This document shows, piece after piece, positions 1-64,000 of a DNA stretch of 64,000 bases. Where the stretch lies: NCBI RefSeq assembly GCF_030849025.1, contig NZ_CP118224.1:1596001-1660000 (forward strand), read 5' to 3'. The first letter of the stretch is position 1. Each line of letters starts with the position of its first letter. The DNA is from Oceanimonas pelagia (GTDB lineage Bacteria > Pseudomonadota > Gammaproteobacteria > Enterobacterales > Aeromonadaceae). A model generated the notes under the pieces. It saw nothing but the letters and a program-made list of their open reading frames with translations. It did not search any database and was not told the DNA's origin. The position numbers and the translations under genes are program-made.

Positions 1-88
1 CTTTAGTCTGAGCCGTCGGCAATGCAGACAGGATTGATGGCGGCTTGCCGGCCAGGGAATGACGCTGTGAATGGGGAAAGCTGCAGTT

Positions 89-122
89 ACAGAAATGGCA
101 GGCCTGCGCCTGCCATTTCTGT
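89..122. terminator. Perfect 14-bp hairpin downstream of qmcA
   Basis: Arms 89-102 and 109-122 (ACAGAAATGGCAGG and its exact complement) enclose a 6-base loop. There is no T tract on either side, so this may be a terminator-like or intergenic-repeat hairpin. It lies beyond the leftward qmcA stop. The rest of 1-225 holds two more short GC palindromes near 150-215 and no credible gene. Confidence 0.5.
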
Positions 123-225
123 GTATGAAGAAAGACTGGGTTGTCTGTGCCACTCCCGCAAAAGCGGAAGTCCGGTGCAATATGTCATGGGCTCCCGCCT
201 TCGTAGGAGCGATGCACCAGAAAGA

Positions 226-1179
226 TTACTGCACCTTGCCCTTGAGCAGCGCCTCTATGCTGCCCACCGCACCCAGCACACTGCTGGCCTCGTAGGGCAG
301 GAAGATGCGATCCCCCTCCTTGCCGATTTCGGGCAGGGTTTTCAGGTATTCCAGCCCCAGCAGGTAACCCACCACCATTTGCGGATCGAGCCGGTCGCTG
401 CCGGCAGCCAGTACCTGGTCAATGGCCTGGCGCTGGCCGTCGGCCATCAGAATGGCGGCTTCCTTTTCGCCTTCCGCTACCAGAATGTTGGAACGCTTCT
501 CCCCTTCCGCCCGGGCGATGGCGGCTTCGCGCTCACCGTTGGCCTGCAGCACCAGGGCCCGGCGCTCCCGCTCGGCGGCCATTTGCTTACGCATGGCGTC
601 TTCCACCTCGGCGGGGATCATGATGTCCTGGATCTCCACCCGGGTGACCTTGACCCCCCACTTGTTGCCGGCTTCGTCCATTACCAGCTGCAGCTTGTCG
701 TTGATCTCCTGGCGGGATTCAAACAGCTTGTCGAGCTCCATTTTGCCCACCTCGGAGCGCAGCGAGGTCTTGGCCAGGATCTCGATGGCCTGGATCAGGT
801 TTTCGGTCTGGTATACCGCCCGCTCGGGATCGATCACCTGAAAATACAGGGCGCCGTTCACGGTCACACTGACGTTGTCGGCGGTGATCACCGACTGACC
901 GGGAAAATCGAGTACGGTTTCGCGCCGGTCGATGCGGGTTTCCTCCTGCACCACGGCCACATTCTCGCCGCCGATGGCCTGGTAACGGCGCACCTTGATG
1001 GAGCGGGGCTTGTCGACAAAGGGAATAATCCAGTTAATGCCCGGGCTCAGGGTTTTCTGGTAGCTGCCCAGGCGCTCAATGACCACGGCTTCCGACTGCT
1101 GCACTATCATCAGCCCCTTGATCACCAGTGCCAGCACCAGCACGGTAAACACCAGGGCAATAATCAACATCACATCCAT
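226..1179 (-). CDS. qmcA: SPFH/stomatin-family membrane protein QmcA
   Basis: A 317-residue band-7 protein. One N-terminal membrane segment (about residues 4-25) is followed by the SPFH domain (about 25-185, with the GINWIIPFVD stretch). A charged Ala/Glu-rich coiled coil (about 195-255, repeats of the type A-x-GE-x-E/K) precedes a short C-terminal domain. E. coli QmcA is an inner-membrane scaffold of the stomatin family linked to FtsH/HflKC-type quality control. It lies 52 bases downstream of an NfeD protein on the same strand; the SPFH-NfeD pairing is widespread and indicates a shared complex and operon. The length is normal and no defect is visible. The precise cellular role is not established. 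Confidence 0.93.
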   Translation of the reverse strand: MDVMLIIALVFTVLVLALVIKGLMIVQQSEAVVIERLGSYQKTLSPGINWIIPFVDKPRSIKVRRYQAIGGENVAVVQEETRIDRRETVLDFPGQSVITADNVSVTVNGALYFQVIDPERAVYQTENLIQAIEILAKTSLRSEVGKMELDKLFESRQEINDKLQLVMDEAGNKWGVKVTRVEIQDIMIPAEVEDAMRKQMAAERERRALVLQANGEREAAIARAEGEKRSNILVAEGEKEAAILMADGQRQAIDQVLAAGSDRLDPQMVVGYLLGLEYLKTLPEIGKEGDRIFLPYEASSVLGAVGSIEALLKGKVQ

Positions 1180-1231
1180 GACACAATCCCCTTGTTATTG
1201 AAATTCGGCTGTAAAGGTTTTCTCGCTGATA

Positions 1232-1654
1232 TTATTCGGGTTGCTTGACGATGGCGGTAATGCCGTCGAAACGGACGATTTCCACTTCCTCGCCTTCCTT
1301 TAGCTCAGTGCCGGGCAGGCCACGCACCATAAACACATCCCCTTCCAGCTTGAGTCGCAGCTCACCGCTATGATGGCGCACCAGAGTGCCGGTTTGATGA
1401 CGGCTTTCCCCCGCCAGCCCGCTTTGCCGGCGCGAGGGCGCCAACTCGCGAAAGGCTTTTTTCAGCAAGGGTGCCAGCACGCCGGTGGCAATGGCAAAGG
1501 CAAACCACTGGCCGGTGGCGCCCACATCAAGCAGGGCCGCGGTCATGGCGACCAGCGCCGCCAGCCCCATGGCAAAGGCAAAAAAGCCGGTACCGAGCAG
1601 TTCGGCCAGCAACAGAACCAGGGCGGCAATCAGCCACAGATGCCAGGCAAGCAC
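1232..1654 (-). CDS. NfeD-family membrane protein, partner of QmcA
   Basis: A 140-residue protein of the short NfeD type (YbbJ-like). Hydrophobic helices occupy about residues 4-55 and an OB-fold NfeD domain lies at about 85-138, ending in the conserved pattern [17 protein letters not shown]. The start is a GTG with GAGG nine bases upstream; no ATG gives a better start. It is the first gene of a two-gene operon with the stomatin gene. The promoter region upstream contains a 14-copy heptamer repeat (1730-1829), so spacing to regulatory sites could vary between strains. The family is thought to modulate SPFH oligomers at the membrane. Confidence 0.88.
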
Positions 1655-1729
1655 GTCAATTCACCTCAGATGCAAATGGAACAGTGCTTACTATAGAAGA
1701 GCGGGGAGAAAGCGGGAAGGTGAAAGGGC

Positions 1730-1829
1730 GGGGATTGGGGATTGGGGATTGGGGATTGGGGATTGGGGATTGGGGATTGGGGATTGGGGATTGGGGATTG
1801 GGGATTGGGGATTGGGGATTGGGGATTGG
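1730..1829. repeat. GGGGATT heptamer tandem array, 14 copies
   Basis: Fourteen uninterrupted copies of GGGGATT run from 1730 to 1827, followed by GG. The array lies 76-175 bases upstream of the nfeD start and downstream of tatD. Fifteen closely spaced G runs on the plus strand can in principle form several G-quadruplexes. Perfect identity between copies implies recent expansion by slippage. Apparent open frames across it (Pro-Asn-Pro-Gln-Ser-Pro-Ile repeats) are artefacts of the repeat. Confidence 0.97.
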
Positions 1830-1831
1830 CA

Positions 1832-1913
1832 GTAGGTTGCCAATGAGCGCAGCGAATTGCAACACGAAGCCGACTGCGGGTTGTTGGGATTCGCGTAGCT
1901 CATCCCAACCTAC
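1832..1913. repeat. REP-like composite palindromic element
   Basis: The element is bounded by the exact inverted pair GTAGGTTG (1832-1839) and CAACCTAC (1906-1913). Inside are two palindromes: GTTGCcAAT/ATTGCAAC (1836-1863) around an ATGAGCGCAGCGA core, and GTTGGGAT/ATCCCAAC (1883-1909). The pattern matches the GTAGGTTGGGATGAGC-type intergenic repeats of many gammaproteobacteria. A second GC palindrome (CCCCCGC/GCGGGGG, 1943-1960) and a partial copy (1978-1992) complete the non-coding stretch 1655-1998. No gene is seen there. Confidence 0.75.
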
Positions 1914-1998
1914 GGCCTGTGATAAATGCAGAGGCCCATGGACCCCCGCCTTCGCGGGGGGGACAAATTCATAGACCTTCGCGGGGGTGACGTATTAG

Positions 1999-2784
1999 TC
2001 AGGCAACGGGCTTTGCGAGCTTGAACAGCTCAAAGAAGTTGGCGGTGGTTTGCCGGGCCACTTCTTCATAGGGCACGCCCTTGAGCTCGGCCACAAATTC
2101 GGCCACGGTGCGGGTGTAGGCGGGCTCGTTTTCCTCGCCCCGGAACGGCACCGGCGCCAGCCAGGGGGAGTCGGTTTCCACCAGCAGCCGCTCCAGTGGC
2201 AGGGCCTTCACCACTTCCCGCAGGGCATCGGCGCTGCGGAAGGTGACAATGCCGGAGATGGAAATGTAAAAACCCAGTTCAATGGCCGCTTCGGCCATTT
2301 CCAGGGATTCGGTAAAACAGTGCAGCACACCGCCCACCTTGTCGGCGCCGCCCTGGCGCAGAATCTCCAGGGTGTCTTGCTGGGCGCTGCGGGTGTGAAT
2401 AATGAGCGGTTTGTTCAGCGCTACCGCCACTTCCACATGCTGCTCAAAGGAACGCTTTTGCAGCTCGGCACTTTCCGGGGCGTAGAAATAGTCGAGCCCG
2501 GTTTCGCCGATGGCCACCACGGAAGGATGACTCGCCAGTTGTCGCAGCAACGCCGGATCGTTTTGCTCGTCGCCCTGATGCAACGGGTGCACGCCACAGG
2601 ACGCAAACACCTGCGGGTAGGGCTCCACCGCCTTCAGCATATCGGGAAAGGACGACAGCCCCACGCCAATGCACAGCATGTGGTTCACGCCGCGGTTGGC
2701 AGCCTTGGCAATGGCCTCGTCCATGTTCTTGTGTTTCTTGCCGTAATCCAGTTTGTCGAGGTGGCAATGGGAATCAACCAGCAC
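1999..2784 (-). CDS. ycfH: TatD-family metal-dependent hydrolase YcfH
   Basis: A 261-residue TatD-type deoxyribonuclease/hydrolase with a TIM-barrel fold. Visible metal ligands are the N-terminal D-x-H-x-H (VDSHCHLDKL), the Glu in IGETGLDYFY, the HTR of IIHTRSAQ, the H of VLHCFTES and the D of LVETDSPWLAP. The sequence and its position after tmk-holB match E. coli ycfH. It probably acts as a cytoplasmic 3'-5' nuclease on DNA ends; substrates in vivo are unsettled for this paralogue. It is the last gene of the leftward pabC-mltG-tmk-holB run, 37 bases after holB. Confidence 0.93.
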   Translation of the reverse strand: MLVDSHCHLDKLDYGKKHKNMDEAIAKAANRGVNHMLCIGVGLSSFPDMLKAVEPYPQVFASCGVHPLHQGDEQNDPALLRQLASHPSVVAIGETGLDYFYAPESAELQKRSFEQHVEVAVALNKPLIIHTRSAQQDTLEILRQGGADKVGGVLHCFTESLEMAEAAIELGFYISISGIVTFRSADALREVVKALPLERLLVETDSPWLAPVPFRGEENEPAYTRTVAEFVAELKGVPYEEVARQTTANFFELFKLAKPVA

Positions 2785-2821
2785 AATCGGCTCCAGTATC
2801 CAGTAAAACGTGTTTTATCAA

Positions 2822-3781
2822 TCAGTAATGAGTTAATGCCTGCTGCAGGCGATGCAGCCACTGGCCCAGTTGCAGGCCGGCATTCATGGGCCGGCCCTGT
2901 CCGGGCTGCAGGCTGCGGCGCAGCTCAAGCAGTGCGCTGCCGAGCTCATGCAGCCTCATGGCACCCAACCGGGCAAGACGCGCACTTTGGTCACGACAGT
3001 CATCGAGCCTGAGCGGAGCGTTCACCCCCAGGCCGGTTTGCAGGGCGTCCTGCAGCAACAGCTGCACCCACACCAGATGCACCGGCTGCTCCAGCAGCAT
3101 GCTCTGCACCCTGGCCAGGTGACTGGGGGACTCCCCCAGGGTGACCAGCTCGGCAAGCAGCGTCAGCCGCTTGTCGTCGGCCCCCGCTCGCAGGTACTCC
3201 AGGGTCTGCAGCGGCGAGCCCTGGTTGACGCTCAGCGCCGCTGCCGTGGCGCTCACCCCCTGCTCGTTCAGCCAGGTCAGCGCGGTGGCGGTGGCGGGCA
3301 GTGGCACCAGCCACTGCTGGCAACGGCTGATCAGGGTGGGCAACAGCCGCTCGGCCCGGGACGACACCAAAATCAGCGTGGCCTGCCCCGCCGGCTCTTC
3401 CAGGGTTTTCAGCAGGGCGTTGGCGGCGGCCTCGGTCATCAGCTCGGCCCGCTCGATAATGGCCACCTTGCCGTGCCCCAGGCGGGCGCTTTCGCTCATG
3501 ATGCGGCCCAGCTCGCGAATGGCGTCGATGCCAATGCTGCGCCCTTCCCGGCCCACCACATGCAGATCGGAATGGCTGCCGGCGGCGTTAAGCTCACAGG
3601 CATGGCACATGCCGCAGGGGGCATTGCTTGTATGTTGGCATAATAAAGCGGTGGCCAGTTCGGCCGCCAGCTCGCCCTTGCCCAGCCCGGCCATGCCCTT
3701 GATCAGCAGCGCGTGGCCCAGCCGGCCTTCGCGCACGCCCTGCAGCAAGGGCTGCCACACCGGCGTCAGCCAGCTGTACAC
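2822..3781 (-). CDS. holB: DNA polymerase III subunit delta'
   Basis: A 319-residue clamp-loader subunit. The N-terminal AAA+ module contains a P-loop-like GMAGLGKGE (about residues 29-37) and the zinc-binding cluster [15 protein letters not shown] (about 48-62). An [14 protein letters not shown] stretch matches the conserved SRC motif of delta'. It works in the cytoplasm with gamma/tau and delta to load the beta clamp during replication. It overlaps the upstream tmk gene by 16 bases, which suggests translational coupling. Length is close to the E. coli protein (334). Confidence 0.95.
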
Positions 3782-4389
3782 AGGCGTCGCTCCAGGCAGG
3801 CCAGCACCCGCGCTTTCACTTGTTGCTCGTTACCGCCGGCGTCGATCAGCTCGCAATTCGGATCGGCCTTGGCCAGCTCCAGGTAACGGGCCCGGGTGCG
3901 CTCGAAAAAATCGAGGTTTTCCAGCTCAATGCGGTCGAGCTCGCCCCGGCGGCGGGCCCGGGTCAGGCCCTGGGCCGGATCAATGTCGAGGTACAGGGTC
4001 AGATCCGGTTTGAAATCGCCCAGCACCGCCTGCTTGATCTGGCTGATAAGCCCGGCATCTATGCCCCGGCCACCGCCCTGATAGGCCCGGGAAGACAAAT
4101 CGTGCCGGTCCCCCACCACCCAGACGCCGTCGCGCAGCGCCGGCTGAATGCGGTTTTTCACCAGCTGCACCCGGGCGGCATACATCAGCAGCAGCTCGGC
4201 TTCCATGGTGAGGGGCTCGTCATGCACTTCCTTGACCAGGGCGCGCATTTTTTCCGCCAGCGGCGTGCCCCCCGGCTCGCGGGTGGTCATCACCTTGTGG
4301 CCTCGCGCTTCAAGCCAGCTCACCACATGGCGTTGCACCGTGCTCTTGCCGGCGCCTTCCAGCCCTTCAATCACAATAAAACGGCTCAT
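3766..4389 (-). CDS. tmk: Thymidylate kinase
   Basis: A 207-residue dTMP kinase that makes dTDP from dTMP and ATP. The P-loop GLEGAGKST lies near residues 8-16, the DRH motif of the dTMP site is in [17 protein letters not shown], and a LID segment ([11 protein letters not shown]) follows. It starts three bases after mltG ends and overlaps holB by 16 bases, matching the order found in E. coli (mltG-tmk-holB-tatD). No anomalies are seen. Confidence 0.97.
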
Positions 4390-4392
4390 GGC

Positions 4393-5397
4393 TCACCTGT
4401 TCAGAATGTAGCGGCGCACCGCGTTGTTGTGCTCGCGCAGGGTGCGGGAGAAATGATGACGACCCTCACCCATGGCCACAAAATAGTAATACTTGCTCTC
4501 GGCCGGGTTCAGCGCCGCGCGAATCGCTTCCTGGCTGGGCATGGCAATGGGCGTGGGCGGCAGACCGTCTATCACATAGGTGTTGTAGGGGGTGTGGGCC
4601 TGCAGATCGCGCTTGCGAATGTTGCCGTCATAGTCGTCGCCCATGCCGTAGATCACCGTGGGATCGGTCTGCAGCCGCATGCCCCGGCGCAACCGGTTCA
4701 CGAACACGGAGGCGATCATGGGCCGCTCTTCGGCAATGCCGGTCTCCTTTTCAATGATGGAGGCCAGGATCAGCGCCTCGTAAGGCGTCTTGATGGGCAG
4801 ATCGGGTTCGCGATTTTCCCAGGCCTCGGCCAGAAACTCCTGCATATGCTCATAGGCCCGCGTGAGCACGTCCAGGTCACTGTCGCCGGGCGTGTAGTTG
4901 TAGGTTTCCGGCAAAAACAACCCTTCCAGCTTGTCGTGTTCGGCACCCAACCGTTTTGCCAGCTCGGCCTCGCTCACCCCTTCAAGCTCGTGCTCCAGAT
5001 ATTCGGCCCCGGCCAGCCTGGCCCGCCAGTCGGACAGTCGCAGGCCCTCCACCAGGGTCACATTGAGGCGGTACACATCGCCGTTCACGAATTTGGTCAG
5101 CGCCTCGCGCAGACGCGTGCCCGGTTCCAGCTTGTAGGTGCCCTGGCGCACCGCCGCCAGCTCCGGGTGCAGCTTCAGCCACAAGCGGCGGTGCAGCAGG
5201 GGCAGCTCCGGGCTGAGCCGGCCGGTCAGTTGCAGGGCGGTTTCGCCCCGGTGCACGACAAACAACGGATGCTCCCCCGGCGTGATGGTCAGGTTTTCCA
5301 GTCGCTGCCACTGGTGGTAGCCATATCCCGCCAGCCCCAGGCCCGCCAGGGTGGCAGCCAGCACGGCGGCCCTGAGGCCTTTAATCAATTTGCTCAT
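4393..5397 (-). CDS. mltG: Endolytic murein transglycosylase MltG
   Basis: A 334-residue inner-membrane lytic transglycosylase (YceG). One N-terminal transmembrane helix (about 9-27) anchors a periplasmic LysM-like subdomain and the YceG catalytic domain. The catalytic Glu sits in ASIIEKETGIAEERP, and the MRLQTDPTVIYGM and GLPPTPIAMPS motifs are conserved. It cleaves nascent glycan strands and is thought to set their length. It overlaps pabC by 17 bases, so the two are probably translationally coupled. Confidence 0.96.
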   Translation of the reverse strand: MSKLIKGLRAAVLAATLAGLGLAGYGYHQWQRLENLTITPGEHPLFVVHRGETALQLTGRLSPELPLLHRRLWLKLHPELAAVRQGTYKLEPGTRLREALTKFVNGDVYRLNVTLVEGLRLSDWRARLAGAEYLEHELEGVSEAELAKRLGAEHDKLEGLFLPETYNYTPGDSDLDVLTRAYEHMQEFLAEAWENREPDLPIKTPYEALILASIIEKETGIAEERPMIASVFVNRLRRGMRLQTDPTVIYGMGDDYDGNIRKRDLQAHTPYNTYVIDGLPPTPIAMPSQEAIRAALNPAESKYYYFVAMGEGRHHFSRTLREHNNAVRRYILNR

Positions 5398-6166
5398 ATC
5401 GCTGTTGCAGTGCTCTCGTTATGGAATAGTCGCCGCCCAGGCTGCGCCCGGCCAGCGAGCACACCGGCACCAGGCCCATCAGGGCATTGGTGAGCCAGAT
5501 TTCATCGGCGTCCTGCAGGGCTTCGAGGGGCGCGCTCACAACCTGCACCCGTTCGCCCAGTTCCCCCATCACCCAGGCCCGCAGGGTACCGTGCACGCCG
5601 CCGTTGGCCAGCTCGGGGGTAAAAACGGCATCGCCCTTGCGCCAGAACAGGTTGGCGGTCACCGCCTCCATCACCCTGCCCGCCTCGTTCAGTACCACGC
5701 CTTCCGCCAGCTCCCGCCGCTCAAGCTCGGCCTTGAGCAGCACCTGCTCCAGCCGGTTCACGGTCTTGAGCCCGGCCAGCAGCGGTGAACTGCCCAGGCG
5801 CCCTTCACACACCCCAAGGTCAATACCCCGCTCGCGCCAGGTAAAATAGTGGGCAGGAAAGGGCGACACATTCAGCGCCACCTGAGTGGCACCGCAGCCG
5901 GCAATACCGTAGCCCCGGCCACCGGGGCCGCGCAACAGGGTCAGGCGCACCACGCGATCGCCTTCGTCCGGCAGCGCGGTCAGTTCGGCGTCAATGGCGG
6001 CCCAGTCCGGCTCGGCCATGTGCAGCCGGCGGCAGGCCGCCATCAGCCGGGCTTGGTGCAACGGCCACAGCCGCACCCGGCCCCGCCGCGCGTGCATGGT
6101 GGTGAAGTGGCCGTCGCCGAGTTGCCAGCCCCGGGCCAGCGCCGTTGAATCCAGTAGTGTCTGCAT
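5381..6166 (-). CDS. pabC: Aminodeoxychorismate lyase
   Basis: A 261-residue class IV PLP enzyme that converts 4-amino-4-deoxychorismate to p-aminobenzoate and pyruvate for folate synthesis. The PLP lysine is in GLKTVNRLEQVL, and the fold-type IV pattern ANLFWRKGDAVFTPELANGGVHGT is clear. It follows fabF in the same direction, as in E. coli, but a strong terminator (6177-6203) separates them. It is probably the first gene of a pabC-mltG-tmk-holB-tatD transcript, either from its own promoter or by readthrough. Confidence 0.94.
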   Translation of the reverse strand: MQTLLDSTALARGWQLGDGHFTTMHARRGRVRLWPLHQARLMAACRRLHMAEPDWAAIDAELTALPDEGDRVVRLTLLRGPGGRGYGIAGCGATQVALNVSPFPAHYFTWRERGIDLGVCEGRLGSSPLLAGLKTVNRLEQVLLKAELERRELAEGVVLNEAGRVMEAVTANLFWRKGDAVFTPELANGGVHGTLRAWVMGELGERVQVVSAPLEALQDADEIWLTNALMGLVPVCSLAGRSLGGDYSITRALQQRYEQID

Positions 6167-6176
6167 GTGCTCCGAT

Positions 6177-6203
6177 AAAAAAAGCCCGGCTCATGGCCGG
6201 GCT
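6177..6203 (-). terminator. Terminator of the fab operon after fabF
   Basis: An 8-bp GC stem (6183-6190 paired with 6196-6203, AGCCCGGC/GCCGGGCT) with a 5-base loop is followed, in leftward reading, by seven T. This is a standard intrinsic terminator 20 bases beyond the fabF stop. Confidence 0.88.
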
Positions 6204-6222
6204 GTTTCTGGCCGAAGGGCCA

Positions 6223-7464
6223 TTATATGCGTTTGAAGATCAATGAGCCATTGGTGCCGCCAAACCCGAAGGAGTTGGACAGGGCATACTCAAACTCGGC
6301 CTTTCTCGCCTGGTGCGGCACCAGGTCGAGATCGCACTCATCATCCGGGTTGTCCAGGTTGATGGTGGGCGGGGCAATCTGATCCCGCAGGGCCAGCACG
6401 GTAATGATGGCTTCAATGGCACCGGCGGCACCCAGCAGGTGACCGGTCATCGATTTGGTGGAGCTCACCAGCAGCTTGCCGGCATGCTCGCCAAACACCT
6501 TCTTCACCGCCTTCAGCTCGGCCACATCCCCCAGCGGGGTGGAGGTGCCGTGGGCGTTGATGTAGCCCACCAGGGCCGGATCCAGCTGGGCATCGCGCAG
6601 GGCATTGGCCATGGCGGCGGCGGCACCGCTGCCATCGTCGGGCGGCGCCGTCATGTGGTGCGCATCGCCGCTCATGCCAAAACCAACCAGTTCGGCATAA
6701 ATGGTGGCGCCACGGGCCTTGGCGTGCTCGTACTCTTCCAGCATCACCACACCGGCACCGTCACCCAGCACAAAGCCGTCGCGCTCCTTGTCCCACGGAC
6801 GACTGGCCTTTTGCGGATCGTCGTTGCGGGTGGACAGGGCACGCGCGGCGGCAAAGCCCCCCATGCCCATGGGCGTGGAGGCCTTTTCGGTGCCGCCGGC
6901 CAGCATGGCGTCGGCGTCGCCGTAGGCGATCATGCGCGCTGCCAGACCAATGCTGTGGGTACCGGTGGTACAGGCAGTGGTAGCCGCAATGTTGGGGCCA
7001 CGCAGGCCTTTCATGATCGACAAATGGCCGGATACCATGTTGATGATGGTGGACGGCACAAAGAACGGGCTCAGCTTGCGCGGGCCGCTGTTCATCAGGC
7101 TGGTGTGGTTCTGCTCAATCAGGCCAAGACCACCAATACCGGAGCCGATGGACACGCCAACACGGTCCGCATTGGCGTCCGTGATCTCCAGGCCGGCGTC
7201 CGCAAAGGCCTGCAGGCCGGCGGCGATTCCGTACTGAATGAACAGGTCCATCTTGCGGGCTTCTTTCTTGGCAATGCCATGCGCTTCCGGGTCAAAATCC
7301 TTGACCAGGCCGGCAAACTTGGTGGTGTAATCGGTGGTATCAAAATGATCGATGTTGGTAATGCCGCTTTGACCTGCCAGCAGGGCCTGCCAGCTGGCAT
7401 CGACCGAGTTTCCGACAGGAGAGAGCATACCGAGGCCAGTCACCACGACTCTGCGTTTGGACAC
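6223..7464 (-). CDS. fabF: Beta-ketoacyl-ACP synthase II
   Basis: A 413-residue condensing enzyme of fatty-acid elongation that joins malonyl-ACP to acyl-ACP. The Cys-His-His triad is visible: Cys in [13 protein letters not shown], His in [11 protein letters not shown] and His in [12 protein letters not shown]. The start chosen is the GTG at 7464, with GGAGG seven bases upstream; it gives the family N-terminus [17 protein letters not shown]. Longer in-frame starts would run into the acpP terminator. It is the last gene of the fab cluster. Confidence 0.97.
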
Positions 7465-7495
7465 AGGAGCGCCTCCGAATGGGATTTTAAACAAG

Positions 7496-7527
7496 AAAAA
7501 AACCGAAGTGGCGGGCGCCACTCCGGT
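7496..7527 (-). terminator. Terminator or attenuator between acpP and fabF
   Basis: Stem ACCGAAGTGGC (7502-7512) pairs with GCCACTCCGGT (7517-7527), with one mismatch, and a seven-T run follows in leftward reading (A run 7496-7502). Partial termination here would give more acpP than fabF transcript, in line with the high abundance of ACP. Confidence 0.85.
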
Positions 7528-7536
7528 ACAGGTTTG

Positions 7537-7773
7537 TTATTCCTGGTTGGCGTTGATGTAGTCGATCGCGGCCTGAACGGTGGTGATCTTTTCCGCTTCT
7601 TCGTCAGGAATCTCGGTATCGAACTCTTCTTCCAGAGCCATTACCAGTTCAACGGTGTCCAGGGAATCCGCGCCCAGATCATCAACGAAGGAAGCTTCGG
7701 ATTTAACTTCTTCTTCCTTAACGCCCAGTTGCTCTACGATGATTTTCTTTACGCGTTCTTCGATGTTGCTCAT
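7537..7773 (-). CDS. acpP: Acyl carrier protein
   Basis: A 78-residue acidic ACP. The 4'-phosphopantetheine attachment serine is Ser37 in [10 protein letters not shown]. It carries acyl chains for all fab enzymes around it and for lipid A and other acyl transfer. Sequence and length match the E. coli protein closely. The 158-base gap upstream of it, before fabG, probably contains a dedicated promoter. Confidence 0.99.
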
Positions 7774-7931
7774 GACCAGTATTTTCCTTTAGAAATACGC
7801 AAGTGCGTGTCGTTGCGGTAGTGTATAAAAATAACCGTCGTTTGCAAGCCTGTTTGGGGCTGGTCAAACCAGAATTTATACGAAAAATGCCGCATTTTCC
7901 GCCAAACAGGTGCCAACTGTGGTGATTTTCA

Positions 7932-8666
7932 TCACACCATGTACATGCCGCCGTTAACGTGCAGCGTTTCGCCGGTAATGTATCCGGCCTCATCCGACGC
8001 CAAAAAGGCCACGGCGGATGCAATCTCTTTGGGGTCGCCCAGGCGCTGAGCCGGAACCTGTGACAAGATACCGGCTCGCTGCTCGTCATTCAATGCGCGC
8101 GTCATGTCGGTTTCAATAAAACCGGGGGCCACCACGTTCACGGTAATGCCACGGGAGGCTACTTCCCGCCCCAGGGACTTGCTGAAGCCAATCAGGCCGG
8201 CCTTGGCGGCGGCGTAGTTGGCCTGGCCAGCGTTACCCATGGTGCCCACCACGGAGCCGATGGTGATGATGCGGCCAAAGCGCTTTTTCATCATGGTGCG
8301 CAGCACCGCCTTGGACAGGCGGAACACGGAAGTGAGGTTGGTGTCGATAATGTCCTGCCACTCCTCGTCCTTCATGCGCATCATCAGGTTGTCGCGGGTA
8401 ATGCCGGCGTTGTTGACCAGCACGTCGATGTCGCCAAAGCGCTCCCTGATGGTGCCCAGGGTCGCATCCAGGGAGGCGGCATCCGTCACGTTCAGTACCA
8501 GACCGGTGCCTTTGTCACCCAGATAGGCGCTGATCGCTTCGGCGCCCTTTTCGCTGGTGGCGGTACCGATGACGGTGGCGCCACGCTCGGCAAACAGTTC
8601 GGCGGTGGCCCGGCCGATGCCGCGGCTGGCACCGGTGACCAGTACTACTTTACCGGAAAAATTCAT
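7932..8666 (-). CDS. fabG: 3-oxoacyl-ACP reductase
   Basis: A 244-residue short-chain dehydrogenase that reduces beta-ketoacyl-ACP with NADPH. It has the Rossmann motif TGASRGIGRA, the NNAGITRDN motif, and the catalytic Ser/Tyr/Lys in GSVVGTMGNAGQANYAAAKAG. The start is the ATG at 8666 with AAAGGAG five bases upstream, which gives exactly the E. coli FabG length. An in-frame GTG two codons earlier is less likely. It lies 21 bases after fabD. Confidence 0.97.
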   Translation of the reverse strand: MNFSGKVVLVTGASRGIGRATAELFAERGATVIGTATSEKGAEAISAYLGDKGTGLVLNVTDAASLDATLGTIRERFGDIDVLVNNAGITRDNLMMRMKDEEWQDIIDTNLTSVFRLSKAVLRTMMKKRFGRIITIGSVVGTMGNAGQANYAAAKAGLIGFSKSLGREVASRGITVNVVAPGFIETDMTRALNDEQRAGILSQVPAQRLGDPKEIASAVAFLASDEAGYITGETLHVNGGMYMV

Positions 8667-8687
8667 ATTCACTCCTTTAACAGGGGA

Positions 8688-9626
8688 TTACAGACCGTTA
8701 ACGGCGGCCAGGGCCGCTTCCAGGCTGGCATCGTCGTTCACCGCCAGACCTTCCACCCGCTTGTCGATGCGCTTGGCCAGACCGGTCAGTACCTTGCCCG
8801 GGCCCACTTCCAGCGCCAGGGTCACGCCCTGCGCGGCCATGGTTTCCACGGTTTCGGTCCAGCGCACCGGGCTGTACAGCTGACGCACCAGGGCGTCCTT
8901 GATGGCGGCGGGATCGGTCTCGGATTTGACGTCCACGTTGTTGAGCACGGGCACAACCGGCGCGTTGAAGCTCATGGTGTTGAGGGTCTCGGCCAGCTGA
9001 TCGGCGGCGGGCTTCATCAGGGCGCAGTGGGACGGCACACTCACCGGCAGCGGCAGTGCACGCTTGGCGCCGCTTTCCTTCATCAGGGCGTTGGCACGCT
9101 CTACCGCAGCCTTGTTGCCGGCAATCACCACCTGACCGGGCGAGTTGAAGTTGACCGCTGATACCACTTCACCCTCGGCGGCCTTTTCGCAGTTGGCAAT
9201 AATAGTGTCATTGTCGAGGCCGATAATGGCCGACATGGCGCCGGTACCCTCGGGCACGGCCTCCTGCATCAGCTTACCGCGCAGCTCCACCAGCCTGACG
9301 CCGTCGGCCAGGCTGAGCACCCCGGCGCACACCAGGGCGGAGTATTCGCCCAGGCTGTGACCGGCCATCAGGGCGGGCACTGCCCCACCCTGCTGTTGCC
9401 ACAGGCGGTACAGGGCCACGGAGGACGCCAGCAGTGCCGGCTGGGTACGCCAGGTTTTGTTCAGCTCTTCCGCCGGGCCGTTCAGCACCAGGGCAGCCAG
9501 ATCGTAGCCCAGGGCCTCGGACGCCTCGGCAAAGGTATTTTTTACAATCTCGTGGCTGGCCAGCACATCGGCCAGCATGCCAACGGTCTGAGAGCCCTGA
9601 CCGGGAAAGGTAATGGCAAAAGACAT
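8688..9626 (-). CDS. fabD: Malonyl-CoA:ACP transacylase
   Basis: A 312-residue enzyme that transfers malonyl from CoA to ACP. The nucleophile serine lies in the GHSLGEYSALV motif and the catalytic histidine in VSVPSHCALMKPA; the N-terminal FPGQGSQ motif is intact. It sits 11 bases downstream of fabH and 21 upstream of fabG in the leftward operon. Confidence 0.97.
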   Translation of the reverse strand: MSFAITFPGQGSQTVGMLADVLASHEIVKNTFAEASEALGYDLAALVLNGPAEELNKTWRTQPALLASSVALYRLWQQQGGAVPALMAGHSLGEYSALVCAGVLSLADGVRLVELRGKLMQEAVPEGTGAMSAIIGLDNDTIIANCEKAAEGEVVSAVNFNSPGQVVIAGNKAAVERANALMKESGAKRALPLPVSVPSHCALMKPAADQLAETLNTMSFNAPVVPVLNNVDVKSETDPAAIKDALVRQLYSPVRWTETVETMAAQGVTLALEVGPGKVLTGLAKRIDKRVEGLAVNDDASLEAALAAVNGL

Positions 9627-9637
9627 GATGATTCCTC

Positions 9638-10603
9638 TTAAAAACGGACCAGGGCCGAGCCCCAGGCAAAGCCGCCGCCAAAGGCCTCGAGCAGTACCAG
9701 CTGGCCGCGCTGAATGCGGCCGTCACGCACCCCTTCGTCCAGGGCGATGGGCACACTGGCGGCGGAGGTATTGCCGTGCTTGTCGAGAGTCAGGATCACG
9801 CGCTCAATGGGCATGTTCAGCTTGCGGGCGGTGGCGTTGATAATACGGTAGTTGGCCTGATGCGGCACCAGCCAGTCGAGTTCCGACTTGTCGATGCCGT
9901 TGGCTTCCAGGGTCTGGGTCACGATGTCGCTCAGACGGCTGACGGCCACCTTGAACACTTCATTGCCCTTCATGTGCATGTAGGCATCCATTTCGGTGCC
10001 GGTCACACCGCGCTGGCGGTGCGGCAGCTTGAGCAGCTCGCCATAGGCGCCGTCGGCATGCAGGTGGGTGGACAGAATGCCCGGCTCTTCACTGGCGCCC
10101 AGCACCACGGCGCCGGCACCGTCACCAAACAGAATAATGGTGGAGCGGTCTTCGGGATCGCACATGCGCGACAGGGCGTCGGCGCCGATCACCAGCACAT
10201 GGCGGGCCTGACCGCTCTTGATAAACTGATCCGCCACGCTCAGGGCGTAGCTGAAGCCGGCGCAGGCGGCGGCCAGATCAAAGGCCGGAATACCGGGCAC
10301 CTTGAGCATGGCCTGCACTTCACAGGCGGCGGCCGGAAAAGCGTTGTCGGCACTGGTGGTGGCCAGCACTATCATGTCGAGCTGGCCGGCTTCAATGCCG
10401 GCGGCTTCCAGGGCGCGCAGGGCGGCGCCGTAAGACATGGTGGCCACGGTTTCTTCGGCACCGGCAATGCGGCGCTCGCGAATGCCGGTGCGCTCAACTA
10501 TCCATTCATCACTGGTCTCTACCATACGCTCCAGATCGGCATTGGTGCGCACGTCCTGGGGCAGGTAGCTGCCGGTTCCCAAAATTTTACTGTTCATAGG
10601 CAT
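9638..10603 (-). CDS. fabH: Beta-ketoacyl-ACP synthase III
   Basis: A 321-residue initiating condensing enzyme (acetyl-CoA plus malonyl-ACP). Cys-His-Asn catalytic residues are in [21 protein letters not shown] and [12 protein letters not shown]. The ATG at 10603 shares its A with the plsX stop (TAATG), which suggests coupled translation. A second ATG two codons later would give a start aligned with E. coli FabH ([13 protein letters not shown]), so the exact start is uncertain by two residues. Confidence 0.96.
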
Positions 10604-11613
10604 TATCTTGCGTGACTGTCCTGAGGGGCAGTATCGAAACGGTGCGCAATCCTGGCAGGCAAAGCATGCTCGGTTTCGGCGATGGCCTGCAGAATCGCAT
10701 TCAAGAAGGCGGGTGAACCTGCGCTCCCGTGGCTTTTTACCACACTGGCGCGCAATCCTATCAGACTGGCGCCATTATACTGGTCTGGGTTCAGATGAGA
10801 AAGTCGCCGCTTTACCCAGAAGGCGAGCAGTTTTCGCCAGAAACCGCGCTTTTTGCCAGCCCCCAGCAACAGCCGGGCCACGCCCTCGCTGGTTTTCAGC
10901 GCCACATTGCCGACAAAACCGTCACAGACAATGACATCGGCCTTGCCGGCAAAGAGATCATCCCCTTCCACATAGCCGGTAAAATGCAGCCCGGAGTGCG
11001 CCTTCAGGCGCCGGGCCGCCTGGCGGACGGCATCGTTACCCTTGTTGGCCTCGGCGCCCACATTCAGCAGTGCCACACGAGGGCGCGGCTGCGACAACAC
11101 ATGCCGCGCCACCGAATCGCCCATCAGGGCAAACTGCACCAGCTGTCCGGCATCGCAGCAGACATTGGCGCCCACGTCCAGCAACAGCGCATAACCGCCG
11201 TCGGCCTGGGGCAAACGGGTGATCAACGCCGGCCGATCCACCCCCGGCAGGGTGTGTACCACCCGCACCGCCAGCGCCATCAGGGCGCCGGTATTGCCGC
11301 CGCTGACACAGGCCTGGGCGTCGCCCCGGGCCAGGGCATCCAGGGCCTGGCGCATGGACGAGTCGGCCAGGTGACGCAGGGCATAACCGGCCTTGTGCTC
11401 ATTGGTGACCTGCTGGGTACAGTAATGCACCCGAAGCCGCGGATGGGCGGTCAGGTGACAGCGTTCAAGCCAGGGGGAAAGCGCCGCGCGAGACCCGAAT
11501 ATCAGCAAATGAAGATCGGGCAGAAGCGACAGTGCCTGCGCGGCGGCAGGCACTGTAACCGGAGGGCCAAAATCGCCCCCCATCATATCAAGCGCAACGG
11601 TCAGCTGCGGCAA
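10603..11613 (-). CDS. plsX: Phosphate acyltransferase PlsX
   Basis: A 336-residue enzyme that makes acyl-phosphate from acyl-ACP for phospholipid synthesis through PlsY. The N-terminus [13 protein letters not shown] and the [14 protein letters not shown] and [16 protein letters not shown] motifs are typical. It lies between rpmF (10 bases upstream) and fabH (1-base overlap), the conserved rpmF-plsX-fabH order. Confidence 0.96.
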
Positions 11614-11623
11614 AAGGCAACCC

Positions 11624-11794
11624 TTACTTGGCGATTACCTTCTGGCCACGGTAGAAACCATCGGCAGTCACGTGGTGACGACGATGAGTTTCGCCAGTGG
11701 TCTGGTCTACAGACAGGTTGGCAGTGCTCAGGGCATCGTGTGAACGACGCATACCACGCTTGGAACGGGTTTTACGGTTCTGTTGTACGGCCAT
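11624..11794 (-). CDS. rpmF: 50S ribosomal protein L32
   Basis: A 56-residue basic protein: [19 protein letters not shown] at the start and GQKVIAK at the end, as in E. coli L32 (57 residues). It binds 23S rRNA in the large subunit. It sits between yceD and plsX in the conserved order, which links ribosome and membrane-lipid synthesis. Confidence 0.98.
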
Positions 11795-11815
11795 TTGACC
11801 TAACTCCTAAATCAG

Positions 11816-12337
11816 TTACTTTCGTTTCAGCTCTTCCAGAATCGCGAAAGGATTCGGACGCTCTTCGGCTTCGGGAATATCGCCGTAGCTCAGATCATAC
11901 CGGCCTTCGGCGCAGTGCTCATTGTCATGAGCCGGCACCAGGGGCAGTGCGAGAATGAGTTCATCCTCAATGATCTGGACCAGATTGATTTCCCCGAATT
12001 CATCAGCCTCAAACGTCTCGTACGCTTCCGGCAGCTCCGGCGCCTCGGCGTCTTCACGCAAAGGCGTGTACGTAAACTCGGACTCTATGGCGGTGTCGAA
12101 CGATTCGTTACAGCGCTGGCACTGAAGAGCCACCTGTGCGCGGGCATGGCCCGTCATCACACGCAGCCCCTGGGCATCGGTGCCAAAGCTCAGTGAAACG
12201 TCGATATCACCATGGATACCTAGGGTTGACTCCGCCAGTCTGGGCATCAGCGCTGCGGCAAAAACACCCTGGTAATCCAGGCGTTTATTGGCACAACGAA
12301 CGGGGTCAACCTTGATGGGCAACTTTACCTTTTCCAT
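11816..12337 (-). CDS. yceD: DUF177 protein YceD, probable 23S rRNA accumulation factor
   Basis: A 173-residue YceD (DUF177) protein. The conserved pair of cysteines (LQCQRCNESF, about residues 75-78) and the C-terminal AEERPNPFAILEELKRK tail typical of the family are present. In other organisms it supports 23S rRNA accumulation. It is the first gene of the leftward rpmF-plsX-fab operon, with 21 bases to rpmF. The 135-base gap to yceF presumably contains divergent promoters. Confidence 0.93.
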   Translation of the reverse strand: MEKVKLPIKVDPVRCANKRLDYQGVFAAALMPRLAESTLGIHGDIDVSLSFGTDAQGLRVMTGHARAQVALQCQRCNESFDTAIESEFTYTPLREDAEAPELPEAYETFEADEFGEINLVQIIEDELILALPLVPAHDNEHCAEGRYDLSYGDIPEAEERPNPFAILEELKRK

Positions 12338-12472
12338 AAGGCGCGCATATTATAGCGCCACTTCACCGGAGTCAAAGGGAAAATGGCGCAATGGCTAACC
12401 AGTCCCGGTTTGTAAGGCGAACGGGCCTGGCGTTAAAATCGGCCCCGACATTTCGTTAGCCAGAGTGATTTC

Positions 12473-13051
12473 ATGCCTTCCCTTATCCTTGCTTCTTCCT
12501 CTCCCTACCGCCGCGCCCTGCTGGCACGCCTGGGCCTCGACTTTGCCTGCCACAGCCCCGACATAGACGAAGCGCCCCTGCCCGGCGAAACCGGCGACGC
12601 CCTCGCCCTGCGCCTGGCGCGGCAAAAGGCGGCGGCAGTGGCGACCCAATACCAGGCGGGGCTGGTGATTGGCTCGGATCAGGTGTGCGTCAACGGCGAC
12701 CACCTGCTGGGCAAGCCCGGCACCCTTGAACGGGCCCGGGCACAGCTGCTGGCCGCCGCCGGCAAACGGGTGTCCTTTTATACCGGCCTGTGCGTGCATG
12801 ACATTGCCTCGGGCCAGAGCCGTGCACTGGTTGAACCCTTTCATGTGCATTTTCGCCCGCTCACACCGGCGCAGATCGACCGTTATCTTGCAAAAGAGCC
12901 GGCACTGGACTGCGCCGGCGCCTTCAGGTGCGAAGGCCTTGGCATCAGCCTGTTCGAGCGCATGGACGGCCGCGACCCCAACAGCCTGGTGGGGCTGCCG
13001 CTGATCGCCCTGGTGGAGCTGCTGGCGGAATTCAGGGTGGATGTTCCCTGA
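12473..13051 (+). CDS. yceF: Maf-family nucleotide pyrophosphatase YceF
   Basis: A 192-residue Maf/Ham1-like nucleoside triphosphate pyrophosphatase. The N-terminal ASSSPYRRALLARLG motif, the catalytic Asp in VIGSDQVCV and the KPGTLERARAQL segment are present. YceF-type Maf proteins hydrolyse methylated nucleotides such as m7GTP. It is divergent from the yceD operon, as in E. coli. Confidence 0.94.
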   Translation: MPSLILASSSPYRRALLARLGLDFACHSPDIDEAPLPGETGDALALRLARQKAAAVATQYQAGLVIGSDQVCVNGDHLLGKPGTLERARAQLLAAAGKRVSFYTGLCVHDIASGQSRALVEPFHVHFRPLTPAQIDRYLAKEPALDCAGAFRCEGLGISLFERMDGRDPNSLVGLPLIALVELLAEFRVDVP

Positions 13052-13055
13052 TTCG

Positions 13056-13109
13056 TGAGGGGTAAAGAGTGAGGAGTGAGGTGAAAGGACCTCCTCACCC
13101 TTCACGGTT
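13056..13109. terminator. Nested hairpin between convergent yceF and HAD gene
   Basis: An inner stem GTGAGGAG/CTCCTCAC near 13071-13099 is enclosed by an outer CGTGA/TCACG pair. It lies between two convergent genes, so it probably ends transcripts from both sides; a TTTT run follows on the plus strand. Confidence 0.55.
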
Positions 13110-13751
13110 TTAAACCCACTGGGGCAGATGGCGAATATCGTCGATCATGGCGATGGGGCTATGGGCGCCGAGCTGGTCGCGGTTATGCACACCGTAGGTG
13201 ACGCCGATGCGATCCATGCCAATGGCTTCGGCCATGGCCAGATCGTAACTGGAGTCGCCTACCATTACCGCCTGCTCCGGGGCCAGACTGAGTTCGTCCA
13301 GAATTTGGGCCAGCATCAGCGGATCCGGCTTGGAGCGGGCCTGATCGGCGCCCCGCAGAGCATGAAACAAATGCCCGAGGCCGGTATCGGCCAGCACCCG
13401 GTCCAGGCCCACCCGTTGCTTGCCGGTGGCCACCGCCAGCCGGTACCCCTGCTGATGCAGCCCGGCCAGGGTGTCGGCGGCGCCGGCAAACAGCGGCGAG
13501 GGCGTGGTGTTCAGCTCCAGATAATGCCGGCGGTAGGCCAGCAACAAGGCGTCACTTTCCGCCGCAGACAGTTCGCCAAACAGAATCGGAAAGGCCTTGT
13601 ACAGGCTGAGGCCGATAATATGACGCACCGCCTCGGGGCTTGGCACCGGCAGCCGGCAGTCGGTGGCCGCCGCCTGCATGCAGGACACAATGCGCGCCAC
13701 CGAGTCCATTAAAGTGCCGTCCCAGTCAAAGATCACCAGTTCGTACTTCAT
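13110..13751 (-). CDS. HAD-family phosphatase (phosphoglycolate phosphatase-like)
   Basis: A 213-residue HAD subfamily IA hydrolase. Motif I is [10 protein letters not shown] (nucleophile Asp near residue 9), motif II is [10 protein letters not shown], and motifs III/IV are KPDPLMLAQ and [12 protein letters not shown]. The cap region resembles Gph-type enzymes, but the substrate cannot be told from sequence. Its start overlaps the end of rluC by four bases, so it is coupled to the pseudouridine synthase gene. A HAD phosphatase next to rluC recurs in related genera. Confidence 0.85.
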
Positions 13752-14698
13752 GCGCCGGCCATTCTCGTGAGCAGTTTTTTGAGGGCCGGCTCCAGAGGCG
13801 CTTCCAGGGTCATGGTTTCTTCCCGGCCCGGGTGGAAGAAGCGAATGCGACAGGCATGCAGAAACAGGCGCCCCAGCCCCTGCTCACGCATTTTCTCGTC
13901 AAACTGACGATCGCCGTATTTGTCGTCGCCGGCAATGGGATGGCCCGCGTGCAGGGTATGCACCCGGATCTGGTGAGTACGGCCGGTGACCGGGCTGCAC
14001 TCCACCAGGGTGGCGCCGTCAAACTTCTGCACGATGCGAAAACGGGTTTCCGAGGGCTTGCCGTCCCGGTCCACTCTGACGATGCGCTCGCCCGAAGCCA
14101 GCTCATTTTTCTTCAGCGGCGCCTTCACCACCTTCTGGTGCGGCTGCCACTGGCCGCGCACCAGCGCCAGGTAGTGCTTGTCCATGGTTTTTTCCCGCAG
14201 CTGCTCGTGCAGGCTGCGCAGCATGCTGCGTTTTTTCGCCACCAGCAGAATGCCGGAGGTGTCCCGGTCCAGCCGGTGCACCAGTTCCAGAAACCTGGCC
14301 TGGGGTCGCAGGGCGCGCAGCCCTTCAATCACGCCAAAGCTGAGGCCACTGCCGCCGTGTACCGCCATGCCCGAGGGCTTGTTGAGCACCAGCAGGGCGT
14401 CATCTTCATAGAGGATGGCGCTTTCCAGCCCCTGCACACTGTCGAGCCTGGCCGACGGCAATACCTCTTCCCGCTCGGCCACCCGCACCGGCGGCACGCG
14501 AATGACGTCGCCGGCCAGCAGCTTGTATTCCGGTTTGATGCGCTTTTTGTTAACCCTAACCTCACCCTTGCGCAAAATACGATAAATCAGGCTTTTGGGA
14601 ACGCCTTTGAGCTGAGTCCGTAAAAAGTTGTCGATGCGCTGCCCTTCATGCTCAGCCTCTATGGTGAGCAGCCGCACGCTTTGATTGTCTTGTTTCAT
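13748..14698 (-). CDS. rluC: 23S rRNA pseudouridine synthase RluC
   Basis: A 316-residue RluA-family enzyme. An S4 RNA-binding domain lies at about 17-77 ([20 protein letters not shown]) and the catalytic domain has the aspartate motif HRLDRDTSG. RluC modifies U955, U2504 and U2580 of 23S rRNA in E. coli. The start is the ATG at 14698; upstream in-frame codons run into the rne promoter region and have no family similarity. Divergent from rne, the arrangement seen in E. coli. Confidence 0.95.
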
Positions 14699-14748
14699 GC
14701 CGCCGATTCTACCACCGAAGCCGGTGTTTTTGCTGCAAAAATGGTGCC

Positions 14749-15033
14749 TTGCTAAGGCTGTGGGTAAAGTGTGATAATGCGTGAGTTTTTCGTGTCTTCC
14801 CGGTTGGGGAGACACACACCCAAACCCCGGAAACACCGTTTGGTTCGCGACCTTTGGGCTACCCTCCCTTTGACGTGATACACACCTGAAAAATGCGCCT
14901 CATGCGTAGCCAGCCGGGAGGCTGTAATGACTACGCTGACAGACTCGAGGCCGGTGTCGGTCGGAGCCGAATGGTCGCTCCGGGTAACACGAACACTGTA
15001 GAAAACAGTAAAAACATATAAAAAGAGTACTCA
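14749..15033 (+). promoter_or_regulatory. rne promoter and structured 5' leader
   Basis: A possible sigma-70 promoter has TTGCTA (14749-14754), an 18-base spacer and GATAAT (14773-14778). The leader of about 250 bases opens with a 10-bp hairpin (14792-14801 with 14806-14815) and holds further small stems such as CAGCC/GGCTG near 14910-14925. E. coli RNase E controls its own mRNA through a long structured 5' UTR, so autoregulation here is a reasonable inference. This covers most of the 335-base rluC-rne gap. Confidence 0.55.
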
Positions 15034-17988
15034 ATGAAAAGAATGCTGATTAACGCAACCCAGGAAGAGGAGTTGCGCGTTGCCCTGGTGGACGGGCAAA
15101 GACTGTACGATCTCGATATTGAAAGCCCCGGCCACGAGCAGAAAAAAGCCAACATTTACAAAGGCAAAATCACCCGGGTTGAACCCAGCCTGGAAGCCGC
15201 CTTTGTCGACTACGGCGCCGAGCGCCACGGCTTTTTGCCCCTCAAGGAAATTGCCCGCAACTACTTCCCCGCCGGTTACAGCTATCAGGGTCGCCCCAAC
15301 ATCAAGGAAGTGGTCAAGGAAGGTCAGGAAGTCATCGTTCAGATCGACAAGGAAGAGCGTGGCAACAAGGGCGCCGCCCTCACCACCTTTATCAGCCTGG
15401 CCGGCTCCTACCTGGTGCTGATGCCCAACAACCCCCGCGCCGGCGGCATTTCCCGCCGCATTGAAGGTGACGAGCGCACCGAGCTGAAGGAAGCCCTGTC
15501 CCGCCTCAAGCTGCCCGATGGCATGGGCCTGATTGTGCGCACCGCCGGTGTGGGCAAATCCGGCGAAGAGCTGGAGTGGGATCTGAACGTACTCAAAACC
15601 CACTGGACCGCCATTCAGGAAGCCGCCGACAGCCGCGCCGCTCCTTTCCTGATCCATCAGGAAAGCAACGTCATTGTGCGCGCCATTCGCGATTACCTGC
15701 GCCGTGATATCGGCGAGATTCTGATCGACAACCCCACGGTGTTTGAACGGGCCAAGCAGCACATTCAGCTGGTACGCCCCGACTTTATCAACCGGGTGAA
15801 GCTGTATGAGGGCGACGTGCCCATGTTCAGCCACTACCAGATTGAGAGCCAGATCGAGTCGGCCTTCCAGCGGGAAGTGCGGCTGCCGTCCGGCGGCAGC
15901 ATTGTCATCGATCCCACCGAGGCACTGACCTCCATCGACATCAACTCCGCCCGCGCCACCAAGGGCGGCGACATTGAAGAAACCGCGCTGCAGACCAACC
16001 TGGAAGCGGCGGAAGAAATTGCCCGTCAGCTGCGCCTGCGCGATCTGGGCGGCCTGGTGGTGATCGACTTTATCGACATGACGCCGGTACGCCACCAGCG
16101 CGAAGTGGAAAACCGCCTGCGCGACGCCGTGCGTCAGGACCGTGCCCGCATTCAGCTGGGCCGGATCTCCCGCTTTGGCCTGCTGGAAATGTCCCGCCAG
16201 CGCCTGCGCCCGTCGCTGGGCGAGTCCAGCACCCATGTGTGCCCCCGCTGTCTGGGCCAGGGCACCATTCGCGACAACGAATCCCTCGCCCTGGCCATTC
16301 TGCGCCTGATCGAGGAAGAAGCGCTGAAAGACAATACCGGCCAGATCCACGCCCAGGTGCCGGTGGACGTGGCCGCCTATCTGCTCAACGAAAAGCGCAA
16401 GTCCATTGCCAACCTGGAAAACCGCTACAAGGTCGATATCTACATTATTCCCAACGAGCAGCTGGAAACCCCCCACTTTGACGTGACCCGGGTGCGCACC
16501 AGTGATGTGGAAGAAGTGACCAGCTATGAGCTGAAGACCGAAGTGGAGCAGGAAGCCTACCAGCCGCGCCAGCAGCAGGCGGTGAAAAAGAGCGAGCAGC
16601 CGGCCCTGCAGGGCTTTTCCGCCCCGGCGCCGGCGCCGGTTGCGGCCAGCCGCCCCGAGCCCCAGCAGCAGCCTCAGCCCCGTCAGCCCGGTTTGCTGAG
16701 CCGGCTGTTCTGCGCCATCGCCGGCTGGTTCAAGAGCCCGGAGCAAACCCAGACCACAACCCCCGAGCCGACTCCGGTCAGGCAGGAGCGCAGCCCGCGC
16801 GGCAACCGCGGTCACGAAGGGCGGGATCGCCGTGAACGTGGCGAACGCCGCGGCAACAACCGAAACCGCAAACCCCGTGATGAAGAGCGCAGCCAGAAGC
16901 CGGCGCCGGCCGCCGCTGTTCAGGAAAGCAACGAGCAGCAAAAGCCGGAGCGTCCGCGTCGTGAGCGCCGCAAGCCCCGCCGCGAGCAGCAGCCCGAGCG
17001 CGCCGCCCGCCCGCCGCAGGAGCCAGCCCAGCCGGTGCATGAAGCAGAAGCGCCCCGCGCCACCGAGGTAACCGCTCAGCCTGATGCTCAGAAAGAGCAG
17101 GTCATTGCCGAGCGTCGCCAGCGCCGCCAGTTGCGCAAAAAGGTGCGTCTGGACAGCGAAGGCCGTGTTCAGGAGCCGCAGGCCGAGGCAGCGCAAACCA
17201 CGGTGGACGAGCCGAAGACCGACGCCGCCCAGGAGCAGGCACACCCGCACAAACGTGCTCCCAAGCGCAAGCGCATCAATGAAGACAGCCGTCGCCGTCG
17301 CCGTGAGGAAAGCATTGCCGCACTCATCGCCGAACAGGGTGCCGACAAATGGGTAGCCAGCGAAACCGAGGCCGAACAGCAAGCCGCTCGGCCCGCTTCC
17401 GAGCCGCAGGCCACCGCCGGGGTGAAACCGGCAGAAGTGAAGCAGCCCGAGGCTCCGGCAGTGCCAGCCCAGCCCGAGCCGAAGACCGAAGCCCCGGTGG
17501 CCGAAGCCAAGCCCGAGCCGAAAGCAGAAGCCCCGGTGGCCGAAGCTCAGCCGGGACCCAAGGCAGAAGCACCGGCAGCGGAAGCTCAGCCCGAGCCGAA
17601 AGCCGAAGCTCCCGTTGCCGAAGCCCGGCCCGAGCCGAAAGCCGAAGCCCCGGTGGTTGAAGCCCAATCCGAGCCGAAGGTAGAAGCTCCCGTTGCCGAA
17701 GCCCGGCCCGAGCCGAAAGCCGAAGCCCCGGAGGTTGAAGCCCGGCCCGAGCCCGAGCCGAAAACAGAAGCGCCCGTGGCTGCAGCCCAGCCCGTAGCGA
17801 CTGCCGGTCGTTACCTGGCGGCCCGCAAGGCCTCTGCGCCCATGACCAAGCCGCCGGTAGTGGAAGCCGTGCCTTACGTGAAGCCGGACTACCCGCCCCT
17901 GGTACGCCAGCCCGTCGCCACCAGCGGCCGCCAGGGTGGCTCCATCAACGCCCGCAACCAGGCCTCGGCCCCCATGGCCAAACCCTGA
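15034..17988 (+). CDS. rne: Ribonuclease E
   Basis: A 984-residue endoribonuclease, the scaffold of the RNA degradosome. The N-terminal catalytic half holds the S1 domain (about 36-120) and the DNase I-like domain with the catalytic aspartates Asp302 and Asp345. The zinc-link cysteines Cys403 and Cys406 are in CPRCLGQG. The C-terminal half is disordered: arginine-rich stretches (about 585-700) are likely RNA-binding, a hydrophobic [13 protein letters not shown] helix (about 554-566) matches the membrane-targeting segment, and a Pro/Glu/Ala/Lys-rich tandem repeat (about 808-920) precedes a conserved end. The gene stands alone, with its own leader and terminator. Confidence 0.98.
17455..17790 (+). 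repeat. Tandem [12 protein letters not shown]-type repeats in the rne tail
   Basis: About eight imperfect copies of a 13-residue unit (39 bases; typical unit [13 protein letters not shown]) encode a low-complexity acidic-basic linker near the C-terminus of RNase E. The repeated codons make this stretch prone to copy-number change. Confidence 0.85.
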
Positions 17989-18005
17989 TCGCTGCGCGCT
18001 AACGT

Positions 18006-18032
18006 AAAAAGGCTCCTTCGGGGGCCTTTTTT
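18006..18032 (+). terminator. Intrinsic terminator of rne
   Basis: AAAAAGGCtCC, a TTCG loop, then GGgGGCCTTTTTT: a short GC stem with an ultrastable tetraloop and six T, 18 bases after the rne stop. Confidence 0.9.
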
Positions 18033-18082
18033 ATCGCCATACGCCGCGTTATACCAATTACATGAATCAATTTCGGCTCTGC

Positions 18083-18163
18083 TGTAGCTGCCACTTTAGT
18101 AGGCAGGGTCTGTGCAACAGGCCTTGATGGTACAGTGGCCTGCCAGCTAAAGCGGCAGCTACA
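18083..18163. repeat. Long inverted repeat with 25-base arms
   Basis: The arm at 18083-18107 (beginning TGTAGCTGCC) is complementary to 18139-18163 at 22 of 25 positions, around a 31-base spacer. It sits between the convergent rne and phosphatase genes. Its form suggests a REP/MITE-like intergenic element with no coding capacity. Confidence 0.75.
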
Positions 18164-18194
18164 ATACACCCACATTCAGGCCATCAAGCTCAGG

Positions 18195-18680
18195 CTAGCC
18201 CTTAAGCTGCTTCAATACCCCTTCGCAGGCCGCTTCCACCAGATCCAGCACCTGCTCAAAACCCCGCTCGCCACCATAATAGGGATCCGGCACTTCCTGC
18301 TCGGGACCACTGGCAAAGCTCAGCAACAGCTTCACCTTGTGCCTGTGCGCCGGCGGGCACAAGCGCAGCAGATCTTCCAGGTTGCAGCGATCCGCCGCCA
18401 GCACCAGATCAAAGTGCTCAAAATCCTGTCGCGTTACCTGGCGTGCCTGCATGCCGGAAAAATCATATCCCCTCGCCTCACCCGCCGCCCGGGCACGGGC
18501 ATCCGGCCCCGAGCCGGCGTGATAGCCAATGGTGCCCGCCGAATCAACCTCCAGCTCAACACCGGCCCGCGCCGCCATGTGACGCAATACCGCCTCGGCG
18601 GTGGGCGAGCGGCAAATATTGCCCATGCAGACCATGAGCACACTGATACTGTCTTTATTTTTCAGAGGGTTATCCGTCAT
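18195..18680 (-). CDS. Low-molecular-weight protein tyrosine phosphatase
   Basis: A 161-residue LMW-PTP. The P-loop C-x5-R is at Cys18-Arg24 (VCMGNICRS), and the general acid Asp lies in EVPDPYYGG. It dephosphorylates phosphotyrosine proteins or small phosphoesters. The DPYYGG form is of the stand-alone bacterial type, unlike the arsenate reductase domain at 31191-31985. It is a single gene convergent with rne. Confidence 0.92.
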   Translation of the reverse strand: MTDNPLKNKDSISVLMVCMGNICRSPTAEAVLRHMAARAGVELEVDSAGTIGYHAGSGPDARARAAGEARGYDFSGMQARQVTRQDFEHFDLVLAADRCNLEDLLRLCPPAHRHKVKLLLSFASGPEQEVPDPYYGGERGFEQVLDLVEAACEGVLKQLKG

Positions 18681-18992
18681 TATCCTGCCTGCTAGCGGTT
18701 GGTATGAATGAAAATAATATTCTTTATTTCAACGGCTTGCAGATTATTTTGAGGGTGATTTTTAAATTATCAACCGGCCGGCAGTGCTTTTGACCGGCGC
18801 ATAAAAAAACAGGCCCCTACCGTAGCGGGATCCTGCCTTGTTTATGTTCGGAATTCCGGGCTCAGGCACGTATTTGGGAGGCTATCTCAGACAATACCGA
18901 CCTTGAACTGTCATGGAGGTAATATGATGAGGGGATATAAAGAAACGGTCTGTGGCAATACCGGGCACGTCAGTGCCCGGTTGGTTTGAGTG
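18681..18992. other. Intergenic region between NSS transporter and phosphatase gene
   Basis: This 312-base stretch holds an AT-rich part (18700-18780) that may carry the phosphatase promoter, an imperfect hairpin followed leftward by a T run (18803-18836), and the hairpin CCGGGCAC/GTGCCCGG (18961-18980). The two hairpins may end the leftward transporter transcript. A 21-codon frame at 18924-18989 on the plus strand has GGAGG upstream but overlaps the second hairpin; there is no further support for it as a gene. Confidence 0.5.
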
Positions 18993-20408
18993 TTACAGCA
19001 AGTTGTAAATAAAGACGGTGATCACGGCAACCGGGGTGATGTAACGCAGCACTCCGTACCAGAGACCGAACCAGGGGCCACGCAGAGACAACTCCTCTTC
19101 CAATGCCTTACGGGACATGCGCCAGCCAACAAACACCGCAACCAGTAAGCCCCCCAGGGGCAGCATGATGTTCGAGGTCAGATAGTCGAGCAGATCAAAG
19201 AGGGTTTTGCCCTCGAAGGTGGCGAACATGTCGAGGGGAGTGAAGCCGGACCACTCGTTGAACGACAGCACGGTACCCACACCCAGCAACCAACAGCAGC
19301 CACCAGCGATAAGGGTACTGCCGAAGCGGTTCATGCCCTTTTTCTCCTCCAGCCATTCGACCACCGGCTCCAGCAGCGAAATCGCCGAAGTCAGGGCACC
19401 GAACACCAGCAGCACAAAGAACAGGGTGGCGAGCAGATTTCCGAATGGCATCTGGCCGAACGCCAGCGGCAGGGTCTGGAAGATAAGACCAGGTCCTGCA
19501 CCGGGTTCCAGGCCGTTGGAAAAGACGATGGGAAAGATCGCCAGGCCGGCCAGCAGCGCCACCACGGTATCCAGCACCGATACGGTCACAGCGGTGCTGG
19601 CGATGGAAACGTCCTTCCTGAGATGGGAACCGTAGGCCACCATCACGCATTGGCTGAGGGTCAGGGTGAAAAACGCATGCCCCAGCGCCATCATCATGCC
19701 TTCTGTGGTCAGTTTGGAGAAATCTGGCCAAAACAGAAAGGCCACGGCCTCACCGAAGTGGCCGGTGGTGATGGCATAGCCCACCATGATAAACAGCAGA
19801 ACGAACAGCGTCGGCATCAATATAGTTACCGCCCGCTCGATGCCGCCGCGCACACCTCGCGCCACCACCAGCATGGTCATGCCCATGAACACCGAATGCC
19901 AGAGCAACAGCTTGCCCGGGTCGGCCAGCAGCCCCGAGAAGAGGGCGCCGATTTGCTCCGCATCCTGACCGGTGAACTGACCGCTGAGCGAGGTGCCGAC
20001 GTAGGACACCGCCCAGCCACCAATCACCGAGTAGAATGACAGGATCAGGAAGGCCGCCAGCACACCCATGCCCGCCATCCATGCCCAGCGGCCGGAAAGC
20101 CCACTTTGGCTGGCGAGCAGACGCACGCTGTTCACCGGACTGTGACCGCCACGACGGCCAATCAGCACTTCCGCCATCAGGATCGGAAGACCCAGCACGG
20201 CGATGCAGAGCAGATAAACCAGTACGAAGGCACCGCCGCCATTCTCGCCGGTAATGTAAGGAAACTTCCAGACATTGCCGAGGCCAACGGCGGAGCCGGT
20301 GGCAGCCATGATGAAGGCCAGACGGGATGACCAGAAACCGCGGCCGGTTATCCCCCGGGACAGGTCACCGGTGCCGGCAGCCTGGCTGGTTGTAGAAGAC
20401 TGAGTCAC
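18993..20408 (-). CDS. Sodium-dependent transporter, NSS (SNF) family
   Basis: A 471-residue polytopic inner-membrane protein with about 12 helices. TM1 carries the sodium/substrate motif GSAVGLGNVWKFPYITGENGGGAF typical of bacterial LeuT/MhsT-like symporters, followed by PILMAEVLIGRRG. It probably imports an amino acid with Na+. It is the third gene of an adh-proC-transporter operon (64 bases after proC) under a divergent Lrp regulator, which suggests an amino-acid substrate. The exact substrate cannot be read from sequence. Confidence 0.92.
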   Translation of the reverse strand: MTQSSTTSQAAGTGDLSRGITGRGFWSSRLAFIMAATGSAVGLGNVWKFPYITGENGGGAFVLVYLLCIAVLGLPILMAEVLIGRRGGHSPVNSVRLLASQSGLSGRWAWMAGMGVLAAFLILSFYSVIGGWAVSYVGTSLSGQFTGQDAEQIGALFSGLLADPGKLLLWHSVFMGMTMLVVARGVRGGIERAVTILMPTLFVLLFIMVGYAITTGHFGEAVAFLFWPDFSKLTTEGMMMALGHAFFTLTLSQCVMVAYGSHLRKDVSIASTAVTVSVLDTVVALLAGLAIFPIVFSNGLEPGAGPGLIFQTLPLAFGQMPFGNLLATLFFVLLVFGALTSAISLLEPVVEWLEEKKGMNRFGSTLIAGGCCWLLGVGTVLSFNEWSGFTPLDMFATFEGKTLFDLLDYLTSNIMLPLGGLLVAVFVGWRMSRKALEEELSLRGPWFGLWYGVLRYITPVAVITVFIYNLL

Positions 20409-20472
20409 GTTATTCTCCTCCTTGAGTTTTCATATGAACGATGTGCCGGCCAGCCGGCACCGACCAAACGCA

Positions 20473-21318
20473 CTATCGCCTCGCCGGGTCCGAAGACATG
20501 CCCAGCTCTACCGCACGACGGTGGGCCGCCTGTACGGCATGTTCAATGAGCATGGCCAGGCCATCTTCTTGCATGCTGTTGATGGCACATTGGGTGGTGC
20601 CATTGGGTGAAGTGACGCGCGCCCTGAGTTGTGAAGGTGATGCTTCGCCCTGCGCGGCCATGTTGGCTGCCCCCCGCGCGGTTTGCAGGGTCAGTTTCAG
20701 TGCATCCTGTTCCGACAGGCCGAGCTGAGTGCCGACCCGAATCATTTCTTCCATCAGCAGGAAGAAATAGGCCGGGCCACTGCCTGAAATAGCAGTCACC
20801 GCATCAAGCTGGCTTTCCTCGCTGACCGTGACGCAGATACCAAAGGACCCCATCATTCTGGTCACCATTGAGATCTGCTCCTCAGTGGTGCAGGCATTAG
20901 AAAAAATCGCCGTTGCGCCGCAGCCAATCAGGCTCGGCGTATTTGGCATGGCGCGAATAATGGCGGTGCCGAAGCCCAGAACCTTTTCCAGTTGTGAGAG
21001 CCGAATGCCGGCAGCGATGCTGACAAACAGCTTGGCGCCACGGCTTGGCATCACCGCTATTTGGGCGGCGACGCGTTCAACCACCTGAGGCTTGACGGCA
21101 AGAACGACAACCTGCGCCTGCTCAACTGCCTCAGGGGTGGTTGGGCTGATATCAACACCGAAACGTTTGACTGCCATGGCTCGCTGTTCTTCATTCGGGT
21201 CGGCGACAATAATGGATTGAGGCGGATAGCCATGGGTAACCAGGCCATTCACCATGGCGGAGGCCATGTTACCGCCGCCAATGAAGGCAATAACCGGGTG
21301 GTCTGTATGCTGGTACAT
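20473..21318 (-). CDS. proC: Pyrroline-5-carboxylate reductase
   Basis: A 281-residue NAD(P)H-dependent enzyme that makes proline from 1-pyrroline-5-carboxylate. The N-terminal Rossmann motif is FIGGGNMASAMVNGL; the C-terminal domain has AISGSGPAYFFLLMEEM. It lies 11 bases after an alcohol dehydrogenase gene and before an NSS transporter, not in the usual yggS-proC-yggT setting. That leaves room for a paralogue acting on another cyclic imine in a catabolic route. Confidence 0.9.
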   Translation of the reverse strand: MYQHTDHPVIAFIGGGNMASAMVNGLVTHGYPPQSIIVADPNEEQRAMAVKRFGVDISPTTPEAVEQAQVVVLAVKPQVVERVAAQIAVMPSRGAKLFVSIAAGIRLSQLEKVLGFGTAIIRAMPNTPSLIGCGATAIFSNACTTEEQISMVTRMMGSFGICVTVSEESQLDAVTAISGSGPAYFFLLMEEMIRVGTQLGLSEQDALKLTLQTARGAANMAAQGEASPSQLRARVTSPNGTTQCAINSMQEDGLAMLIEHAVQAAHRRAVELGMSSDPARR

Positions 21319-21329
21319 ATGCTGGCCTC

Positions 21330-22370
21330 TTAGAATTCGGTGATCACGGTCACGCCGGAGCCTTCGAATCTGTCCATGTTCATCAATGCATCAATTGACT
21401 GCTCCAATGAAATGGTTTTGCCAATCAGCTTTTCAGGGGCGAGTTTGCCCGACTGCATCATGGCGAGCATGGCGTCATAGCGATATGCCTGCATGCCGTG
21501 GCTGCCCAGTATTTCCAGCTCGTGGGCAATGACCTTGCTCATTGGAATGGCCGGTGTACTGTGATCCGCCAGCATCAGACCCACCTGTACGTGCTTGCCC
21601 CGTTTGCGCAGGTTGCTGATGGAATTGAAACAGGTCGTGGGGTGTCCCAGCGCATCCAGGGACACATGCACCCCACCCCGGGTGATCTCGGTCACCGCCT
21701 CAGCCACATTGGCCACCCTGGTCGCGTTGACGGTAGCGACCGCCCCCAGTTTGCGGGCCAGCTCGAGTTTTTCTTCCGAGATGTCGATGGCCACCACATG
21801 GGCGCCGATGGCGTTGGCGATCATAATGGCGGACAAACCGACGCCTCCACAGCCGTGAACCGCCACCCACTGCCCCGCAGAGGTTTTACCCTGATCAACG
21901 ACGGCCCGGAACGAGGTCACAAAGCGGCACCCCAGGCTGGCCGCCGTGGCAAAGTCTAGGGTTTCCGGCAACGCCACCAGGTTGATGTCGGCCTGGTGAA
22001 TGCCCACATACTGGGCAAAGGAGCCCCAGTGGGTGAAGCCGGGCTGAAATTGCGTATCGCAGACCTGATGATTTCCGGAGTGACACTCGGGACAGGCGCC
22101 ACAGCCGCCGACAAAAGGAACGGTAACGCGATCTCCGACCTTCCACTTTCTCACGTCCTTGCCGACCGCCTCGACAATGCCTGCCAGTTCATGTCCCGGC
22201 ACATGGGGCAGCTCGATATCGGGATCATGGCCAACCCAGCCGTGCCAGTCACTCCGGCAAACGCCGGTCGCCATCACCTTGACCACAACGCCGTGCGCTT
22301 CCGGTGTTGGATCAACTACGTTTCTGATTTGTGGGGGGGTGGAAAAGCTTTCATAAACAACAGCTTTCAT
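21330..22370 (-). CDS. Zinc-dependent medium-chain alcohol dehydrogenase
   Basis: A 346-residue MDR-family enzyme. Catalytic zinc ligands lie in [10 protein letters not shown] and GHELAG, the structural zinc cysteines in [15 protein letters not shown], and the NAD-binding GCGGVGLSA motif follows. It is the first gene of the operon with proC and the NSS transporter and is divergent from an Lrp-type regulator. The substrate is unknown; an amino-acid-derived alcohol or aldehyde fits the context. Confidence 0.9.
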
Positions 22371-22505
22371 AAAACGCTCCTTTTTTGAAACACTATTCCA
22401 ATATAAAGCAGCAGGGGTGAAGTTACCTTTCTATTTACATTGACAAAATGACAGAATTTGAAATAGCCTTTCCGTATGTATCGTTTTTTGCAAGGATTAA
22501 TCGGG

Positions 22506-22991
22506 ATGGACTCGCTTGATAAAGTGGATGCGGCAATCGCTGACAGGTTGCAGCAGGACGGAAGGCTGTCTAATGCCAAGCTGGCCGATCAGCTCGCGTT
22601 GAGTGAAGCATCGTGCTGGCGGCGTCATAAACGGCTCGAGCAGGAAGGGGTCATTGAAGGCTACCAGGCCATTCTCAACCGGCGTAAGCTGGGAGGTGGT
22701 GTACTGGCCTTTGTACAGCTAACCTGCACGCAACATAGCGAAGAGGTAACGGCAGAGTTTGAGAAGGTTATCCAGGCCTGCTCCCGCGTGCTCAGTTGCC
22801 ATAACACCACCGGGGAGTCGGACTTTCTGTTGCAGGTGGTGGCCAGGGATCTGGATGATTACAGCCAATTCGTGGACAAGGTGTTGAGAAAGCTTCCTGG
22901 CGTATCGAGTATTCGCTCGAATATTTCCCTGCGGGAGATGAAATCCACAAACAGGTTACCCATTACAGAGTTGCTCTCCCCTCACCCTTGA
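22506..22991 (+). CDS. Lrp/AsnC-family transcriptional regulator
   Basis: A 161-residue regulator with an N-terminal winged HTH (LDKVDAAIADRLQQDGRLSNAKLADQLALSEASCWRRHKRL) and a C-terminal RAM/ACT-like ligand domain (about 65-150). The start is the ATG at 22506 preceded by AAGGA; an upstream in-frame ATG lacks a ribosome site. It is divergent from the adh-proC-transporter operon with a 135-base AT-rich gap, so it probably controls that operon in response to an amino acid. Confidence 0.92.
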   Translation: MDSLDKVDAAIADRLQQDGRLSNAKLADQLALSEASCWRRHKRLEQEGVIEGYQAILNRRKLGGGVLAFVQLTCTQHSEEVTAEFEKVIQACSRVLSCHNTTGESDFLLQVVARDLDDYSQFVDKVLRKLPGVSSIRSNISLREMKSTNRLPITELLSPHP

Positions 22992-22995
22992 TGAG

Positions 22996-23024
22996 TCCGC
23001 CCTAGATTTAAACACAGGGCGGAT
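22996..23024 (+). terminator. Hairpin after the Lrp-type gene
   Basis: The stem TCCGCCCT/AGGGCGGA encloses an AT-rich loop four bases past the stop. The U tract is weak, so efficiency is uncertain. Confidence 0.55.
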
Positions 23025-23185
23025 GGATGAGTTGCCTGAGATGGAAAAGTCAAAAGCAAAATTCAATACTCAATTTAATTTTACAAAAAACTTTATGGTG
23101 TCGTCCTCTCGTAATGCTGGTCATAACCGGTAACCGCAAGGATCACAAATTTTGTTAATTTTTTGTTTCCTCTGAAGGTTTTGTA

Positions 23186-24187
23186 ATGCTGCCAAGGTAC
23201 ACTGTAGTTCCGGCCATTTCATCACAAAACCCCGAGAGCCCCGTCACCGTGAGCACCCACAACCATTTCCGCCTGCTTGAACAATACCAGCAATACGAGT
23301 CCGTTATTCACAGCCTGATGGAATCGATCATGACCAGCCTGAACGGGCTGGAGCTGCTGCGAAACGACCAGGCCCAGCAGCAGACCATCAAACATCTGAG
23401 CCGTTCTTATCCCTTTGTCGAGCTGCTGTACAGCCTCGACAGCAACGGTATCCAGATCACCGACTCCGCCTACAGCCCCACGGTCAGCGAGCGCCAGCGC
23501 CGCTCTTTGGGCAAGGGCAGCGACCGCAGCCGGCGCCCCTATATGCAAGCCGCCCGGCAGAGTTCCAGTGCCATCGTGGTAACCAGCCCCTATCTGTCCA
23601 ACGCCACCCACCAGCTGGCGATTTCGGTGGTACAACATCTGGTGGACGAACAGGGCCAGGATGGCGGCTACCTGGTGATCAACTTCAACCTGCGCCGCCT
23701 GATCTCCTACCTCAACGGCGATCAAATGCGCTCTCACTGCCATCATTATTTTCAGTGGTTCTACGGCCTGATCGGCGGCCTGCTGATCGTGGTGGCGGCG
23801 CTGTTGCTCTATTCGGCCCTCGAGTCGCTGTTCTCAATGTTTTACGGAAGCGGCAACATGGTCACCGGGGCCTTTGGCATCGTCATTATGATCACCCTGG
23901 GCATGTCGATTTTTGATCTGGGCAAGACCATCCTTGAGGAAGAGGTGCTGGTCAACAAAGACATACACCATCACGACTCCACCCGGCGCACCATTTCCCG
24001 GTTTATGGCGGCCATTATTATCGCCGTGTCCATTGAAGCCTTACTGCTGATGTTCAAGTCGCTTCTCGACGGTGATGGCGGCGGTCAGCTGGTCAATGCA
24101 GTGTGGATGCTGATGGCGGCGGTGGCCATGCTGGCCGGTCTGGGGGTGTATCTCCGGCTGAGCCGGGACGCTCAAACTACTTCATAA
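23186..24187 (+). CDS. PDC-sensor domain membrane protein of unknown function
   Basis: A 333-residue protein. Residues about 27-180 form a soluble PDC/Cache-like sensor domain (SRSYPFVELLYSLDSNGIQITDS, then RRPYMQAARQSS and SPYLSNATHQLAISVV). Four hydrophobic segments follow (about 190-212, 222-245, 270-290 and 300-320). No kinase, cyclase or methyl-accepting domain follows, so the output is unknown. There is no N-terminal membrane anchor, so the topology is unusual for a Cache sensor. The ATG has AAGG eight bases upstream. The gene stands alone between an Lrp gene and mesD. Confidence 0.75.
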   Translation: MLPRYTVVPAISSQNPESPVTVSTHNHFRLLEQYQQYESVIHSLMESIMTSLNGLELLRNDQAQQQTIKHLSRSYPFVELLYSLDSNGIQITDSAYSPTVSERQRRSLGKGSDRSRRPYMQAARQSSSAIVVTSPYLSNATHQLAISVVQHLVDEQGQDGGYLVINFNLRRLISYLNGDQMRSHCHHYFQWFYGLIGGLLIVVAALLLYSALESLFSMFYGSGNMVTGAFGIVIMITLGMSIFDLGKTILEEEVLVNKDIHHHDSTRRTISRFMAAIIIAVSIEALLLMFKSLLDGDGGGQLVNAVWMLMAAVAMLAGLGVYLRLSRDAQTTS

Positions 24188-24197
24188 TCTGAAGATG

Positions 24198-24223
24198 GCC
24201 TCCCCCTGCAAGCAGGGGGAGGC
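24198..24223. terminator. Perfect 12-bp hairpin between convergent genes
   Basis: GCCTCCCCCTGC (24198-24209) pairs perfectly with 24212-24223 across a tight loop, 10 bases after the PDC-sensor gene. It probably ends transcription from the left and may also stop leftward mesD transcripts; no long T run is present. Confidence 0.65.
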
Positions 24224-24327
24224 TTGGCCGGACCAGGTTCAGCCAGCGGTATCGCCTTAACCTGCTCGACAATATGTGCCGCGATGGGCAGGGCAGAGGT
24301 GGCCGTGACTGCCTGAGAAAAAGTGCC

Positions 24328-25353
24328 TTACGAGAGTTCCTTGCGCAGAATTTCTGCACCGGCGCTCAGGGCTTCCAGCTTGCCTCTGGCCACGCTACGG
24401 GCCAGGGGGGCCATGCCACAGTTGGTGCTGGGAAGGAGCTTGTCGGCATCCACAAACTGCAGGGCCTTGCGCAGGGTGTCGGCCACCTGCTCCGGGGTTT
24501 CAATGGTGTTGGTGGCCACATCAATGGCGCCGACCATCACTTTTTTACCGCGGATCAGTTCAATCAGATCCATCGGCACCCGGGAGTTCTGACATTCCAG
24601 TGACACAATATCGATATTGGACTGCTGCAGCCGCGGGAAGACTTCTTCATACTGCCGCCACTCGGAGCCAAGGGTCTTTTTCCAGTCGGTGTTGGCCTTG
24701 ATGCCGTAGCCGTAGCAGATGTGTACCGCGGTTTCACACTTCAGGCCTTCAATGGCCCGCTCCAGGGCGGCAATGCCCCAGTCGTTGACCTCGTCAAAGA
24801 AGACGTTAAAGGCCGGCTCGTCAAACTGAATAATGTCCACGCCCGCCGCTTCCAGCTCTCTGGCTTCCTGATTCAGAATTCTGGCAAATTCCCAGGCCAG
24901 TTTTTCGCGGCTTTGGTAATGACCGTCGTAGAGGGTATCTATCATGGTCATGGGGCCCGGCAGCGCCCATTTAATGGGCTTGTCGGTCTGCTGACGCAGG
25001 AATTTGGCATCTTCCACAAACACCGGCTTCTGGCGGCTGACCGCGCCCACTACCGAGGGCACGCTGGCGTCGTAGCGGTTACGGATTTTAACGGTCTTGC
25101 GCTGTTCAAAATCAACACCGTCGAGATGCTCAATAAAGGTGGTTACAAAGTGCTGACGGGTTTGCTCGCCGTCACTCACAATGTCGATGCCGGCTGTTTG
25201 CTGCTCCTGCAGCGACACCCGCAGGGCATCCTGCTTGCCGTCAATCAGCTCCTGACCTTCCAGTTTCCAGGGTGACCACAGTGTTTCGGGCTGCGCCAGC
25301 CAGGACGGTTTGGGCAGGCTGCCGGCAGTGGACGTAGGGAATAACTTTTTCAT
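24328..25353 (-). CDS. mesD: MesD-type core methionine synthase (folate-independent)
   Basis: A 341-residue protein equal to only the C-terminal catalytic half of MetE; the N-terminal folate-binding half is absent. The MetE-type zinc ligands are present: His211 and Cys213 (VHICYGYG), Glu253 (SLECQNS) and Cys312 (STNCGMAPL). The MesD family makes methionine from homocysteine without methyl-folate or cobalamin, and needs oxygen and the DUF1852 protein. The DUF1852 gene is 30 bases upstream in the same operon, and metR lies further upstream. The ATG at 25353 is chosen over a TTG two codons earlier. The methyl donor is not known. Confidence 0.9.
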   Translation of the reverse strand: MKKLFPTSTAGSLPKPSWLAQPETLWSPWKLEGQELIDGKQDALRVSLQEQQTAGIDIVSDGEQTRQHFVTTFIEHLDGVDFEQRKTVKIRNRYDASVPSVVGAVSRQKPVFVEDAKFLRQQTDKPIKWALPGPMTMIDTLYDGHYQSREKLAWEFARILNQEARELEAAGVDIIQFDEPAFNVFFDEVNDWGIAALERAIEGLKCETAVHICYGYGIKANTDWKKTLGSEWRQYEEVFPRLQQSNIDIVSLECQNSRVPMDLIELIRGKKVMVGAIDVATNTIETPEQVADTLRKALQFVDADKLLPSTNCGMAPLARSVARGKLEALSAGAEILRKELS

Positions 25354-25383
25354 GATCAATTCCGTTTCTGTTCTCGTTAATCT

Positions 25384-26364
25384 TCAGGCGTAATTGGCAG
25401 ACCATTGCTCAAGAATGTTCTGGTAGGGTTTGATGAACACCTCTTCGGCAAATTTACCCTGCTTGATCGCCAGTTTGCTGCGCTCTTCCCGGTCATAAAC
25501 AATTTTCGTCAGTGAATGATCCGGATTTTTCAGATTCGGTTTGTAATACTTACCGGCTGCCGCATTGGCATTGTAAATCTCGGGCCGGTAGATCTTCTGA
25601 AAGGTTTCCATGGTGCTGATGGTGCTGATCAGCTCCAGGTTGCTGTAGTCATTGAGCAGGTCACCAAAGAAGTAAAAGGCCAAAGGTGCAACGCTATGGG
25701 GCGGCATGAAGTAACGTACCTTCAGGCCCATCTTCTTGAAGTACTGCTCGGTCAGGGATGACTCGTTGGGCAGATATTCCACGCCCAGGATCGGGTGGTG
25801 GTTCTCGGTCTGATGATAGGTCTTGTTATCGGACACACTCAGGCAGATCACCGGCAGTTTGGTAAAGTTCTGTTTGTAGGCTTCAGAATTTACAAAGCAC
25901 TGAAACAGCTTGCCGTGAAGATCACCAAAGTTTTCCGGTACACTGAAGCCGGTTTTACCCTTGTTATGCTCCAGCAGCAACACACTGAAGTCGTAATCCC
26001 GCACATAGGAGGAAAAGTTGTTGCCGACAATGCCTTCAATACGCTGTTTGGTCTTGTGATCAACAATGTTGGTTTTCAGAATTTCGATGGTAGGGAAACT
26101 CTGACTGTTACCCTCGCTGTCGATATCCATATCAACGGAAATGATTTCAAGCTCAACGGAATAACGATCCGCCTTGGGATTATCCCAGTTCGCCATGGCA
26201 TTGAACCGGTTGTTAATCATGGTCAAGGCGTTGCGCAGGTTCTCCTGGCGGCTCTCGCCCCGGGCCAGGTTGGCGAAATTGGTAGTAATACGCGTACTGT
26301 CTGCCGGCTGATAGTTTTCATCGAACGCAATGCTGTTAATGGCAAATTTAAAGTCGTTATTCAT
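25384..26364 (-). CDS. mesX: DUF1852 protein MesX, partner of MesD
   Basis: A 326-residue DUF1852 protein beginning MNNDFKFAINSIAFDENYQP. It has no signal peptide or membrane segment, is rich in aromatic, Asn and Asp residues, and shows no familiar cofactor motif. In bacteria with MesD this family is required for methionine synthesis and is thought to help supply the methyl group in an oxygen-dependent step. Its biochemistry is unknown. A GGGG-containing ribosome site precedes the ATG. It is the first gene of the mesX-mesD unit, and the upstream region carries MetR-like boxes. Confidence 0.9.
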   Translation of the reverse strand: MNNDFKFAINSIAFDENYQPADSTRITTNFANLARGESRQENLRNALTMINNRFNAMANWDNPKADRYSVELEIISVDMDIDSEGNSQSFPTIEILKTNIVDHKTKQRIEGIVGNNFSSYVRDYDFSVLLLEHNKGKTGFSVPENFGDLHGKLFQCFVNSEAYKQNFTKLPVICLSVSDNKTYHQTENHHPILGVEYLPNESSLTEQYFKKMGLKVRYFMPPHSVAPLAFYFFGDLLNDYSNLELISTISTMETFQKIYRPEIYNANAAAGKYYKPNLKNPDHSLTKIVYDREERSKLAIKQGKFAEEVFIKPYQNILEQWSANYA

Positions 26365-26470
26365 AATCTCACCCCTTGTCCCGCATGAAGCCTGTCTTTG
26401 TTGGTTGCTCTTTTTGGATGTCCAGCCATCCAGAGCTAAGCGTTAGGTATGTTATACAGGGGCCATTACA

Positions 26471-26514
26471 TGAACAAAAATGATTTTACTTCATCAATAG
26501 ATGAAACTTGCTCA
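26471..26514 (-). promoter_or_regulatory. Candidate MetR sites upstream of mesX
   Basis: TGAAACTTGCTCA (26502-26514) differs by one base from the MetR box TGAA-N5-TTCA; TGAACAAAAATGA (26471-26483) differs by two. They overlap or flank a perfect palindrome, TTCATC-AATA-GATGAA (26490-26505). The sites are 107-150 bases upstream of the mesX start. The rest of the 324-base metR-mesX gap (26365-26688) shows no gene. Confidence 0.55.
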
Positions 26515-26688
26515 TGATTTATCGTGTGGCAAGGCGCTGTCGGGCACAGGGGCTGGCGGATTCACGGCCCGAGAGTGAGAGAACGCTCGAGAGCCAGCGG
26601 TCTGTGTAAGGAACAGGAGACAGCCGCCGACGGTGTGACGACTGTATGATTCAGAAAGATGAGGAAGTGTGAATAAAAAACGGCGCGA

Positions 26689-27573
26689 TTATGCGACCCG
26701 CTGCGCCTGAGCGATGAAGTCACTCAGGTAGTTAATGCGCTCTTCGCCCTTGCGCACCCCCAGAAAAATTTGTTTTTTGATCCCCTGTTCGCCGAAGCGC
26801 AGGCTTTTAATGGCCAGGGTTCTGGCGAACTCGTCCACCAGCCAGCCAGGCAGTGCACACACCCCCCTGCCGGCGGCCACCATCTGCAACATGATTTCGG
26901 TGGTTTCAATGGTTTTGTGTTTTCTGACCGTGCATTTGGCAGGGTTTAAAAACTGACTGTAGATGTCCAGCCGCTCGGGCTCTACCGGGTAACTGAACAG
27001 CACTTCATCATTGAGCTGTTCGGGCAGAACCGAGTCCTGCCTGGCCAGAGGGTGATGGGATGCCACCACCAGCCGGTGCTCATAATCGAACACGGGAATA
27101 AAGGTCAGACTGGGTTTGTAGAGGGGGTCCGGGGTGACCAGAATGTCTATCTCGTAGCTGTGCAGCGCGCCCAGGCCGCCGAACTGAAACTCCTGCTTCA
27201 CGTCAATATCGACGTTGGGCCACTTCACCAGATAGGGTTCAATCACTTTCAGCAGCCATTGGTAGCAGGGGTGGCATTCCATGCCAATGCGCAGTGAGCC
27301 CATTTCACCGGTGGCGATTTGACGCAGCAAATGTTCGGTGTGTCTGAACTGGGGCAGCACTCTGTTGGCCAGGGTCAGCAGCTGCTCGCCCGCATTGGTC
27401 AGGCGCAGGGTTCTGCCCTCTTTTTGCCAGACCGGGGTCTTGATCTGGCCTTCCAGTTTTTTGATGCTGTGGCTCAGCGCAGACTGGGATAAATTCAACG
27501 ACTCGGCCGCCTGGGTCAGGGTGCCCTGCTCCTTGATGGCTGCCAGCACTTCAAGGTGAAACCGCTCCAACAT
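26689..27573 (-). CDS. metR: LysR-family methionine regulator MetR
   Basis: A 294-residue LysR protein that follows E. coli MetR along its length: the HTH (about 15-60, LTQAAESLNLSQSALSHSIKKLE), then RIGMECHPCYQWLLKVIEPY and VFDYEHRLVVASHHPLA. MetR activates methionine genes with homocysteine as co-effector. The start MLERFHLEVL is chosen because it aligns with MetR; 11 codons upstream are dropped. It is codirectional with mesX-mesD and not next to metE, so its local target is probably mesX-mesD. A perfect MetR box lies 33-45 bases upstream of its ATG, indicating autoregulation. Confidence 0.92.
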   Translation of the reverse strand: MLERFHLEVLAAIKEQGTLTQAAESLNLSQSALSHSIKKLEGQIKTPVWQKEGRTLRLTNAGEQLLTLANRVLPQFRHTEHLLRQIATGEMGSLRIGMECHPCYQWLLKVIEPYLVKWPNVDIDVKQEFQFGGLGALHSYEIDILVTPDPLYKPSLTFIPVFDYEHRLVVASHHPLARQDSVLPEQLNDEVLFSYPVEPERLDIYSQFLNPAKCTVRKHKTIETTEIMLQMVAAGRGVCALPGWLVDEFARTLAIKSLRFGEQGIKKQIFLGVRKGEERINYLSDFIAQAQRVA

Positions 27574-27603
27574 CTCTTTACTCCGATCTGTGGCACTGGG
27601 GAG

Positions 27604-27620
27604 CATGAATATAATTCATG
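27604..27620. promoter_or_regulatory. Perfect MetR box upstream of metR
   Basis: CATGAATATAATTCATG contains TGAA-TATAA-TTCA (27606-27618), an exact match to the TGAA-N5-TTCA consensus, extended to a 17-base palindrome. It lies about 35 bases upstream of the metR start codon, a position suited to autorepression. Confidence 0.8.
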
Positions 27621-27634
27621 ACTTTTGGAAAATA

Positions 27635-27656
27635 CATTAACATTTCAATGTTAATG
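27635..27656. promoter_or_regulatory. Perfect 9-bp inverted repeat upstream of metR
   Basis: CATTAACAT and ATGTTAATG flank the spacer TTCA. This AT-rich operator-like palindrome sits between the ars terminator and the MetR box. The binding protein is unknown. Confidence 0.5.
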
Positions 27657-27673
27657 AAGGCCGCAGGCCCCAT

Positions 27674-27707
27674 AAAAAAACAGGATCCGGCCGTGGCGCG
27701 GATCCTG
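27674..27707 (-). terminator. Intrinsic terminator of the ars operon
   Basis: CAGGATCC (27681-27688) pairs with GGATCCTG (27700-27707), followed by seven T in leftward reading, 25 bases after the arsJ stop. Confidence 0.9.
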
Positions 27708-27731
27708 TCTGATATGCCCGTTGAGCGCGGC

Positions 27732-28955
27732 TCAGGGAGTCAGCCTTGGCAGCTTAAGCGAGATAACCGTGGTGACCAGCAAGAAGGCCGTGGAGATCCC
27801 CAGGCACGCCTGCAGCCCGGCACTGCCCTGCCCCGCCAGCTGAAACACCCAGCCCGACAGCAAAGTGCCGACCAGCCGCCCCATGGCGTTGGACATATAG
27901 TAAAAGCCCACATCCAGCGACACGCCGTCGTGACCGGCATACCTGACAATCAGGTAGCTGTGCAGGGACGAGTTCACGGCAAACACGGCCCCGAACAGCA
28001 ACAAGCCGCCGATCAATACCCATGCCGGATCCAGCTCCAGCCACAGCCCCAAGGCGATAAGGGCGGGCAGCAGGGTCAGCACCGCGACCCAGGCCGTGGC
28101 GCTGCGGCCGTCCGGTACCCCTCCCGCTGCGCGACCGGTAATGCGGGGCGCCAGCGCCTGCACCAGCCCGTAGCCCATCACCCACAGTGCCAGAAAGCCA
28201 CCGGTCTGGCTGTGATCCCAGCCCAGGGTCTGGGACAGAAACACCGGCAGGGCCACCACAAACCAGACATCCCGGGCGCCAAACAGAAACAGGCGCGCCG
28301 CAGACAGGATGTTGATGGCCCGGCTTTTGGAAAAGACGTCACGGAATTTCGGCTTGTGCTTCGCCTTGCCCAGATCCTGCTTCAGCAAGGCCAGGCTGAG
28401 CAGCCAGACCAGGGTCAGGGCAGCGGCCATGGCGCCCACGGCACCGGCAAAGCCAAGGGCCATCAGCAAGACGCCGCCCAGAAAGAAGCCGGCGCCCTTA
28501 AGGGCGTTCTTGGAGCCGGTCAGGATCGCCACCCATTTGTAGAGGGTGCCCTGAGCCTCTGCAGGCACCAGCATCTTGATGGAGCTTTTGGCGCTCATCT
28601 TGTTCAGATCCTTGGCGATACCCGACACCGCCTGGGCGGCCATCACCCAGGGCACGGTGAGCCAGGCGGGCGGCACCAGCAACATGGCCAGCGCCACCAC
28701 CTGCAGGCCCAGGCCGATGTTCATGGTGCGGTTCAGCCCAAGGTGCGCCCCCAGCCAACCCCCCACCAGGTTGGTGACCACCCCGAAGATCTCGTAAAAC
28801 AAAAACAGCAGGGCAATCTCCAGAGGCGCATACCCCAGACCATGAAAATGCAGCACCACCAGCATGCGCAGGGCGCCGTCGGTCAGGGTAAAGGCCCAGT
28901 AGTTGCCGGTGACAACCAGATACTGGCGAATGGCGGGGGAAAGCCGGGTCAGCAT
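27732..28955 (-). CDS. arsJ: Organoarsenical efflux MFS transporter ArsJ
   Basis: A 407-residue major-facilitator protein with about 12 helices and an ArsJ-like N-terminus (VTGNYWAFTLTDGALRMLVVLHFHGLG). ArsJ exports 1-arseno-3-phosphoglycerate, which breaks down outside to release arsenate. The start codon follows the stop of the GAPDH gene with no gap, so the two are tightly coupled, as the pathway requires. Last gene of the ars operon before a strong terminator. Confidence 0.93.
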   Translation of the reverse strand: MLTRLSPAIRQYLVVTGNYWAFTLTDGALRMLVVLHFHGLGYAPLEIALLFLFYEIFGVVTNLVGGWLGAHLGLNRTMNIGLGLQVVALAMLLVPPAWLTVPWVMAAQAVSGIAKDLNKMSAKSSIKMLVPAEAQGTLYKWVAILTGSKNALKGAGFFLGGVLLMALGFAGAVGAMAAALTLVWLLSLALLKQDLGKAKHKPKFRDVFSKSRAINILSAARLFLFGARDVWFVVALPVFLSQTLGWDHSQTGGFLALWVMGYGLVQALAPRITGRAAGGVPDGRSATAWVAVLTLLPALIALGLWLELDPAWVLIGGLLLFGAVFAVNSSLHSYLIVRYAGHDGVSLDVGFYYMSNAMGRLVGTLLSGWVFQLAGQGSAGLQACLGISTAFLLVTTVISLKLPRLTP

Positions 28956-29957
28956 TTACGCACGCCCCACCTTCAGCGCCAGCTCGGCGGTACGATTGGC
29001 ATAGCCCCATTCGTTGTCATACCAGGCGTAGAGTTTCACCTGAGTGCCGTTCACCACCATGGTAGACAGGGCGTCAATGATGCTGGAGCGGGGATCGGTC
29101 TGGTAATCCACCGACACCAGGGGCCGCTCCTCGTAACCCAGAATGCCCTTCAGCTCGCCCTCGGCCGCCGCCTGCAGCAGCGAGTTGACTTCTTCCACCG
29201 TGGTTTCCCGCGCCACCTCAAACACACAGTCGGTGATGGAGGCGTTGGTCAGGGGCACGCGAATGGCGTGGCCGTTCAGTTTGCCCTTGAGCTCGGGAAA
29301 GATATGGGTGATGGCGGTGGCGGAGCCGGTGGTGGTCGGTATCAGGCTGGTGCCACAGGAACGCGCCCGGCGCAGATCCTTGTGAGGCGCATCCAGAATG
29401 GTCTGGGTGTTGGTAATGCTGTGAATGGTGGTAATGGCGCCATGTTTAATGCCCAGCTGCTCATGGACAACCTTGACCACGGGCGCCAGGCAGTTGGTGG
29501 TACAGGAAGCTGCCGTGACAATCCGGTGCTGCGACGCGTCATAGAGATGATCGTTCACCCCCATCACGATATTCAGCACGCCCTCTTCCTTGACCGGCGC
29601 CGTGACCACCACCCGCTTCACGCCCTGATCCAGATAGGCCTGCAACACCGCCTTGCTCTTCATTTTGCCCGAGGCCTCAACCACCAGGTCGCAGCCCGAC
29701 CAGTCGGTCTCGGCAATGGTCTTGTTGCGGCTCACCGCCATGGTCTGGCCGTTGATCACCATGGTCTCGCCGTCGGCCCGGGCTTCATGGTGCCAGCGCC
29801 CGTGCACCGAATCAAAGTTGAGCAGGTGCGCCAGGGTGGCCGCGTCTCCCGCCGGGTCGTTGATCTGCACAATTTCAATGTCAGACTGTTCAAACAGCAC
29901 CCGCATGGTCAGACGGCCCATGCGGCCAAAACCGTTAATGCCTACTTTAATGGTCAT
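28956..29957 (-). CDS. ars-linked glyceraldehyde-3-phosphate dehydrogenase
   Basis: A 333-residue GAPDH. Catalytic Cys152 lies in AASCTTNC and His179 in [10 protein letters not shown]; the N-terminal NAD motif is INGFGRMGR. In arsJ operons this enzyme uses arsenate in place of phosphate and makes 1-arseno-3-phosphoglycerate for ArsJ. Its place between acr3 and arsJ supports a dedicated role in arsenate resistance, not central glycolysis. Confidence 0.94.
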
Positions 29958-30011
29958 CGTTAAGCTCCTTGAGAAAGTTCTTCAGGTGATAAAGGAATAC
30001 ATGAGCCTGGG

Positions 30012-31034
30012 TTAAACCGCCTCAAACCAGTGCCGGGTGCGGTTGGTTATGCTCACCAGAGACAACATGACCGGCACTTCCACCAGCACCCCGACTACTG
30101 TGGCCAGGGCCGCGCCCGAGTGCAGCCCGAATAATGAAATGGCCACCGCCACTGCCAGCTCGAAAAAGTTGGAGGTGCCAATCATGCAGGCCGGACCGGC
30201 CACATTATGGGGCAGGCGCAACCAGCGGGCCGCCCCGTAGGCGATGATGAAGATGCCGTAGGTCTGGATCAGCAGCGGAATGGCGATAAGGCCAATGGCT
30301 TCGGGCTGGGCCAGAATGGTTTCCGCCTGAAACCCAAACAGCAATACCACGGTCGCCAGCAGCCCCAGCACCGACCAGGGCTTGAGCAGGCGCAAAAAGT
30401 GGCTGAGGCGGGCGCCATCGTCCTTGCGCTCCAGCCGGTGGCGGGTCCAGGCGCCAGCCACCAGCGGCAGCACCACATACAGCACCACCGACAATAACAG
30501 CGTCTGCCAGGGCACCTGAATATCACTGACACCCAGCAAAAACGCGGCAATGGGCGCAAAGGCAAAAATCATGATGATGTCGTTGACCGACACCTGCACC
30601 AGGGTGTAATTGGGATCTCCCTTGGTCAGCTGGCTCCAGACAAACACCATGGCGGTGCAGGGCGCCACCCCCAGCAGGATCATGCCGGCGATGTATTCCC
30701 CGGCGGTAACCGGGTCCACCCAGCCGGCAAAGAACACACGGAAAAACAGCCAGCCCAGCGCCGCCATGGTGAACGGTTTGATCAGCCAGTTGATCACCAG
30801 AGTCAGCAGCAGCCCTTTGGGCCTGTTGCCCACCTCCCGAATGGCACTGAAGTCTATCTGTACCATCATGGGGTAGATCATCACCCAGATAAGCACCGCC
30901 ACCACCAGGTTAACGTGAGCCACCTCCATGCCCGCAATGGCACCAAACACCCCGGGAGCCAGACTGCCCAACGCCACCCCCGACACAATACAAAGGGTCA
31001 CCCACAGGGTCAGATAACGTTCAAAGATTCCCAC
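30012..31034 (-). CDS. arsB: Arsenite efflux permease ACR3
   Basis: A 340-residue ACR3 (BASS-superfamily) permease with about 10 helices. The essential Cys is in [17 protein letters not shown] and the conserved Glu in [13 protein letters not shown]. It extrudes arsenite using the proton gradient. The start chosen is the GTG at 31034 ([12 protein letters not shown]) with AGGAG ten bases upstream. An ATG nine codons earlier lies inside the preceding small gene and would add a non-conserved end. It acts with the ArsC domain encoded upstream. Confidence 0.93.
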
Positions 31035-31048
31035 CTGTCCCTGGCTCC

Positions 31049-31201
31049 TTAAATGGCACACTGACTGACACGTGCGGAAAGCTGCTCGGCGCTTTCCACC
31101 CGCTCGGAGTAGCGGTCTGTCAGATAATCGCTGCAGTGCGGGTCCGGTAGCAAAAACTGCTCGCCATCAAGGTTGGGCAGCTTCTTTATGTCAGTGCTCA
31201 T
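31049..31201 (-). CDS. 50-residue small protein within the ars operon
   Basis: An in-frame gene from an ATG that overlaps the ArsC-ArsR stop region by 11 bases and ends 14 bases before the ACR3 GTG. The product starts [20 protein letters not shown] and ends VSQCAI. It has two cysteines (Cys23 and Cys48), is hydrophilic and has no membrane segment. The segment [13 protein letters not shown] faintly recalls the N-terminal leader of ArsH, so it could be an ArsH remnant or a separate arsenic-binding or accessory peptide. I do not recognise a family. Tight overlaps suggest that it is translated. Confidence 0.6.
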
Positions 31202-31985
31202 TAATACGCTCCTCATCACAGCTATTGCCCTCAGCCGAAGGGCGGGAATTCATCTCGTTCAGGCGGGCAAGGGGTTGCTCCAGCAGCTCCGGGCTGTGCT
31301 TCAGAGTCTCTTTAAGCATGTTGCGCATCCAGTCGCTCAACAGGGGGTGAATACGATAGAACACCCATTGGCCCTGACGCCGATCCAGCAACAGGCCATG
31401 CTTGCGCAGCTGGCTCAGGTGCCGGGAGATCTTGGGTTGTGGCAATGCCAGTGCCTCCATCAACTCGCAGACACACAGCTCCCCTTCCTGCTCTATCAGC
31501 AGCAGGCTGAGCAGGCGGGTTTCATCGGCCAGGGACTTGAAGAAGGTCAGCGGCGGCAATGGCCGGATTTCGGAGTCGACCTTTTTGCTGTTCACCAGCA
31601 CAAACAGCCGCAGCCGCTCGCCAATTTCCTGCATGGTGCGCGCAAACGCATTGGGATCGGGGCTGGTTTTGGGATCAGGAAAGTCCCAGGCAATCACCAC
31701 GCCGCTGGAAGGCCAGTGCCGGCATTCCTGATGCGCCTTGTCGCACAGGCTGATGACATAGTCGAAATGCCGCTCCCCCAGGCTCGCGACCGATTTGGAT
31801 ACCAGCCCTTCGGCGTTGAGTCCGAAGCCTTTTATGGCGTCAAGGGTGCGGGGATCCACGCCGGAAGGCGCCGTACCGGCACTGAAGACCTCGAACTGAT
31901 CCCCCGCCAGATGGCGCAGCAGGGCTTCCGCCATCTGCGAGCGGGCCGAGTTGGCCGTACAGACAAACAAGACTTTTTTCATCAT
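31191..31985 (-). CDS. Arsenate reductase-ArsR repressor fusion
   Basis: A 264-residue fusion. Residues 3-135 are a thioredoxin-coupled LMW-PTP arsenate reductase with Cys9-x5-Arg15 (VCTANSARS) and the relay cysteines Cys81 and Cys88, spaced as in S. aureus ArsC (10/82/89). Residues about 145-225 are an ArsR winged HTH with the arsenite-sensing pair Cys171/Cys173 (ELCVCELMEAL) and a recognition helix in QPKISRHLSQLRK. The reductase makes arsenite and the attached repressor senses it. First gene of the ars operon; a 50-base palindromic operator lies just upstream. The order ArsC then ArsR differs from the more often noted ArsR-ArsC form. Confidence 0.94.
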   Translation of the reverse strand: MMKKVLFVCTANSARSQMAEALLRHLAGDQFEVFSAGTAPSGVDPRTLDAIKGFGLNAEGLVSKSVASLGERHFDYVISLCDKAHQECRHWPSSGVVIAWDFPDPKTSPDPNAFARTMQEIGERLRLFVLVNSKKVDSEIRPLPPLTFFKSLADETRLLSLLLIEQEGELCVCELMEALALPQPKISRHLSQLRKHGLLLDRRQGQWVFYRIHPLLSDWMRNMLKETLKHSPELLEQPLARLNEMNSRPSAEGNSCDEERINEH

Positions 31986-32014
31986 AGGCTCCCCTGCATC
32001 TGGACCACACCTTA

Positions 32015-32064
32015 CATTCGAATAAACATATATTCAATAAAAAGAATATTTGGTTATTCGAATG
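32015..32064. promoter_or_regulatory. Palindromic ArsR operator of the ars operon
   Basis: The 11-base arms CATTCGAATAA (32015-32025) and TTATTCGAATG (32054-32064) are exact complements. An inner TATTC/GAATA pair (32031-32035 and 32044-32048) shares the same centre. It lies 30-79 bases upstream of the fusion gene start, over the likely promoter, and suits repression by the ArsR domain. Confidence 0.75.
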
Positions 32065-32234
32065 CAGCCGTGAAGATGACAAGGGCATTTGGGATGAACA
32101 AGTGGCAGTGAGGCAGGGATAAATCGAACAAGGCCCTCAAGCGGGGCCTTGATAGACCTTATCGGTCAGGCTTACCGTACGCCTTGCAGCCTTGCCCGGC
32201 CGATTTCGAGAGCCAGAGGGCGCCAGGCGGGGGC

Positions 32235-33578
32235 TTACAGGGTCGCTTGCTCCGACAACCCCATGGCGCGCAAAGCCGGGGCCATGGCATGTTTTTTGTA
32301 CATGTACCAGCTCATCAGGCCGGCCAGCAGGTTGCCGAGGGTGGCTCCGAAAAACAGCCCGCGCAAACCGTACAGCTCGGATCCCAACCAGATCAGGGGC
32401 AGGTAGCAACCCAGCAGACGCAATGCCGAAATGACCAGCGCCAGCCTGGGCTTGCCCATGGCATTGCACACCGACACCATGATCATGCACAGCCCCAGGG
32501 CACCATAACTTATCGGCACCAGCCAGAGATATTCGGCCAGAAGGGCCGCCGTGGCCCCGTCACTGATCAGCACCCTGCTCAAGGGAGCAGACAGCGCAGC
32601 CAGCAGGGCTGCCAGAACAAGCTGCCACAGCACCACGAATTTCACTGCCTTGCCCACCAGCCGCCGAATCTGTTCAAGGTTATTGCTGCCACGCAGCCTG
32701 CCAATCATGGGCGGCATCGCCATGGTCAGTGCCAGTACCACAATGATGGACATCAGCTCAATACGGCTGCCCAGGCCCCAGGCCGCTACCGCACGCTCGC
32801 CATGCGCGGCCACAATGGCCGTGGCCAGCATGGCCGACAACGGCGGCACCAGCTGACTCAGGGTGGACGGCACCACAAAGGAGAGCAGGCGTTTCAGCCC
32901 GGTGTGAATGCGGGCAACACTGCCGGGCAACTGGATAAACCGCAGCCGCGCCATGCTGACAAAAAGAACCAGACACCCGGCACCATAGGCGCAAATGGTG
33001 GCCCAGGCCGCACCGGCCAGGCCCATGTCCAGCACAAAGATAAACAATGGATCCAGCACAATATTCAGCAGGCTGGTCAACACCATCACCATGCCTGGCA
33101 GCAGGGTTTTGCCATTCGCCCGAAAAATGCTGTAGCCAAAATACAACATCGCCCCCAGCCAGCAACTGCCCAGCCACGGCAGCCAGTATGCCCGCACCAA
33201 CGGGTAAAGGGCCTCACTGGCCCCCAGCGTGGAGATAATCGTTTGCTGGCCTGCCCAGATCAGCAGGCAGAGCATAAACACCACGGCGCCGCCGGTGGCC
33301 AGCACCAGGCTGCCCAGTTGCCGGGCATGGCCCTGCTTGCCGGCTCCCAGGGCGGTGGAAATCATCGTTGTGGTGGCGATACCCAGGCCGACCTGTATGC
33401 CGATAATGAGCTGAAACACAGGAATGGTGAACCCCACCGCCGCCAGGGGCTGGGTGCCCAACTGGCCGATATAGGCACTGTCTATCAGCTGGCTGCTCAT
33501 GGTGGCCAGCACACCAATCAGCATCGGCCAGGTCATGCGATATAACTGTCTGCCCAGTGACTCGCCGGATTTACTCAT
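32235..33578 (-). CDS. MATE-family efflux transporter
   Basis: A 447-residue polytopic protein with 12 predicted helices and MATE repeats (MTWPMLIGVLATMSSQLIDSAYIGQLGTQPLAAVGF). Such proteins export cationic drugs or other organic compounds using Na+ or H+ gradients; substrates are not predictable here. The gene stands between the ars promoter and a small secreted-protein gene, with a terminator-like hairpin upstream at 33660-33685. No regulator is adjacent. Confidence 0.9.
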   Translation of the reverse strand: MSKSGESLGRQLYRMTWPMLIGVLATMSSQLIDSAYIGQLGTQPLAAVGFTIPVFQLIIGIQVGLGIATTTMISTALGAGKQGHARQLGSLVLATGGAVVFMLCLLIWAGQQTIISTLGASEALYPLVRAYWLPWLGSCWLGAMLYFGYSIFRANGKTLLPGMVMVLTSLLNIVLDPLFIFVLDMGLAGAAWATICAYGAGCLVLFVSMARLRFIQLPGSVARIHTGLKRLLSFVVPSTLSQLVPPLSAMLATAIVAAHGERAVAAWGLGSRIELMSIIVVLALTMAMPPMIGRLRGSNNLEQIRRLVGKAVKFVVLWQLVLAALLAALSAPLSRVLISDGATAALLAEYLWLVPISYGALGLCMIMVSVCNAMGKPRLALVISALRLLGCYLPLIWLGSELYGLRGLFFGATLGNLLAGLMSWYMYKKHAMAPALRAMGLSEQATL

Positions 33579-33659
33579 TCGCTACCTGTTCAACTCGCCC
33601 AAAAGGGCATACCGTATCAAATTCATCAATGGCTTGCTCCGGTGCCTAACACCCAACAA

Positions 33660-33685
33660 AAAATGCACCGTTCAGGGTGCATTTT
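33660..33685. terminator. Bidirectional terminator between small secreted-protein gene and MATE gene
   Basis: AAAATGCACC (33660-33669) pairs with GGTGCATTTT (33676-33685) around a 6-base loop. A and T runs on both sides suit termination in either direction; in the leftward sense it ends the secreted-protein transcript 26 bases past its stop. Confidence 0.8.
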
Positions 33686-33710
33686 CGTTATTCAGCACTG
33701 GTATTCACGC

Positions 33711-33956
33711 TTAGCCTCGGGCCTTGCGCAATTCTTCCATGCGCTTTTTGAGTCGATCGACACCGTCCCCCTCCCCTTGCAGGAACAGTCGAGCTGGTGC
33801 CTGGCCTGAAGATACCGTTGCGATTTGTACTTCCTTGGTCTGAACTCCACGCCGTTCGGCCAGGCGCTTTTCGAGGCGATCAATGCCATCGGCATGGGCA
33901 GCGCCCATGGAAAACAAAGAAAACAGGGCAATGGCGGGCAGGACTTGTTTATGCAT
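33711..33956 (-). CDS. Small secreted protein with an internal repeat
   Basis: An 81-residue protein. A signal peptide (MHKQVLPAIALFSLFSMGAAHA, cut before DG) precedes a short mature chain of about 58 residues. The motif DG(I/V)DRL(E/K)KR(L/M)(A/E)E occurs twice, near the start and the end of the mature protein, separated by a Thr/Val-rich segment. No cysteine, lipobox or known domain is seen. The ATG at 33956 is preferred over one six codons upstream because it begins the signal peptide. A GTTGAAAC-type dyad lies 105 bases upstream, shared with the RND, old yellow enzyme and quinone reductase genes. Function unknown. Confidence 0.7.
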   Translation of the reverse strand: MHKQVLPAIALFSLFSMGAAHADGIDRLEKRLAERRGVQTKEVQIATVSSGQAPARLFLQGEGDGVDRLKKRMEELRKARG

Positions 33957-34060
33957 AATTATTTCTCTACTCAATATTTGGTTAACAGGATTTGTTGCTA
34001 CCCCGCTATGATATTTGAACAGAGGTGAGGCTGTGTACCCGCTACCACTTTGGAATTATT

Positions 34061-34078
34061 GTGACAAAAAGTTGAAAC
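34061..34078. promoter_or_regulatory. Dyad site 1 (GTGAC-AAAAA-GTTGAAAC)
   Basis: GTTGAAAC with an AAAAA spacer and a degenerate left half, 105 bases upstream of the small secreted-protein gene. It resembles the sites at 44698, 47376 and 50665. The left half is the weakest of the set. Confidence 0.45.
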
Positions 34079-34230
34079 AAATTCAGCCTTGTTATAGCGA
34101 TGTACTAGTATAAACCTGCCCCATTAAGGTTTATATCCCCGGCACTATCAGGGATAAAGGGCTTAGAAGCTCGAAAAAGGTAGCTCCAGGCCGTTAAACC
34201 TCTATAACAATTCGAATATCAATACGCAAA

Positions 34231-34251
34231 GTTTAAACTTTTTGTTTAAAC
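34231..34251. promoter_or_regulatory. Dyad site 2 (two GTTTAAAC with five T between)
   Basis: Two identical self-complementary octamers GTTTAAAC are separated by TTTTT. The complement reads GTTTAAAC-AAAAA-GTTTAAAC, the same layout as the other dyads. It lies about 110 bases upstream of the LysR remnant. The full gap 33957-34358 is AT-rich and otherwise shows no gene. Confidence 0.5.
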
Positions 34252-34358
34252 CGCTTTTCCGAAGAGTAGATCACTGAAGGAAGGGAACTCAGTCCAGTTT
34301 GTGCAATCTGTCAGGCGCCAAACATACACTTCCAGCCGGACGACTTACTTTGAATTAA

Positions 34359-34630
34359 CAATTTACCCGCAGCCCCCGCCGTATTGAGCTGACCGAGGCC
34401 GGCCAGATGCTCTATGACAATACCGCCGACGCCATGGTCGATGCCGCCGAAAAGGGGCTCGGGGTCGGTCGCATCGTCACGCCCATGGTGGCGGATCAAC
34501 TGGCATCGGGGCGCCTGCGCCCGGTGCTGCAGCGCCATTGGTACCCCTACTCCGGCCTGTTCTTGTATTTTGTGCAGAACAGCCAAAAAGCCCGCAGGGT
34601 GCAGGCCTTGATTGATTTTCTGGTAAAAAA
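34359..34630 (+). pseudogene. LysR-family regulator remnant
   Basis: One reading frame joins the end of a LysR HTH domain (QFTRSPRRIELTEAGQMLYD) directly to the C-terminal part of the effector domain (DAAEKGLGVGRIV, then LFLYFVQNSQKARRVQALIDFLVKK). The first 40 or so residues and about 130 middle residues are missing, a stop lies just upstream at 34356, and the frame reads on into antisense yqhD. It is therefore a doubly deleted gene. It once sat next to yqhD, or next to the small secreted-protein gene and its dyads. Confidence 0.85.
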
Positions 34631-34655
34631 GGCAGGCCCCCAAAGGAGCCTGCCT
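34625..34655 (-). terminator. Intrinsic terminator of yqhD
   Basis: AGGCAGGC (34630-34637) pairs with GCCTGCCT (34648-34655), followed by six T in leftward reading, 16 bases after the yqhD stop. Confidence 0.88.
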
Positions 34656-34670
34656 GGCGCGGAGCATGGC

Positions 34671-35828
34671 TTACAGTGCGCCTTGCAGAATGTCCCGGCT
34701 GACATCGGGGGTCAGATCGCCGGTTTCAGACAGCGCCACCATGCCGTGGGCGGTCAGGGCCTTGATAACGTCGTCAATCTGCTCGGCGCGAACCCCGTAG
34801 TCGGACAGCCGGGTCTTGACGCCAAGCGATTCAAAGAATGACTGAGTCCGCTCAATGGCCTGTTCAATGCGTTGCTCCTCGCTGCCGTCGCGAATGTCCC
34901 ACACCCGCTCGGCGTATTGCAGCAGCTTGGCGCGCTTCTGCTCCTTGCGTACCTGCCACAGCGACGGCAGCACAATGGCCAGGGTCTGGGCATGGTCGAT
35001 GCCGAACAGGGCAGTCAGCTCGTGGCCGATCATGTGCGTGCTCCAGTCGTGGGGCACACCGGCACCAATAAAGCCGTTCAGGGCGCAGGTGGCACTCCAC
35101 ATCAGGTTGGCCCGGGCGTCGTAGTCGGTGGGGTTTGCCAGGGTTTGCGGGCCCACTTCGATCAGGGCACGCAGAATGCCTTCGGCGGTGCGATCCTGGA
35201 CTTGGGCGCCAACCGGAAAGGTCACATACTGCTCCACCACATGCACAAAGGCATCCACAATGCCATTGGCCACCTGATGCGCGGGCAGGGTGAAGGTCAG
35301 GGTCGGATCGAGGAATGAGAAGCGCGGAAACAGCAGCGGGCTCATTACCGGAAACTTGCCGCCCTCGTGGCTTACCACGGCGCCCATGTTCATTTCCGAG
35401 CCGGTGGCCGGCAGGGTGGCGACGGTAGCCAGCGGCAGGGCCCCGCTGATCGGAATGGGGTTGAAGCCGCTCTTCAGCAGATCTGTTTCCTCACCGGCAT
35501 AGGGGGCTGCGGCGGCCACAAACTTGGTGCCGTCCATCACGGAGCCACCGCCGACCGCCAGCAGAAAATCCACGCCGTCACGGCGCACCACTTCCACCGC
35601 CTTCATCAGGGTGTCGAAACGCGGGTTGGGCTCAATGCCGGCAAACTCGCTGACCCGGCGCTGACCCAGGCCCTGACGCACCTTTTCCAGCGTGCCGTTG
35701 CGCTGCACGCTGCCACCGCCGTAGAGCACCATGACGTGGGCGTCGGCAGGCACCAAATTATCCAGCTCCGCCAGCCGGTCCTGTCCAAAAACAATGTGGG
35801 TCGGGTTGTGATAATCAAACTGTTGCAT
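34671..35828 (-). CDS. yqhD: NADPH-dependent aldehyde reductase YqhD
   Basis: A 385-residue iron-type alcohol dehydrogenase close to E. coli YqhD. The NADPH-binding GGGSVQRNG and AVGGGSVMDGTKF motifs and the metal site (NGIVDAFVHVVEQY, then THMIGHELTALFGIDHAQTLA) are intact. It reduces short-chain and toxic aldehydes such as glyoxal and peroxidation products. The ATG at 35828 has GGAGG seven bases upstream; a longer frame is non-conserved. It is divergent from a YqhC-like AraC regulator, as in E. coli. Confidence 0.95.
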   Translation of the reverse strand: MQQFDYHNPTHIVFGQDRLAELDNLVPADAHVMVLYGGGSVQRNGTLEKVRQGLGQRRVSEFAGIEPNPRFDTLMKAVEVVRRDGVDFLLAVGGGSVMDGTKFVAAAAPYAGEETDLLKSGFNPIPISGALPLATVATLPATGSEMNMGAVVSHEGGKFPVMSPLLFPRFSFLDPTLTFTLPAHQVANGIVDAFVHVVEQYVTFPVGAQVQDRTAEGILRALIEVGPQTLANPTDYDARANLMWSATCALNGFIGAGVPHDWSTHMIGHELTALFGIDHAQTLAIVLPSLWQVRKEQKRAKLLQYAERVWDIRDGSEEQRIEQAIERTQSFFESLGVKTRLSDYGVRAEQIDDVIKALTAHGMVALSETGDLTPDVSRDILQGAL

Positions 35829-35880
35829 CAGTAGGCCTCCGTTAAGTGAACGATGGCCATTGTAAGGATGCGAGCAGGGT

Positions 35881-35922
35881 TTTGAATGGGCATTACTGCC
35901 TTTATCATGCCTAAAACTATCA
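35881..35922. promoter_or_regulatory. Repeated 42-bp element, copy A (yqhD-yqhC promoter)
   Basis: This stretch between yqhD and its regulator gene is 38 of 42 bases identical to 38331-38372, in the same orientation, with weaker similarity for some 20 bases to the left. It begins 53 bases upstream of yqhD, so it is a good candidate for the YqhC binding site. Confidence 0.7.
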
Positions 35923-35984
35923 ACCATGACTTTTTTTGATATAGTAGAGGACCCAACGTTACAACTCCTGCGAGCATACCGCCG

Positions 35985-36866
35985 ATGAATGAACTGGCTC
36001 ACTTACTGGATACTCTCTCCCCTCGGGAAGGCTTCAATACCACCGCCATGCAGGGCGTTGGCGTGTATCGGGCCAGCCGCTCGGTGCCCAGAGAGCCCAT
36101 GTGCTACACCCAGGGCATTATTCTGGTGGCGCAAGGGGCCAAACGGGTTCATCTTGACGGCCGGGTCTATGACTACAACGCCAACAACTACCTGGTGATG
36201 ACCCTGCCCATTCCTGCCGAGTGCGAAACCCTGGTCACCCCGGGCGAGCCCTTGCTGGCGCTGCTGCTCGACATTCGCATGGACATGCTGCAACCGCTGA
36301 TCCGGTTGCTGGATGAACACAACCGGCTGCCGCCGCAGGCCGACGGTGCGGCACAGCCGGGGCTCTACGTCAGCCGGGTCACTGAGCAGCTTTCCGCCGC
36401 GGCCATTCGGCTCTGCCAGTGCCTCGACTCCCCCCTGACCGCAGCCGCCCTGGGGGAAGGGACACTGCGCGAAATTCTGTATCTGATCCTGACCGGTGAG
36501 CACGCCGCTCCCCTGTTCGACCTGGCCCGTTACAACACCCAGCTGGCGAGAATGGAGCGAGTACTGAAGCATATGCACGAGCATTATCAGGAGAGCCTGG
36601 AGGTAGAGCGGCTGGCGGCGCTGGCCGGCATGAGCACGTCATCGTTTCACCGCCACTTTCGCCAGGCCACCGGCTCCCCGCCCCTGCAGTATCTGAAGAA
36701 ACTGCGGCTGACCCGGGCCCGGGAGCTGCTGCAGGACAAGGACGTCAAGGTCAAGCAGGCCGCCGCCGAAGTGGGCTATGAAAGCCCCACCCAGTTCAGC
36801 CGCGAGTTCAAGCGCTACTTTGGCGTACCCCCGCAAAGCAGTGCCGGCGTATCACCGCCGGTATGA
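35985..36866 (+). CDS. yqhC: AraC-family regulator YqhC-like
   Basis: A 293-residue AraC regulator. The N-terminal AraC_N domain (about 20-160, with PMCYTQGIILVAQGAKRVHLDG) is of the YqhC type; the C-terminal double HTH (about 190-290) has YKKLRLTRARELL-like helices and ends FKRYFGVPPQ. In E. coli, YqhC activates yqhD and dkgA in response to aldehydes. Its last 52 bases overlap the convergent MFS gene on the other strand. Confidence 0.92.
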   Translation: MNELAHLLDTLSPREGFNTTAMQGVGVYRASRSVPREPMCYTQGIILVAQGAKRVHLDGRVYDYNANNYLVMTLPIPAECETLVTPGEPLLALLLDIRMDMLQPLIRLLDEHNRLPPQADGAAQPGLYVSRVTEQLSAAAIRLCQCLDSPLTAAALGEGTLREILYLILTGEHAAPLFDLARYNTQLARMERVLKHMHEHYQESLEVERLAALAGMSTSSFHRHFRQATGSPPLQYLKKLRLTRARELLQDKDVKVKQAAAEVGYESPTQFSREFKRYFGVPPQSSAGVSPPV

Positions 36867-38095
36867 GTATCTGACGGCGCCAGCGTCAACTGTTCAGCAC
36901 AAACATCCGGCGCCGCTGGCACAGGTGCCTGATTGCGTGACAGCAATTTGGCACTGGCAGCCCAGATAACAAACCCGCCGGCAAACAATATCGCGGCCAC
37001 ATAGCCCGACTCATGTATTTCTCCGCCGGCGGCAATGTAAAGACCGCCTACCCAGGGGCCGATGGCATTGGCGGTATTAAATGAACACTGCACTATTGCC
37101 CCTATCATGGCCTGCCCGTTTGGCGCGGCTTCCATCAGCAGAGATTGAACAATGGCCGCCAGTCCAATAGTGCAACCAATAAAGAACACCACCACACACA
37201 ATAGCACCATGCTGCTGCTGACAAACACATACAGCAGGGAGAAGAGCGCCGCCAAGGCCAGAACCACCCCTGTGGTCATCACCGGCTGGCGGTTGCCTAT
37301 TTTGCCCAGCACGACATTGCCCACCGTGCTGCCAATACCAAACACCACCATGGCGATGGACACGGCATAGGCGGGTGCCTGGGTGTGTTTTAAAATGGTA
37401 TCGGCGACATAGGTGTACATACAAAAGATGCCACCGAAGCCGACGATGATCATCGCGATGATCGACCACACCGATTTACTTTTAAAAACACCCAACTCAT
37501 TCGCCAGCGTCACTCGGGTTTTATTGGGTTCATTGGGCAGCCTGAACATCAACAACAAGGCGATCAGCGAAATAAATGAAACCAGCGCCAGGCAGTAACG
37601 CCAGCTTAAGTTCTGGCCGATAAGAGTGACCAGGGGAACACCGATAATGGTGGCAATGGTCAGCCCCATAAATACTTTGGATATATAGGAAACCCTTTCA
37701 TTCCTGGGGGCAATTTCTGCCGCCATAATGGCCGCCGTGCCAAAGTAACAACCATGGGGCAGCCCGCTCAGAAACCGGGAAAGTACCAGTTGTTCAAGTG
37801 TTTGTGCCAATGCGCCCAGACCATTGAACACCAGCATCATGGCAACAAATAACATCAATGCCTGGCGCTTTCTGATATTGGCCGTCAACAACATAAACAC
37901 CGGCGCGCCTACCACCACCCCAAGGGCATAAGCACTGATCGCATAGCTGCTTTGTGCCGGTGTTGAACCGAATGCGTCGGTAAACAGGGGAAGCATTGGC
38001 ATCATGGCAAATTCGGTCAGGCCCAATATGAAGCCGCCCAGCGCCAGCACAAACAGAATTGATTTTTTTGAATGTAACGAACTTTGATTCATCAA
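36815..38095 (-). CDS. MFS efflux transporter
   Basis: A 426-residue protein with 12 predicted helices and DHA1-type features (GGFILGLTEFAMMPMLPLFTDAF, GLPHGCYFGTAAIMAAEIAP). It probably exports small compounds by proton antiport. The C-terminal 17 residues or so are encoded by DNA antisense to the end of yqhC, so this tail is not expected to be conserved. A near-copy of the yqhD promoter element lies about 235 bases upstream, which suggests control by YqhC. Confidence 0.88.
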   Translation of the reverse strand: MMNQSSLHSKKSILFVLALGGFILGLTEFAMMPMLPLFTDAFGSTPAQSSYAISAYALGVVVGAPVFMLLTANIRKRQALMLFVAMMLVFNGLGALAQTLEQLVLSRFLSGLPHGCYFGTAAIMAAEIAPRNERVSYISKVFMGLTIATIIGVPLVTLIGQNLSWRYCLALVSFISLIALLLMFRLPNEPNKTRVTLANELGVFKSKSVWSIIAMIIVGFGGIFCMYTYVADTILKHTQAPAYAVSIAMVVFGIGSTVGNVVLGKIGNRQPVMTTGVVLALAALFSLLYVFVSSSMVLLCVVVFFIGCTIGLAAIVQSLLMEAAPNGQAMIGAIVQCSFNTANAIGPWVGGLYIAAGGEIHESGYVAAILFAGGFVIWAASAKLLSRNQAPVPAAPDVCAEQLTLAPSDTHTGGDTPALLCGGTPK

Positions 38096-38300
38096 ACGTA
38101 TCTCTGCAACGACATTAGGTTATTACACCTCAAAAATTTAAACATACCCGCAACAATACCAAAACACCCTTTCGGGAGTCCCGTAATCTAGCCCCTGTCA
38201 GCGTCATTGCCGCGCAAGATACCAGCCTGTAAAGCACAGAGACAACAGGTACCGAGTGATGATAGCGCATTAGCGCACAAGAAGGTTTCGATTAAATGAA

Positions 38301-38321
38301 AGGCTGCCATTTTAGGCAGCC
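38301..38321 (-). terminator. Hairpin after the NTF2-like gene
   Basis: GGCTGCC/GGCAGCC stem with a 6-base AT loop, then TTTCATTT in leftward reading; about 50 bases past the NTF2-like stop. Confidence 0.6.
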
Positions 38322-38330
38322 GTGCAGCAT

Positions 38331-38372
38331 TTTAAATGGGCATTACTGCCTTTCTCATGCCTATATCTATCA
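38331..38372. promoter_or_regulatory. Repeated 42-bp element, copy B
   Basis: 38 of 42 bases match 35881-35922, in the same orientation relative to leftward transcription. Its right end touches the stop codon of the NTF2-like gene. It lies between that gene and the MFS gene; the hairpin at 38301 lies between it and the MFS start, so any promoter role needs testing. The rest of 38096-38369 has no gene. Confidence 0.65.
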
Positions 38373-38747
38373 GTCGATATGAACCGCCGTTTTATTGGTG
38401 ATCAGCCACCGTCCATTCACCTCCAGCATGTTGTGAAAATCAACAAATGAGGCCGCCGGATCGGTCAGATTGTTAAAATTCATGATAACATTCGCCGCAC
38501 TGCCTACCTGATTAATCGACACGATTTGGGCATCAATGTCCCACCCGGTGCGGGACCAGCTCTCAAAACAGTCTGTCAGCAAATATTTATGCCGCTTGCC
38601 ACTGGCATCGATGAAGAAGATCCAGGCGTCTTTATCAAACGCCGCTTTGAACTTGTTGACATCCCCTTTCCAGCCTTCCACATACAAGTTGATAACATCG
38701 ATGATTTTTTGATAATCCGGCACGGCAGAAAGACCTTTTTCTGTCAT
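38370..38747 (-). CDS. NTF2-like (SnoaL/lumazine-binding type) protein
   Basis: A 125-residue cone-fold protein: DVINLYVEGWKGDVNKFKAAF at the start, the hydrophobic core FIDASGKRHKYLLTDCFESW, and the C-terminal strand MLEVNGRWLITNKT. It belongs to the nuclear transport factor 2 superfamily of small cytoplasmic ligand-binding or isomerase-like proteins; there is no signal peptide. The substrate is unknown. Its position next to YqhD-linked genes hints at aldehyde or small-carbonyl stress. Confidence 0.85.
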   Translation of the reverse strand: MTEKGLSAVPDYQKIIDVINLYVEGWKGDVNKFKAAFDKDAWIFFIDASGKRHKYLLTDCFESWSRTGWDIDAQIVSINQVGSAANVIMNFNNLTDPAASFVDFHNMLEVNGRWLITNKTAVHID

Positions 38748-38827
38748 AAATACCCCCTATATTGAGTGCTGACCATAACGAAAAAAAGCCCGCCATCAAG
38801 GCGGGCAAAGCACTGTCCATTCCGGAC

Positions 38828-40255
38828 TTACAACACACTGCTCCAGCGCCCCGGAAAGGCACGCTGTAATTCGCTGAAGGCTTCCAGCAACCGGCTGTTG
38901 GCGTCGATAACGCCGGCCTCGGAGGTCAGCAGATCCCGCTGGGCATCCAGGAAGTCCAGATAGGGGATCATGCCTTCTTCATATCTCGATTCGGCCTGCT
39001 CATAGGCGCTGCGGGCATACTCCTGCCGGCGCATCAGCGCCAGCACCTGCTGCTCCCGGGCCTGCCAGTCCTGAACCGCGCGGTCGGCCCGGTTAAGCAC
39101 ACGCAGCCAGGTCTGCTCGAACTCGGCCAGCACGGCCCGCTCTTCCAGCTTTTGGGCATCCAGACCGTCTCTCAGGGCCGACAGGTTCAGCAGAGACCAG
39201 CTCAGCTGCGGACGAATGCCCAGGTTTTCATCGGCGCCCCCCAACCCCAGGCTGGTACTGCTCATCCAGCCCAGCACACCACTCACACTGATGCTCGGAA
39301 AGAGCGCCGCCCTGGCCTCGTCAGACAGGGCCATCGCCTCGGCCACCCGGGCTTCGGCCAGCCGTATCTCCGGTGACTGGCGCAATGCCTGCTCGGGCTC
39401 GTGGATCTGCAACTGCAGTGATGCCAGTGCCGGCAGGCCGGCGGCCGACACCTGCTCCCGCACGTCGGGCAGGGTTACCCCCGTCAGAATGGCCAGGGCG
39501 TCCTGATACTGGGTTCGAAGCACTTCCAGTTCCGGACGGCGAGCACGATATTCATACCGCAGAGCCTGGGCCCGGCTCAGCTCCAGGGGCGTCGACAGCC
39601 CTTCTTCCACCCGCAGTGTCAGCACATCCACGCCTTCATCCAGCAACGTCAGCTGCTTGTCGAGCAGGGCCAGTTGCTCTTCCGCGCCCATCAGCCGGGT
39701 ATAGGTAGCCACGACGCCGCTGACCACATCGGCCATGGTCTGAGCCTCAAAGGCCTGACGATGGTCAAGGTTTGCCTGGGCCTGTCTCACCCGGGCGCGA
39801 ATGCGGCCAAACAGATCCAGCTGCCAGTCGGCGGCCAGTCCCAGTGTGGCACTTTCCTGACGGACCACATTCAGGCTCTGAGGGTCCTGCTGGCGGGTCA
39901 GGGATATGTTGCCGGCAACGCCTCCCTGAGGCCGCAGTTGATCCCGGCTCACCCGCAGGCGTTCCATGCCGGCCTCGAGGCGCAAGGCCGCCGCCTCCAG
40001 GTCGTGATTGTTGGCCAGGGCCTGCTCCACTAGGCGGTTCAGCTGCGCATCGCCATAGGCATGCCACCACTTGGCGGCCGCCTCGGTTTGCTCACCGTCC
40101 AGGCTCACCTGCCCGGTAATCTGTTGCATCACCTGCTGGTCCGGCGCCGGTAGTGCTTCATGCTCTGTGGTCACGGCACAGCCCGCCAGCAGCAATGCGA
40201 TGGAGGTCAGGGTCGGGAGCCGGTACAGGGCCACAGTATGGGTACGCTTACGCAT
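38828..40255 (-). CDS. RND outer-membrane lipoprotein channel (OprN/NodT type)
   Basis: A 475-residue TolC-like outer-membrane factor. A lipoprotein signal ends LLLAGCAV (lipobox Cys near residue 26); two OEP repeats span about 60-260 and 270-460. It forms the outer channel of the tripartite pump. It overlaps the RND gene by eight bases and is the third gene of a periplasmic adaptor-RND-channel operon. Confidence 0.93.
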   Translation of the reverse strand: MRKRTHTVALYRLPTLTSIALLLAGCAVTTEHEALPAPDQQVMQQITGQVSLDGEQTEAAAKWWHAYGDAQLNRLVEQALANNHDLEAAALRLEAGMERLRVSRDQLRPQGGVAGNISLTRQQDPQSLNVVRQESATLGLAADWQLDLFGRIRARVRQAQANLDHRQAFEAQTMADVVSGVVATYTRLMGAEEQLALLDKQLTLLDEGVDVLTLRVEEGLSTPLELSRAQALRYEYRARRPELEVLRTQYQDALAILTGVTLPDVREQVSAAGLPALASLQLQIHEPEQALRQSPEIRLAEARVAEAMALSDEARAALFPSISVSGVLGWMSSTSLGLGGADENLGIRPQLSWSLLNLSALRDGLDAQKLEERAVLAEFEQTWLRVLNRADRAVQDWQAREQQVLALMRRQEYARSAYEQAESRYEEGMIPYLDFLDAQRDLLTSEAGVIDANSRLLEAFSELQRAFPGRWSSVL

Positions 40256-43200
40256 GCTCTACCTCCTGACGAGGGGTTTCAGTGTTCTCATCGACCGCGG
40301 GCTTGCGCTCCAGGGCGGTCATGGCCATGTAAAATACCGGCGTAAACAGCAGGCCAAAGACGGTCACCCCAATCATGCCCGAGAACACCGCCACCCCCAT
40401 GGCCTGGCGCATCTCGGCACCGGCACCACTGGCCAGCACCAGGGGGACCACACCGGCGGTAAAGGCGATGGAGGTCATCAGTATCGGCCGCAGACGCAGG
40501 CGGCAGGCTTCCAGAATGGCTTCCAGCCGGGAGTTGCCCTCGTTACGGCTGTCCCGGGCGAATTCCACCATCAGAATGGCGTTCTTGCAGGCCAGCGCCA
40601 CCAGCACGATCAGCGCGATACGGGTGAAGATGTCGTTATCTCCGTCCACCAGCCAGATACCTGCCAGTGCCGACAAGATGGTCATGGGCACGATCAGGAT
40701 GATCGACAGCGGCAGGGTCAAACTCTCGTACTGGGCCGCCAGCACCATGAACACCAGCAATACCACCAGCGGGAAGATATACACCATGGTGTTGCCCGCC
40801 AGGATCTGCTGATAGGTCACCTCGGTCCACTCAAACGCCATACCGGTGTCGAGCTGCTCGTTCAGAATGCGCTCAATCGCCTGCTGCGCCTGATCCGAGC
40901 TGTAGCCGGGAGCCGGGTTACCGTTCAGCTCGGCGGTCGGATAGCCGTTGTAGTGCATTACCCGATCCGGTCCTATGGTGGACTCCACGGTCAGCACCGA
41001 GCCCAGGGGCACCATGTTGCCGGCCGCATTGCGCACCTTGAGCCGCAGGATCTGCTCGGGATCCACACGATGCTCGGCATCGGCCTGGGCATTCACCTGA
41101 TAGGTTTTGCCAAACAGGTTGAAGTCGTTTACATAGAGCGAGCCCAGATAGATTTGCAGGGTGTCGAACACCTGCTCCAGGGGAATGCCCTGCAGCATGG
41201 CCTGCTCACGGTCGATCTCGATGTCCATTTGCGGCACCTGAATACGGAAGCTGGAATACAGTCCGGTCAGTGCGGGATCCTGACGGGCCGCGTCCAGTAC
41301 CTTTTGCAGGTTGTCGAACAGCGCCTCAAAGCCCAGGCTGGCCCGGTCTTCAATCTGCAGCTTGAATCCACCCGTGGTGCCCAGACCCAGAATGGGCGGC
41401 GGCGGAAACACGGCCACAAAGGCCTCGTCAATACCGGCAAACTGGCCATTGAGCTGGCCGGCAATGGCATTGGCAGACAGGCTCGGAGCCTTGCGCTCGT
41501 CAAAGTCCTTCAGGGTAACGAACACGATGCCGCTGTTGGAGCTGTTGGTAAAACCGTTCACCGACAGTCCGGGGAAAGACACGGTTTGCATCACACCCGG
41601 GGTTTTCAGGGCAATTTGCTCCATCTCCCGCACCACCGACTCGGTTCTGTCCAGGCTGGCGGCGTCGGGCAGCTGCGCCACCGCCACCAGGTACTGTTTG
41701 TCCTGCAGGGGAATAAAGCCACCCGGTACCGCATTGAACAGGGTCACGGTCCCCCCCAGCAGGCCAACGTAAACCACGCCCACCACCACACTCAGGCGGA
41801 TCAGTTTTTTCACCCCTTTCTCGTACATTCGACCACCGCGCTCGAACAGGCGGTTAAAGGGAGCAAACAACCAGCGTCCAAAGAGGGCATTCATGCCGCG
41901 GGTCAGCCAGTCGGGCCTGGCATCGTGGCTGCGCAGCAAGAGTGCAGACAGCGCCGGCGACAGCGTCAGCGAGTTAAAGGCCGAAATCAGGGTAGAGATG
42001 GTAATGGTCAGCGCAAACTGCTTGTAAAACTGACCACTCAGACCCTGAATAAACGCCGTGGGAATAAACACCGCACACAACACCAGTGCGATGGCGATGA
42101 TGGGACCGGTTACCTCGGTCATGGCCTGACGAGTAGCTTCCACCGGCGACAGCCCGTTACCGATATTACGCTCCACGTTTTCCACCACCACGATGGCGTC
42201 GTCCACCACAATACCGATGGCCAGCACCAGACCAAACAGCGACAGGGTATTGATGGATACCCCCAGCCACTGCATGACCGCAAAGGTACCAATCAGCGAC
42301 ACCGGCACGGCAATCAGCGGAATAATGGAAGCGCGCCAGGTCTGCAGGAACAGGATGACGACCACTACCACCAGTACAATGGCTTCCAGCAGGGTATCGA
42401 TAACCGCATCGATGGAGCCACGCACAAACACGGTCGGGTCATAGGCGATGCGGTATTCCACGCCAGCAGGGAACTGCTCAGACAGCTCGTCCATGGTGGC
42501 CCGCACCTGATCCGACAGCTCAATGGCATTGGCGCCGGGGCGCTGGAAGATCGGGATGGCGACGGCGTTCTGCCCATTCAGCAGGGAGCGCAGGGAGTAG
42601 TTATCCAGGCCCAGCTCAATGCGCGCCACATCCTTCAGGCGAGTGATGGCGCCGCTGGGGTCCACCTGCACCACAATATTCTCAAATTCTTCGGTGCTTT
42701 CCAGACGACCTTTTACATTCAGCAAAATCTGGAATTCACTGTCGGTGCTGACCGGCTGGGCACCCAGGCTACCGGCGACAACCTGCTGGTTCTGCTCCCG
42801 CACGGCCTGCACCACATCCCCCGGCACCAGATTTCGTGCAGCCAGTGCCTCGGGATCCAGCCACAGACGCATGGCGTACTTGCCACCACCAAACATCTGC
42901 ACATCACCCACACCGGGCAGACGCGCCAGCTGATCCTTGATGTAGATATCGGCGTAGTTGGACAGGTAGCTGATTTCCCGATCACCTTCGGGAGAGATCA
43001 GATGCACCACCATGGTCAGGTTGGGCGAGGATTTTTCCGCCACTACCCCCAGGCGCTGCACTTCCTGCGGCAAACGCGGCAGGGCACTGGTCACCCGGTT
43101 TTGCACCTGTACCTGAGCCCGGTCCAGATCCGTACCCAGGGCAAAGGTCAGGGTCAGGGTCATACGGCCGTCTGTGGTGGCCTGGGAGAACATGTACAGC

Positions 43201-43430
43201 ATGTTTTCAATGCCGTTCATCTCCTGCTCCAGCGGCGCCGCCACGGTTTCGGCGATCACCTTGGGGTTGGCGCCCGGGTAGTTTGCCGTTACCACTACGG
43301 TGGGCGGCACCACTTCGGGATATTCACTGACCGGCAGCTGGAACAGCGAGATGCTGCCCCCCACCAGGATCAACAGCGACAGCATGGCCGCAAATATCGG
43401 CCGGCTGATAAAGAAATGACTGAATTTCAT
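40248..43430 (-). CDS. RND efflux transporter (MexF/OqxB type)
   Basis: A 1060-residue inner-membrane HAE1-type RND protein. The start MKFSHFFISRPIFAAMLSLLI matches MexF; proton-relay aspartates are in GLVLAIGIVVDDAIVVVENVERN (TM4). Two large periplasmic loops lie between TM1-2 and TM7-8. It exports drugs and organic compounds with proton influx, together with the adaptor encoded 16 bases upstream and the OprN-like channel downstream. Similarity to MexEF-OprN suggests substrates such as chloramphenicol-like and quinolone compounds, by family only. Confidence 0.95.
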   Translation of the reverse strand: MKFSHFFISRPIFAAMLSLLILVGGSISLFQLPVSEYPEVVPPTVVVTANYPGANPKVIAETVAAPLEQEMNGIENMLYMFSQATTDGRMTLTLTFALGTDLDRAQVQVQNRVTSALPRLPQEVQRLGVVAEKSSPNLTMVVHLISPEGDREISYLSNYADIYIKDQLARLPGVGDVQMFGGGKYAMRLWLDPEALAARNLVPGDVVQAVREQNQQVVAGSLGAQPVSTDSEFQILLNVKGRLESTEEFENIVVQVDPSGAITRLKDVARIELGLDNYSLRSLLNGQNAVAIPIFQRPGANAIELSDQVRATMDELSEQFPAGVEYRIAYDPTVFVRGSIDAVIDTLLEAIVLVVVVVILFLQTWRASIIPLIAVPVSLIGTFAVMQWLGVSINTLSLFGLVLAIGIVVDDAIVVVENVERNIGNGLSPVEATRQAMTEVTGPIIAIALVLCAVFIPTAFIQGLSGQFYKQFALTITISTLISAFNSLTLSPALSALLLRSHDARPDWLTRGMNALFGRWLFAPFNRLFERGGRMYEKGVKKLIRLSVVVGVVYVGLLGGTVTLFNAVPGGFIPLQDKQYLVAVAQLPDAASLDRTESVVREMEQIALKTPGVMQTVSFPGLSVNGFTNSSNSGIVFVTLKDFDERKAPSLSANAIAGQLNGQFAGIDEAFVAVFPPPPILGLGTTGGFKLQIEDRASLGFEALFDNLQKVLDAARQDPALTGLYSSFRIQVPQMDIEIDREQAMLQGIPLEQVFDTLQIYLGSLYVNDFNLFGKTYQVNAQADAEHRVDPEQILRLKVRNAAGNMVPLGSVLTVESTIGPDRVMHYNGYPTAELNGNPAPGYSSDQAQQAIERILNEQLDTGMAFEWTEVTYQQILAGNTMVYIFPLVVLLVFMVLAAQYESLTLPLSIILIVPMTILSALAGIWLVDGDNDIFTRIALIVLVALACKNAILMVEFARDSRNEGNSRLEAILEACRLRLRPILMTSIAFTAGVVPLVLASGAGAEMRQAMGVAVFSGMIGVTVFGLLFTPVFYMAMTALERKPAVDENTETPRQEVEHA

Positions 43431-43446
43431 GACGTCTCTAATCCGG

Positions 43447-44604
43447 TTATGCAGACGGTTCGGCGGCGGACTGGGGCTTGGCCAGGGTCAGGTGCTGGAC
43501 ATCAATCTCGACATTTCGCGGGGTCACCGGCATGCCCGGGCCAACCCGGGCCGGTCCGTTGGCGGCAATGCGCTCTCCCGGCTCCAGGCCGGCTTCCACC
43601 ACCCGCAGCGTGCCTTCGCGACGACCGAGTTCAACCTGGCGGTACTCGAGCACGTTCTCGGCGTTCACCACCAGCACAAAGCGGTTTTTCAGATCGGTGC
43701 CCACGGCGCGATCCGGCACCATCACGGTGGGACGGCTGCCGGCGGCCTTGAGGTGAATACGCGCAAAGGCGCCCGGACGCAGCTGGGCGTCTTTGGCGGT
43801 AAAGACCGCGCGCACGCGCAAAGTGCCGGTCTGTTCATTGATCTGGTTGTCAATGAAGTCCAGTACGCCGGCATGCTGCTCGCCGTTGCTGCCGGCCAGT
43901 GCCAGCATAACGGGCGTCTGGCCGTCGGCGGTAACCCCGGAAAATGACCCATTCCAGGTACGCTCATCCACGTCGAAATAGGCGTAGAGGCGGTCGGTGG
44001 CCAACAGCGAGGTCAGCACGCTCTGGCCCGCCTGCACATTGTTGCCCTCGGTGATAAAGGCATTGGACACCTGACCGTCAATGGGCGCCCGCACCTCGGT
44101 AAACTCGAGGTTCAGGCGCGCCGCCTGCAGGGCAGCCTGCACCGAGGCCAGCTCGGCCCGCCGCTGGCTGGCCAGCGACAGGCGGGATTCGGCCTGCTCT
44201 GCCGACATGGCATTACGGCCCTGCAGGCGCCTGGCACGCTGGGCCTCGGAGTTGGCCTGATGCAGCGCCGCCCGGGCTCGCTCCAGCTCGGCTTCAAGGC
44301 GGGCCACCTCGGCCGCAAAGGGGCGCGGGTCGATACGGAACAGCAACTCCCCCTGCTTTACATGGCTGCCTTCACGAAATTCCACCGACTCGATAACGCC
44401 GGAGACCCGGGGTCGCAGTTCAACCTGCCGGGGCGACTCCAGGCGAGTGGTAAAGGTGTATTCGGGGCTGTATTGGGCGTACAACACGGCGGCAACGTCC
44501 ACCGGCTGGGCGGCAGGGGTTGCCTTTGCGGTCGACTCCGCTTCGGCGAAGCATCCCGCCAGTACAGCGGTAAACAACAGACAGGACAGTAAACGAAATT
44601 GCAT
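43447..44604 (-). CDS. RND periplasmic adaptor (MexE/OqxA type)
   Basis: A 385-residue membrane fusion lipoprotein. The signal ends AVLAGCF (lipobox), followed by the biotinyl-lipoyl halves (ELRPRVSGVIESVEFREGSHVKQG and EVRAPIDGQVSN), an alpha-hairpin (about 100-165) and a beta-barrel domain. The ATG at 44604 has GGAG eight bases upstream and starts the signal peptide; longer frames are not supported. First gene of the pump operon. A strong dyad site lies 94 bases upstream. Confidence 0.93.
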   Translation of the reverse strand: MQFRLLSCLLFTAVLAGCFAEAESTAKATPAAQPVDVAAVLYAQYSPEYTFTTRLESPRQVELRPRVSGVIESVEFREGSHVKQGELLFRIDPRPFAAEVARLEAELERARAALHQANSEAQRARRLQGRNAMSAEQAESRLSLASQRRAELASVQAALQAARLNLEFTEVRAPIDGQVSNAFITEGNNVQAGQSVLTSLLATDRLYAYFDVDERTWNGSFSGVTADGQTPVMLALAGSNGEQHAGVLDFIDNQINEQTGTLRVRAVFTAKDAQLRPGAFARIHLKAAGSRPTVMVPDRAVGTDLKNRFVLVVNAENVLEYRQVELGRREGTLRVVEAGLEPGERIAANGPARVGPGMPVTPRNVEIDVQHLTLAKPQSAAEPSA

Positions 44605-45015
44605 GAGCCTAACTCCGGGGTTGGCGATCCAGAAAATGACGGAGCGCAAGTATCCGGAAGTTGGCTTCAACTCTGTAGCGGGTTGTTGGTTAAATTGGCT
44701 TAAACAAAAAGTTGAAGCATGTCCGTGCGGGACATGGTCATGGCTTTGAATGGAAAGGTAACAATGAGCGCGGCCTGGTCAGGAGAGTCTTAAAGGGAGA
44801 CTATCTCGCCGATTGATAAATAATCATACCGTTTTCCCTCTCAAGTATTATCAAAAAATTTTATAAAGTTATTCAACAGCGCCCGACTTTTTATTCTTCG
44901 CAATTCAAATAGAATGCCCCCACTCCGCAGCAAACACTGCCATGTCGCCACTAGGCATCGCCCAAGCCGACCTTCACATACCATATTTTCTGAACACCAT
45001 TACTCGGGGAGAACC
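44605..45015. other. Divergent promoter region of RND operon and nitroreductase
   Basis: This 411-base gap holds a half-site GCTTCAAC (44664-44671) and the full dyad at 44698-44718 near the RND side. An AT-rich stretch (44815-44905) probably contains the nitroreductase promoter. No gene is supported here. Confidence 0.6.
44698..44718. promoter_or_regulatory. Dyad site 3 upstream of the RND operon
   Basis: GCTTAAAC, AAAAA, GTTGAAGC: two inverted halves differing at one position, typical of a LysR T-N11-A type site. It lies 94 bases upstream of the adaptor gene start. An extra half-site (44664-44671) is exactly complementary to the right half. Confidence 0.7.
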
Positions 45016-45672
45016 ATGTCTCATCAAATCATCAAAGATCTTACCCGTCGCTACACCGTCAAGAAATACGACAGCAGCAAGCGTATTCCGGCCGAGGATC
45101 TGAACATTGTGCTGGAAGCCCTGCGTCTGTCTGCTTCCTCCATCAACTCCCAGCCCTGGAAATTTATCGTGATTGAGAGCGATGAAGCGAAGCAGCGCTT
45201 TCACGATACCTTTGCCAACAAGCATCAGTTCAACCAGCCCCATGCCAAAGAGGCGTCACACACCATACTGTTTGCCTATGATCCTTATTTCACCAAGGAC
45301 AAATACCGCAAACGGGTGGATGTCGAGGTCTCTTCCGGCCACCTGCCACCGGAGCTGTACGACAAAATGCTGGGGGCCTACGCCTTTGCCGAGGCCAACA
45401 CCGATGAAAACGGCTTCAACGGCCACTGGACCAAGGCACAGATTTACCTGGCGCTGGGTAATGCCCTGCATACCCTGGCGCGACTGGGTATTGATTCCAC
45501 CACCATGGAAGGAGTTGATCCTGAGTTGATAGGAGAAAAATTCAAAGAAGAATTGGGTGGTTACGTGTGTGAAGTGGCATTGGCCATGGGCTATTACAAG
45601 CAGGGCGAAGACTTCAACCACGGCCGGCCCAAGGCCCGCCTGCCCGCCGAAGACGTGATTGTGATGCTCTAA
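45016..45672 (+). CDS. NfsB-like NAD(P)H nitroreductase
   Basis: A 218-residue FMN nitroreductase. FMN contacts are visible in RRYTVKKYD, SSINSQPWKFIV and the C-terminal MGYYKQGEDFNHGRPKARLP. It resembles E. coli NfsB over its whole length. It reduces nitroaromatics and quinones by two electrons. The ATG at 45016 is preceded by GGGGAG. It is divergent from the RND operon and followed by a hairpin. Confidence 0.92.
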   Translation: MSHQIIKDLTRRYTVKKYDSSKRIPAEDLNIVLEALRLSASSINSQPWKFIVIESDEAKQRFHDTFANKHQFNQPHAKEASHTILFAYDPYFTKDKYRKRVDVEVSSGHLPPELYDKMLGAYAFAEANTDENGFNGHWTKAQIYLALGNALHTLARLGIDSTTMEGVDPELIGEKFKEELGGYVCEVALAMGYYKQGEDFNHGRPKARLPAEDVIVML

Positions 45673-45686
45673 TCCGGGTTATCAAT

Positions 45687-45711
45687 ACTTCCCCCGCTCA
45701 TCGGGGGAAGT
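45687..45711. terminator. Bidirectional terminator between nitroreductase and GFA gene
   Basis: ACTTCCCCCG (45687-45696) pairs perfectly with CGGGGGAAGT (45702-45711) around CTCAT, between convergent genes. Confidence 0.75.
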
Positions 45712-45722
45712 TCACGTTTATC

Positions 45723-46127
45723 TCATCGTTTCGGCAGCCCGTCATTGATATCAATAACCCTGCGGTCATAGAAAAAATGGGCCGTTAACTCAAAGCCATC
45801 GGGCAAAGGGCCCGGGTTACAGCGCTGGAACAACAGCTGAGACACCAGCTTCCACCCCATTGCATTGGTGTTATACAACACATCGCCACAGTGCTTGCAA
45901 AAGATGCGCGTCATGCGCTTGCGGGGATGCTGAAATTCAATAACATCCGCCTTGCCGCGTGTAATGGCGACATTGTCCGCTTCCCAGGCCAGCACCGAGT
46001 GGTACGGCACCTGCAGCAGCTCGCGGCAATCCTCACAATGACAGTAGCCATGTACCTTCGGCTGCCCCGTCATGGTGACTTCTACCGCCTCACAGTCACA
46101 GTGGACGGTATGCATGTGGTTCATCAT
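45723..46127 (-). CDS. GFA-family zinc protein
   Basis: A 134-residue glutathione-dependent formaldehyde-activating (GFA/Mss4-like) fold protein. Zinc ligands are likely in HCDCEAVEV, YCHCEDC and FCKHCGDVLY. Family members bind or process glutathione S-conjugates, but many have no assigned reaction. It is 64 bases after the old yellow enzyme gene on the same strand, so the two may share a transcript. Confidence 0.85.
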   Translation of the reverse strand: MMNHMHTVHCDCEAVEVTMTGQPKVHGYCHCEDCRELLQVPYHSVLAWEADNVAITRGKADVIEFQHPRKRMTRIFCKHCGDVLYNTNAMGWKLVSQLLFQRCNPGPLPDGFELTAHFFYDRRVIDINDGLPKR

Positions 46128-46190
46128 TTTCCCCTCTGCTCACGGGTTATCGCTGGTTGCTCACACCAGGGCCTTCAGCGCTCGGCCTTA

Positions 46191-47273
46191 TCAGGCTTCC
46201 GCCAGCGCTTCCAGGGTGGGGTAATCGTTATAGCCCTCGGCCCCCTGGCTGTAAAAGGTGGCCGGGTCGGGCTCATTGAGCTCGGCACCGGTCTGCAGGC
46301 GCGCCACCAGATCCGGGTTGGCGATAAAGGGCACGCCAAAGGCGATACCCTGTGCCTGACCGGATTGAACGGCGGCGTTGGCTTCCTCGCCGTCGTAACC
46401 CATGTTCAGGATCAGGTTGCCCCGATAGTGCTCACGGGCGGGCGTCACCACATCGCCTTGCTGCTCGCCAAGCACGTCGCCGCGCATCAGGTGCAGATAG
46501 GCCAGGTTGTAATCATTCAGACGCTGCGCCATCCAGGTGATCAAGCCGACCGGATCGCTGTCTTTCATGCTGTTGAAGCTGTTCAGCGGCGACAGACGCA
46601 CACCCACCCGATCACTGCCCCAGACGCCCACGACGGCATCCAGCACTTCCAGCAGCAGTCGGGCACGATTTTCTATCGGACCACCATAAGGGCCGGTGCG
46701 CTGATTGCCGCCGTCACGCAGGAACTGATCCAGCAGATAACCATTGGCACCGTGCACTTCCACGCCATCAAAACCGGCGCGTTTGGCATTTTCAGCGGCG
46801 ATTTTAAACCCTTCAACAATGGCCGGAATCTCGTCATCGCGCAGTTCACGGGGCACGGTGTAGGCCTTTTTCCCTTCCGGGGTATGCACTTCATCATTGG
46901 TGATGGCTACCGCACTGGGGGCCACCGGCACCCGGCCTTCATTGAGCAGCGGGTGACAGGCACGACCACCGTGCCAGAGCTGCAGAAAAATCTTGCCGCC
47001 GCGGGCATGCACGGCGTCGGTAACCTTTTTCCAGCCGGCCACCTGGGCGTCAGAATAGATGCCCGGCTCACGCCAGAACGCCGAATTGCCTTCCATCACC
47101 ATGGTCGCTTCGGCAATCAGCAGGCCGGCGGACGCACGCTGGGCATAATGCTCCACGATCAGGTCGGTAGGAACATGGTCGGCATCGGCGCGAATACGTG
47201 TCAGCGGGGCCATCAGCACCCGGTTGTTCAGTTCAACGGCACCAAGCCGAACCGGCGTAAAGAGATCTGTCAT
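46191..47273 (-). CDS. Old yellow enzyme, NemA-like alkene reductase
   Basis: A 360-residue FMN ene-reductase. Typical motifs: VLMAPLTRIRADADHVPT, the substrate-binding H-x-x-N in VEVHGANGYLLDQFL, RTGPYGGPIENRARL and IAFGVPFIANPDL. It reduces activated alkenes such as maleimides and quinones with NADPH. The ATG at 47273 is preceded by GAGG. A dyad site lies 103 bases upstream, shared with the RND operon and quinone reductase genes. Confidence 0.94.
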   Translation of the reverse strand: MTDLFTPVRLGAVELNNRVLMAPLTRIRADADHVPTDLIVEHYAQRASAGLLIAEATMVMEGNSAFWREPGIYSDAQVAGWKKVTDAVHARGGKIFLQLWHGGRACHPLLNEGRVPVAPSAVAITNDEVHTPEGKKAYTVPRELRDDEIPAIVEGFKIAAENAKRAGFDGVEVHGANGYLLDQFLRDGGNQRTGPYGGPIENRARLLLEVLDAVVGVWGSDRVGVRLSPLNSFNSMKDSDPVGLITWMAQRLNDYNLAYLHLMRGDVLGEQQGDVVTPAREHYRGNLILNMGYDGEEANAAVQSGQAQGIAFGVPFIANPDLVARLQTGAELNEPDPATFYSQGAEGYNDYPTLEALAEA

Positions 47274-47375
47274 TGTAATCCTCGCTATCGTTACAGGCAG
47301 GTTCCGCCTGCCAAAGGCACGGCCATATTGCGCCAGAACCTGCCTCGACGGGGTAGTCATGTCGGCCTTGGAACT

Positions 47376-47396
47376 GTTATAAGCAAAAGTTGAAAC
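47376..47396. promoter_or_regulatory. Dyad site 4 upstream of the old yellow enzyme gene
   Basis: GTTATAAGC, AAAA, GTTGAAAC. The right half matches sites 1, 3 and 5; the left half is weaker. It lies 103 bases upstream of the start codon, the same distance class as the RND site. Confidence 0.6.
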
Positions 47397-47478
47397 CAAC
47401 ACCCTAGACTTCATATCCTTCCAGAGGAAAGGTTCCCATTCCTAGAGAAGGCATCATGTTCATTACGGGTAACTCCTG

Positions 47479-48396
47479 TTATTGCGGGTGAAACAAGGGC
47501 AAAACACGCTCGCCGATGTCGTGAAAAGTGTCATCCAGTGGTCGTTGATTGCGGCGCACATGCAGGCCGATGTGATCCACCCCGGCGGATTTCATGGCTT
47601 CCAGTTCCTTGATCAGGCCGTTGATGCCGGTGCTGATGCCGAAATGGTGTCGCCGTATGGGGGCGTCCACATCGCCGACCAGATCCAGGTGAATAAAGCT
47701 GATGTAGGGCTTGTCTCCGGCAACGCGGCGCCAGAGCTCAACCCGCTTGATGTGATCCTGCGGTGTGCCCGGATAGGCCAGCCAGCCCTGCATATGCTCC
47801 CCCACCCAGGCAGGGCTTTGCTGCGCCAGCCCGGCCACCAGCAAGGGCGGCTGGGGCGCCTTGGGCAGCACTTCCATGCCACTTGCCAGAACGCCGTCCT
47901 GGTCGCCACGAAGCACGCTCACGGCGTCGCGAAAACGCTCACCCCGGCCGGGAAATTCCACCCCGAAAATCGGGTATTCACTGGGGCGGTCACCGCTGGC
48001 AACCCCCAGCAACAGGCGATCGCCGCTCAGTGCCTGGACCGTGGCGGCGGCCTTGCGTACCAGCCAGGGCTGGCGCAGCGGCAGCACCACGGCGGCGGTG
48101 CCCAGCAGGATCTGCTGCGTGTGTGAGGCCAGGTACCCCAGGTAGGTAAAGGTTTCAAACACCTGGGCAGCATCACCGAATTTCGGGTCGTACAGGGGCA
48201 CATCGCGCACCCAGGCCGCTCTGAATCCCAGTTGATCGGCCAGCCGGATCAGTTCGGCGTGTCGTTGCATGTCCGGCACACCAAAAGGGCGGCCATCCTG
48301 CCGACGGCGCGTGTCGCCCTCGGCAGACCAGTCATTGTCGAGGGGCAGTTCCAGTCCGATGGAAAAACCGCCCTGGGTCAGTTTTTCAATGCTCAT
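47479..48396 (-). CDS. LLM-class flavin oxidoreductase
   Basis: A 305-residue luciferase-like monooxygenase of TIM-barrel fold (FSIGLELPLDNDWS, RHAELIRLADQLGFRAAWVRDVPLYDP, LLLGVASGDRPSEYP). It probably uses reduced flavin and oxygen to oxidise an organic substrate that is not identified. The ATG at 48396 has GGGAG eight bases upstream. It is 51 bases after the MFS gene on the same strand, and probably cotranscribed with it. Confidence 0.88.
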   Translation of the reverse strand: MSIEKLTQGGFSIGLELPLDNDWSAEGDTRRRQDGRPFGVPDMQRHAELIRLADQLGFRAAWVRDVPLYDPKFGDAAQVFETFTYLGYLASHTQQILLGTAAVVLPLRQPWLVRKAAATVQALSGDRLLLGVASGDRPSEYPIFGVEFPGRGERFRDAVSVLRGDQDGVLASGMEVLPKAPQPPLLVAGLAQQSPAWVGEHMQGWLAYPGTPQDHIKRVELWRRVAGDKPYISFIHLDLVGDVDAPIRRHHFGISTGINGLIKELEAMKSAGVDHIGLHVRRNQRPLDDTFHDIGERVLPLFHPQ

Positions 48397-48447
48397 TACA
48401 AACACTCCCGGGCGAAGCCTGGCTTCGCCCTTGTTTACATTTCAGTC

Positions 48448-49623
48448 TCAGGCGGCTCGTGCCTCGGCACGCTTGTCGAGGGCGCCGGAGAACCGGGTCA
48501 GCACCAGTGCCAGCAGCACGATCAGGGCGCCAATCCAGGCGGTGTCCATCAGCGACATGCCTTCGATAATCACGCCACCCAGTACCGAGCCCAGGGCAAT
48601 GCCTACGTTAAAGGCGGCGATGTTCAGGCCGGATGCCACGTCCACCGCCTCGGGGGTGTATTTTTCGGCCAGTTGCACCACATACACCTGGAGTCCGGGC
48701 ACATTGCCAAAGGCGAACGCGCCCCAGACCAGAATGGTCAGCACCGCGGCCACCGGGTGGACGGCGGTAAAGGTGAAGACCAGCAGGATCAGCGCCAGTG
48801 CCGCGAAGATAATGTTCAGCGCCTTGATCGGGCCCAGACGATCCGCCAGACGGCCACCCCAGATATTGCCGATGGCCACCGATACGCCGTATACCAGCAT
48901 GATGAGGCCGATGGCACCGGACTCGAAACCGGACACCTGCTCCAGGATCGGCGCCAGAAAGGTGAAAGCGGTAAAGGTGCCGCCATAGCCCACGGCGGTC
49001 ATGGCATACACCAACAGCAGGCGCGGCTGAGTCAGCACCTTCAGTTGCTGTGCAATGCGCGCCGGCGGGGCCTGCTTGAGGTTTTTCGGTACCAGCAGGG
49101 CGCTGCCGACAAGGGCAATCAGGCCCAGTGCCGCCACCACCATGAAGGTGGCGCGCCAGCCGAAGCTTTGGCCGATCCAGGTGCCCAGGGGCACGCCGGT
49201 TACCAGGGCCACGGTCAGGCCGGTAAACATGATGGCAATGGCGCTGGCTTCCTTGTCTTTGCTCACCAGGCCGGTGGCAATGGTGGAGCCAATCGAGAAA
49301 AACACCCCGTGAGCCAGGCCGGTAAGAATGCGCGCCATGATCAGGGAGTTATAGCCCGGTGCCATCCAGGCCAGCAGGTTGCCGATCACAAACAGCGACA
49401 TAATGGTCATCAATACGTTTTTACGTTGCCAGCGTCCGGTCAGTGCGGTCAGCACAGGGGCGCCCACGGCCACACCAAGGGCATAAAGGCTGACCAGCAG
49501 GCCGGCCGATGGCAGGGATACACCCAGATCCTGGGCAATGGTGGGTACCAGTCCGACAATCACAAATTCGGTGGTACCGATTGCAAATGCGCTCAGGGTC
49601 AACGCAAGAAGAGCAACAGGCAT
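48448..49623 (-). CDS. MFS transporter, AraJ/YdhP-like
   Basis: A 391-residue protein with 12 predicted helices (FAIGTTEFVIVGLVPTIAQDLGVS, GLAHGVFFSIGSTIA). DHA1-type sugar or drug efflux family. It is divergent from a LysR gene whose start lies 92 bases away; the intervening TTTGCAAA repeats are probable operators. The cotranscribed luciferase-like oxidoreductase suggests modification and export of the same compound. Confidence 0.88.
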   Translation of the reverse strand: MPVALLALTLSAFAIGTTEFVIVGLVPTIAQDLGVSLPSAGLLVSLYALGVAVGAPVLTALTGRWQRKNVLMTIMSLFVIGNLLAWMAPGYNSLIMARILTGLAHGVFFSIGSTIATGLVSKDKEASAIAIMFTGLTVALVTGVPLGTWIGQSFGWRATFMVVAALGLIALVGSALLVPKNLKQAPPARIAQQLKVLTQPRLLLVYAMTAVGYGGTFTAFTFLAPILEQVSGFESGAIGLIMLVYGVSVAIGNIWGGRLADRLGPIKALNIIFAALALILLVFTFTAVHPVAAVLTILVWGAFAFGNVPGLQVYVVQLAEKYTPEAVDVASGLNIAAFNVGIALGSVLGGVIIEGMSLMDTAWIGALIVLLALVLTRFSGALDKRAEARAA

Positions 49624-49673
49624 AACAGTCTCCGCTATGAGTTAGATTGCCGCGAAGTATGCCCACTGCTATC

Positions 49674-49714
49674 TTTTGCAAAAACAGCATCACCAACAAA
49701 ATACCTTTGCAAAT
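49674..49714. promoter_or_regulatory. TTTGCAAA repeats between LysR and MFS genes
   Basis: TTTTGCAAA (49674-49682) and CTTTGCAAAT (49705-49714) are near-identical, self-complementary sites 31 bases apart in the 91-base divergent gap. The second abuts the LysR start codon, which suggests autorepression. Confidence 0.6.
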
Positions 49715-50605
49715 ATGGCAATAGTCTCTCGTACCGAAGATCTGGAAATTTTACTGACGGTGATCGACAGCGGCAGCCTGTCGGCGGCGGCCCGCATTCT
49801 CGACATTCAGGTGGCCCGGGTATCCCGCGCCCTGAGCCGGCTGGAAAGGGAACTGGACTGCACCCTGCTGAACCGCACCACGCGCAAGCTGGAGCTGACC
49901 GAAGAAGGCCGACTGTTCAGCGAGCAGGCCCGCGAGGGCCTCGACCGGCTGGCCGAAGCCGAAGAAAACCTGAGGGCATTGCGCGGCATACCGTCGGGCC
50001 GGCTGCGAGTGGATGCAGTCACCCCCTTTATTCTGCATCAGCTGGTGCCGCTGGTGCCGGGCTTTCGCGAGCGATATCCGCAGATTGAACTGGAGCTGGT
50101 CGCCAATGAAAACATCATCGACCTGATTGAGCGCCGCACCGATCTCGCCATTCGCATCGGCGCCCTGCAGGACTCCAACCTGCATGCCCGTTTTCTGGGG
50201 CGCAGCCCGCTGCATATGGTGGCCTCGCCGGCCTACCTGGAACAACACGGCACACCCCAGACCCTGGATGCGCTGTTTCACCACCAGATCATCGGCTTTG
50301 CCGATGCACCCCACCTCAACCGCTGGCCACTGTCGCCCCCGGTGACCGTGGTACCCAACCTGTCCAGCAGCAGCGGCGAGACCATTCGCCAGCTTTGCTT
50401 GGCCGGACAGGGGCTGGCATTGCTGTCCGATTTCATGATCTGTGACGATCTGGCCAGTGGTCGCCTGGTCAAGGTACTGGACAGTTACATCCTCACCCCC
50501 AACGACCGCGAGCAGGTCCATGCCGTTTACTACCGCAATACCACCCTGTCCAGCCGCATCACCGCCTTTCTCGACTATATTTCCCGTCGCCTGAAGCTGG
50601 CATAA
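49715..50605 (+). CDS. LysR-family regulator, divergent from the MFS-LLM operon
   Basis: A 296-residue LTTR. The HTH is at about 8-66 (DSGSLSAAARILDIQVARVSRALSRLERELDCTLLNRTTRKLELTEEG), and the effector domain starts near 90. The ATG at 49715 is directly preceded by an operator-like TTTGCAAAT, and no clear ribosome site exists, so translation may be weak or leaderless. It probably controls the divergent MFS and luciferase-like genes. Confidence 0.88.
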   Translation: MAIVSRTEDLEILLTVIDSGSLSAAARILDIQVARVSRALSRLERELDCTLLNRTTRKLELTEEGRLFSEQAREGLDRLAEAEENLRALRGIPSGRLRVDAVTPFILHQLVPLVPGFRERYPQIELELVANENIIDLIERRTDLAIRIGALQDSNLHARFLGRSPLHMVASPAYLEQHGTPQTLDALFHHQIIGFADAPHLNRWPLSPPVTVVPNLSSSSGETIRQLCLAGQGLALLSDFMICDDLASGRLVKVLDSYILTPNDREQVHAVYYRNTTLSSRITAFLDYISRRLKLA

Positions 50606-50664
50606 TGGCCGAGCCACTGCTGTCGCGGACCCTTTTGTTCTTTCCGGAATAGGACAAGGACTAC

Positions 50665-50686
50665 GCTTTCAACTAAAGGTTGAAGC
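50665..50686. promoter_or_regulatory. Dyad site 5 upstream of the quinone reductase operon
   Basis: GCTTTCAAC, TAAAG, GTTGAAGC: the most symmetric of the set. The right half is identical to that of site 3. It ends 76 bases upstream of the start codon. Confidence 0.7.
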
Positions 50687-50761
50687 CATTTTAAACGAAC
50701 TGTGGCTACAAACAGCCCTCTTGTTTGCCTTATGGTGCTTCCATCACCTGGAGACAACGCC

Positions 50762-51436
50762 ATGAATACCTTAATCGTCTACTGGCATCCGGAGCCGGCC
50801 AGCTTCAACGCCGCCATGCTGCGCACCGCCAGTCGCGTACTGACCGCCGAAGGGCACGAGGTGCAGATTTCCGACCTGCACGAGCTGGCATTCAACCCGG
50901 TATCGGGCCGGCATAATTTTATCACCACGGCCAACCCGGATTACTTCAAGCAGCAGGACGAAGAAGCCCATGCCGCCAGACATGATGGCTTTGCAGAAGA
51001 CATTCACACCGAGCGCCAGAAGCTGGCATGGTGCGATCTGCTGATTTTTCAGTTCCCCCTGTGGTGGTCTGGCATGCCCGCCATGATGAAGGGCTGGGTA
51101 GACCGCGTGTTTACCTGCCAGCATGACGACGAAACCAAATACCGTTGCGAAGCCGCCCCCTGTAAGGGCAAGCGCGCCATGCTGTCGTTGACCACGGGTG
51201 GCCCGGCCTCACAGTACTCCGCCGGCGGCCCCCTCGGCACCATGCCGGAAGTCTTGGGCCCCATACACAAGGGCATGCTGGCCCTGGCCGGCTTTCAGGT
51301 ACTGGAACCCTTTGTCGCCTATCAGCCGGCCTGCCTGTGCGAGCATGGACGCATCGCGTTGCTTGAACAATACACGCACCGGTTGCGAGGGCTCGAACAG
51401 GAAACGGCCATTCCCCTTCCCTCTTTATGTAACTGA
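50762..51436 (+). CDS. Flavodoxin-fold NAD(P)H:quinone reductase
   Basis: A 224-residue NQO1/KefF-type protein. FAD/FMN contacts are in YWHPEPASFNAAM and FQFPLWWSGMPAMMKGWVDRVF; a glycine-rich TTGGPASQYSAGGPLG follows. It reduces quinones by two electrons. The ATG at 50762 with GGAG upstream is chosen over a longer frame. First gene of a unit with yghU (20 bases) and a LysR gene. Confidence 0.9.
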   Translation: MNTLIVYWHPEPASFNAAMLRTASRVLTAEGHEVQISDLHELAFNPVSGRHNFITTANPDYFKQQDEEAHAARHDGFAEDIHTERQKLAWCDLLIFQFPLWWSGMPAMMKGWVDRVFTCQHDDETKYRCEAAPCKGKRAMLSLTTGGPASQYSAGGPLGTMPEVLGPIHKGMLALAGFQVLEPFVAYQPACLCEHGRIALLEQYTHRLRGLEQETAIPLPSLCN

Positions 51437-51456
51437 ACCACCAGGAGACTGAAATA

Positions 51457-52299
51457 ATGACGACTCCCTACACTCCGCCCAGGGTCTGGACCTGGGACCA
51501 AGCCAATGGCGGCGAATTTGCCCACATCAACCGCCCCGTGGCCGGTGCCACCCATGAGAAAACCCTGCCGGTAGGCAAGCACCCGCTGCAGCTCTATTCC
51601 CTGGCCACGCCCAACGGCGTCAAGGTAACCGTGATGCTGGAAGAGCTGCTGGCCCTGGGCCACAGCGGCGCCGAATATGACGCCTGGCTGATCCGCATCG
51701 GTGAGGGAGATCAGTTTTCCTCCGGTTTTGTGGAAGTGAACCCCAACTCCAAGATTCCGGCGCTGGTGGATAACAGCACCGACCGGCCGGTGCGTGTGTT
51801 TGAGTCCGGTTCCATTCTGCTGTACCTCGCCGAAAAGTTCGGCGCCCTGCTGCCCACAGATCCGGCGCAGAAAACCGAGGTGATGAACTGGCTGTTCTGG
51901 CAAATGGGCTCGGCACCCTACCTGGGCGGCGGTTTTGGCCATTTTTACGCCTACGCGCCGGAAAAGCTGGAATATCCCATCAACCGCTTTAGCATGGAAA
52001 CCAAGCGTCAGCTGGATGTACTCGATCGCCAGCTGGCCGAGCGCCCCTTTATTGCCGGCGACCACTACAGCATTGCCGACATTGCCATCTGGCCCTGGTA
52101 TGGCGCCCTGGTATTGGGTCGACTGTACGACGCAGCAGAATTCCTGTCGGTGTCCGACTATCCCAACGTATTGCGCTGGGCCAACGCCATCGATGCGCGT
52201 CCTGCCGTGCAGCGCGGCCGGCGGGTTAACCGGATCTGGGGCGATGAATCCGAGCAACTGGCCGAACGGCACAGTGCGGACGATTTCAATCCCGCCTGA
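51457..52299 (+). CDS. yghU: Glutathione transferase-like disulfide oxidoreductase YghU
   Basis: A 280-residue protein close to E. coli YghU throughout (INRPVAGATHEKTLPVGKHP; VEVNPNSKIPALVD; FESGSILLYLAEKFG). A thioredoxin-fold N-domain is followed by an all-alpha C-domain. It binds two glutathione molecules and has disulfide reductase activity in E. coli. Here it is coupled to a quinone reductase, which fits detoxification of electrophiles. The ribosome site AGGAG precedes the ATG. Confidence 0.95.
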   Translation: MTTPYTPPRVWTWDQANGGEFAHINRPVAGATHEKTLPVGKHPLQLYSLATPNGVKVTVMLEELLALGHSGAEYDAWLIRIGEGDQFSSGFVEVNPNSKIPALVDNSTDRPVRVFESGSILLYLAEKFGALLPTDPAQKTEVMNWLFWQMGSAPYLGGGFGHFYAYAPEKLEYPINRFSMETKRQLDVLDRQLAERPFIAGDHYSIADIAIWPWYGALVLGRLYDAAEFLSVSDYPNVLRWANAIDARPAVQRGRRVNRIWGDESEQLAERHSADDFNPA

Positions 52300-52361
52300 C
52301 CTTCATCCTGGCGCCCTGCCGCCGGCAGGGCGCCAAATAACCGGAGAACACACAAACCGCC

Positions 52362-53288
52362 ATGATCCCCAACCAGCTCAACATTTTTCTTGCGGTGGTC
52401 AAGAACGGCAACTTTTCTTCCGCGGCCCGCCATCTGGGAGTGACCTCGGCGGCCGTCAGCAAGGCCGTGGCTCAACTGGAAAAGTCGCTGGAACTGCGTT
52501 TGTTTCACCGCACCACCCACTCGCTCACCCTGACCGAAGACGGCCACGAATTGTACAAGCGAACCGAACCCCTGGTTGAGCAGCTGGAAGATCAGATCCG
52601 GCGCAGCAAAGACAAGAAAAAGCAGCCCCACGGCCGCCTGAAGATCAACCTGCCCGACAGCTTCGGGCGCATGGTGGTGCTGCCCCTGCTGCCCGCCTTC
52701 CTCGAAAAATACCCGGATATTGAGCTGGATCTGCAGTTCGATGATCGCATCGGCGACCTGGTCAAGGAGGGTGCCGATGTGGGCATTGGCGTCATGCTCA
52801 ATCAGGACAGCCGCCTGATCGCCCGCGACTTCTACAAACTGCAGCCGGTACTGGTGGCCAACAGTGACTACATTGAGAAGTTTGGCGAGCCCAAAACGCC
52901 GGATGATTTGTCCCGGCACAACTGCATTGCCTATCGATCTTCCACCACCGGCCGTAAAAAGACCTGGGATTTTCGCGTCAATGGCGAGGTAATTCACCGG
53001 GAGCCTCAGGGCAACCTGACCGTCAACAGCCTGTCGGCCGCCATCAAGGCGGTGGAAATGGGGGTGGGTATTGCGGCCGTGGGCATAGGCCACGCCCAGA
53101 CCTGTATCGAGCAGGGCTGCTTTCGCCGTGTGTTGCGTGAATACGAGGCCGATCCCATTCAGGTGAAAATTTACTATTCGTCCCGCAACTACCTGCCGGC
53201 GAAAACCCGCTTGTTTATCGATCATATGATGGAGCATGTGCACGATGAGCGAACGGCCGATCTGGACGCCATCGTGCACGAACTGTAG
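52362..53288 (+). CDS. LysR-family regulator downstream of yghU
   Basis: A 308-residue LTTR of the DNA-binding class with HTH NGNFSSAARHLGVTSAAVSKAVAQLEKSLELRLFHRTTHSLTLTEDG. The effector domain contains an unusual Lys-rich hinge (SKDKKKQPHGRLKIN). It is codirectional with the quinone reductase and yghU genes, so it is one candidate for the factor that binds the GTTGAAGC dyads. Convergent with the EamA gene, five bases away. Confidence 0.9.
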   Translation: MIPNQLNIFLAVVKNGNFSSAARHLGVTSAAVSKAVAQLEKSLELRLFHRTTHSLTLTEDGHELYKRTEPLVEQLEDQIRRSKDKKKQPHGRLKINLPDSFGRMVVLPLLPAFLEKYPDIELDLQFDDRIGDLVKEGADVGIGVMLNQDSRLIARDFYKLQPVLVANSDYIEKFGEPKTPDDLSRHNCIAYRSSTTGRKKTWDFRVNGEVIHREPQGNLTVNSLSAAIKAVEMGVGIAAVGIGHAQTCIEQGCFRRVLREYEADPIQVKIYYSSRNYLPAKTRLFIDHMMEHVHDERTADLDAIVHEL

Positions 53289-53293
53289 GCCAT

Positions 53294-54226
53294 TTAACCG
53301 GGCTGAACGGCCCGGCGCCCGGGCAGGCGGAAAGGCCCCCGGCCCGTCTGCACCAGCATGGAGACAATAATCAGCCCCATGCCGAACCAGCCCGGCAGCA
53401 AAAACCGCTCCCCCACCACCACGACCGCCAGCAACATGGCCACCACCGGCTCCAGCAGGGTCAGCAGGGTTGCCTGGCTCACATCCACATGCCTGAGCCC
53501 ATAGCTGAAACAGAGATAACCGAGGAACATCGGCACCACCGCCATGTACAAGGCCACGCCGGTATTGGTGGCGGTGGCAAACAGATTACTGCCGGTAAAG
53601 GCCAGTGACGGCAACAACACCAGGGCGGCCACCCCGAACATGCCCGCCATGGCCGAGCTGGAGTGCACGCCCCTGGCGATCATGCCCCTGGCCACCCAGG
53701 AATAAGTGGCATAGGTCAACCCAGCCAGCAGCCCCAGGGCCATGCCCGCATACCGGGCCAGCTCGCCGCCGGACGGCATCACTTCCTGCTGCTTGCCCAG
53801 GGCCAGCAGCAGCACCCCCACCATGCCAAAGACAAAGCTGAGGCACCATTGGGCGGATGGCTTTTTCCTGCCAATCAGGCACTCCATGATCACCGCAAAC
53901 AGGGGGGCACTGGCAATGGAGATCACGGTGCCAATGGCAACCCCGGCCAGTTGCATGGCGCTGTAAAACGCCAGCGGATACGCCGCCACCGACAGTCCCC
54001 CCAGGGCCAGTGCGCCCGGGCTGGCCCACAGTTTCGCCCGGTCTTTTCGCAGCGCCTTGCCGGCACTCAGCGCCAGCAATATGCCTCCCACTCCCATGGC
54101 AAAGGCCCCGGTGGCCAGTGCACTGACATTTTCGGCAAAACTGGCCACGGTGCCCGTGGTTCCCCACAGCACACTGGCCACCACTATGGTCAGTATGCCC
54201 ATCATTACTTCCCGAGACTGTGCCAT
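53294..54226 (-). CDS. EamA/DMT-family transporter
   Basis: A 310-residue protein with 10 predicted helices in two EamA repeats (VASVLWGTTGTVASF; LTYATYSWVARGMIA). It probably exports metabolites or amino-acid-like compounds. The ATG at 54226 has GGGAG nine bases upstream. A short perfect inverted repeat CAAACAA/TTGTTTG lies at 54273-54289 in the 101-base gap before the AraC gene on the same strand. Confidence 0.85.
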   Translation of the reverse strand: MAQSREVMMGILTIVVASVLWGTTGTVASFAENVSALATGAFAMGVGGILLALSAGKALRKDRAKLWASPGALALGGLSVAAYPLAFYSAMQLAGVAIGTVISIASAPLFAVIMECLIGRKKPSAQWCLSFVFGMVGVLLLALGKQQEVMPSGGELARYAGMALGLLAGLTYATYSWVARGMIARGVHSSSAMAGMFGVAALVLLPSLAFTGSNLFATATNTGVALYMAVVPMFLGYLCFSYGLRHVDVSQATLLTLLEPVVAMLLAVVVVGERFLLPGWFGMGLIIVSMLVQTGRGPFRLPGRRAVQPG

Positions 54227-54327
54227 GACAATCCGCTCCCTCATCAAACAATGGCTGTCATGGTATGTCAGCAAACAAGGTTTGTTTGTGCCGAAAGGAC
54301 GCTTTGCCATGCCGCAAAGACGGAAAG

Positions 54328-55035
54328 TTACTGCGAGAAACGAGTGGGCGTCATGCCAAAATGCCGGGAAAACCGCCGGCTGAAGGCCGACAGGTCGGTA
54401 TATCCCACCAGCTCGGCAACCAGCTGAATGGAATAGTCGGTGTGCTGAATCAGCGCCCTGGCCTTGTCCATGCGCTTTTGCGTGACATACTGCATCACCG
54501 TGAGCCCCACTTGCTGGCGAAACAATTTTTTTAGCTGGGTCTCACTGAGGCAGGCCACCCCGGCCAGCCGCTGCAGGGTCATTTTCTCCGTCAGGTGGCG
54601 TTCAATATGCGAGAGCACCTGCCGAATACGCGCATCCAGGCGCGGGCTCAGCCGTTGCTCGGCCACCAATACCGCAAAGGTAGCCACCATGGCACGCTCG
54701 ATGTCGGCATTAACCTGATGCTCCAGCTGCGCCTCGATAAACTCCAGGTAACGGCTCAGGGGCGGGCTGACGGCAAATACCAGCCGCTCGCCGCCGACCA
54801 GGTTGGGTGGCAACGCATCCAGATCCGCTACCACAAACCGGGCCTGGGTGTCGGCGGTAAAATGATGCTGCTCCCCCTGCCTTATCACCGCGCATTCTCC
54901 CGGCGCCACCTTGCCGCAAAACCCTGCCATTTCAAGCTGGATCACGCCGCGCAGGGGCAGCACCAGCTGATGGAAGTCGTGGGCATGGCTGCGGCGCTGG
55001 CGCGTGTAGGAGCGAAGCGACAACTGATTTGGCAT
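54328..55035 (-). CDS. AraC-family regulator
   Basis: A 235-residue AraC protein with a cupin-like N-terminus (HAHDFHQLVLPLRGVIQLEM) and a C-terminal HTH pair (about 140-235, TLQRLAGVACLSETQLKKLFRQQ; FSRRFSRHFGMTPTRFSQ). It lies upstream of the EamA gene on the same strand and probably controls it. It is nine bases after the LysR gene at 55045-55962. Confidence 0.87.
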   Translation of the reverse strand: MPNQLSLRSYTRQRRSHAHDFHQLVLPLRGVIQLEMAGFCGKVAPGECAVIRQGEQHHFTADTQARFVVADLDALPPNLVGGERLVFAVSPPLSRYLEFIEAQLEHQVNADIERAMVATFAVLVAEQRLSPRLDARIRQVLSHIERHLTEKMTLQRLAGVACLSETQLKKLFRQQVGLTVMQYVTQKRMDKARALIQHTDYSIQLVAELVGYTDLSAFSRRFSRHFGMTPTRFSQ

Positions 55036-55044
55036 GGATCCTCC

Positions 55045-55962
55045 TTACAACAGGCCGTGCTCATTGAGCCGGCTTAGCAGGGCGCCGCATTTTTCCTGCA
55101 GAAAGTCTCGCAACAACCGCATGGCCGGGGTAATGGAATGACGGCTGGGGCACACCAGCCACAGCTCCGACATCCGCGCCCGGTAGCCCGGCATCAGCGG
55201 CTGCACGCGCCCTGCCAGCAGATCCTCGGCCATGTCGAGGCAGGACTTGACCGCCACCCCCCGGCCCGCCACACACCAGCGCCGCACCAGATCGCCGTCG
55301 TTGGAGGCCCGGTTGCCGGTCATTTTGACCCGGTGGCTCTGGCCGTCCCGAGTGAAGGTCCAGACATCGTGCAAAATATCGTGCAACTGATAAAACAGGC
55401 CGTTATGGGTGGCCAGCTCCTGTGGATGCGCCGGGCTGCCGTGTTGTTGCAGATAGGACTCGGCCGCGCACAGAATGCCCTGCACATCGCAGATTTTAAA
55501 GCCGTACAGGTTGGTCTCTTTGGGCGAGCCATAGCGCAGCGCCATGTCGACCTCGTCCCGGTAAAAGTCGATATTGCTGTCGCTGACATTGATCCGCAGC
55601 CGAATATCGGGGTGCTTGGCCATGAATTCATCCAGCCAGGGCAGCACCAGGTTGCGCCCCAGATCCGACGACACCGCCAGCCGCAGTTCACCCGCCAGCT
55701 GTTCGCTGTCATGGCGAATATTGGCGCGCGCCTGCTCCAGCAGCTGCAGCGCCTGCTCACACTGGGGCAGATAGCGTTCTCCGGCGCTCGACAGCCGCAA
55801 TTGGCGGGTGGTGCGCACAAACAGCTCGGCGCCCAAGGCGCTTTCCACCCGTTTTACCGCGGCGCTGGCGGTGGCGGTACGCATGTCCAGGCTGGCCGCC
55901 GCCGCCGTGATGCTGCGAAACTGGGCCACCTTGAGGATCACCTGCAAGTCTTCAAGCTGCAT
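55045..55962 (-). CDS. LysR-family regulator, divergent from MDR dehydrogenase
   Basis: A 305-residue LTTR with HTH FRSITAAAASLDMRTATASAAVKRVESALGAELFVRTTRQLRLS and a standard effector domain. The start codon is the first base triplet of a 27-base palindrome (55960-55986), so it probably represses its own synthesis. It probably controls the divergent dehydrogenase gene. Confidence 0.88.
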   Translation of the reverse strand: MQLEDLQVILKVAQFRSITAAAASLDMRTATASAAVKRVESALGAELFVRTTRQLRLSSAGERYLPQCEQALQLLEQARANIRHDSEQLAGELRLAVSSDLGRNLVLPWLDEFMAKHPDIRLRINVSDSNIDFYRDEVDMALRYGSPKETNLYGFKICDVQGILCAAESYLQQHGSPAHPQELATHNGLFYQLHDILHDVWTFTRDGQSHRVKMTGNRASNDGDLVRRWCVAGRGVAVKSCLDMAEDLLAGRVQPLMPGYRARMSELWLVCPSRHSITPAMRLLRDFLQEKCGALLSRLNEHGLL

Positions 55963-55986
55963 ATTTTCAAATAGTTTTTGAATATG
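55960..55986. promoter_or_regulatory. 27-base operator-like palindrome at the LysR start
   Basis: CATATTtTCAAA and TTTTTGAATATG are imperfect complements around TAG. It covers the LysR start codon and the divergent promoter region of the dehydrogenase gene. Confidence 0.6.
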
Positions 55987-56082
55987 TTTATCTGATTATA
56001 CTGTTTTTCCTGAAATCTGCAATGCACACAATGATGATCAAGCCGATATCAAATCACGCTTTGACGCTTAAAGGAGTCTGTT

Positions 56083-57126
56083 ATGAAAGCCATTGGATAC
56101 CAACATCCCGCCCCCATCAGCGAAGCCGATGCCCTGGTGGATATTGAACTGCCGCAACCGGTGGCCACCGGCCGTGATCTGCTGGTGAAGGTGCACGCCA
56201 TTGCCGTGAACCCGGTGGATTACAAGGTGCGCCAGCGCGCGGCGGCCGAGCCCGGTCAGTACAAGGTGCTGGGCTGGGATGCCGTGGGCGAAGTGGTGGC
56301 CACCGGTGCAGAGGTTAGCCTGTTCCAGCCGGGAGACCGCGTGTATTACGCCGGCGATCTGACCCGTCCGGGCAGCAATGCCGAATATCAGCTGGTGGAC
56401 GAACGCCTGGTGGGCCACAAGCCCAGCAGCCTGTCCGATGCCGAGGCGGCCGCGCTGCCGCTGACCAGCATTACCGCCTGGGAGCTGCTGTTTGAACACC
56501 TGCAGCTGGCCCGTACCAAGCCCAACGGCGGCCAAACGTCAAATGAAGTACTGCTGGTGGTGGGCGCCGCCGGTGGTGTGGGCTCCATTTTGCTGCAACT
56601 GGCCAGGGTACTGACCGGCGCCACCATTATCGCCACGGCTTCTCGCGAGGCATCGCGCAACTGGGTGATCGAGCTGGGAGCCGATTATGTGGTGGATCAC
56701 CGGCAGCCGCTGAAGCCCCAGATTGATTCCCTGATAGCACAGCACAACCTGGGGCCGGTCACCCATATTGCCAGCCTGAACGCCACCGAAGACTATTTCG
56801 AGACCTATGTCGACCTGCTGGCGCCCTTTGGCCGCATTGGCATGATTGACGATCCCGACACCCTGGATGTGATGAAACTCAAGCCCAAGAGCCTGTCGCT
56901 GCACATTGAGTTCATGTTTGCCCGCTCCATGCACCAGGCTCGCGACATGGACGCCCAGCATGAATTGCTGCAGCAGGTGGCGCAACTGATCGATCAGGGG
57001 CATATTCGCACTACCCTGGGCAAGCGGCTGGGCACCATTAACGCCGCCAATCTCAGGGCCGCCCATGCCGAGCTGGAGTCGGGCCGCGCCGTCGGCAAGC
57101 TGGTGCTTGAAGGGTTTGAGCCGTAA
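56083..57126 (+). CDS. Zinc-free MDR quinone oxidoreductase/alkene reductase
   Basis: A 347-residue medium-chain dehydrogenase of the QOR/zinc-free class: NPVDYKVRQRA replaces catalytic zinc ligands, and AAGGVGSILLQLARVLTGA binds NADPH. It probably reduces quinones or enones with NADPH. It is divergent from a LysR gene and convergent with a second MDR gene. Substrate unknown. Confidence 0.88.
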   Translation: MKAIGYQHPAPISEADALVDIELPQPVATGRDLLVKVHAIAVNPVDYKVRQRAAAEPGQYKVLGWDAVGEVVATGAEVSLFQPGDRVYYAGDLTRPGSNAEYQLVDERLVGHKPSSLSDAEAAALPLTSITAWELLFEHLQLARTKPNGGQTSNEVLLVVGAAGGVGSILLQLARVLTGATIIATASREASRNWVIELGADYVVDHRQPLKPQIDSLIAQHNLGPVTHIASLNATEDYFETYVDLLAPFGRIGMIDDPDTLDVMKLKPKSLSLHIEFMFARSMHQARDMDAQHELLQQVAQLIDQGHIRTTLGKRLGTINAANLRAAHAELESGRAVGKLVLEGFEP

Positions 57127-57183
57127 CTGATTGCCGCCTTACCCTTTACCGACTCCAGTTTTCTCCTTCAACCACATAATGAC

Positions 57184-57208
57184 GGCCGGGGCCCTTGAGG
57201 CACCGGCC
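57184..57208. terminator. Short GC hairpin between convergent dehydrogenase genes
   Basis: GGCCGG (57184-57189) pairs with CCGGCC (57203-57208). No strong T run, so this is a weak terminator call. Confidence 0.4.
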
Positions 57209-57214
57209 TTGCCG

Positions 57215-58318
57215 TTATTGCTCCGCTGCCGTCAGCACCAGCTTGCCGGCCAGCTGCTTGGTCATAAAATCCTGCTGGGCCTGGTGTATGTCCGACAGTG
57301 CATAGGTTCTAGCCACCAGGGGCTGAACTTCTCCTCGCTCTATGTAGCTAATCAGGTTCTCGAACACATGCCTGGGCTGCCAGGTTGAGCCCAGCAGGCT
57401 CAGATCTTTCAGGTAGAGCGTGCGCACGTCCAGCTCCACCAAGGGCCCGGCAATGGCGCCGGAGGCAACATAACGCCCGCCCCGGCGCAACAGCTCCGGC
57501 AGCTCGGGCCATTGCGGTCCGGCCACCAGATCCACCACCACCTGCACGCTGTCTGCCCCCATTTCCTCAAGCAGCGAGGCGCCCCGGGACACCAGCCGAT
57601 CGGCCTCCAGGGCGCGCACGGCATCAAACTTATGCTCTGCGCATACCGCAATCACCTCCGCGCCCCGGCGCTTGGCAAGCTGCACCGCCGCCGAGCCAAC
57701 CCCACCGGAAGCGCCGGTGATCAGCACCCGTTCACCCGCCTTGAGATCCGCCCGCTCCAGCATGCCTTCCGCTGTGGACCAGGCGCAGGGAAACGACGCC
57801 AGCTCGGCATCGCTGAGCGAACTCTCTACGGCAAAGGTTTCGTGCGCCGGGGCCGTGGCATACTGCGCATAGCCGCCGTCACATTCGGAGCCAAAGGTCA
57901 CCAGCTCGTAAGGCCCGGAGGTGGTCGACGGCGCGTGCATGGGGCGCACCAGCACCCGCTCGCCAATGCGCCCCTCGTCCACATCCTGCCCCACTGCCAC
58001 TATGGTGCCGCAGCAGTCCGCTCCCTGAATGCGGGGAAACGCAATGGGGCTGCCCGACCAGCCGGCGTCTTCATGCCGGGCCGGTGCCAGGCCGCTGCTG
58101 ATGGCGGCACCGGTGCCTGTGGTCACCCCCTTGGAGTACCAGCCGATACGGGTATTGATGTCGGTGTTGTTGATCGCCGTGGCGCCCACTCGAATCAGTA
58201 CCTCGCCGGCGCCGGGCCGGGGAACGGGAAGATCATCCCGGTATACCAGCTTGTCCGGCCCGCCGTGTCCCGTGAGCACCACGCCCGCCATGGTCTCTGG
58301 AATGTCAAATACCGTCAT
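57215..58318 (-). CDS. MDR-family NADPH oxidoreductase
   Basis: A 367-residue medium-chain dehydrogenase (TMAGVVLTGHGGPDKLVYRDDLP at the start; TGASGGVGSAAVQLAKRRGAEVIA for NADP). A GADCCGTIVAVG segment replaces the zinc GHE motif, so it is likely a quinone or alkene reductase. An insertion at about 60-95 lengthens it relative to QOR. The ATG at 58318 has GGAGG eight bases upstream. Divergent from a LysR gene. Confidence 0.87.
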   Translation of the reverse strand: MTVFDIPETMAGVVLTGHGGPDKLVYRDDLPVPRPGAGEVLIRVGATAINNTDINTRIGWYSKGVTTGTGAAISSGLAPARHEDAGWSGSPIAFPRIQGADCCGTIVAVGQDVDEGRIGERVLVRPMHAPSTTSGPYELVTFGSECDGGYAQYATAPAHETFAVESSLSDAELASFPCAWSTAEGMLERADLKAGERVLITGASGGVGSAAVQLAKRRGAEVIAVCAEHKFDAVRALEADRLVSRGASLLEEMGADSVQVVVDLVAGPQWPELPELLRRGGRYVASGAIAGPLVELDVRTLYLKDLSLLGSTWQPRHVFENLISYIERGEVQPLVARTYALSDIHQAQQDFMTKQLAGKLVLTAAEQ

Positions 58319-58468
58319 GCCTATCGCCTCCACACAGGGTTGAAAAGATCCATCACCAGTGATGATGTGACTGTCAGCGTAAAAAACCGGCTATAGTTCA
58401 GTCAAACGAATAGATACAATTCAGTAATTAATAAAAAGTGAATCACCCTTAACAAAAAGGAGCCCCTA

Positions 58469-59341
58469 ATGAAACCCCTGCTGGATCTTGAGTTACTCAA
58501 CACCTTCACGGTGGTCGTGGCCGAGGGGGGATTCAAGGACGCCGCCGCCAGGCTGTTTCGCTCCCAGGCGGCGGTGAGCATGCAGATAAAACGCCTTGAA
58601 GAGCAGGCCGGCGCCTGTCTGCTGCAACGAAGCAACCAGGGCATTTCCCTCACGACGGCGGGCAGCACCCTGCTGCGCTATGCCGAACAGTTCCAGCGAC
58701 TGAACAACGAGGCCCTGAGCGCGCTGAGTGACAGCCCGTTGCGGGGACGGGTGCATTTTGGCGTGCCCACCGATTACGCCCAGGCGTTTTTGCAGCATTT
58801 TATTCCCCGGCTGCGGGAGTCGTTTCCCGAGCTTCAGCCCAGAGTAACCTGTGCCCGCAGCCGTGCCCTGCGGGACATGGTGAAGCGCTCGGAGCTGGAT
58901 ATAGCCATCGTGACCGGCGAGCCCCGCTTTCCGCAGGAAGAAGTGCTGTGGACGGAACGGCTGCAGTGGGTAATCGCCGCCGGCCTGGCCCCCGAGCCGG
59001 GCTCGCCGCTGCCGGTGGCGCTGTTTACCGGTGACTGCATTTTGCGGGAACTTAGCCTGAACGATCTGAAACAGGCAGGAGTAAGTCATGATCCCGTGAT
59101 GAACAGCACCGATCTGGAAAACATCTGCGCGGCGGTGAACAGCGGCCTGGCGGCCGCCCTGTTGCCCGAGTCCAGCCTGGTGGCCTGCAATGCCTCCCTG
59201 CAGGGCGTTGACGGCCTGCCCCGGCATCATGTGTTCAGCATGAACCTGGTGTATGCCTCCACCCTGGAAAGCAGCTTTCGCACGCCCCTGGCCAACTGCA
59301 TGCGCGAAACCGCGCAGTCGGTGATGAGGCAAGGGCACTGA
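58469..59341 (+). CDS. LysR-family regulator, divergent from the second MDR gene
   Basis: A 290-residue LTTR (HTH EGGFKDAAARLFRSQAAVSMQIKRLEEQAGACLLQRSNQGISLTTAG). The effector domain includes DYAQAFLQHFIPRLRESFPELQP. A TTCAGT direct repeat (58397-58402 and 58420-58425) lies in the 150-base divergent promoter region and may be its site. It probably controls the MDR gene. Confidence 0.88.
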   Translation: MKPLLDLELLNTFTVVVAEGGFKDAAARLFRSQAAVSMQIKRLEEQAGACLLQRSNQGISLTTAGSTLLRYAEQFQRLNNEALSALSDSPLRGRVHFGVPTDYAQAFLQHFIPRLRESFPELQPRVTCARSRALRDMVKRSELDIAIVTGEPRFPQEEVLWTERLQWVIAAGLAPEPGSPLPVALFTGDCILRELSLNDLKQAGVSHDPVMNSTDLENICAAVNSGLAAALLPESSLVACNASLQGVDGLPRHHVFSMNLVYASTLESSFRTPLANCMRETAQSVMRQGH

Positions 59342-59489
59342 CTCGCTCTGGGAAGCACGCGGGCGGGGTTACTGCAGGTGGCGCAGTGGGTGAAACGGGC
59401 ACGGCTTCAACAGAATAGCGCCAAAGGACAATCAAAAGGGCGGCTTACGCCACCCCGTTGTGTTGTAATCCGGCATGATGACGGCGGGG

Positions 59490-61448
59490 TTACAGCCCCA
59501 GCTTGTCCAGCAGGCCGGGCAGTTTTTCGTTGATCTTGTCACCCAGCTCGCCGTTCAGTTTTTCATTGAGCTTACGCTTGACCCGCTCGGCTTCCTTGTC
59601 GGCTTTTTCCTTCAGGTACAGGTCAAACACCCTTTGCATGTCCAGGCTGTAACGGGGCTCCTTGTAACTGCCGCTGATGCGCACCGGCACCGTGATGTTC
59701 TTGAGTTCATCCAGGGTTTCACCGTCCTGGCCCTTGAGGGTACCGACGATGGCGGTATTCAGCAGCACATCGAGGGACTCATTCAGCAGGCTGGTTTCTC
59801 CCTCGCCCCGCACCCGCAGCAGCGGCGAGGCCAGCCGCAGGTTGTCGGTGCTGACCTTGCCCTTCTCGATGGCGAAATCGGCGGTCAGGGCACTGAAGTC
59901 GGTTTTCTGGGGCTCATTGTCATCCGGCAGTGGCTGGCCCTTTACCTGGGCGTAGCCCCGGCGGATCATGGCGGCAATGTTCACACCACGCAGGGCGCCG
60001 TCGGCAAATTCCACCCGGCTGGTGCCGGCCAGGCTTTCCTTGATGGCCTGGCCAGACAGGCCCCGGCCGGTTACATCAAGCTGCACGGTGGCGCGGCCTT
60101 CAAGCGAGTCCATGCCGGCGGCGGCATTCAGCAATCGATAGCCGTCCACACCGGTCAGTTCGGTTTGCAGCGCAAAGCGGGCCGGCGACGGATTGGCATT
60201 GAGGCTGGCCTGGCCGTTCAGGGAGCCGTCATACAGGCGGGCGCTGACCTGCTCGGCCGAGGCCTTGCCCTGGTGAACGCGAATATCAAGCCTGAGTTCG
60301 TCCATTTCCATGCCCTGGACCTTGAGCCTATCGGCGGCCAGACGCCCTTGCACATCAAGGCTTTTAAGTACGGACAAATCCGGCTCGCCGGAGGCTACCG
60401 AGGGCGGCAGCTTGGCGCGCTTTGCCGGCGCGCCGGCGTTGTCGGTTGCACTGGCACCACTGGCGGCACCGCCCTGTTCGCTGCTCCACTCGGCGCTTAA
60501 CTGCTCCAGGTCCAGCAGCGGCGTGTGCAGGTCAAAGCGGATTTGCGGCACCTCGGGGGCATGGTTCACGCTAAGCTTGCCGTCCAGAGTGAGTGCGCCC
60601 ACCGTCAGCGCCAGGTTACTGAACTCGGCCTGCTGTTGCGCCAGACTGTAGGCCAGATCGCCACTCAGGGTCAGCTCCTTGTTGCCGGGCACGGCGCGAC
60701 CGGTGGCGCCGGCCTTGAGTGCGAGACCGTCCAGGCGCAGGCGATCAAATTCAGGCGCCAGCCACAACCGGCCATCGGCCTGCAGGTTGGCCTGTACCTC
60801 GTCGGAGAACAGGTTGCCGGAAAGGCTGAGTGGCACCTGTTCACCCGGAGCAAAACGGTCCAGGCGAAGATTGACCCGGTTGAGACGGGTCAGGCTGTCG
60901 TTACGCTCATCCTGCAGCAGTACCTCGGCATCCACCACCCGTACCCCGGCCAGGCTGACAAACTCCAGCTCGCGTGCCTGCCCGGGGGCGGTGTCGCTTG
61001 TCCCGCTACCGCCGGCTTCGCCAGCTGTTGTTTCGGCCGAAGCCCTGTTTTTGCCCAGGTTGCGTAAATCGTCCAGGTTGGTCGTGCCGTCCTTGTGCGT
61101 GATCAGGTGCAGACGCGCGTTGCTCAGTACTGCCTCGCCCACTTCCAGCCGGTTATCGAGCAACGGCTTCAGCGCCACATCCAGGCTCACCTCGCCCACC
61201 GACAGGGTGGCGCCCTCTTCAAAGCCGGCCGGGTTCAGCAGGGCGGTCTTGCCCAGGGTAAAGCCCAGCGAAGGGAAAAAGCGCCAGCTCAGGTCGCCGT
61301 CGATCACCAGGGTGCGACCGGTTTTTTCCCGGGTCTGCTCCACCAGCAGCCGCTTTACCCTGTCGGTGTCTATCAGCCGGGTCAGGGTAAAGGCCCCGAG
61401 CAATACCAGCAACACCAGCGCCGCCACCCCGTAAAGCCATTTCTTCAT
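59490..61448 (-). CDS. asmA: AsmA-family protein
   Basis: A 652-residue AsmA protein: an N-terminal membrane helix (about 3-22) and a long periplasmic beta-rich chain, with the AsmA signatures at the start (GDLSWRFFPSLGFTLG) and a charged coiled C-terminus (about 615-645). AsmA-like proteins are proposed bridges for phospholipid transport between membranes. The ATG at 61448 is chosen as the start of the helix. Next to dcd, as in E. coli. Confidence 0.93.
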   Translation of the reverse strand: MKKWLYGVAALVLLVLLGAFTLTRLIDTDRVKRLLVEQTREKTGRTLVIDGDLSWRFFPSLGFTLGKTALLNPAGFEEGATLSVGEVSLDVALKPLLDNRLEVGEAVLSNARLHLITHKDGTTNLDDLRNLGKNRASAETTAGEAGGSGTSDTAPGQARELEFVSLAGVRVVDAEVLLQDERNDSLTRLNRVNLRLDRFAPGEQVPLSLSGNLFSDEVQANLQADGRLWLAPEFDRLRLDGLALKAGATGRAVPGNKELTLSGDLAYSLAQQQAEFSNLALTVGALTLDGKLSVNHAPEVPQIRFDLHTPLLDLEQLSAEWSSEQGGAASGASATDNAGAPAKRAKLPPSVASGEPDLSVLKSLDVQGRLAADRLKVQGMEMDELRLDIRVHQGKASAEQVSARLYDGSLNGQASLNANPSPARFALQTELTGVDGYRLLNAAAGMDSLEGRATVQLDVTGRGLSGQAIKESLAGTSRVEFADGALRGVNIAAMIRRGYAQVKGQPLPDDNEPQKTDFSALTADFAIEKGKVSTDNLRLASPLLRVRGEGETSLLNESLDVLLNTAIVGTLKGQDGETLDELKNITVPVRISGSYKEPRYSLDMQRVFDLYLKEKADKEAERVKRKLNEKLNGELGDKINEKLPGLLDKLGL

Positions 61449-61498
61449 TATTTTTGTCCCGTTCTGTGCGTGTAAAACCAATAAATGACAGTTCCCTT

Positions 61499-61585
61499 GT
61501 CATTCCGGCCGGTGAGCCGGAATCCATTCCGCGGGCCACCGCGCAACCTGCCCTGGACTCCCGTTCCGTCTTCGCGGCGAATGAC
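61499..61585. repeat. GTCATTC-type intergenic repeat
   Basis: The outer inverted pair GTCATTC (61499-61505) and GAATGAC (61579-61585) encloses a second palindrome ATTCCGGC/GCCGGAAT and a CGCGG-rich core. It matches the GTCATTCCCGC-type repeats common in gammaproteobacteria; related GC palindromes lie near 1943-1992 and 150-215. Confidence 0.65.
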
Positions 61586-61633
61586 GTTTCTGCACGGGAG
61601 TGACAGGGCTTGAAGGCCTTCACCGAAGAGGGC

Positions 61634-62215
61634 TCAGTCCTGATTGATGCGGCTGGCATCCGCGCCCTTCTGGGCCTTGTATTTGGCACTGGCGCGGCTC
61701 ATGTAGGGCCGCTCGGCCGGGCCGGACATGGTCTCGAAATTAAGCGCACCGATCACCATTTTGGGCCGCAGCGCGAGGGGCAATTTGCCGCTGTTGTAAA
61801 ACTCCAGCACGATGCGGCCACTCCAGCCCGGATCAATGCGGTGGGCGGTGACATGCACCATCAGCCCCAGCCGGGCCAGGGAAGAACGGCCATCGAGCCA
61901 GCCAACAATGTCGTCAGGCAGGGTAACGGACTCGTGCGTAACAGCCAAGGCCAGCTCACCCGGGTGCAGAAAAAAGGCCTCGCCGTCTTCGATCACGATT
62001 TCGTCGCTCATCACCCGGTTGATCTGCTCCTGCACCTGGCCCTTGGGGCCGCTCAGATCGATATAGGGCGCGGTATGATCCTGAAACACACGAAACTCGT
62101 TGCCGAGCAGCACATCCACGGTCACACCACTGATCCGCTCCGCCGGCGGCTCGGGCACGATTTGAATGCGGCCATCGGCCAGATACTGCTTGATGTCCCG
62201 ATCGCAAAGACGCAT
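61634..62215 (-). CDS. dcd: dCTP deaminase
   Basis: A 193-residue enzyme that converts dCTP to dUTP for thymidylate synthesis, nearly identical in pattern to E. coli Dcd ([30 protein letters not shown]; catalytic Glu in [17 protein letters not shown]). Length is the same as in E. coli. It is upstream of asmA on the same strand. Confidence 0.98.
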
Positions 62216-62318
62216 GAAAACTCCTTAAACCGAACAGGCTCCGTCGTACAGGACGTCCCGAAGCCCAGAAGAAGACACGGCGCCGGCCTGGCCCGCGCCG
62301 CAAGAAAACCATTGGTCA

Positions 62319-63392
62319 TTATACCTGTCGGGTATAAAGGGTGGTGGGTACCGCCTTGCCGGAAAAATACAACCCGGCGGCCAGACGGGCGGCCATGGCC
62401 AGGTAAAGACCGGCCATTTCCCCTTCGGGCTCGGCCGCCACCACCGGGGTGCCGGCATCCATTTGCCGGCACAAAGTCGCACTCAGGGGCATTTGCCCCA
62501 GCAGGGGCACACCGTGCTCGCTGCACAGGTGCTCACCGCCCCCTTCGCCAAACAGGCTTTCCCTGTGGCCACACTGGCCGCACTGGTGGTAACTCATGTT
62601 TTCAATCACCCCCAGCACCGGAATATTAACCTTGCCAAACATATTGATGCCCTTCACCGCATCGGCCAGGGCCACGTTCTGGGGCGTGGTCACCACCACC
62701 GCCGCCGTGGTGGGCACCTGCTGGGCAATGGTGAGCTGAATGTCGCCGGTACCCGGCGGCAGGTCCACCACCAGGTAGTCGAGCTCGCCCCAGCGGGTTT
62801 CCCGCAATATCTGCGACAACGCCTTGCTGGCCATGGGGCCGCGCCACACGGTGGCGTCATCGGCGCCGACCAGAAAACCAATGCTGTTGGCCTTGATACC
62901 ATGGGCCTCAACCGGAAGCATGGTCTTGCCGTCGTCGCTGGCCGGGCGCTCGCCGGCCACCCCCAGCATCAGCGGAATGGAAGGGCCGTACACATCGGCG
63001 TCGAGCAGGCCCACCCGGGCCCCCAAATGGTTCAGCGCCAGCGCCAGGTTCACCGCCGTGGTGGACTTGCCCACCCCGCCCTTGCCCGACGACACCGCAA
63101 TAATGTTGCGTACGCCGGCCACCGCCGGCGCGTTGTTGGCATGGGCCAGGGTGGCCACCTCGGTGTGCAATTGCCAGTTCACGCTCTGTACGCCGGCCAG
63201 GGCACACAGCTCGGCATTCAGGGTCTGAAGTTCGTCGGTGAGAGTGCCTTGCGCAAAGGGCAGCATCAGCGAAACATGCAGCGCATCGCCGCGCCGTTCA
63301 ATGTTGCGCACCACACCGGCAGACACCAGATCATGGGGCCAGTGTCTGGGCGAAAAACGGCCCAGACGCTGCCGAATTGGTTCAATATTCAT
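62319..63392 (-). CDS. apbC: Iron-sulfur cluster carrier Mrp/ApbC
   Basis: A 357-residue P-loop scaffold that transfers Fe-S clusters. A small MIP18-like N-domain (about 10-80) precedes the NTPase domain with the deviant Walker A SSGKGGVGKSTTAVNLA and DLPPGTGDIQL. The cluster-binding cysteines lie in CGQCGH near the C-terminus. Divergent from metG, as in E. coli. Confidence 0.96.
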   Translation of the reverse strand: MNIEPIRQRLGRFSPRHWPHDLVSAGVVRNIERRGDALHVSLMLPFAQGTLTDELQTLNAELCALAGVQSVNWQLHTEVATLAHANNAPAVAGVRNIIAVSSGKGGVGKSTTAVNLALALNHLGARVGLLDADVYGPSIPLMLGVAGERPASDDGKTMLPVEAHGIKANSIGFLVGADDATVWRGPMASKALSQILRETRWGELDYLVVDLPPGTGDIQLTIAQQVPTTAAVVVTTPQNVALADAVKGINMFGKVNIPVLGVIENMSYHQCGQCGHRESLFGEGGGEHLCSEHGVPLLGQMPLSATLCRQMDAGTPVVAAEPEGEMAGLYLAMAARLAAGLYFSGKAVPTTLYTRQV

Positions 63393-63532
63393 TCACTTGC
63401 GTCCACGTGAGGGAATGCCTGCACTTTAGCAAAAGCGCAAGGAGGGGAAAACGCCGTTGAAGAGTGTATATGAGAAAAAACTCGGGTAACATGCAGGGTC
63501 CCGTCAACCCGACTCAACAAATAATGGAAATT

Positions 63533-64000
63533 ATGGCTACCGATCCACGTAAGATTCTCGTTACCTGCGCCCTGCCCTATGCCAACGGTTCAATTCACCT
63601 TGGTCATATGCTGGAGCACATTCAGGCCGACATCTGGGTTCGCTACCAGCGAATGCGTGGCCATCAGGTCCATTTTATCTGCGCCGACGACGCCCACGGC
63701 ACCCCCATCATGCTCAAGGCCCAGCAGCTGGGCATCAGTGCCGAGCAAATGATTGCCGAGGTGCAGAAAGAGCACCAGCACGATTTCGCGCGCTTCAACA
63801 TCGGTTTCGACAACTACCACAGCACCCACAGCAACGAGAACCGGGAGCTGGCCACCTTGATCTACGGCCGGCTCAAGCAGAACGGCTTTATTCAGAGCCG
63901 CACCATTTCCCAGCTGTACGATCCCGAGCAGAACATGTTCCTGCCGGACCGCTTTGTAAAGGGCACCTGCCCGAGCTGCAAGGCGGAAGATCAGTACGGC
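63533..64000 (+). CDS. metG: Methionyl-tRNA synthetase (5' end)
   Basis: The first 156 codons of a class I synthetase run off the window end. ATP-binding HIGH-type HLGHM lies at about 23-27 in [32 protein letters not shown] and [25 protein letters not shown] match MetG, the last being the start of the zinc knuckle. An ATG three codons upstream is a possible alternative start. Divergent from apbC. Confidence 0.97.

Follow-up and report, generated by a model that had tools for sequence, protein, structure and literature searches.

Genes and predicted operators at the locus

The window, a stretch of 64,000 nucleotides of the Oceanimonas pelagia genome (contig NZ_CP118224.1, positions 1,596,001 to 1,660,000), carries on its reverse strand genes for a MexE-type RND adaptor (43447..44604; the MexE model is best with 397 bits, below its equivalog cut-off of 714), a MexF-type RND permease (40248..43430, which passes RND_permease_1) and an OprN-type outer-membrane efflux subunit (38828..40255; TIGR01845, 214 bits, cut-off 210). 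As judged from sequence, the pump is of the MexEF type, with MexE, MexF and OprN homologues in one operon, the adaptor not being MexE sensu stricto. An old yellow enzyme (OYE) gene, N-ethylmaleimide reductase-like, lies on the same strand (46191..47273; NF007899, 360 bits, cut-off 403). On the forward strand, 'mdaB' (50762..51436) codes for a KefF/MdaB-like NAD(P)H (quinone) reductase of the Flavodoxin_2 family (best NCBIfam model KefF, 74 bits, cut-off 210) and is followed by a glutathione S-transferase gene, gst (51457..52299), and by the gene of the proposed regulator, LysR2 (52362..53288), as second and third genes of an apparent mdaB-gst-lysR2 operon.

The small secreted protein encoded by secP (33711..33956, reverse strand) has 81 amino acids and two GIDR/GVDR repeats; no Pfam family was found for it at the cut-off, and no match in plasmids. 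A MATE gene 132 bp downstream on the same strand was considered as a further target and is not claimed. A terminator scan between the two genes found none; visual inspection shows an inverted repeat and a run of T there, at about 33660-33685.

Predicted operator elements lie before the mexE-mexF-oprN-type operon (44673..44718, reverse strand, dyad at 44698-44718), the OYE gene (47351..47396, reverse strand, dyad at 47376-47396), the mdaB-gst-lysR2 operon (50666..50711, forward strand, dyad at 50665-50686) and secP (34033..34078, reverse strand, including a -35-like TACACA at 34037-34032). All four dyad sequences of the preliminary description were found where it had placed them, and its dyad-to-ATG spacings of 94, 103, 76 and 105 bases were reproduced with ATG starts, read from the sequence, at 44604, 47273, 50762 and 33956. 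In G000 the OYE open frame continues upstream past the element, as far as the ATG at 47414; the start was taken as 47273 because the alignment with the orthologues, which have open frames of differing lengths, begins at this residue. A perfect dyad, GTTTAAAC-TTTTT-GTTTAAAC, is also present on the forward strand at 34231..34251 (17.1 bits, E 0.108), possibly a degenerate or second site, with a downstream spacing that deviates. A dyad like this one also occurs in G005.

A shared 46-bp element

At the four window promoters, the dyad is the upstream portion of a longer element of 46 bp, GYTTCAAC-N5-NTTGAARC ... TACA, whose spacing is constant, with GYTTCAAC at position 1 and TACA at position 42. 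After the dyad comes an A/T-rich block that resembles TTTAAAC at the pump and mdaB sites and TTCCAAAG at the OYE and secP sites, and that leads into TACANN. The palindrome is good at the pump and mdaB sites of the genus, which form 6-7 of 8 pairs; the Marinobacterium pump sites form 5 of 8. It is poor to fair at the OYE and secP sites (1-5 of 8 pairs, and 1-2 of 8 for OYE in G005 and G014). The term dyad thus fits just part of the sites well.

In the 3,592,406-bp genome, AAAAGTTGAARC occurs three times, each time at a window site (34067, 44707 and 47385), versus about 0.25 occurrences expected from base composition and two for the reversed control pattern. The pattern GCTTTCAAC-N5-GTTGAAGC has a single occurrence with zero mismatch, at 50665; with up to three mismatches it has 12 genome matches versus 6 for the control, so that the loose dyad is by itself a weak criterion. 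A palindrome-only search returned numerous weak dyads with four mismatches and was uninformative before the longer element was recognised. As single criterion across the genus, AAAAGTTGAARC performs poorly outside G000, with 33 matches in 15 of 23 genomes, 11 of them in G013; the full element was found by matrix in 10 of the 30 loci examined among these 33. An Rfam search of positions 33500-51000 found no family at the gathering score.

Scanned over the 3.59 Mb genome, the full-element profile has exactly four strong matches, with E from 3.4e-8 to 2.0e-10. They lie within the window, before the pump, OYE, mdaB and secP genes, and the fifth-ranked match has an E of 0.108. The secP site had been described as a weaker copy; on the contrary, the full profile gives it the top score of the window, 60.6 bits, and when left out of training it is also the highest of the four (40.5 bits, the others reaching 34.4, 30.9 and 25.8). 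When each gene was withheld in turn, its sites scored 20.2-40.5 bits, and 60 dinucleotide-shuffled versions of the window never exceeded 15.1. One leave-one-out run also contained a stray 23.8-bit segment (G012, L161).

A dyad centre near -66 is the usual position for activation by LysR-type proteins, and the four sites would be compatible with it if TACANN is the -35 hexamer. At secP, a consensus scan finds TACACA-18-TATCAT at the right place, compatible with the box near -60 suggested in the preliminary description. For the pump, OYE and mdaB genes, the scan returned no consensus -35/-10 pair at the expected position.

Conservation in relatives

The element is kept with constant spacing at close orthologues, namely at 6/6 OYE promoters (93-100% protein identity), 3/3 pump promoters (including G005 and G014) and 3/3 mdaB promoters (including G005 and G010). 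A profile scan of 23 genus genomes gave 16 matches with E <=6.5e-8, all in six genomes, 13 of the 16 being training sites of a profile drawn from those same six genomes; the best E among the other 17 genomes is 0.098. Eight of these 17 carry a more distant OYE (41-50%) without the element, and the element is likewise missing at the distant pump homologue (48%) of G006.

Outside the training set, two secP paralogues in G005 bear the element (56.0 and 43.5 bits), which stands ahead of each of the three secP relatives of that genome. A search of genome contigs from two peptide patterns yielded 15 loci and led to Marinobacterium lacunae and M. zhoushanense, where the element precedes mexE with 41.6 and 30.9 bits, respectively; genome-wide, the E value is 8.0e-4 in the former and 0.122, which is not significant, in the latter. 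A profile scan of both genomes found no clear site beyond the mexE one. The element before mexE hence recurs across orders, in Oceanospirillales (Marinobacterium) and in Aeromonadales.

Two findings had been named beforehand as fatal to a common regulon: a motif equally frequent elsewhere, and a lack of conservation at orthologues. Both were looked for, and neither was encountered, given the four strong sites of the genome and the conserved promoters listed above. Collectively, genome-wide uniqueness, footprints at orthologues and the reappearance ahead of mexE in a second order back the proposal of one regulon.

LysR2 as candidate regulator

LysR2 is a protein of the LysR type, with an HTH domain at the N-terminus and a substrate-binding domain at the C-terminus: NCBIfam LysR models align over nearly its whole length, and phmmer matches it to the solved LysR proteins 3szp (residues 4-290) and 3hhg (residues 5-293). 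Its orthologues (78-100%) are found in precisely those 6/23 genus genomes with strong sites, which are related, so that 6/6 versus 0/17 does not amount to six independent events. The gene lies downstream of mdaB-gst in G000, G005 and G010, divergent from OYE in G016 and immediately upstream of mexE in G014; the regulator is therefore adjoining or divergent from a target in these five genomes and not in G020, where some 2.4 kb separate it from the OYE gene that bears the element. In M. lacunae and M. zhoushanense, LysR2 (72% and 71%) adjoins mexE-mexF-oprN. Among the matches listed in a search of 369 genomes of the class, none reached E<=1e-75 beyond the window's own protein; orthologues may have been missed because this search scored no more than 6 candidates per genome among the matches listed and the contig search relied on two peptide patterns. 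That one LysR gene co-occurs with the sites and adjoins different targets in different genomes backs the LysR-type regulator first proposed and, among the four candidates then left open, selects the one at 52362.

Very probably, the four sites thus serve as operators for a single LysR regulon, small and local, whose regulator is most likely LysR2, probably an electrophile-responsive activator. Direct LysR2 binding, activation, promoter position, co-transcription and the inducer are what we infer from these data. LysR2 would apparently be produced from the mdaB-gst-lysR2 operon and so stand under its own operator. It would bind the 46-bp element, with the imperfect dyad as recognition site at about -77 to -57, followed by the A/T-rich block and TACANN as putative -35. 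Together with an electrophilic co-inducer, presumably of the quinone, enone or nitroaromatic class, LysR2 may activate the MexEF-OprN-type pump, OYE, the flavin reductase and GST, and secP, and also itself, which would result in a feed-forward loop. A response to electrophiles would fit the target enzymes, OYE, flavin reductase and GST.

It is improbable that the regulon is real but that a different LysR protein encoded in the cluster (LysR1 at 49715, LysR3 at 55045 or LysR4 at 58469) binds the element, or that several do so redundantly, even though all three are encoded within 15 kb and the YafC/CrgA-like members are similar in sequence, LysR1 being 30% identical to LysR2. A cross-genome comparison of LysR1, LysR2 and LysR3 led to the rejection of LysR1 and LysR3, since they are absent from genomes keeping the element: LysR1, whose gene and that of an MFS protein are transcribed divergently, has a match at E<=1e-60 in 4/8 LysR2/element genomes and none in the element-holding G010, G016 and both Marinobacterium genomes, and LysR3 has a match at this threshold in 2/8 and none in 6/8. 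NemR-type systems rely on a repressor released by electrophiles, and it is conceivable, if rather unlikely, that LysR2 mainly works on the element in this way. LysR proteins, CrgA included, can repress or activate, according to the accessible part of the source (PMC6422896), but the element ends at the putative -35 and not over -10/+1, and its dyad centre near -66, a position that rests on the inferred promoter, also argues for LysR2 as an activator.

Control of the pump by a MexT orthologue, with the shared motif as a drifted MexT nod box, is very doubtful. The gene content does resemble that of the MexT regulon, for which the parts of the sources available name mexEF-oprN and xenB (PMC12607905 Table 1) and pyeRM-xenB (PMC7950407). 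However, the MexT operator ATYA-N7-YGAT (PMC11432991, as given in the part available) was found with at most one mismatch at 0/4 promoters, a weak test since the 121 bp upstream of the control Azotobacter mexE have none either. LysR2 was rejected as MexT, because it aligns with an Azotobacter MexT-like protein at 22% over just 116 residues and their nearest solved structures differ; the same comparisons favor the earlier view that the regulator is not MexT and possibly new. As for chance likeness among A/T-rich intergenic palindromes, sequences between genes often contain palindromes, genomes without LysR2 have a few weak profile matches (E about 0.1-0.5), and the loose-dyad counts point the same way. 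The full element is nevertheless genome-unique and recovered by leave-one-gene-out, and its conservation at orthologues refutes this reading, which hardly merits any credence.

Significance of the proposed LysR2 regulon

LysR2 is most likely a little-studied LysR-type switch protein that turns on a drug-type efflux pump together with enzymes against reactive chemicals. A broader proposal is about as likely as not. In it, marine gammaproteobacteria, by independent assembly or regulator replacement, placed a MexT-like stress regulon of pump, ene-/quinone-reductase and small secreted protein under a LysR protein that is unrelated to MexT and recognises an operator of its own. The secP family would then be a novel periplasmic player in defence against electrophiles, one that has expanded in one relative to three copies, each with an element. 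If an unrelated regulator did take over the same set, what selection preserves is the set itself rather than a common regulator. For a MexEF-type pump from outside Pseudomonas, the analysis supplies a predicted operator of defined sequence, one leading candidate regulator and a brief list of targets, and the pump's natural role, clearing electrophiles or quinones along with reducing enzymes, becomes testable in an environmental marine bacterium.

Comparison with known systems

Judged by title and abstract, none of the papers listed in the literature searches gives an account of the LysR2 regulon, and none turned up for Oceanimonas with MexEF. In Acinetobacter baumannii, the gene of the LysR protein AdeL and the AdeFGH operon are likewise arranged divergently; this RND operon is related, its adaptor being 40.5% identical, and adeL is annotated in two pieces in the record. 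The best solved-structure relative of LysR2 is 3szp (E 1.7e-40), which we take to be AphB of Vibrio, whose targets, tcpPH, differ from the LysR2 set. PDB 3hhg, presumably CrgA of Neisseria meningitidis, also matches LysR2 (E 3e-27); it ranks behind 3szp, 3t1b and 3mz1, and LysR2 was accordingly rejected as a CrgA orthologue and considered related only. Alpha-methylene-gamma-butyrolactone is an electrophile. In the parts of the texts available, this compound is a co-inducer in N. meningitidis (PMC7448277, citing a CrgA paper), and CrgA can repress or activate at the crgA/mdaB promoter, to which it binds (PMC6422896); its operator is described there just as T-N11-A, and, unlike in the LysR2 set, pump, OYE, GST and secP are not named among its targets.

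Unlike in the MexT system, the regulator proposed here is non-orthologous and its element is a different operator; the Azotobacter MexT-like protein scores 367 bits to PDB 6l33 ('MexT protein'), which is absent from the LysR2 list at E<=1e-10. The product of xenB, a xenobiotic reductase in the literature on MexT, is presumably an OYE. As far as the available parts of the sources go, MexT of Pseudomonas aeruginosa is likewise a regulator of the LysR type associated with a pump of the MexEF-OprN type, xenB and other genes (PMC12607905, PMC7950407), with a regulon of at least 150 genes (PMC12607905) versus four strong sites in the present genome.

Architecture of the Element

Inspection of the window confirmed the positions of all four sequences in which a shared dyad had been noticed, and their distances to the ATG starts also held (both analyses used the same ATG starts, those of the OYE (old yellow enzyme) gene and the MexEF-OprN-type RND pump operon being based on alignment and reading). 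The window spans 1596001-1660000 of the 3.59 Mb genome, which forms a single contig. AAAAGTTGAARC occurs three times in the whole genome, always inside the window (about 0.25 expected; reversed control, 2). With three mismatches allowed, the loose dyad is far less specific, with 12 matches genome-wide versus 6 for the control.

Alignment of orthologue promoters revealed that the dyad is the beginning of a longer conserved block. This block is kept in all six OYE promoters (proteins 93-100% identical), the DNA 5' of it being unconserved, and is found at the pump promoters of the window genome (G000), G005 and G014 and at the promoters of mdaB, a flavodoxin-fold reductase gene, in G000, G005 and G010 (Zobellella maritima). 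Read in the direction of the gene, the aligned sites define a 46-bp putative operator that has GYTTCAAC or a variant of it at position 1. The other half-site occupies positions 14-21, an A/T-rich block resembling TTTAAAC or TTCCAAAG lies around 24-31, and TACA, replaced by TACC in a single site, falls precisely at position 42. Comparison of 17 distinct sites shows no variation at positions 6-9 (AACT), 15, 28-29 and 42-44. The palindromic register is genuine, with 58% of pairs matched versus at most 43% in slid registers, but most of it comes from the pump and mdaB sites; at OYE and secP, it is mostly the upstream half that is retained. A consensus-like promoter on the other strand, TTGAAA-18-TATCCT (47390-47419, + strand), begins within the OYE operator and has no gene assigned to it.

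Specificity of the Element

With the 46-bp matrix, the window sites score 60.6 (secP), 55.2 (pump), 47.7 (OYE) and 45.4 bits (mdaB), followed by 17.1 bits (dyad at 34231) and 10.6 bits. When each gene was left out in turn, the withheld sites scored 34.4-34.5 (pump), 20.2-38.6 (OYE), 25.8-40.4 (mdaB) and 40.5 bits (secP), all above the maximum of 60 shuffled windows (15.1 bits). Outside the training set, only five more operator-like sites and one stray exceeded threshold (20.2-22 bits) among ~2.13 million scanned positions, which comprise the window and other loci and are partly redundant. A sequence-only covariance model (13 training sites; up to 150 candidates assessed in each genome) gave 16 matches at E ≤6.5e-8 in 23 genus genomes, four in G000 and the remainder in G005, G010, G014, G016 (Oceanimonas smirnovii) and G020 (Oceanimonas sp. 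CHS3-5); 13 of them are the training sites themselves and three are secP-type sites of G005. These six genomes share common ancestry and are also the source of the training sites. In the other 17, no match was better than E 0.098.

The secP gene (33711-33956, - strand) encodes a secreted protein of 81 residues that contains two GIDR/GVDR repeats and matches no Pfam family at cut-off. G005 carries three copies, of which one occupies the matching locus and the other two are in tandem, and each has the element. The tandem sites, which were not used in model building, score 56.0 and 43.5 bits; also outside the model is a second, weaker site (34.3 bits) 130 bp before the G005 mdaB site. A MATE exporter gene (32235-33578, - strand) lies downstream of secP; as a homologue is directly 3' of OYE in G020 and G016, it may belong to the regulon in these genomes.

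An open frame at 34370-34665 (+ strand) holds a LysR gene remnant. The corresponding stretches of G005 are separated by an additional ~2.4 kb and 0.5 kb, and a complete LysR homologue (1405088-1405999), preceded by an MdaB-like gene, lies there; DNA thus seems to have been lost from this region of the window strain. Nearby, a perfect dyad, GTTTAAAC-TTTTT-GTTTAAAC (34231-34251), resembling one in G005 (1402716), lacks the element's downstream spacing; it may represent a degenerate copy or a binding site of the LysR that was lost.

A Candidate Regulator

Among the LysR proteins encoded locally, LysR2 (52362-53288, + strand) is the proposed regulator. Its orthologues (78-99% identity) occur in exactly the five other genus genomes with strong sites, the next-best homologue in the genus being at 36%. 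The location of the gene varies together with that of its targets: it follows mdaB-gst in G000, G005 and G010, is divergent from OYE in G016, lies immediately upstream of mexE in G014, and is close to OYE, without direct adjacency, in G020. A shallow class-wide search (369 genomes, at most six candidates scored in each among the rows listed) gave no match at E ≤1e-75 apart from LysR2 of the window. LysR2 is also encoded in Marinobacterium lacunae (72%; Oceanospirillales, Oceanimonas belonging to Aeromonadales) and M. zhoushanense (71%). In both, the gene is convergent with mexE-mexF-oprN (adaptor 74-75%, permease 88-89%), and a site with the element's spacing precedes mexE. In whole-genome scans, M. 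lacunae has no other match at E ≤1 than this site (E 8.0e-4); in M. zhoushanense, it ranks best without reaching significance (E 0.122). Over residues 1-60, which include the helix-turn-helix, the M. lacunae protein departs from that of the window at six positions, and a Neptunomonas homologue (37%) at many; the matrix scan of the Neptunomonas locus gave no site scoring more than 5 bits.

The rival regulators compared were LysR1 and LysR3: of the eight genomes with LysR2 and the element, four lack a LysR1 match (E ≤1e-60) and six lack one for LysR3. At 48448-50605, the gene for LysR1 (YafC-like, 354 bits against a cut-off of 470) and an MFS exporter gene are divergently arranged, as they are in G000, G005, G014 and G020 alike, and the two probably form a separate regulatory pair.

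Proposed Mechanism

All of the evidence is computational, and the mechanism that follows is inferred from it. A promoter match, TACACA-18-TATCAT, with TACANN as -35, is present at secP; the promoter scan found no such -35/-10 consensus match at pump, OYE or mdaB. If TACANN serves as -35, the dyad centre would lie near -66, where LysR proteins classically have their recognition site, and a LysR2 tetramer could span from the dyad to the -35. Activation would follow binding of an electrophile-type signal, for which the enzymes controlled (OYE, a flavodoxin-fold reductase and GST) suggest quinones, enones or nitroaromatics. Thiol sensing by LysR2 is to be considered only possible, since Cys188, present in all eight orthologues, has an equivalent in the Neptunomonas homologue, and Cys248 and Cys253 are confined to the six genus members. 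Co-transcription of lysR2 with mdaB, if it occurs, would entail positive autoregulation in G000, G005 and G010.

Comparison With MexT and Other LysR Proteins

The closest solved structures to LysR2 are 3szp (which we take to be AphB), 3t1b, 3mz1 and 3hhg (presumably CrgA), and among the 25 of 55 NCBIfam models listed, none matches it at its own cut-off. The functional gene set resembles the MexT regulon, which takes in mexEF-oprN and xenB (PMC12607905, PMC7950407). LysR2 is not MexT: it shares 22% identity over 116 residues with a MexT-like protein of Azotobacter, which matches PDB 6l33 ('MexT protein') at 367 bits and whose gene adjoins mexEF and has one for an alcohol dehydrogenase in its vicinity. 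In Pseudoalteromonas, a MexEF-TolC-type operon (6944-9170 of locus L191) has a divergent LysR gene whose product is 28% identical to LysR2 over 303 positions; control of MexEF pumps by LysR proteins resembling LysR2 may therefore be more widespread.
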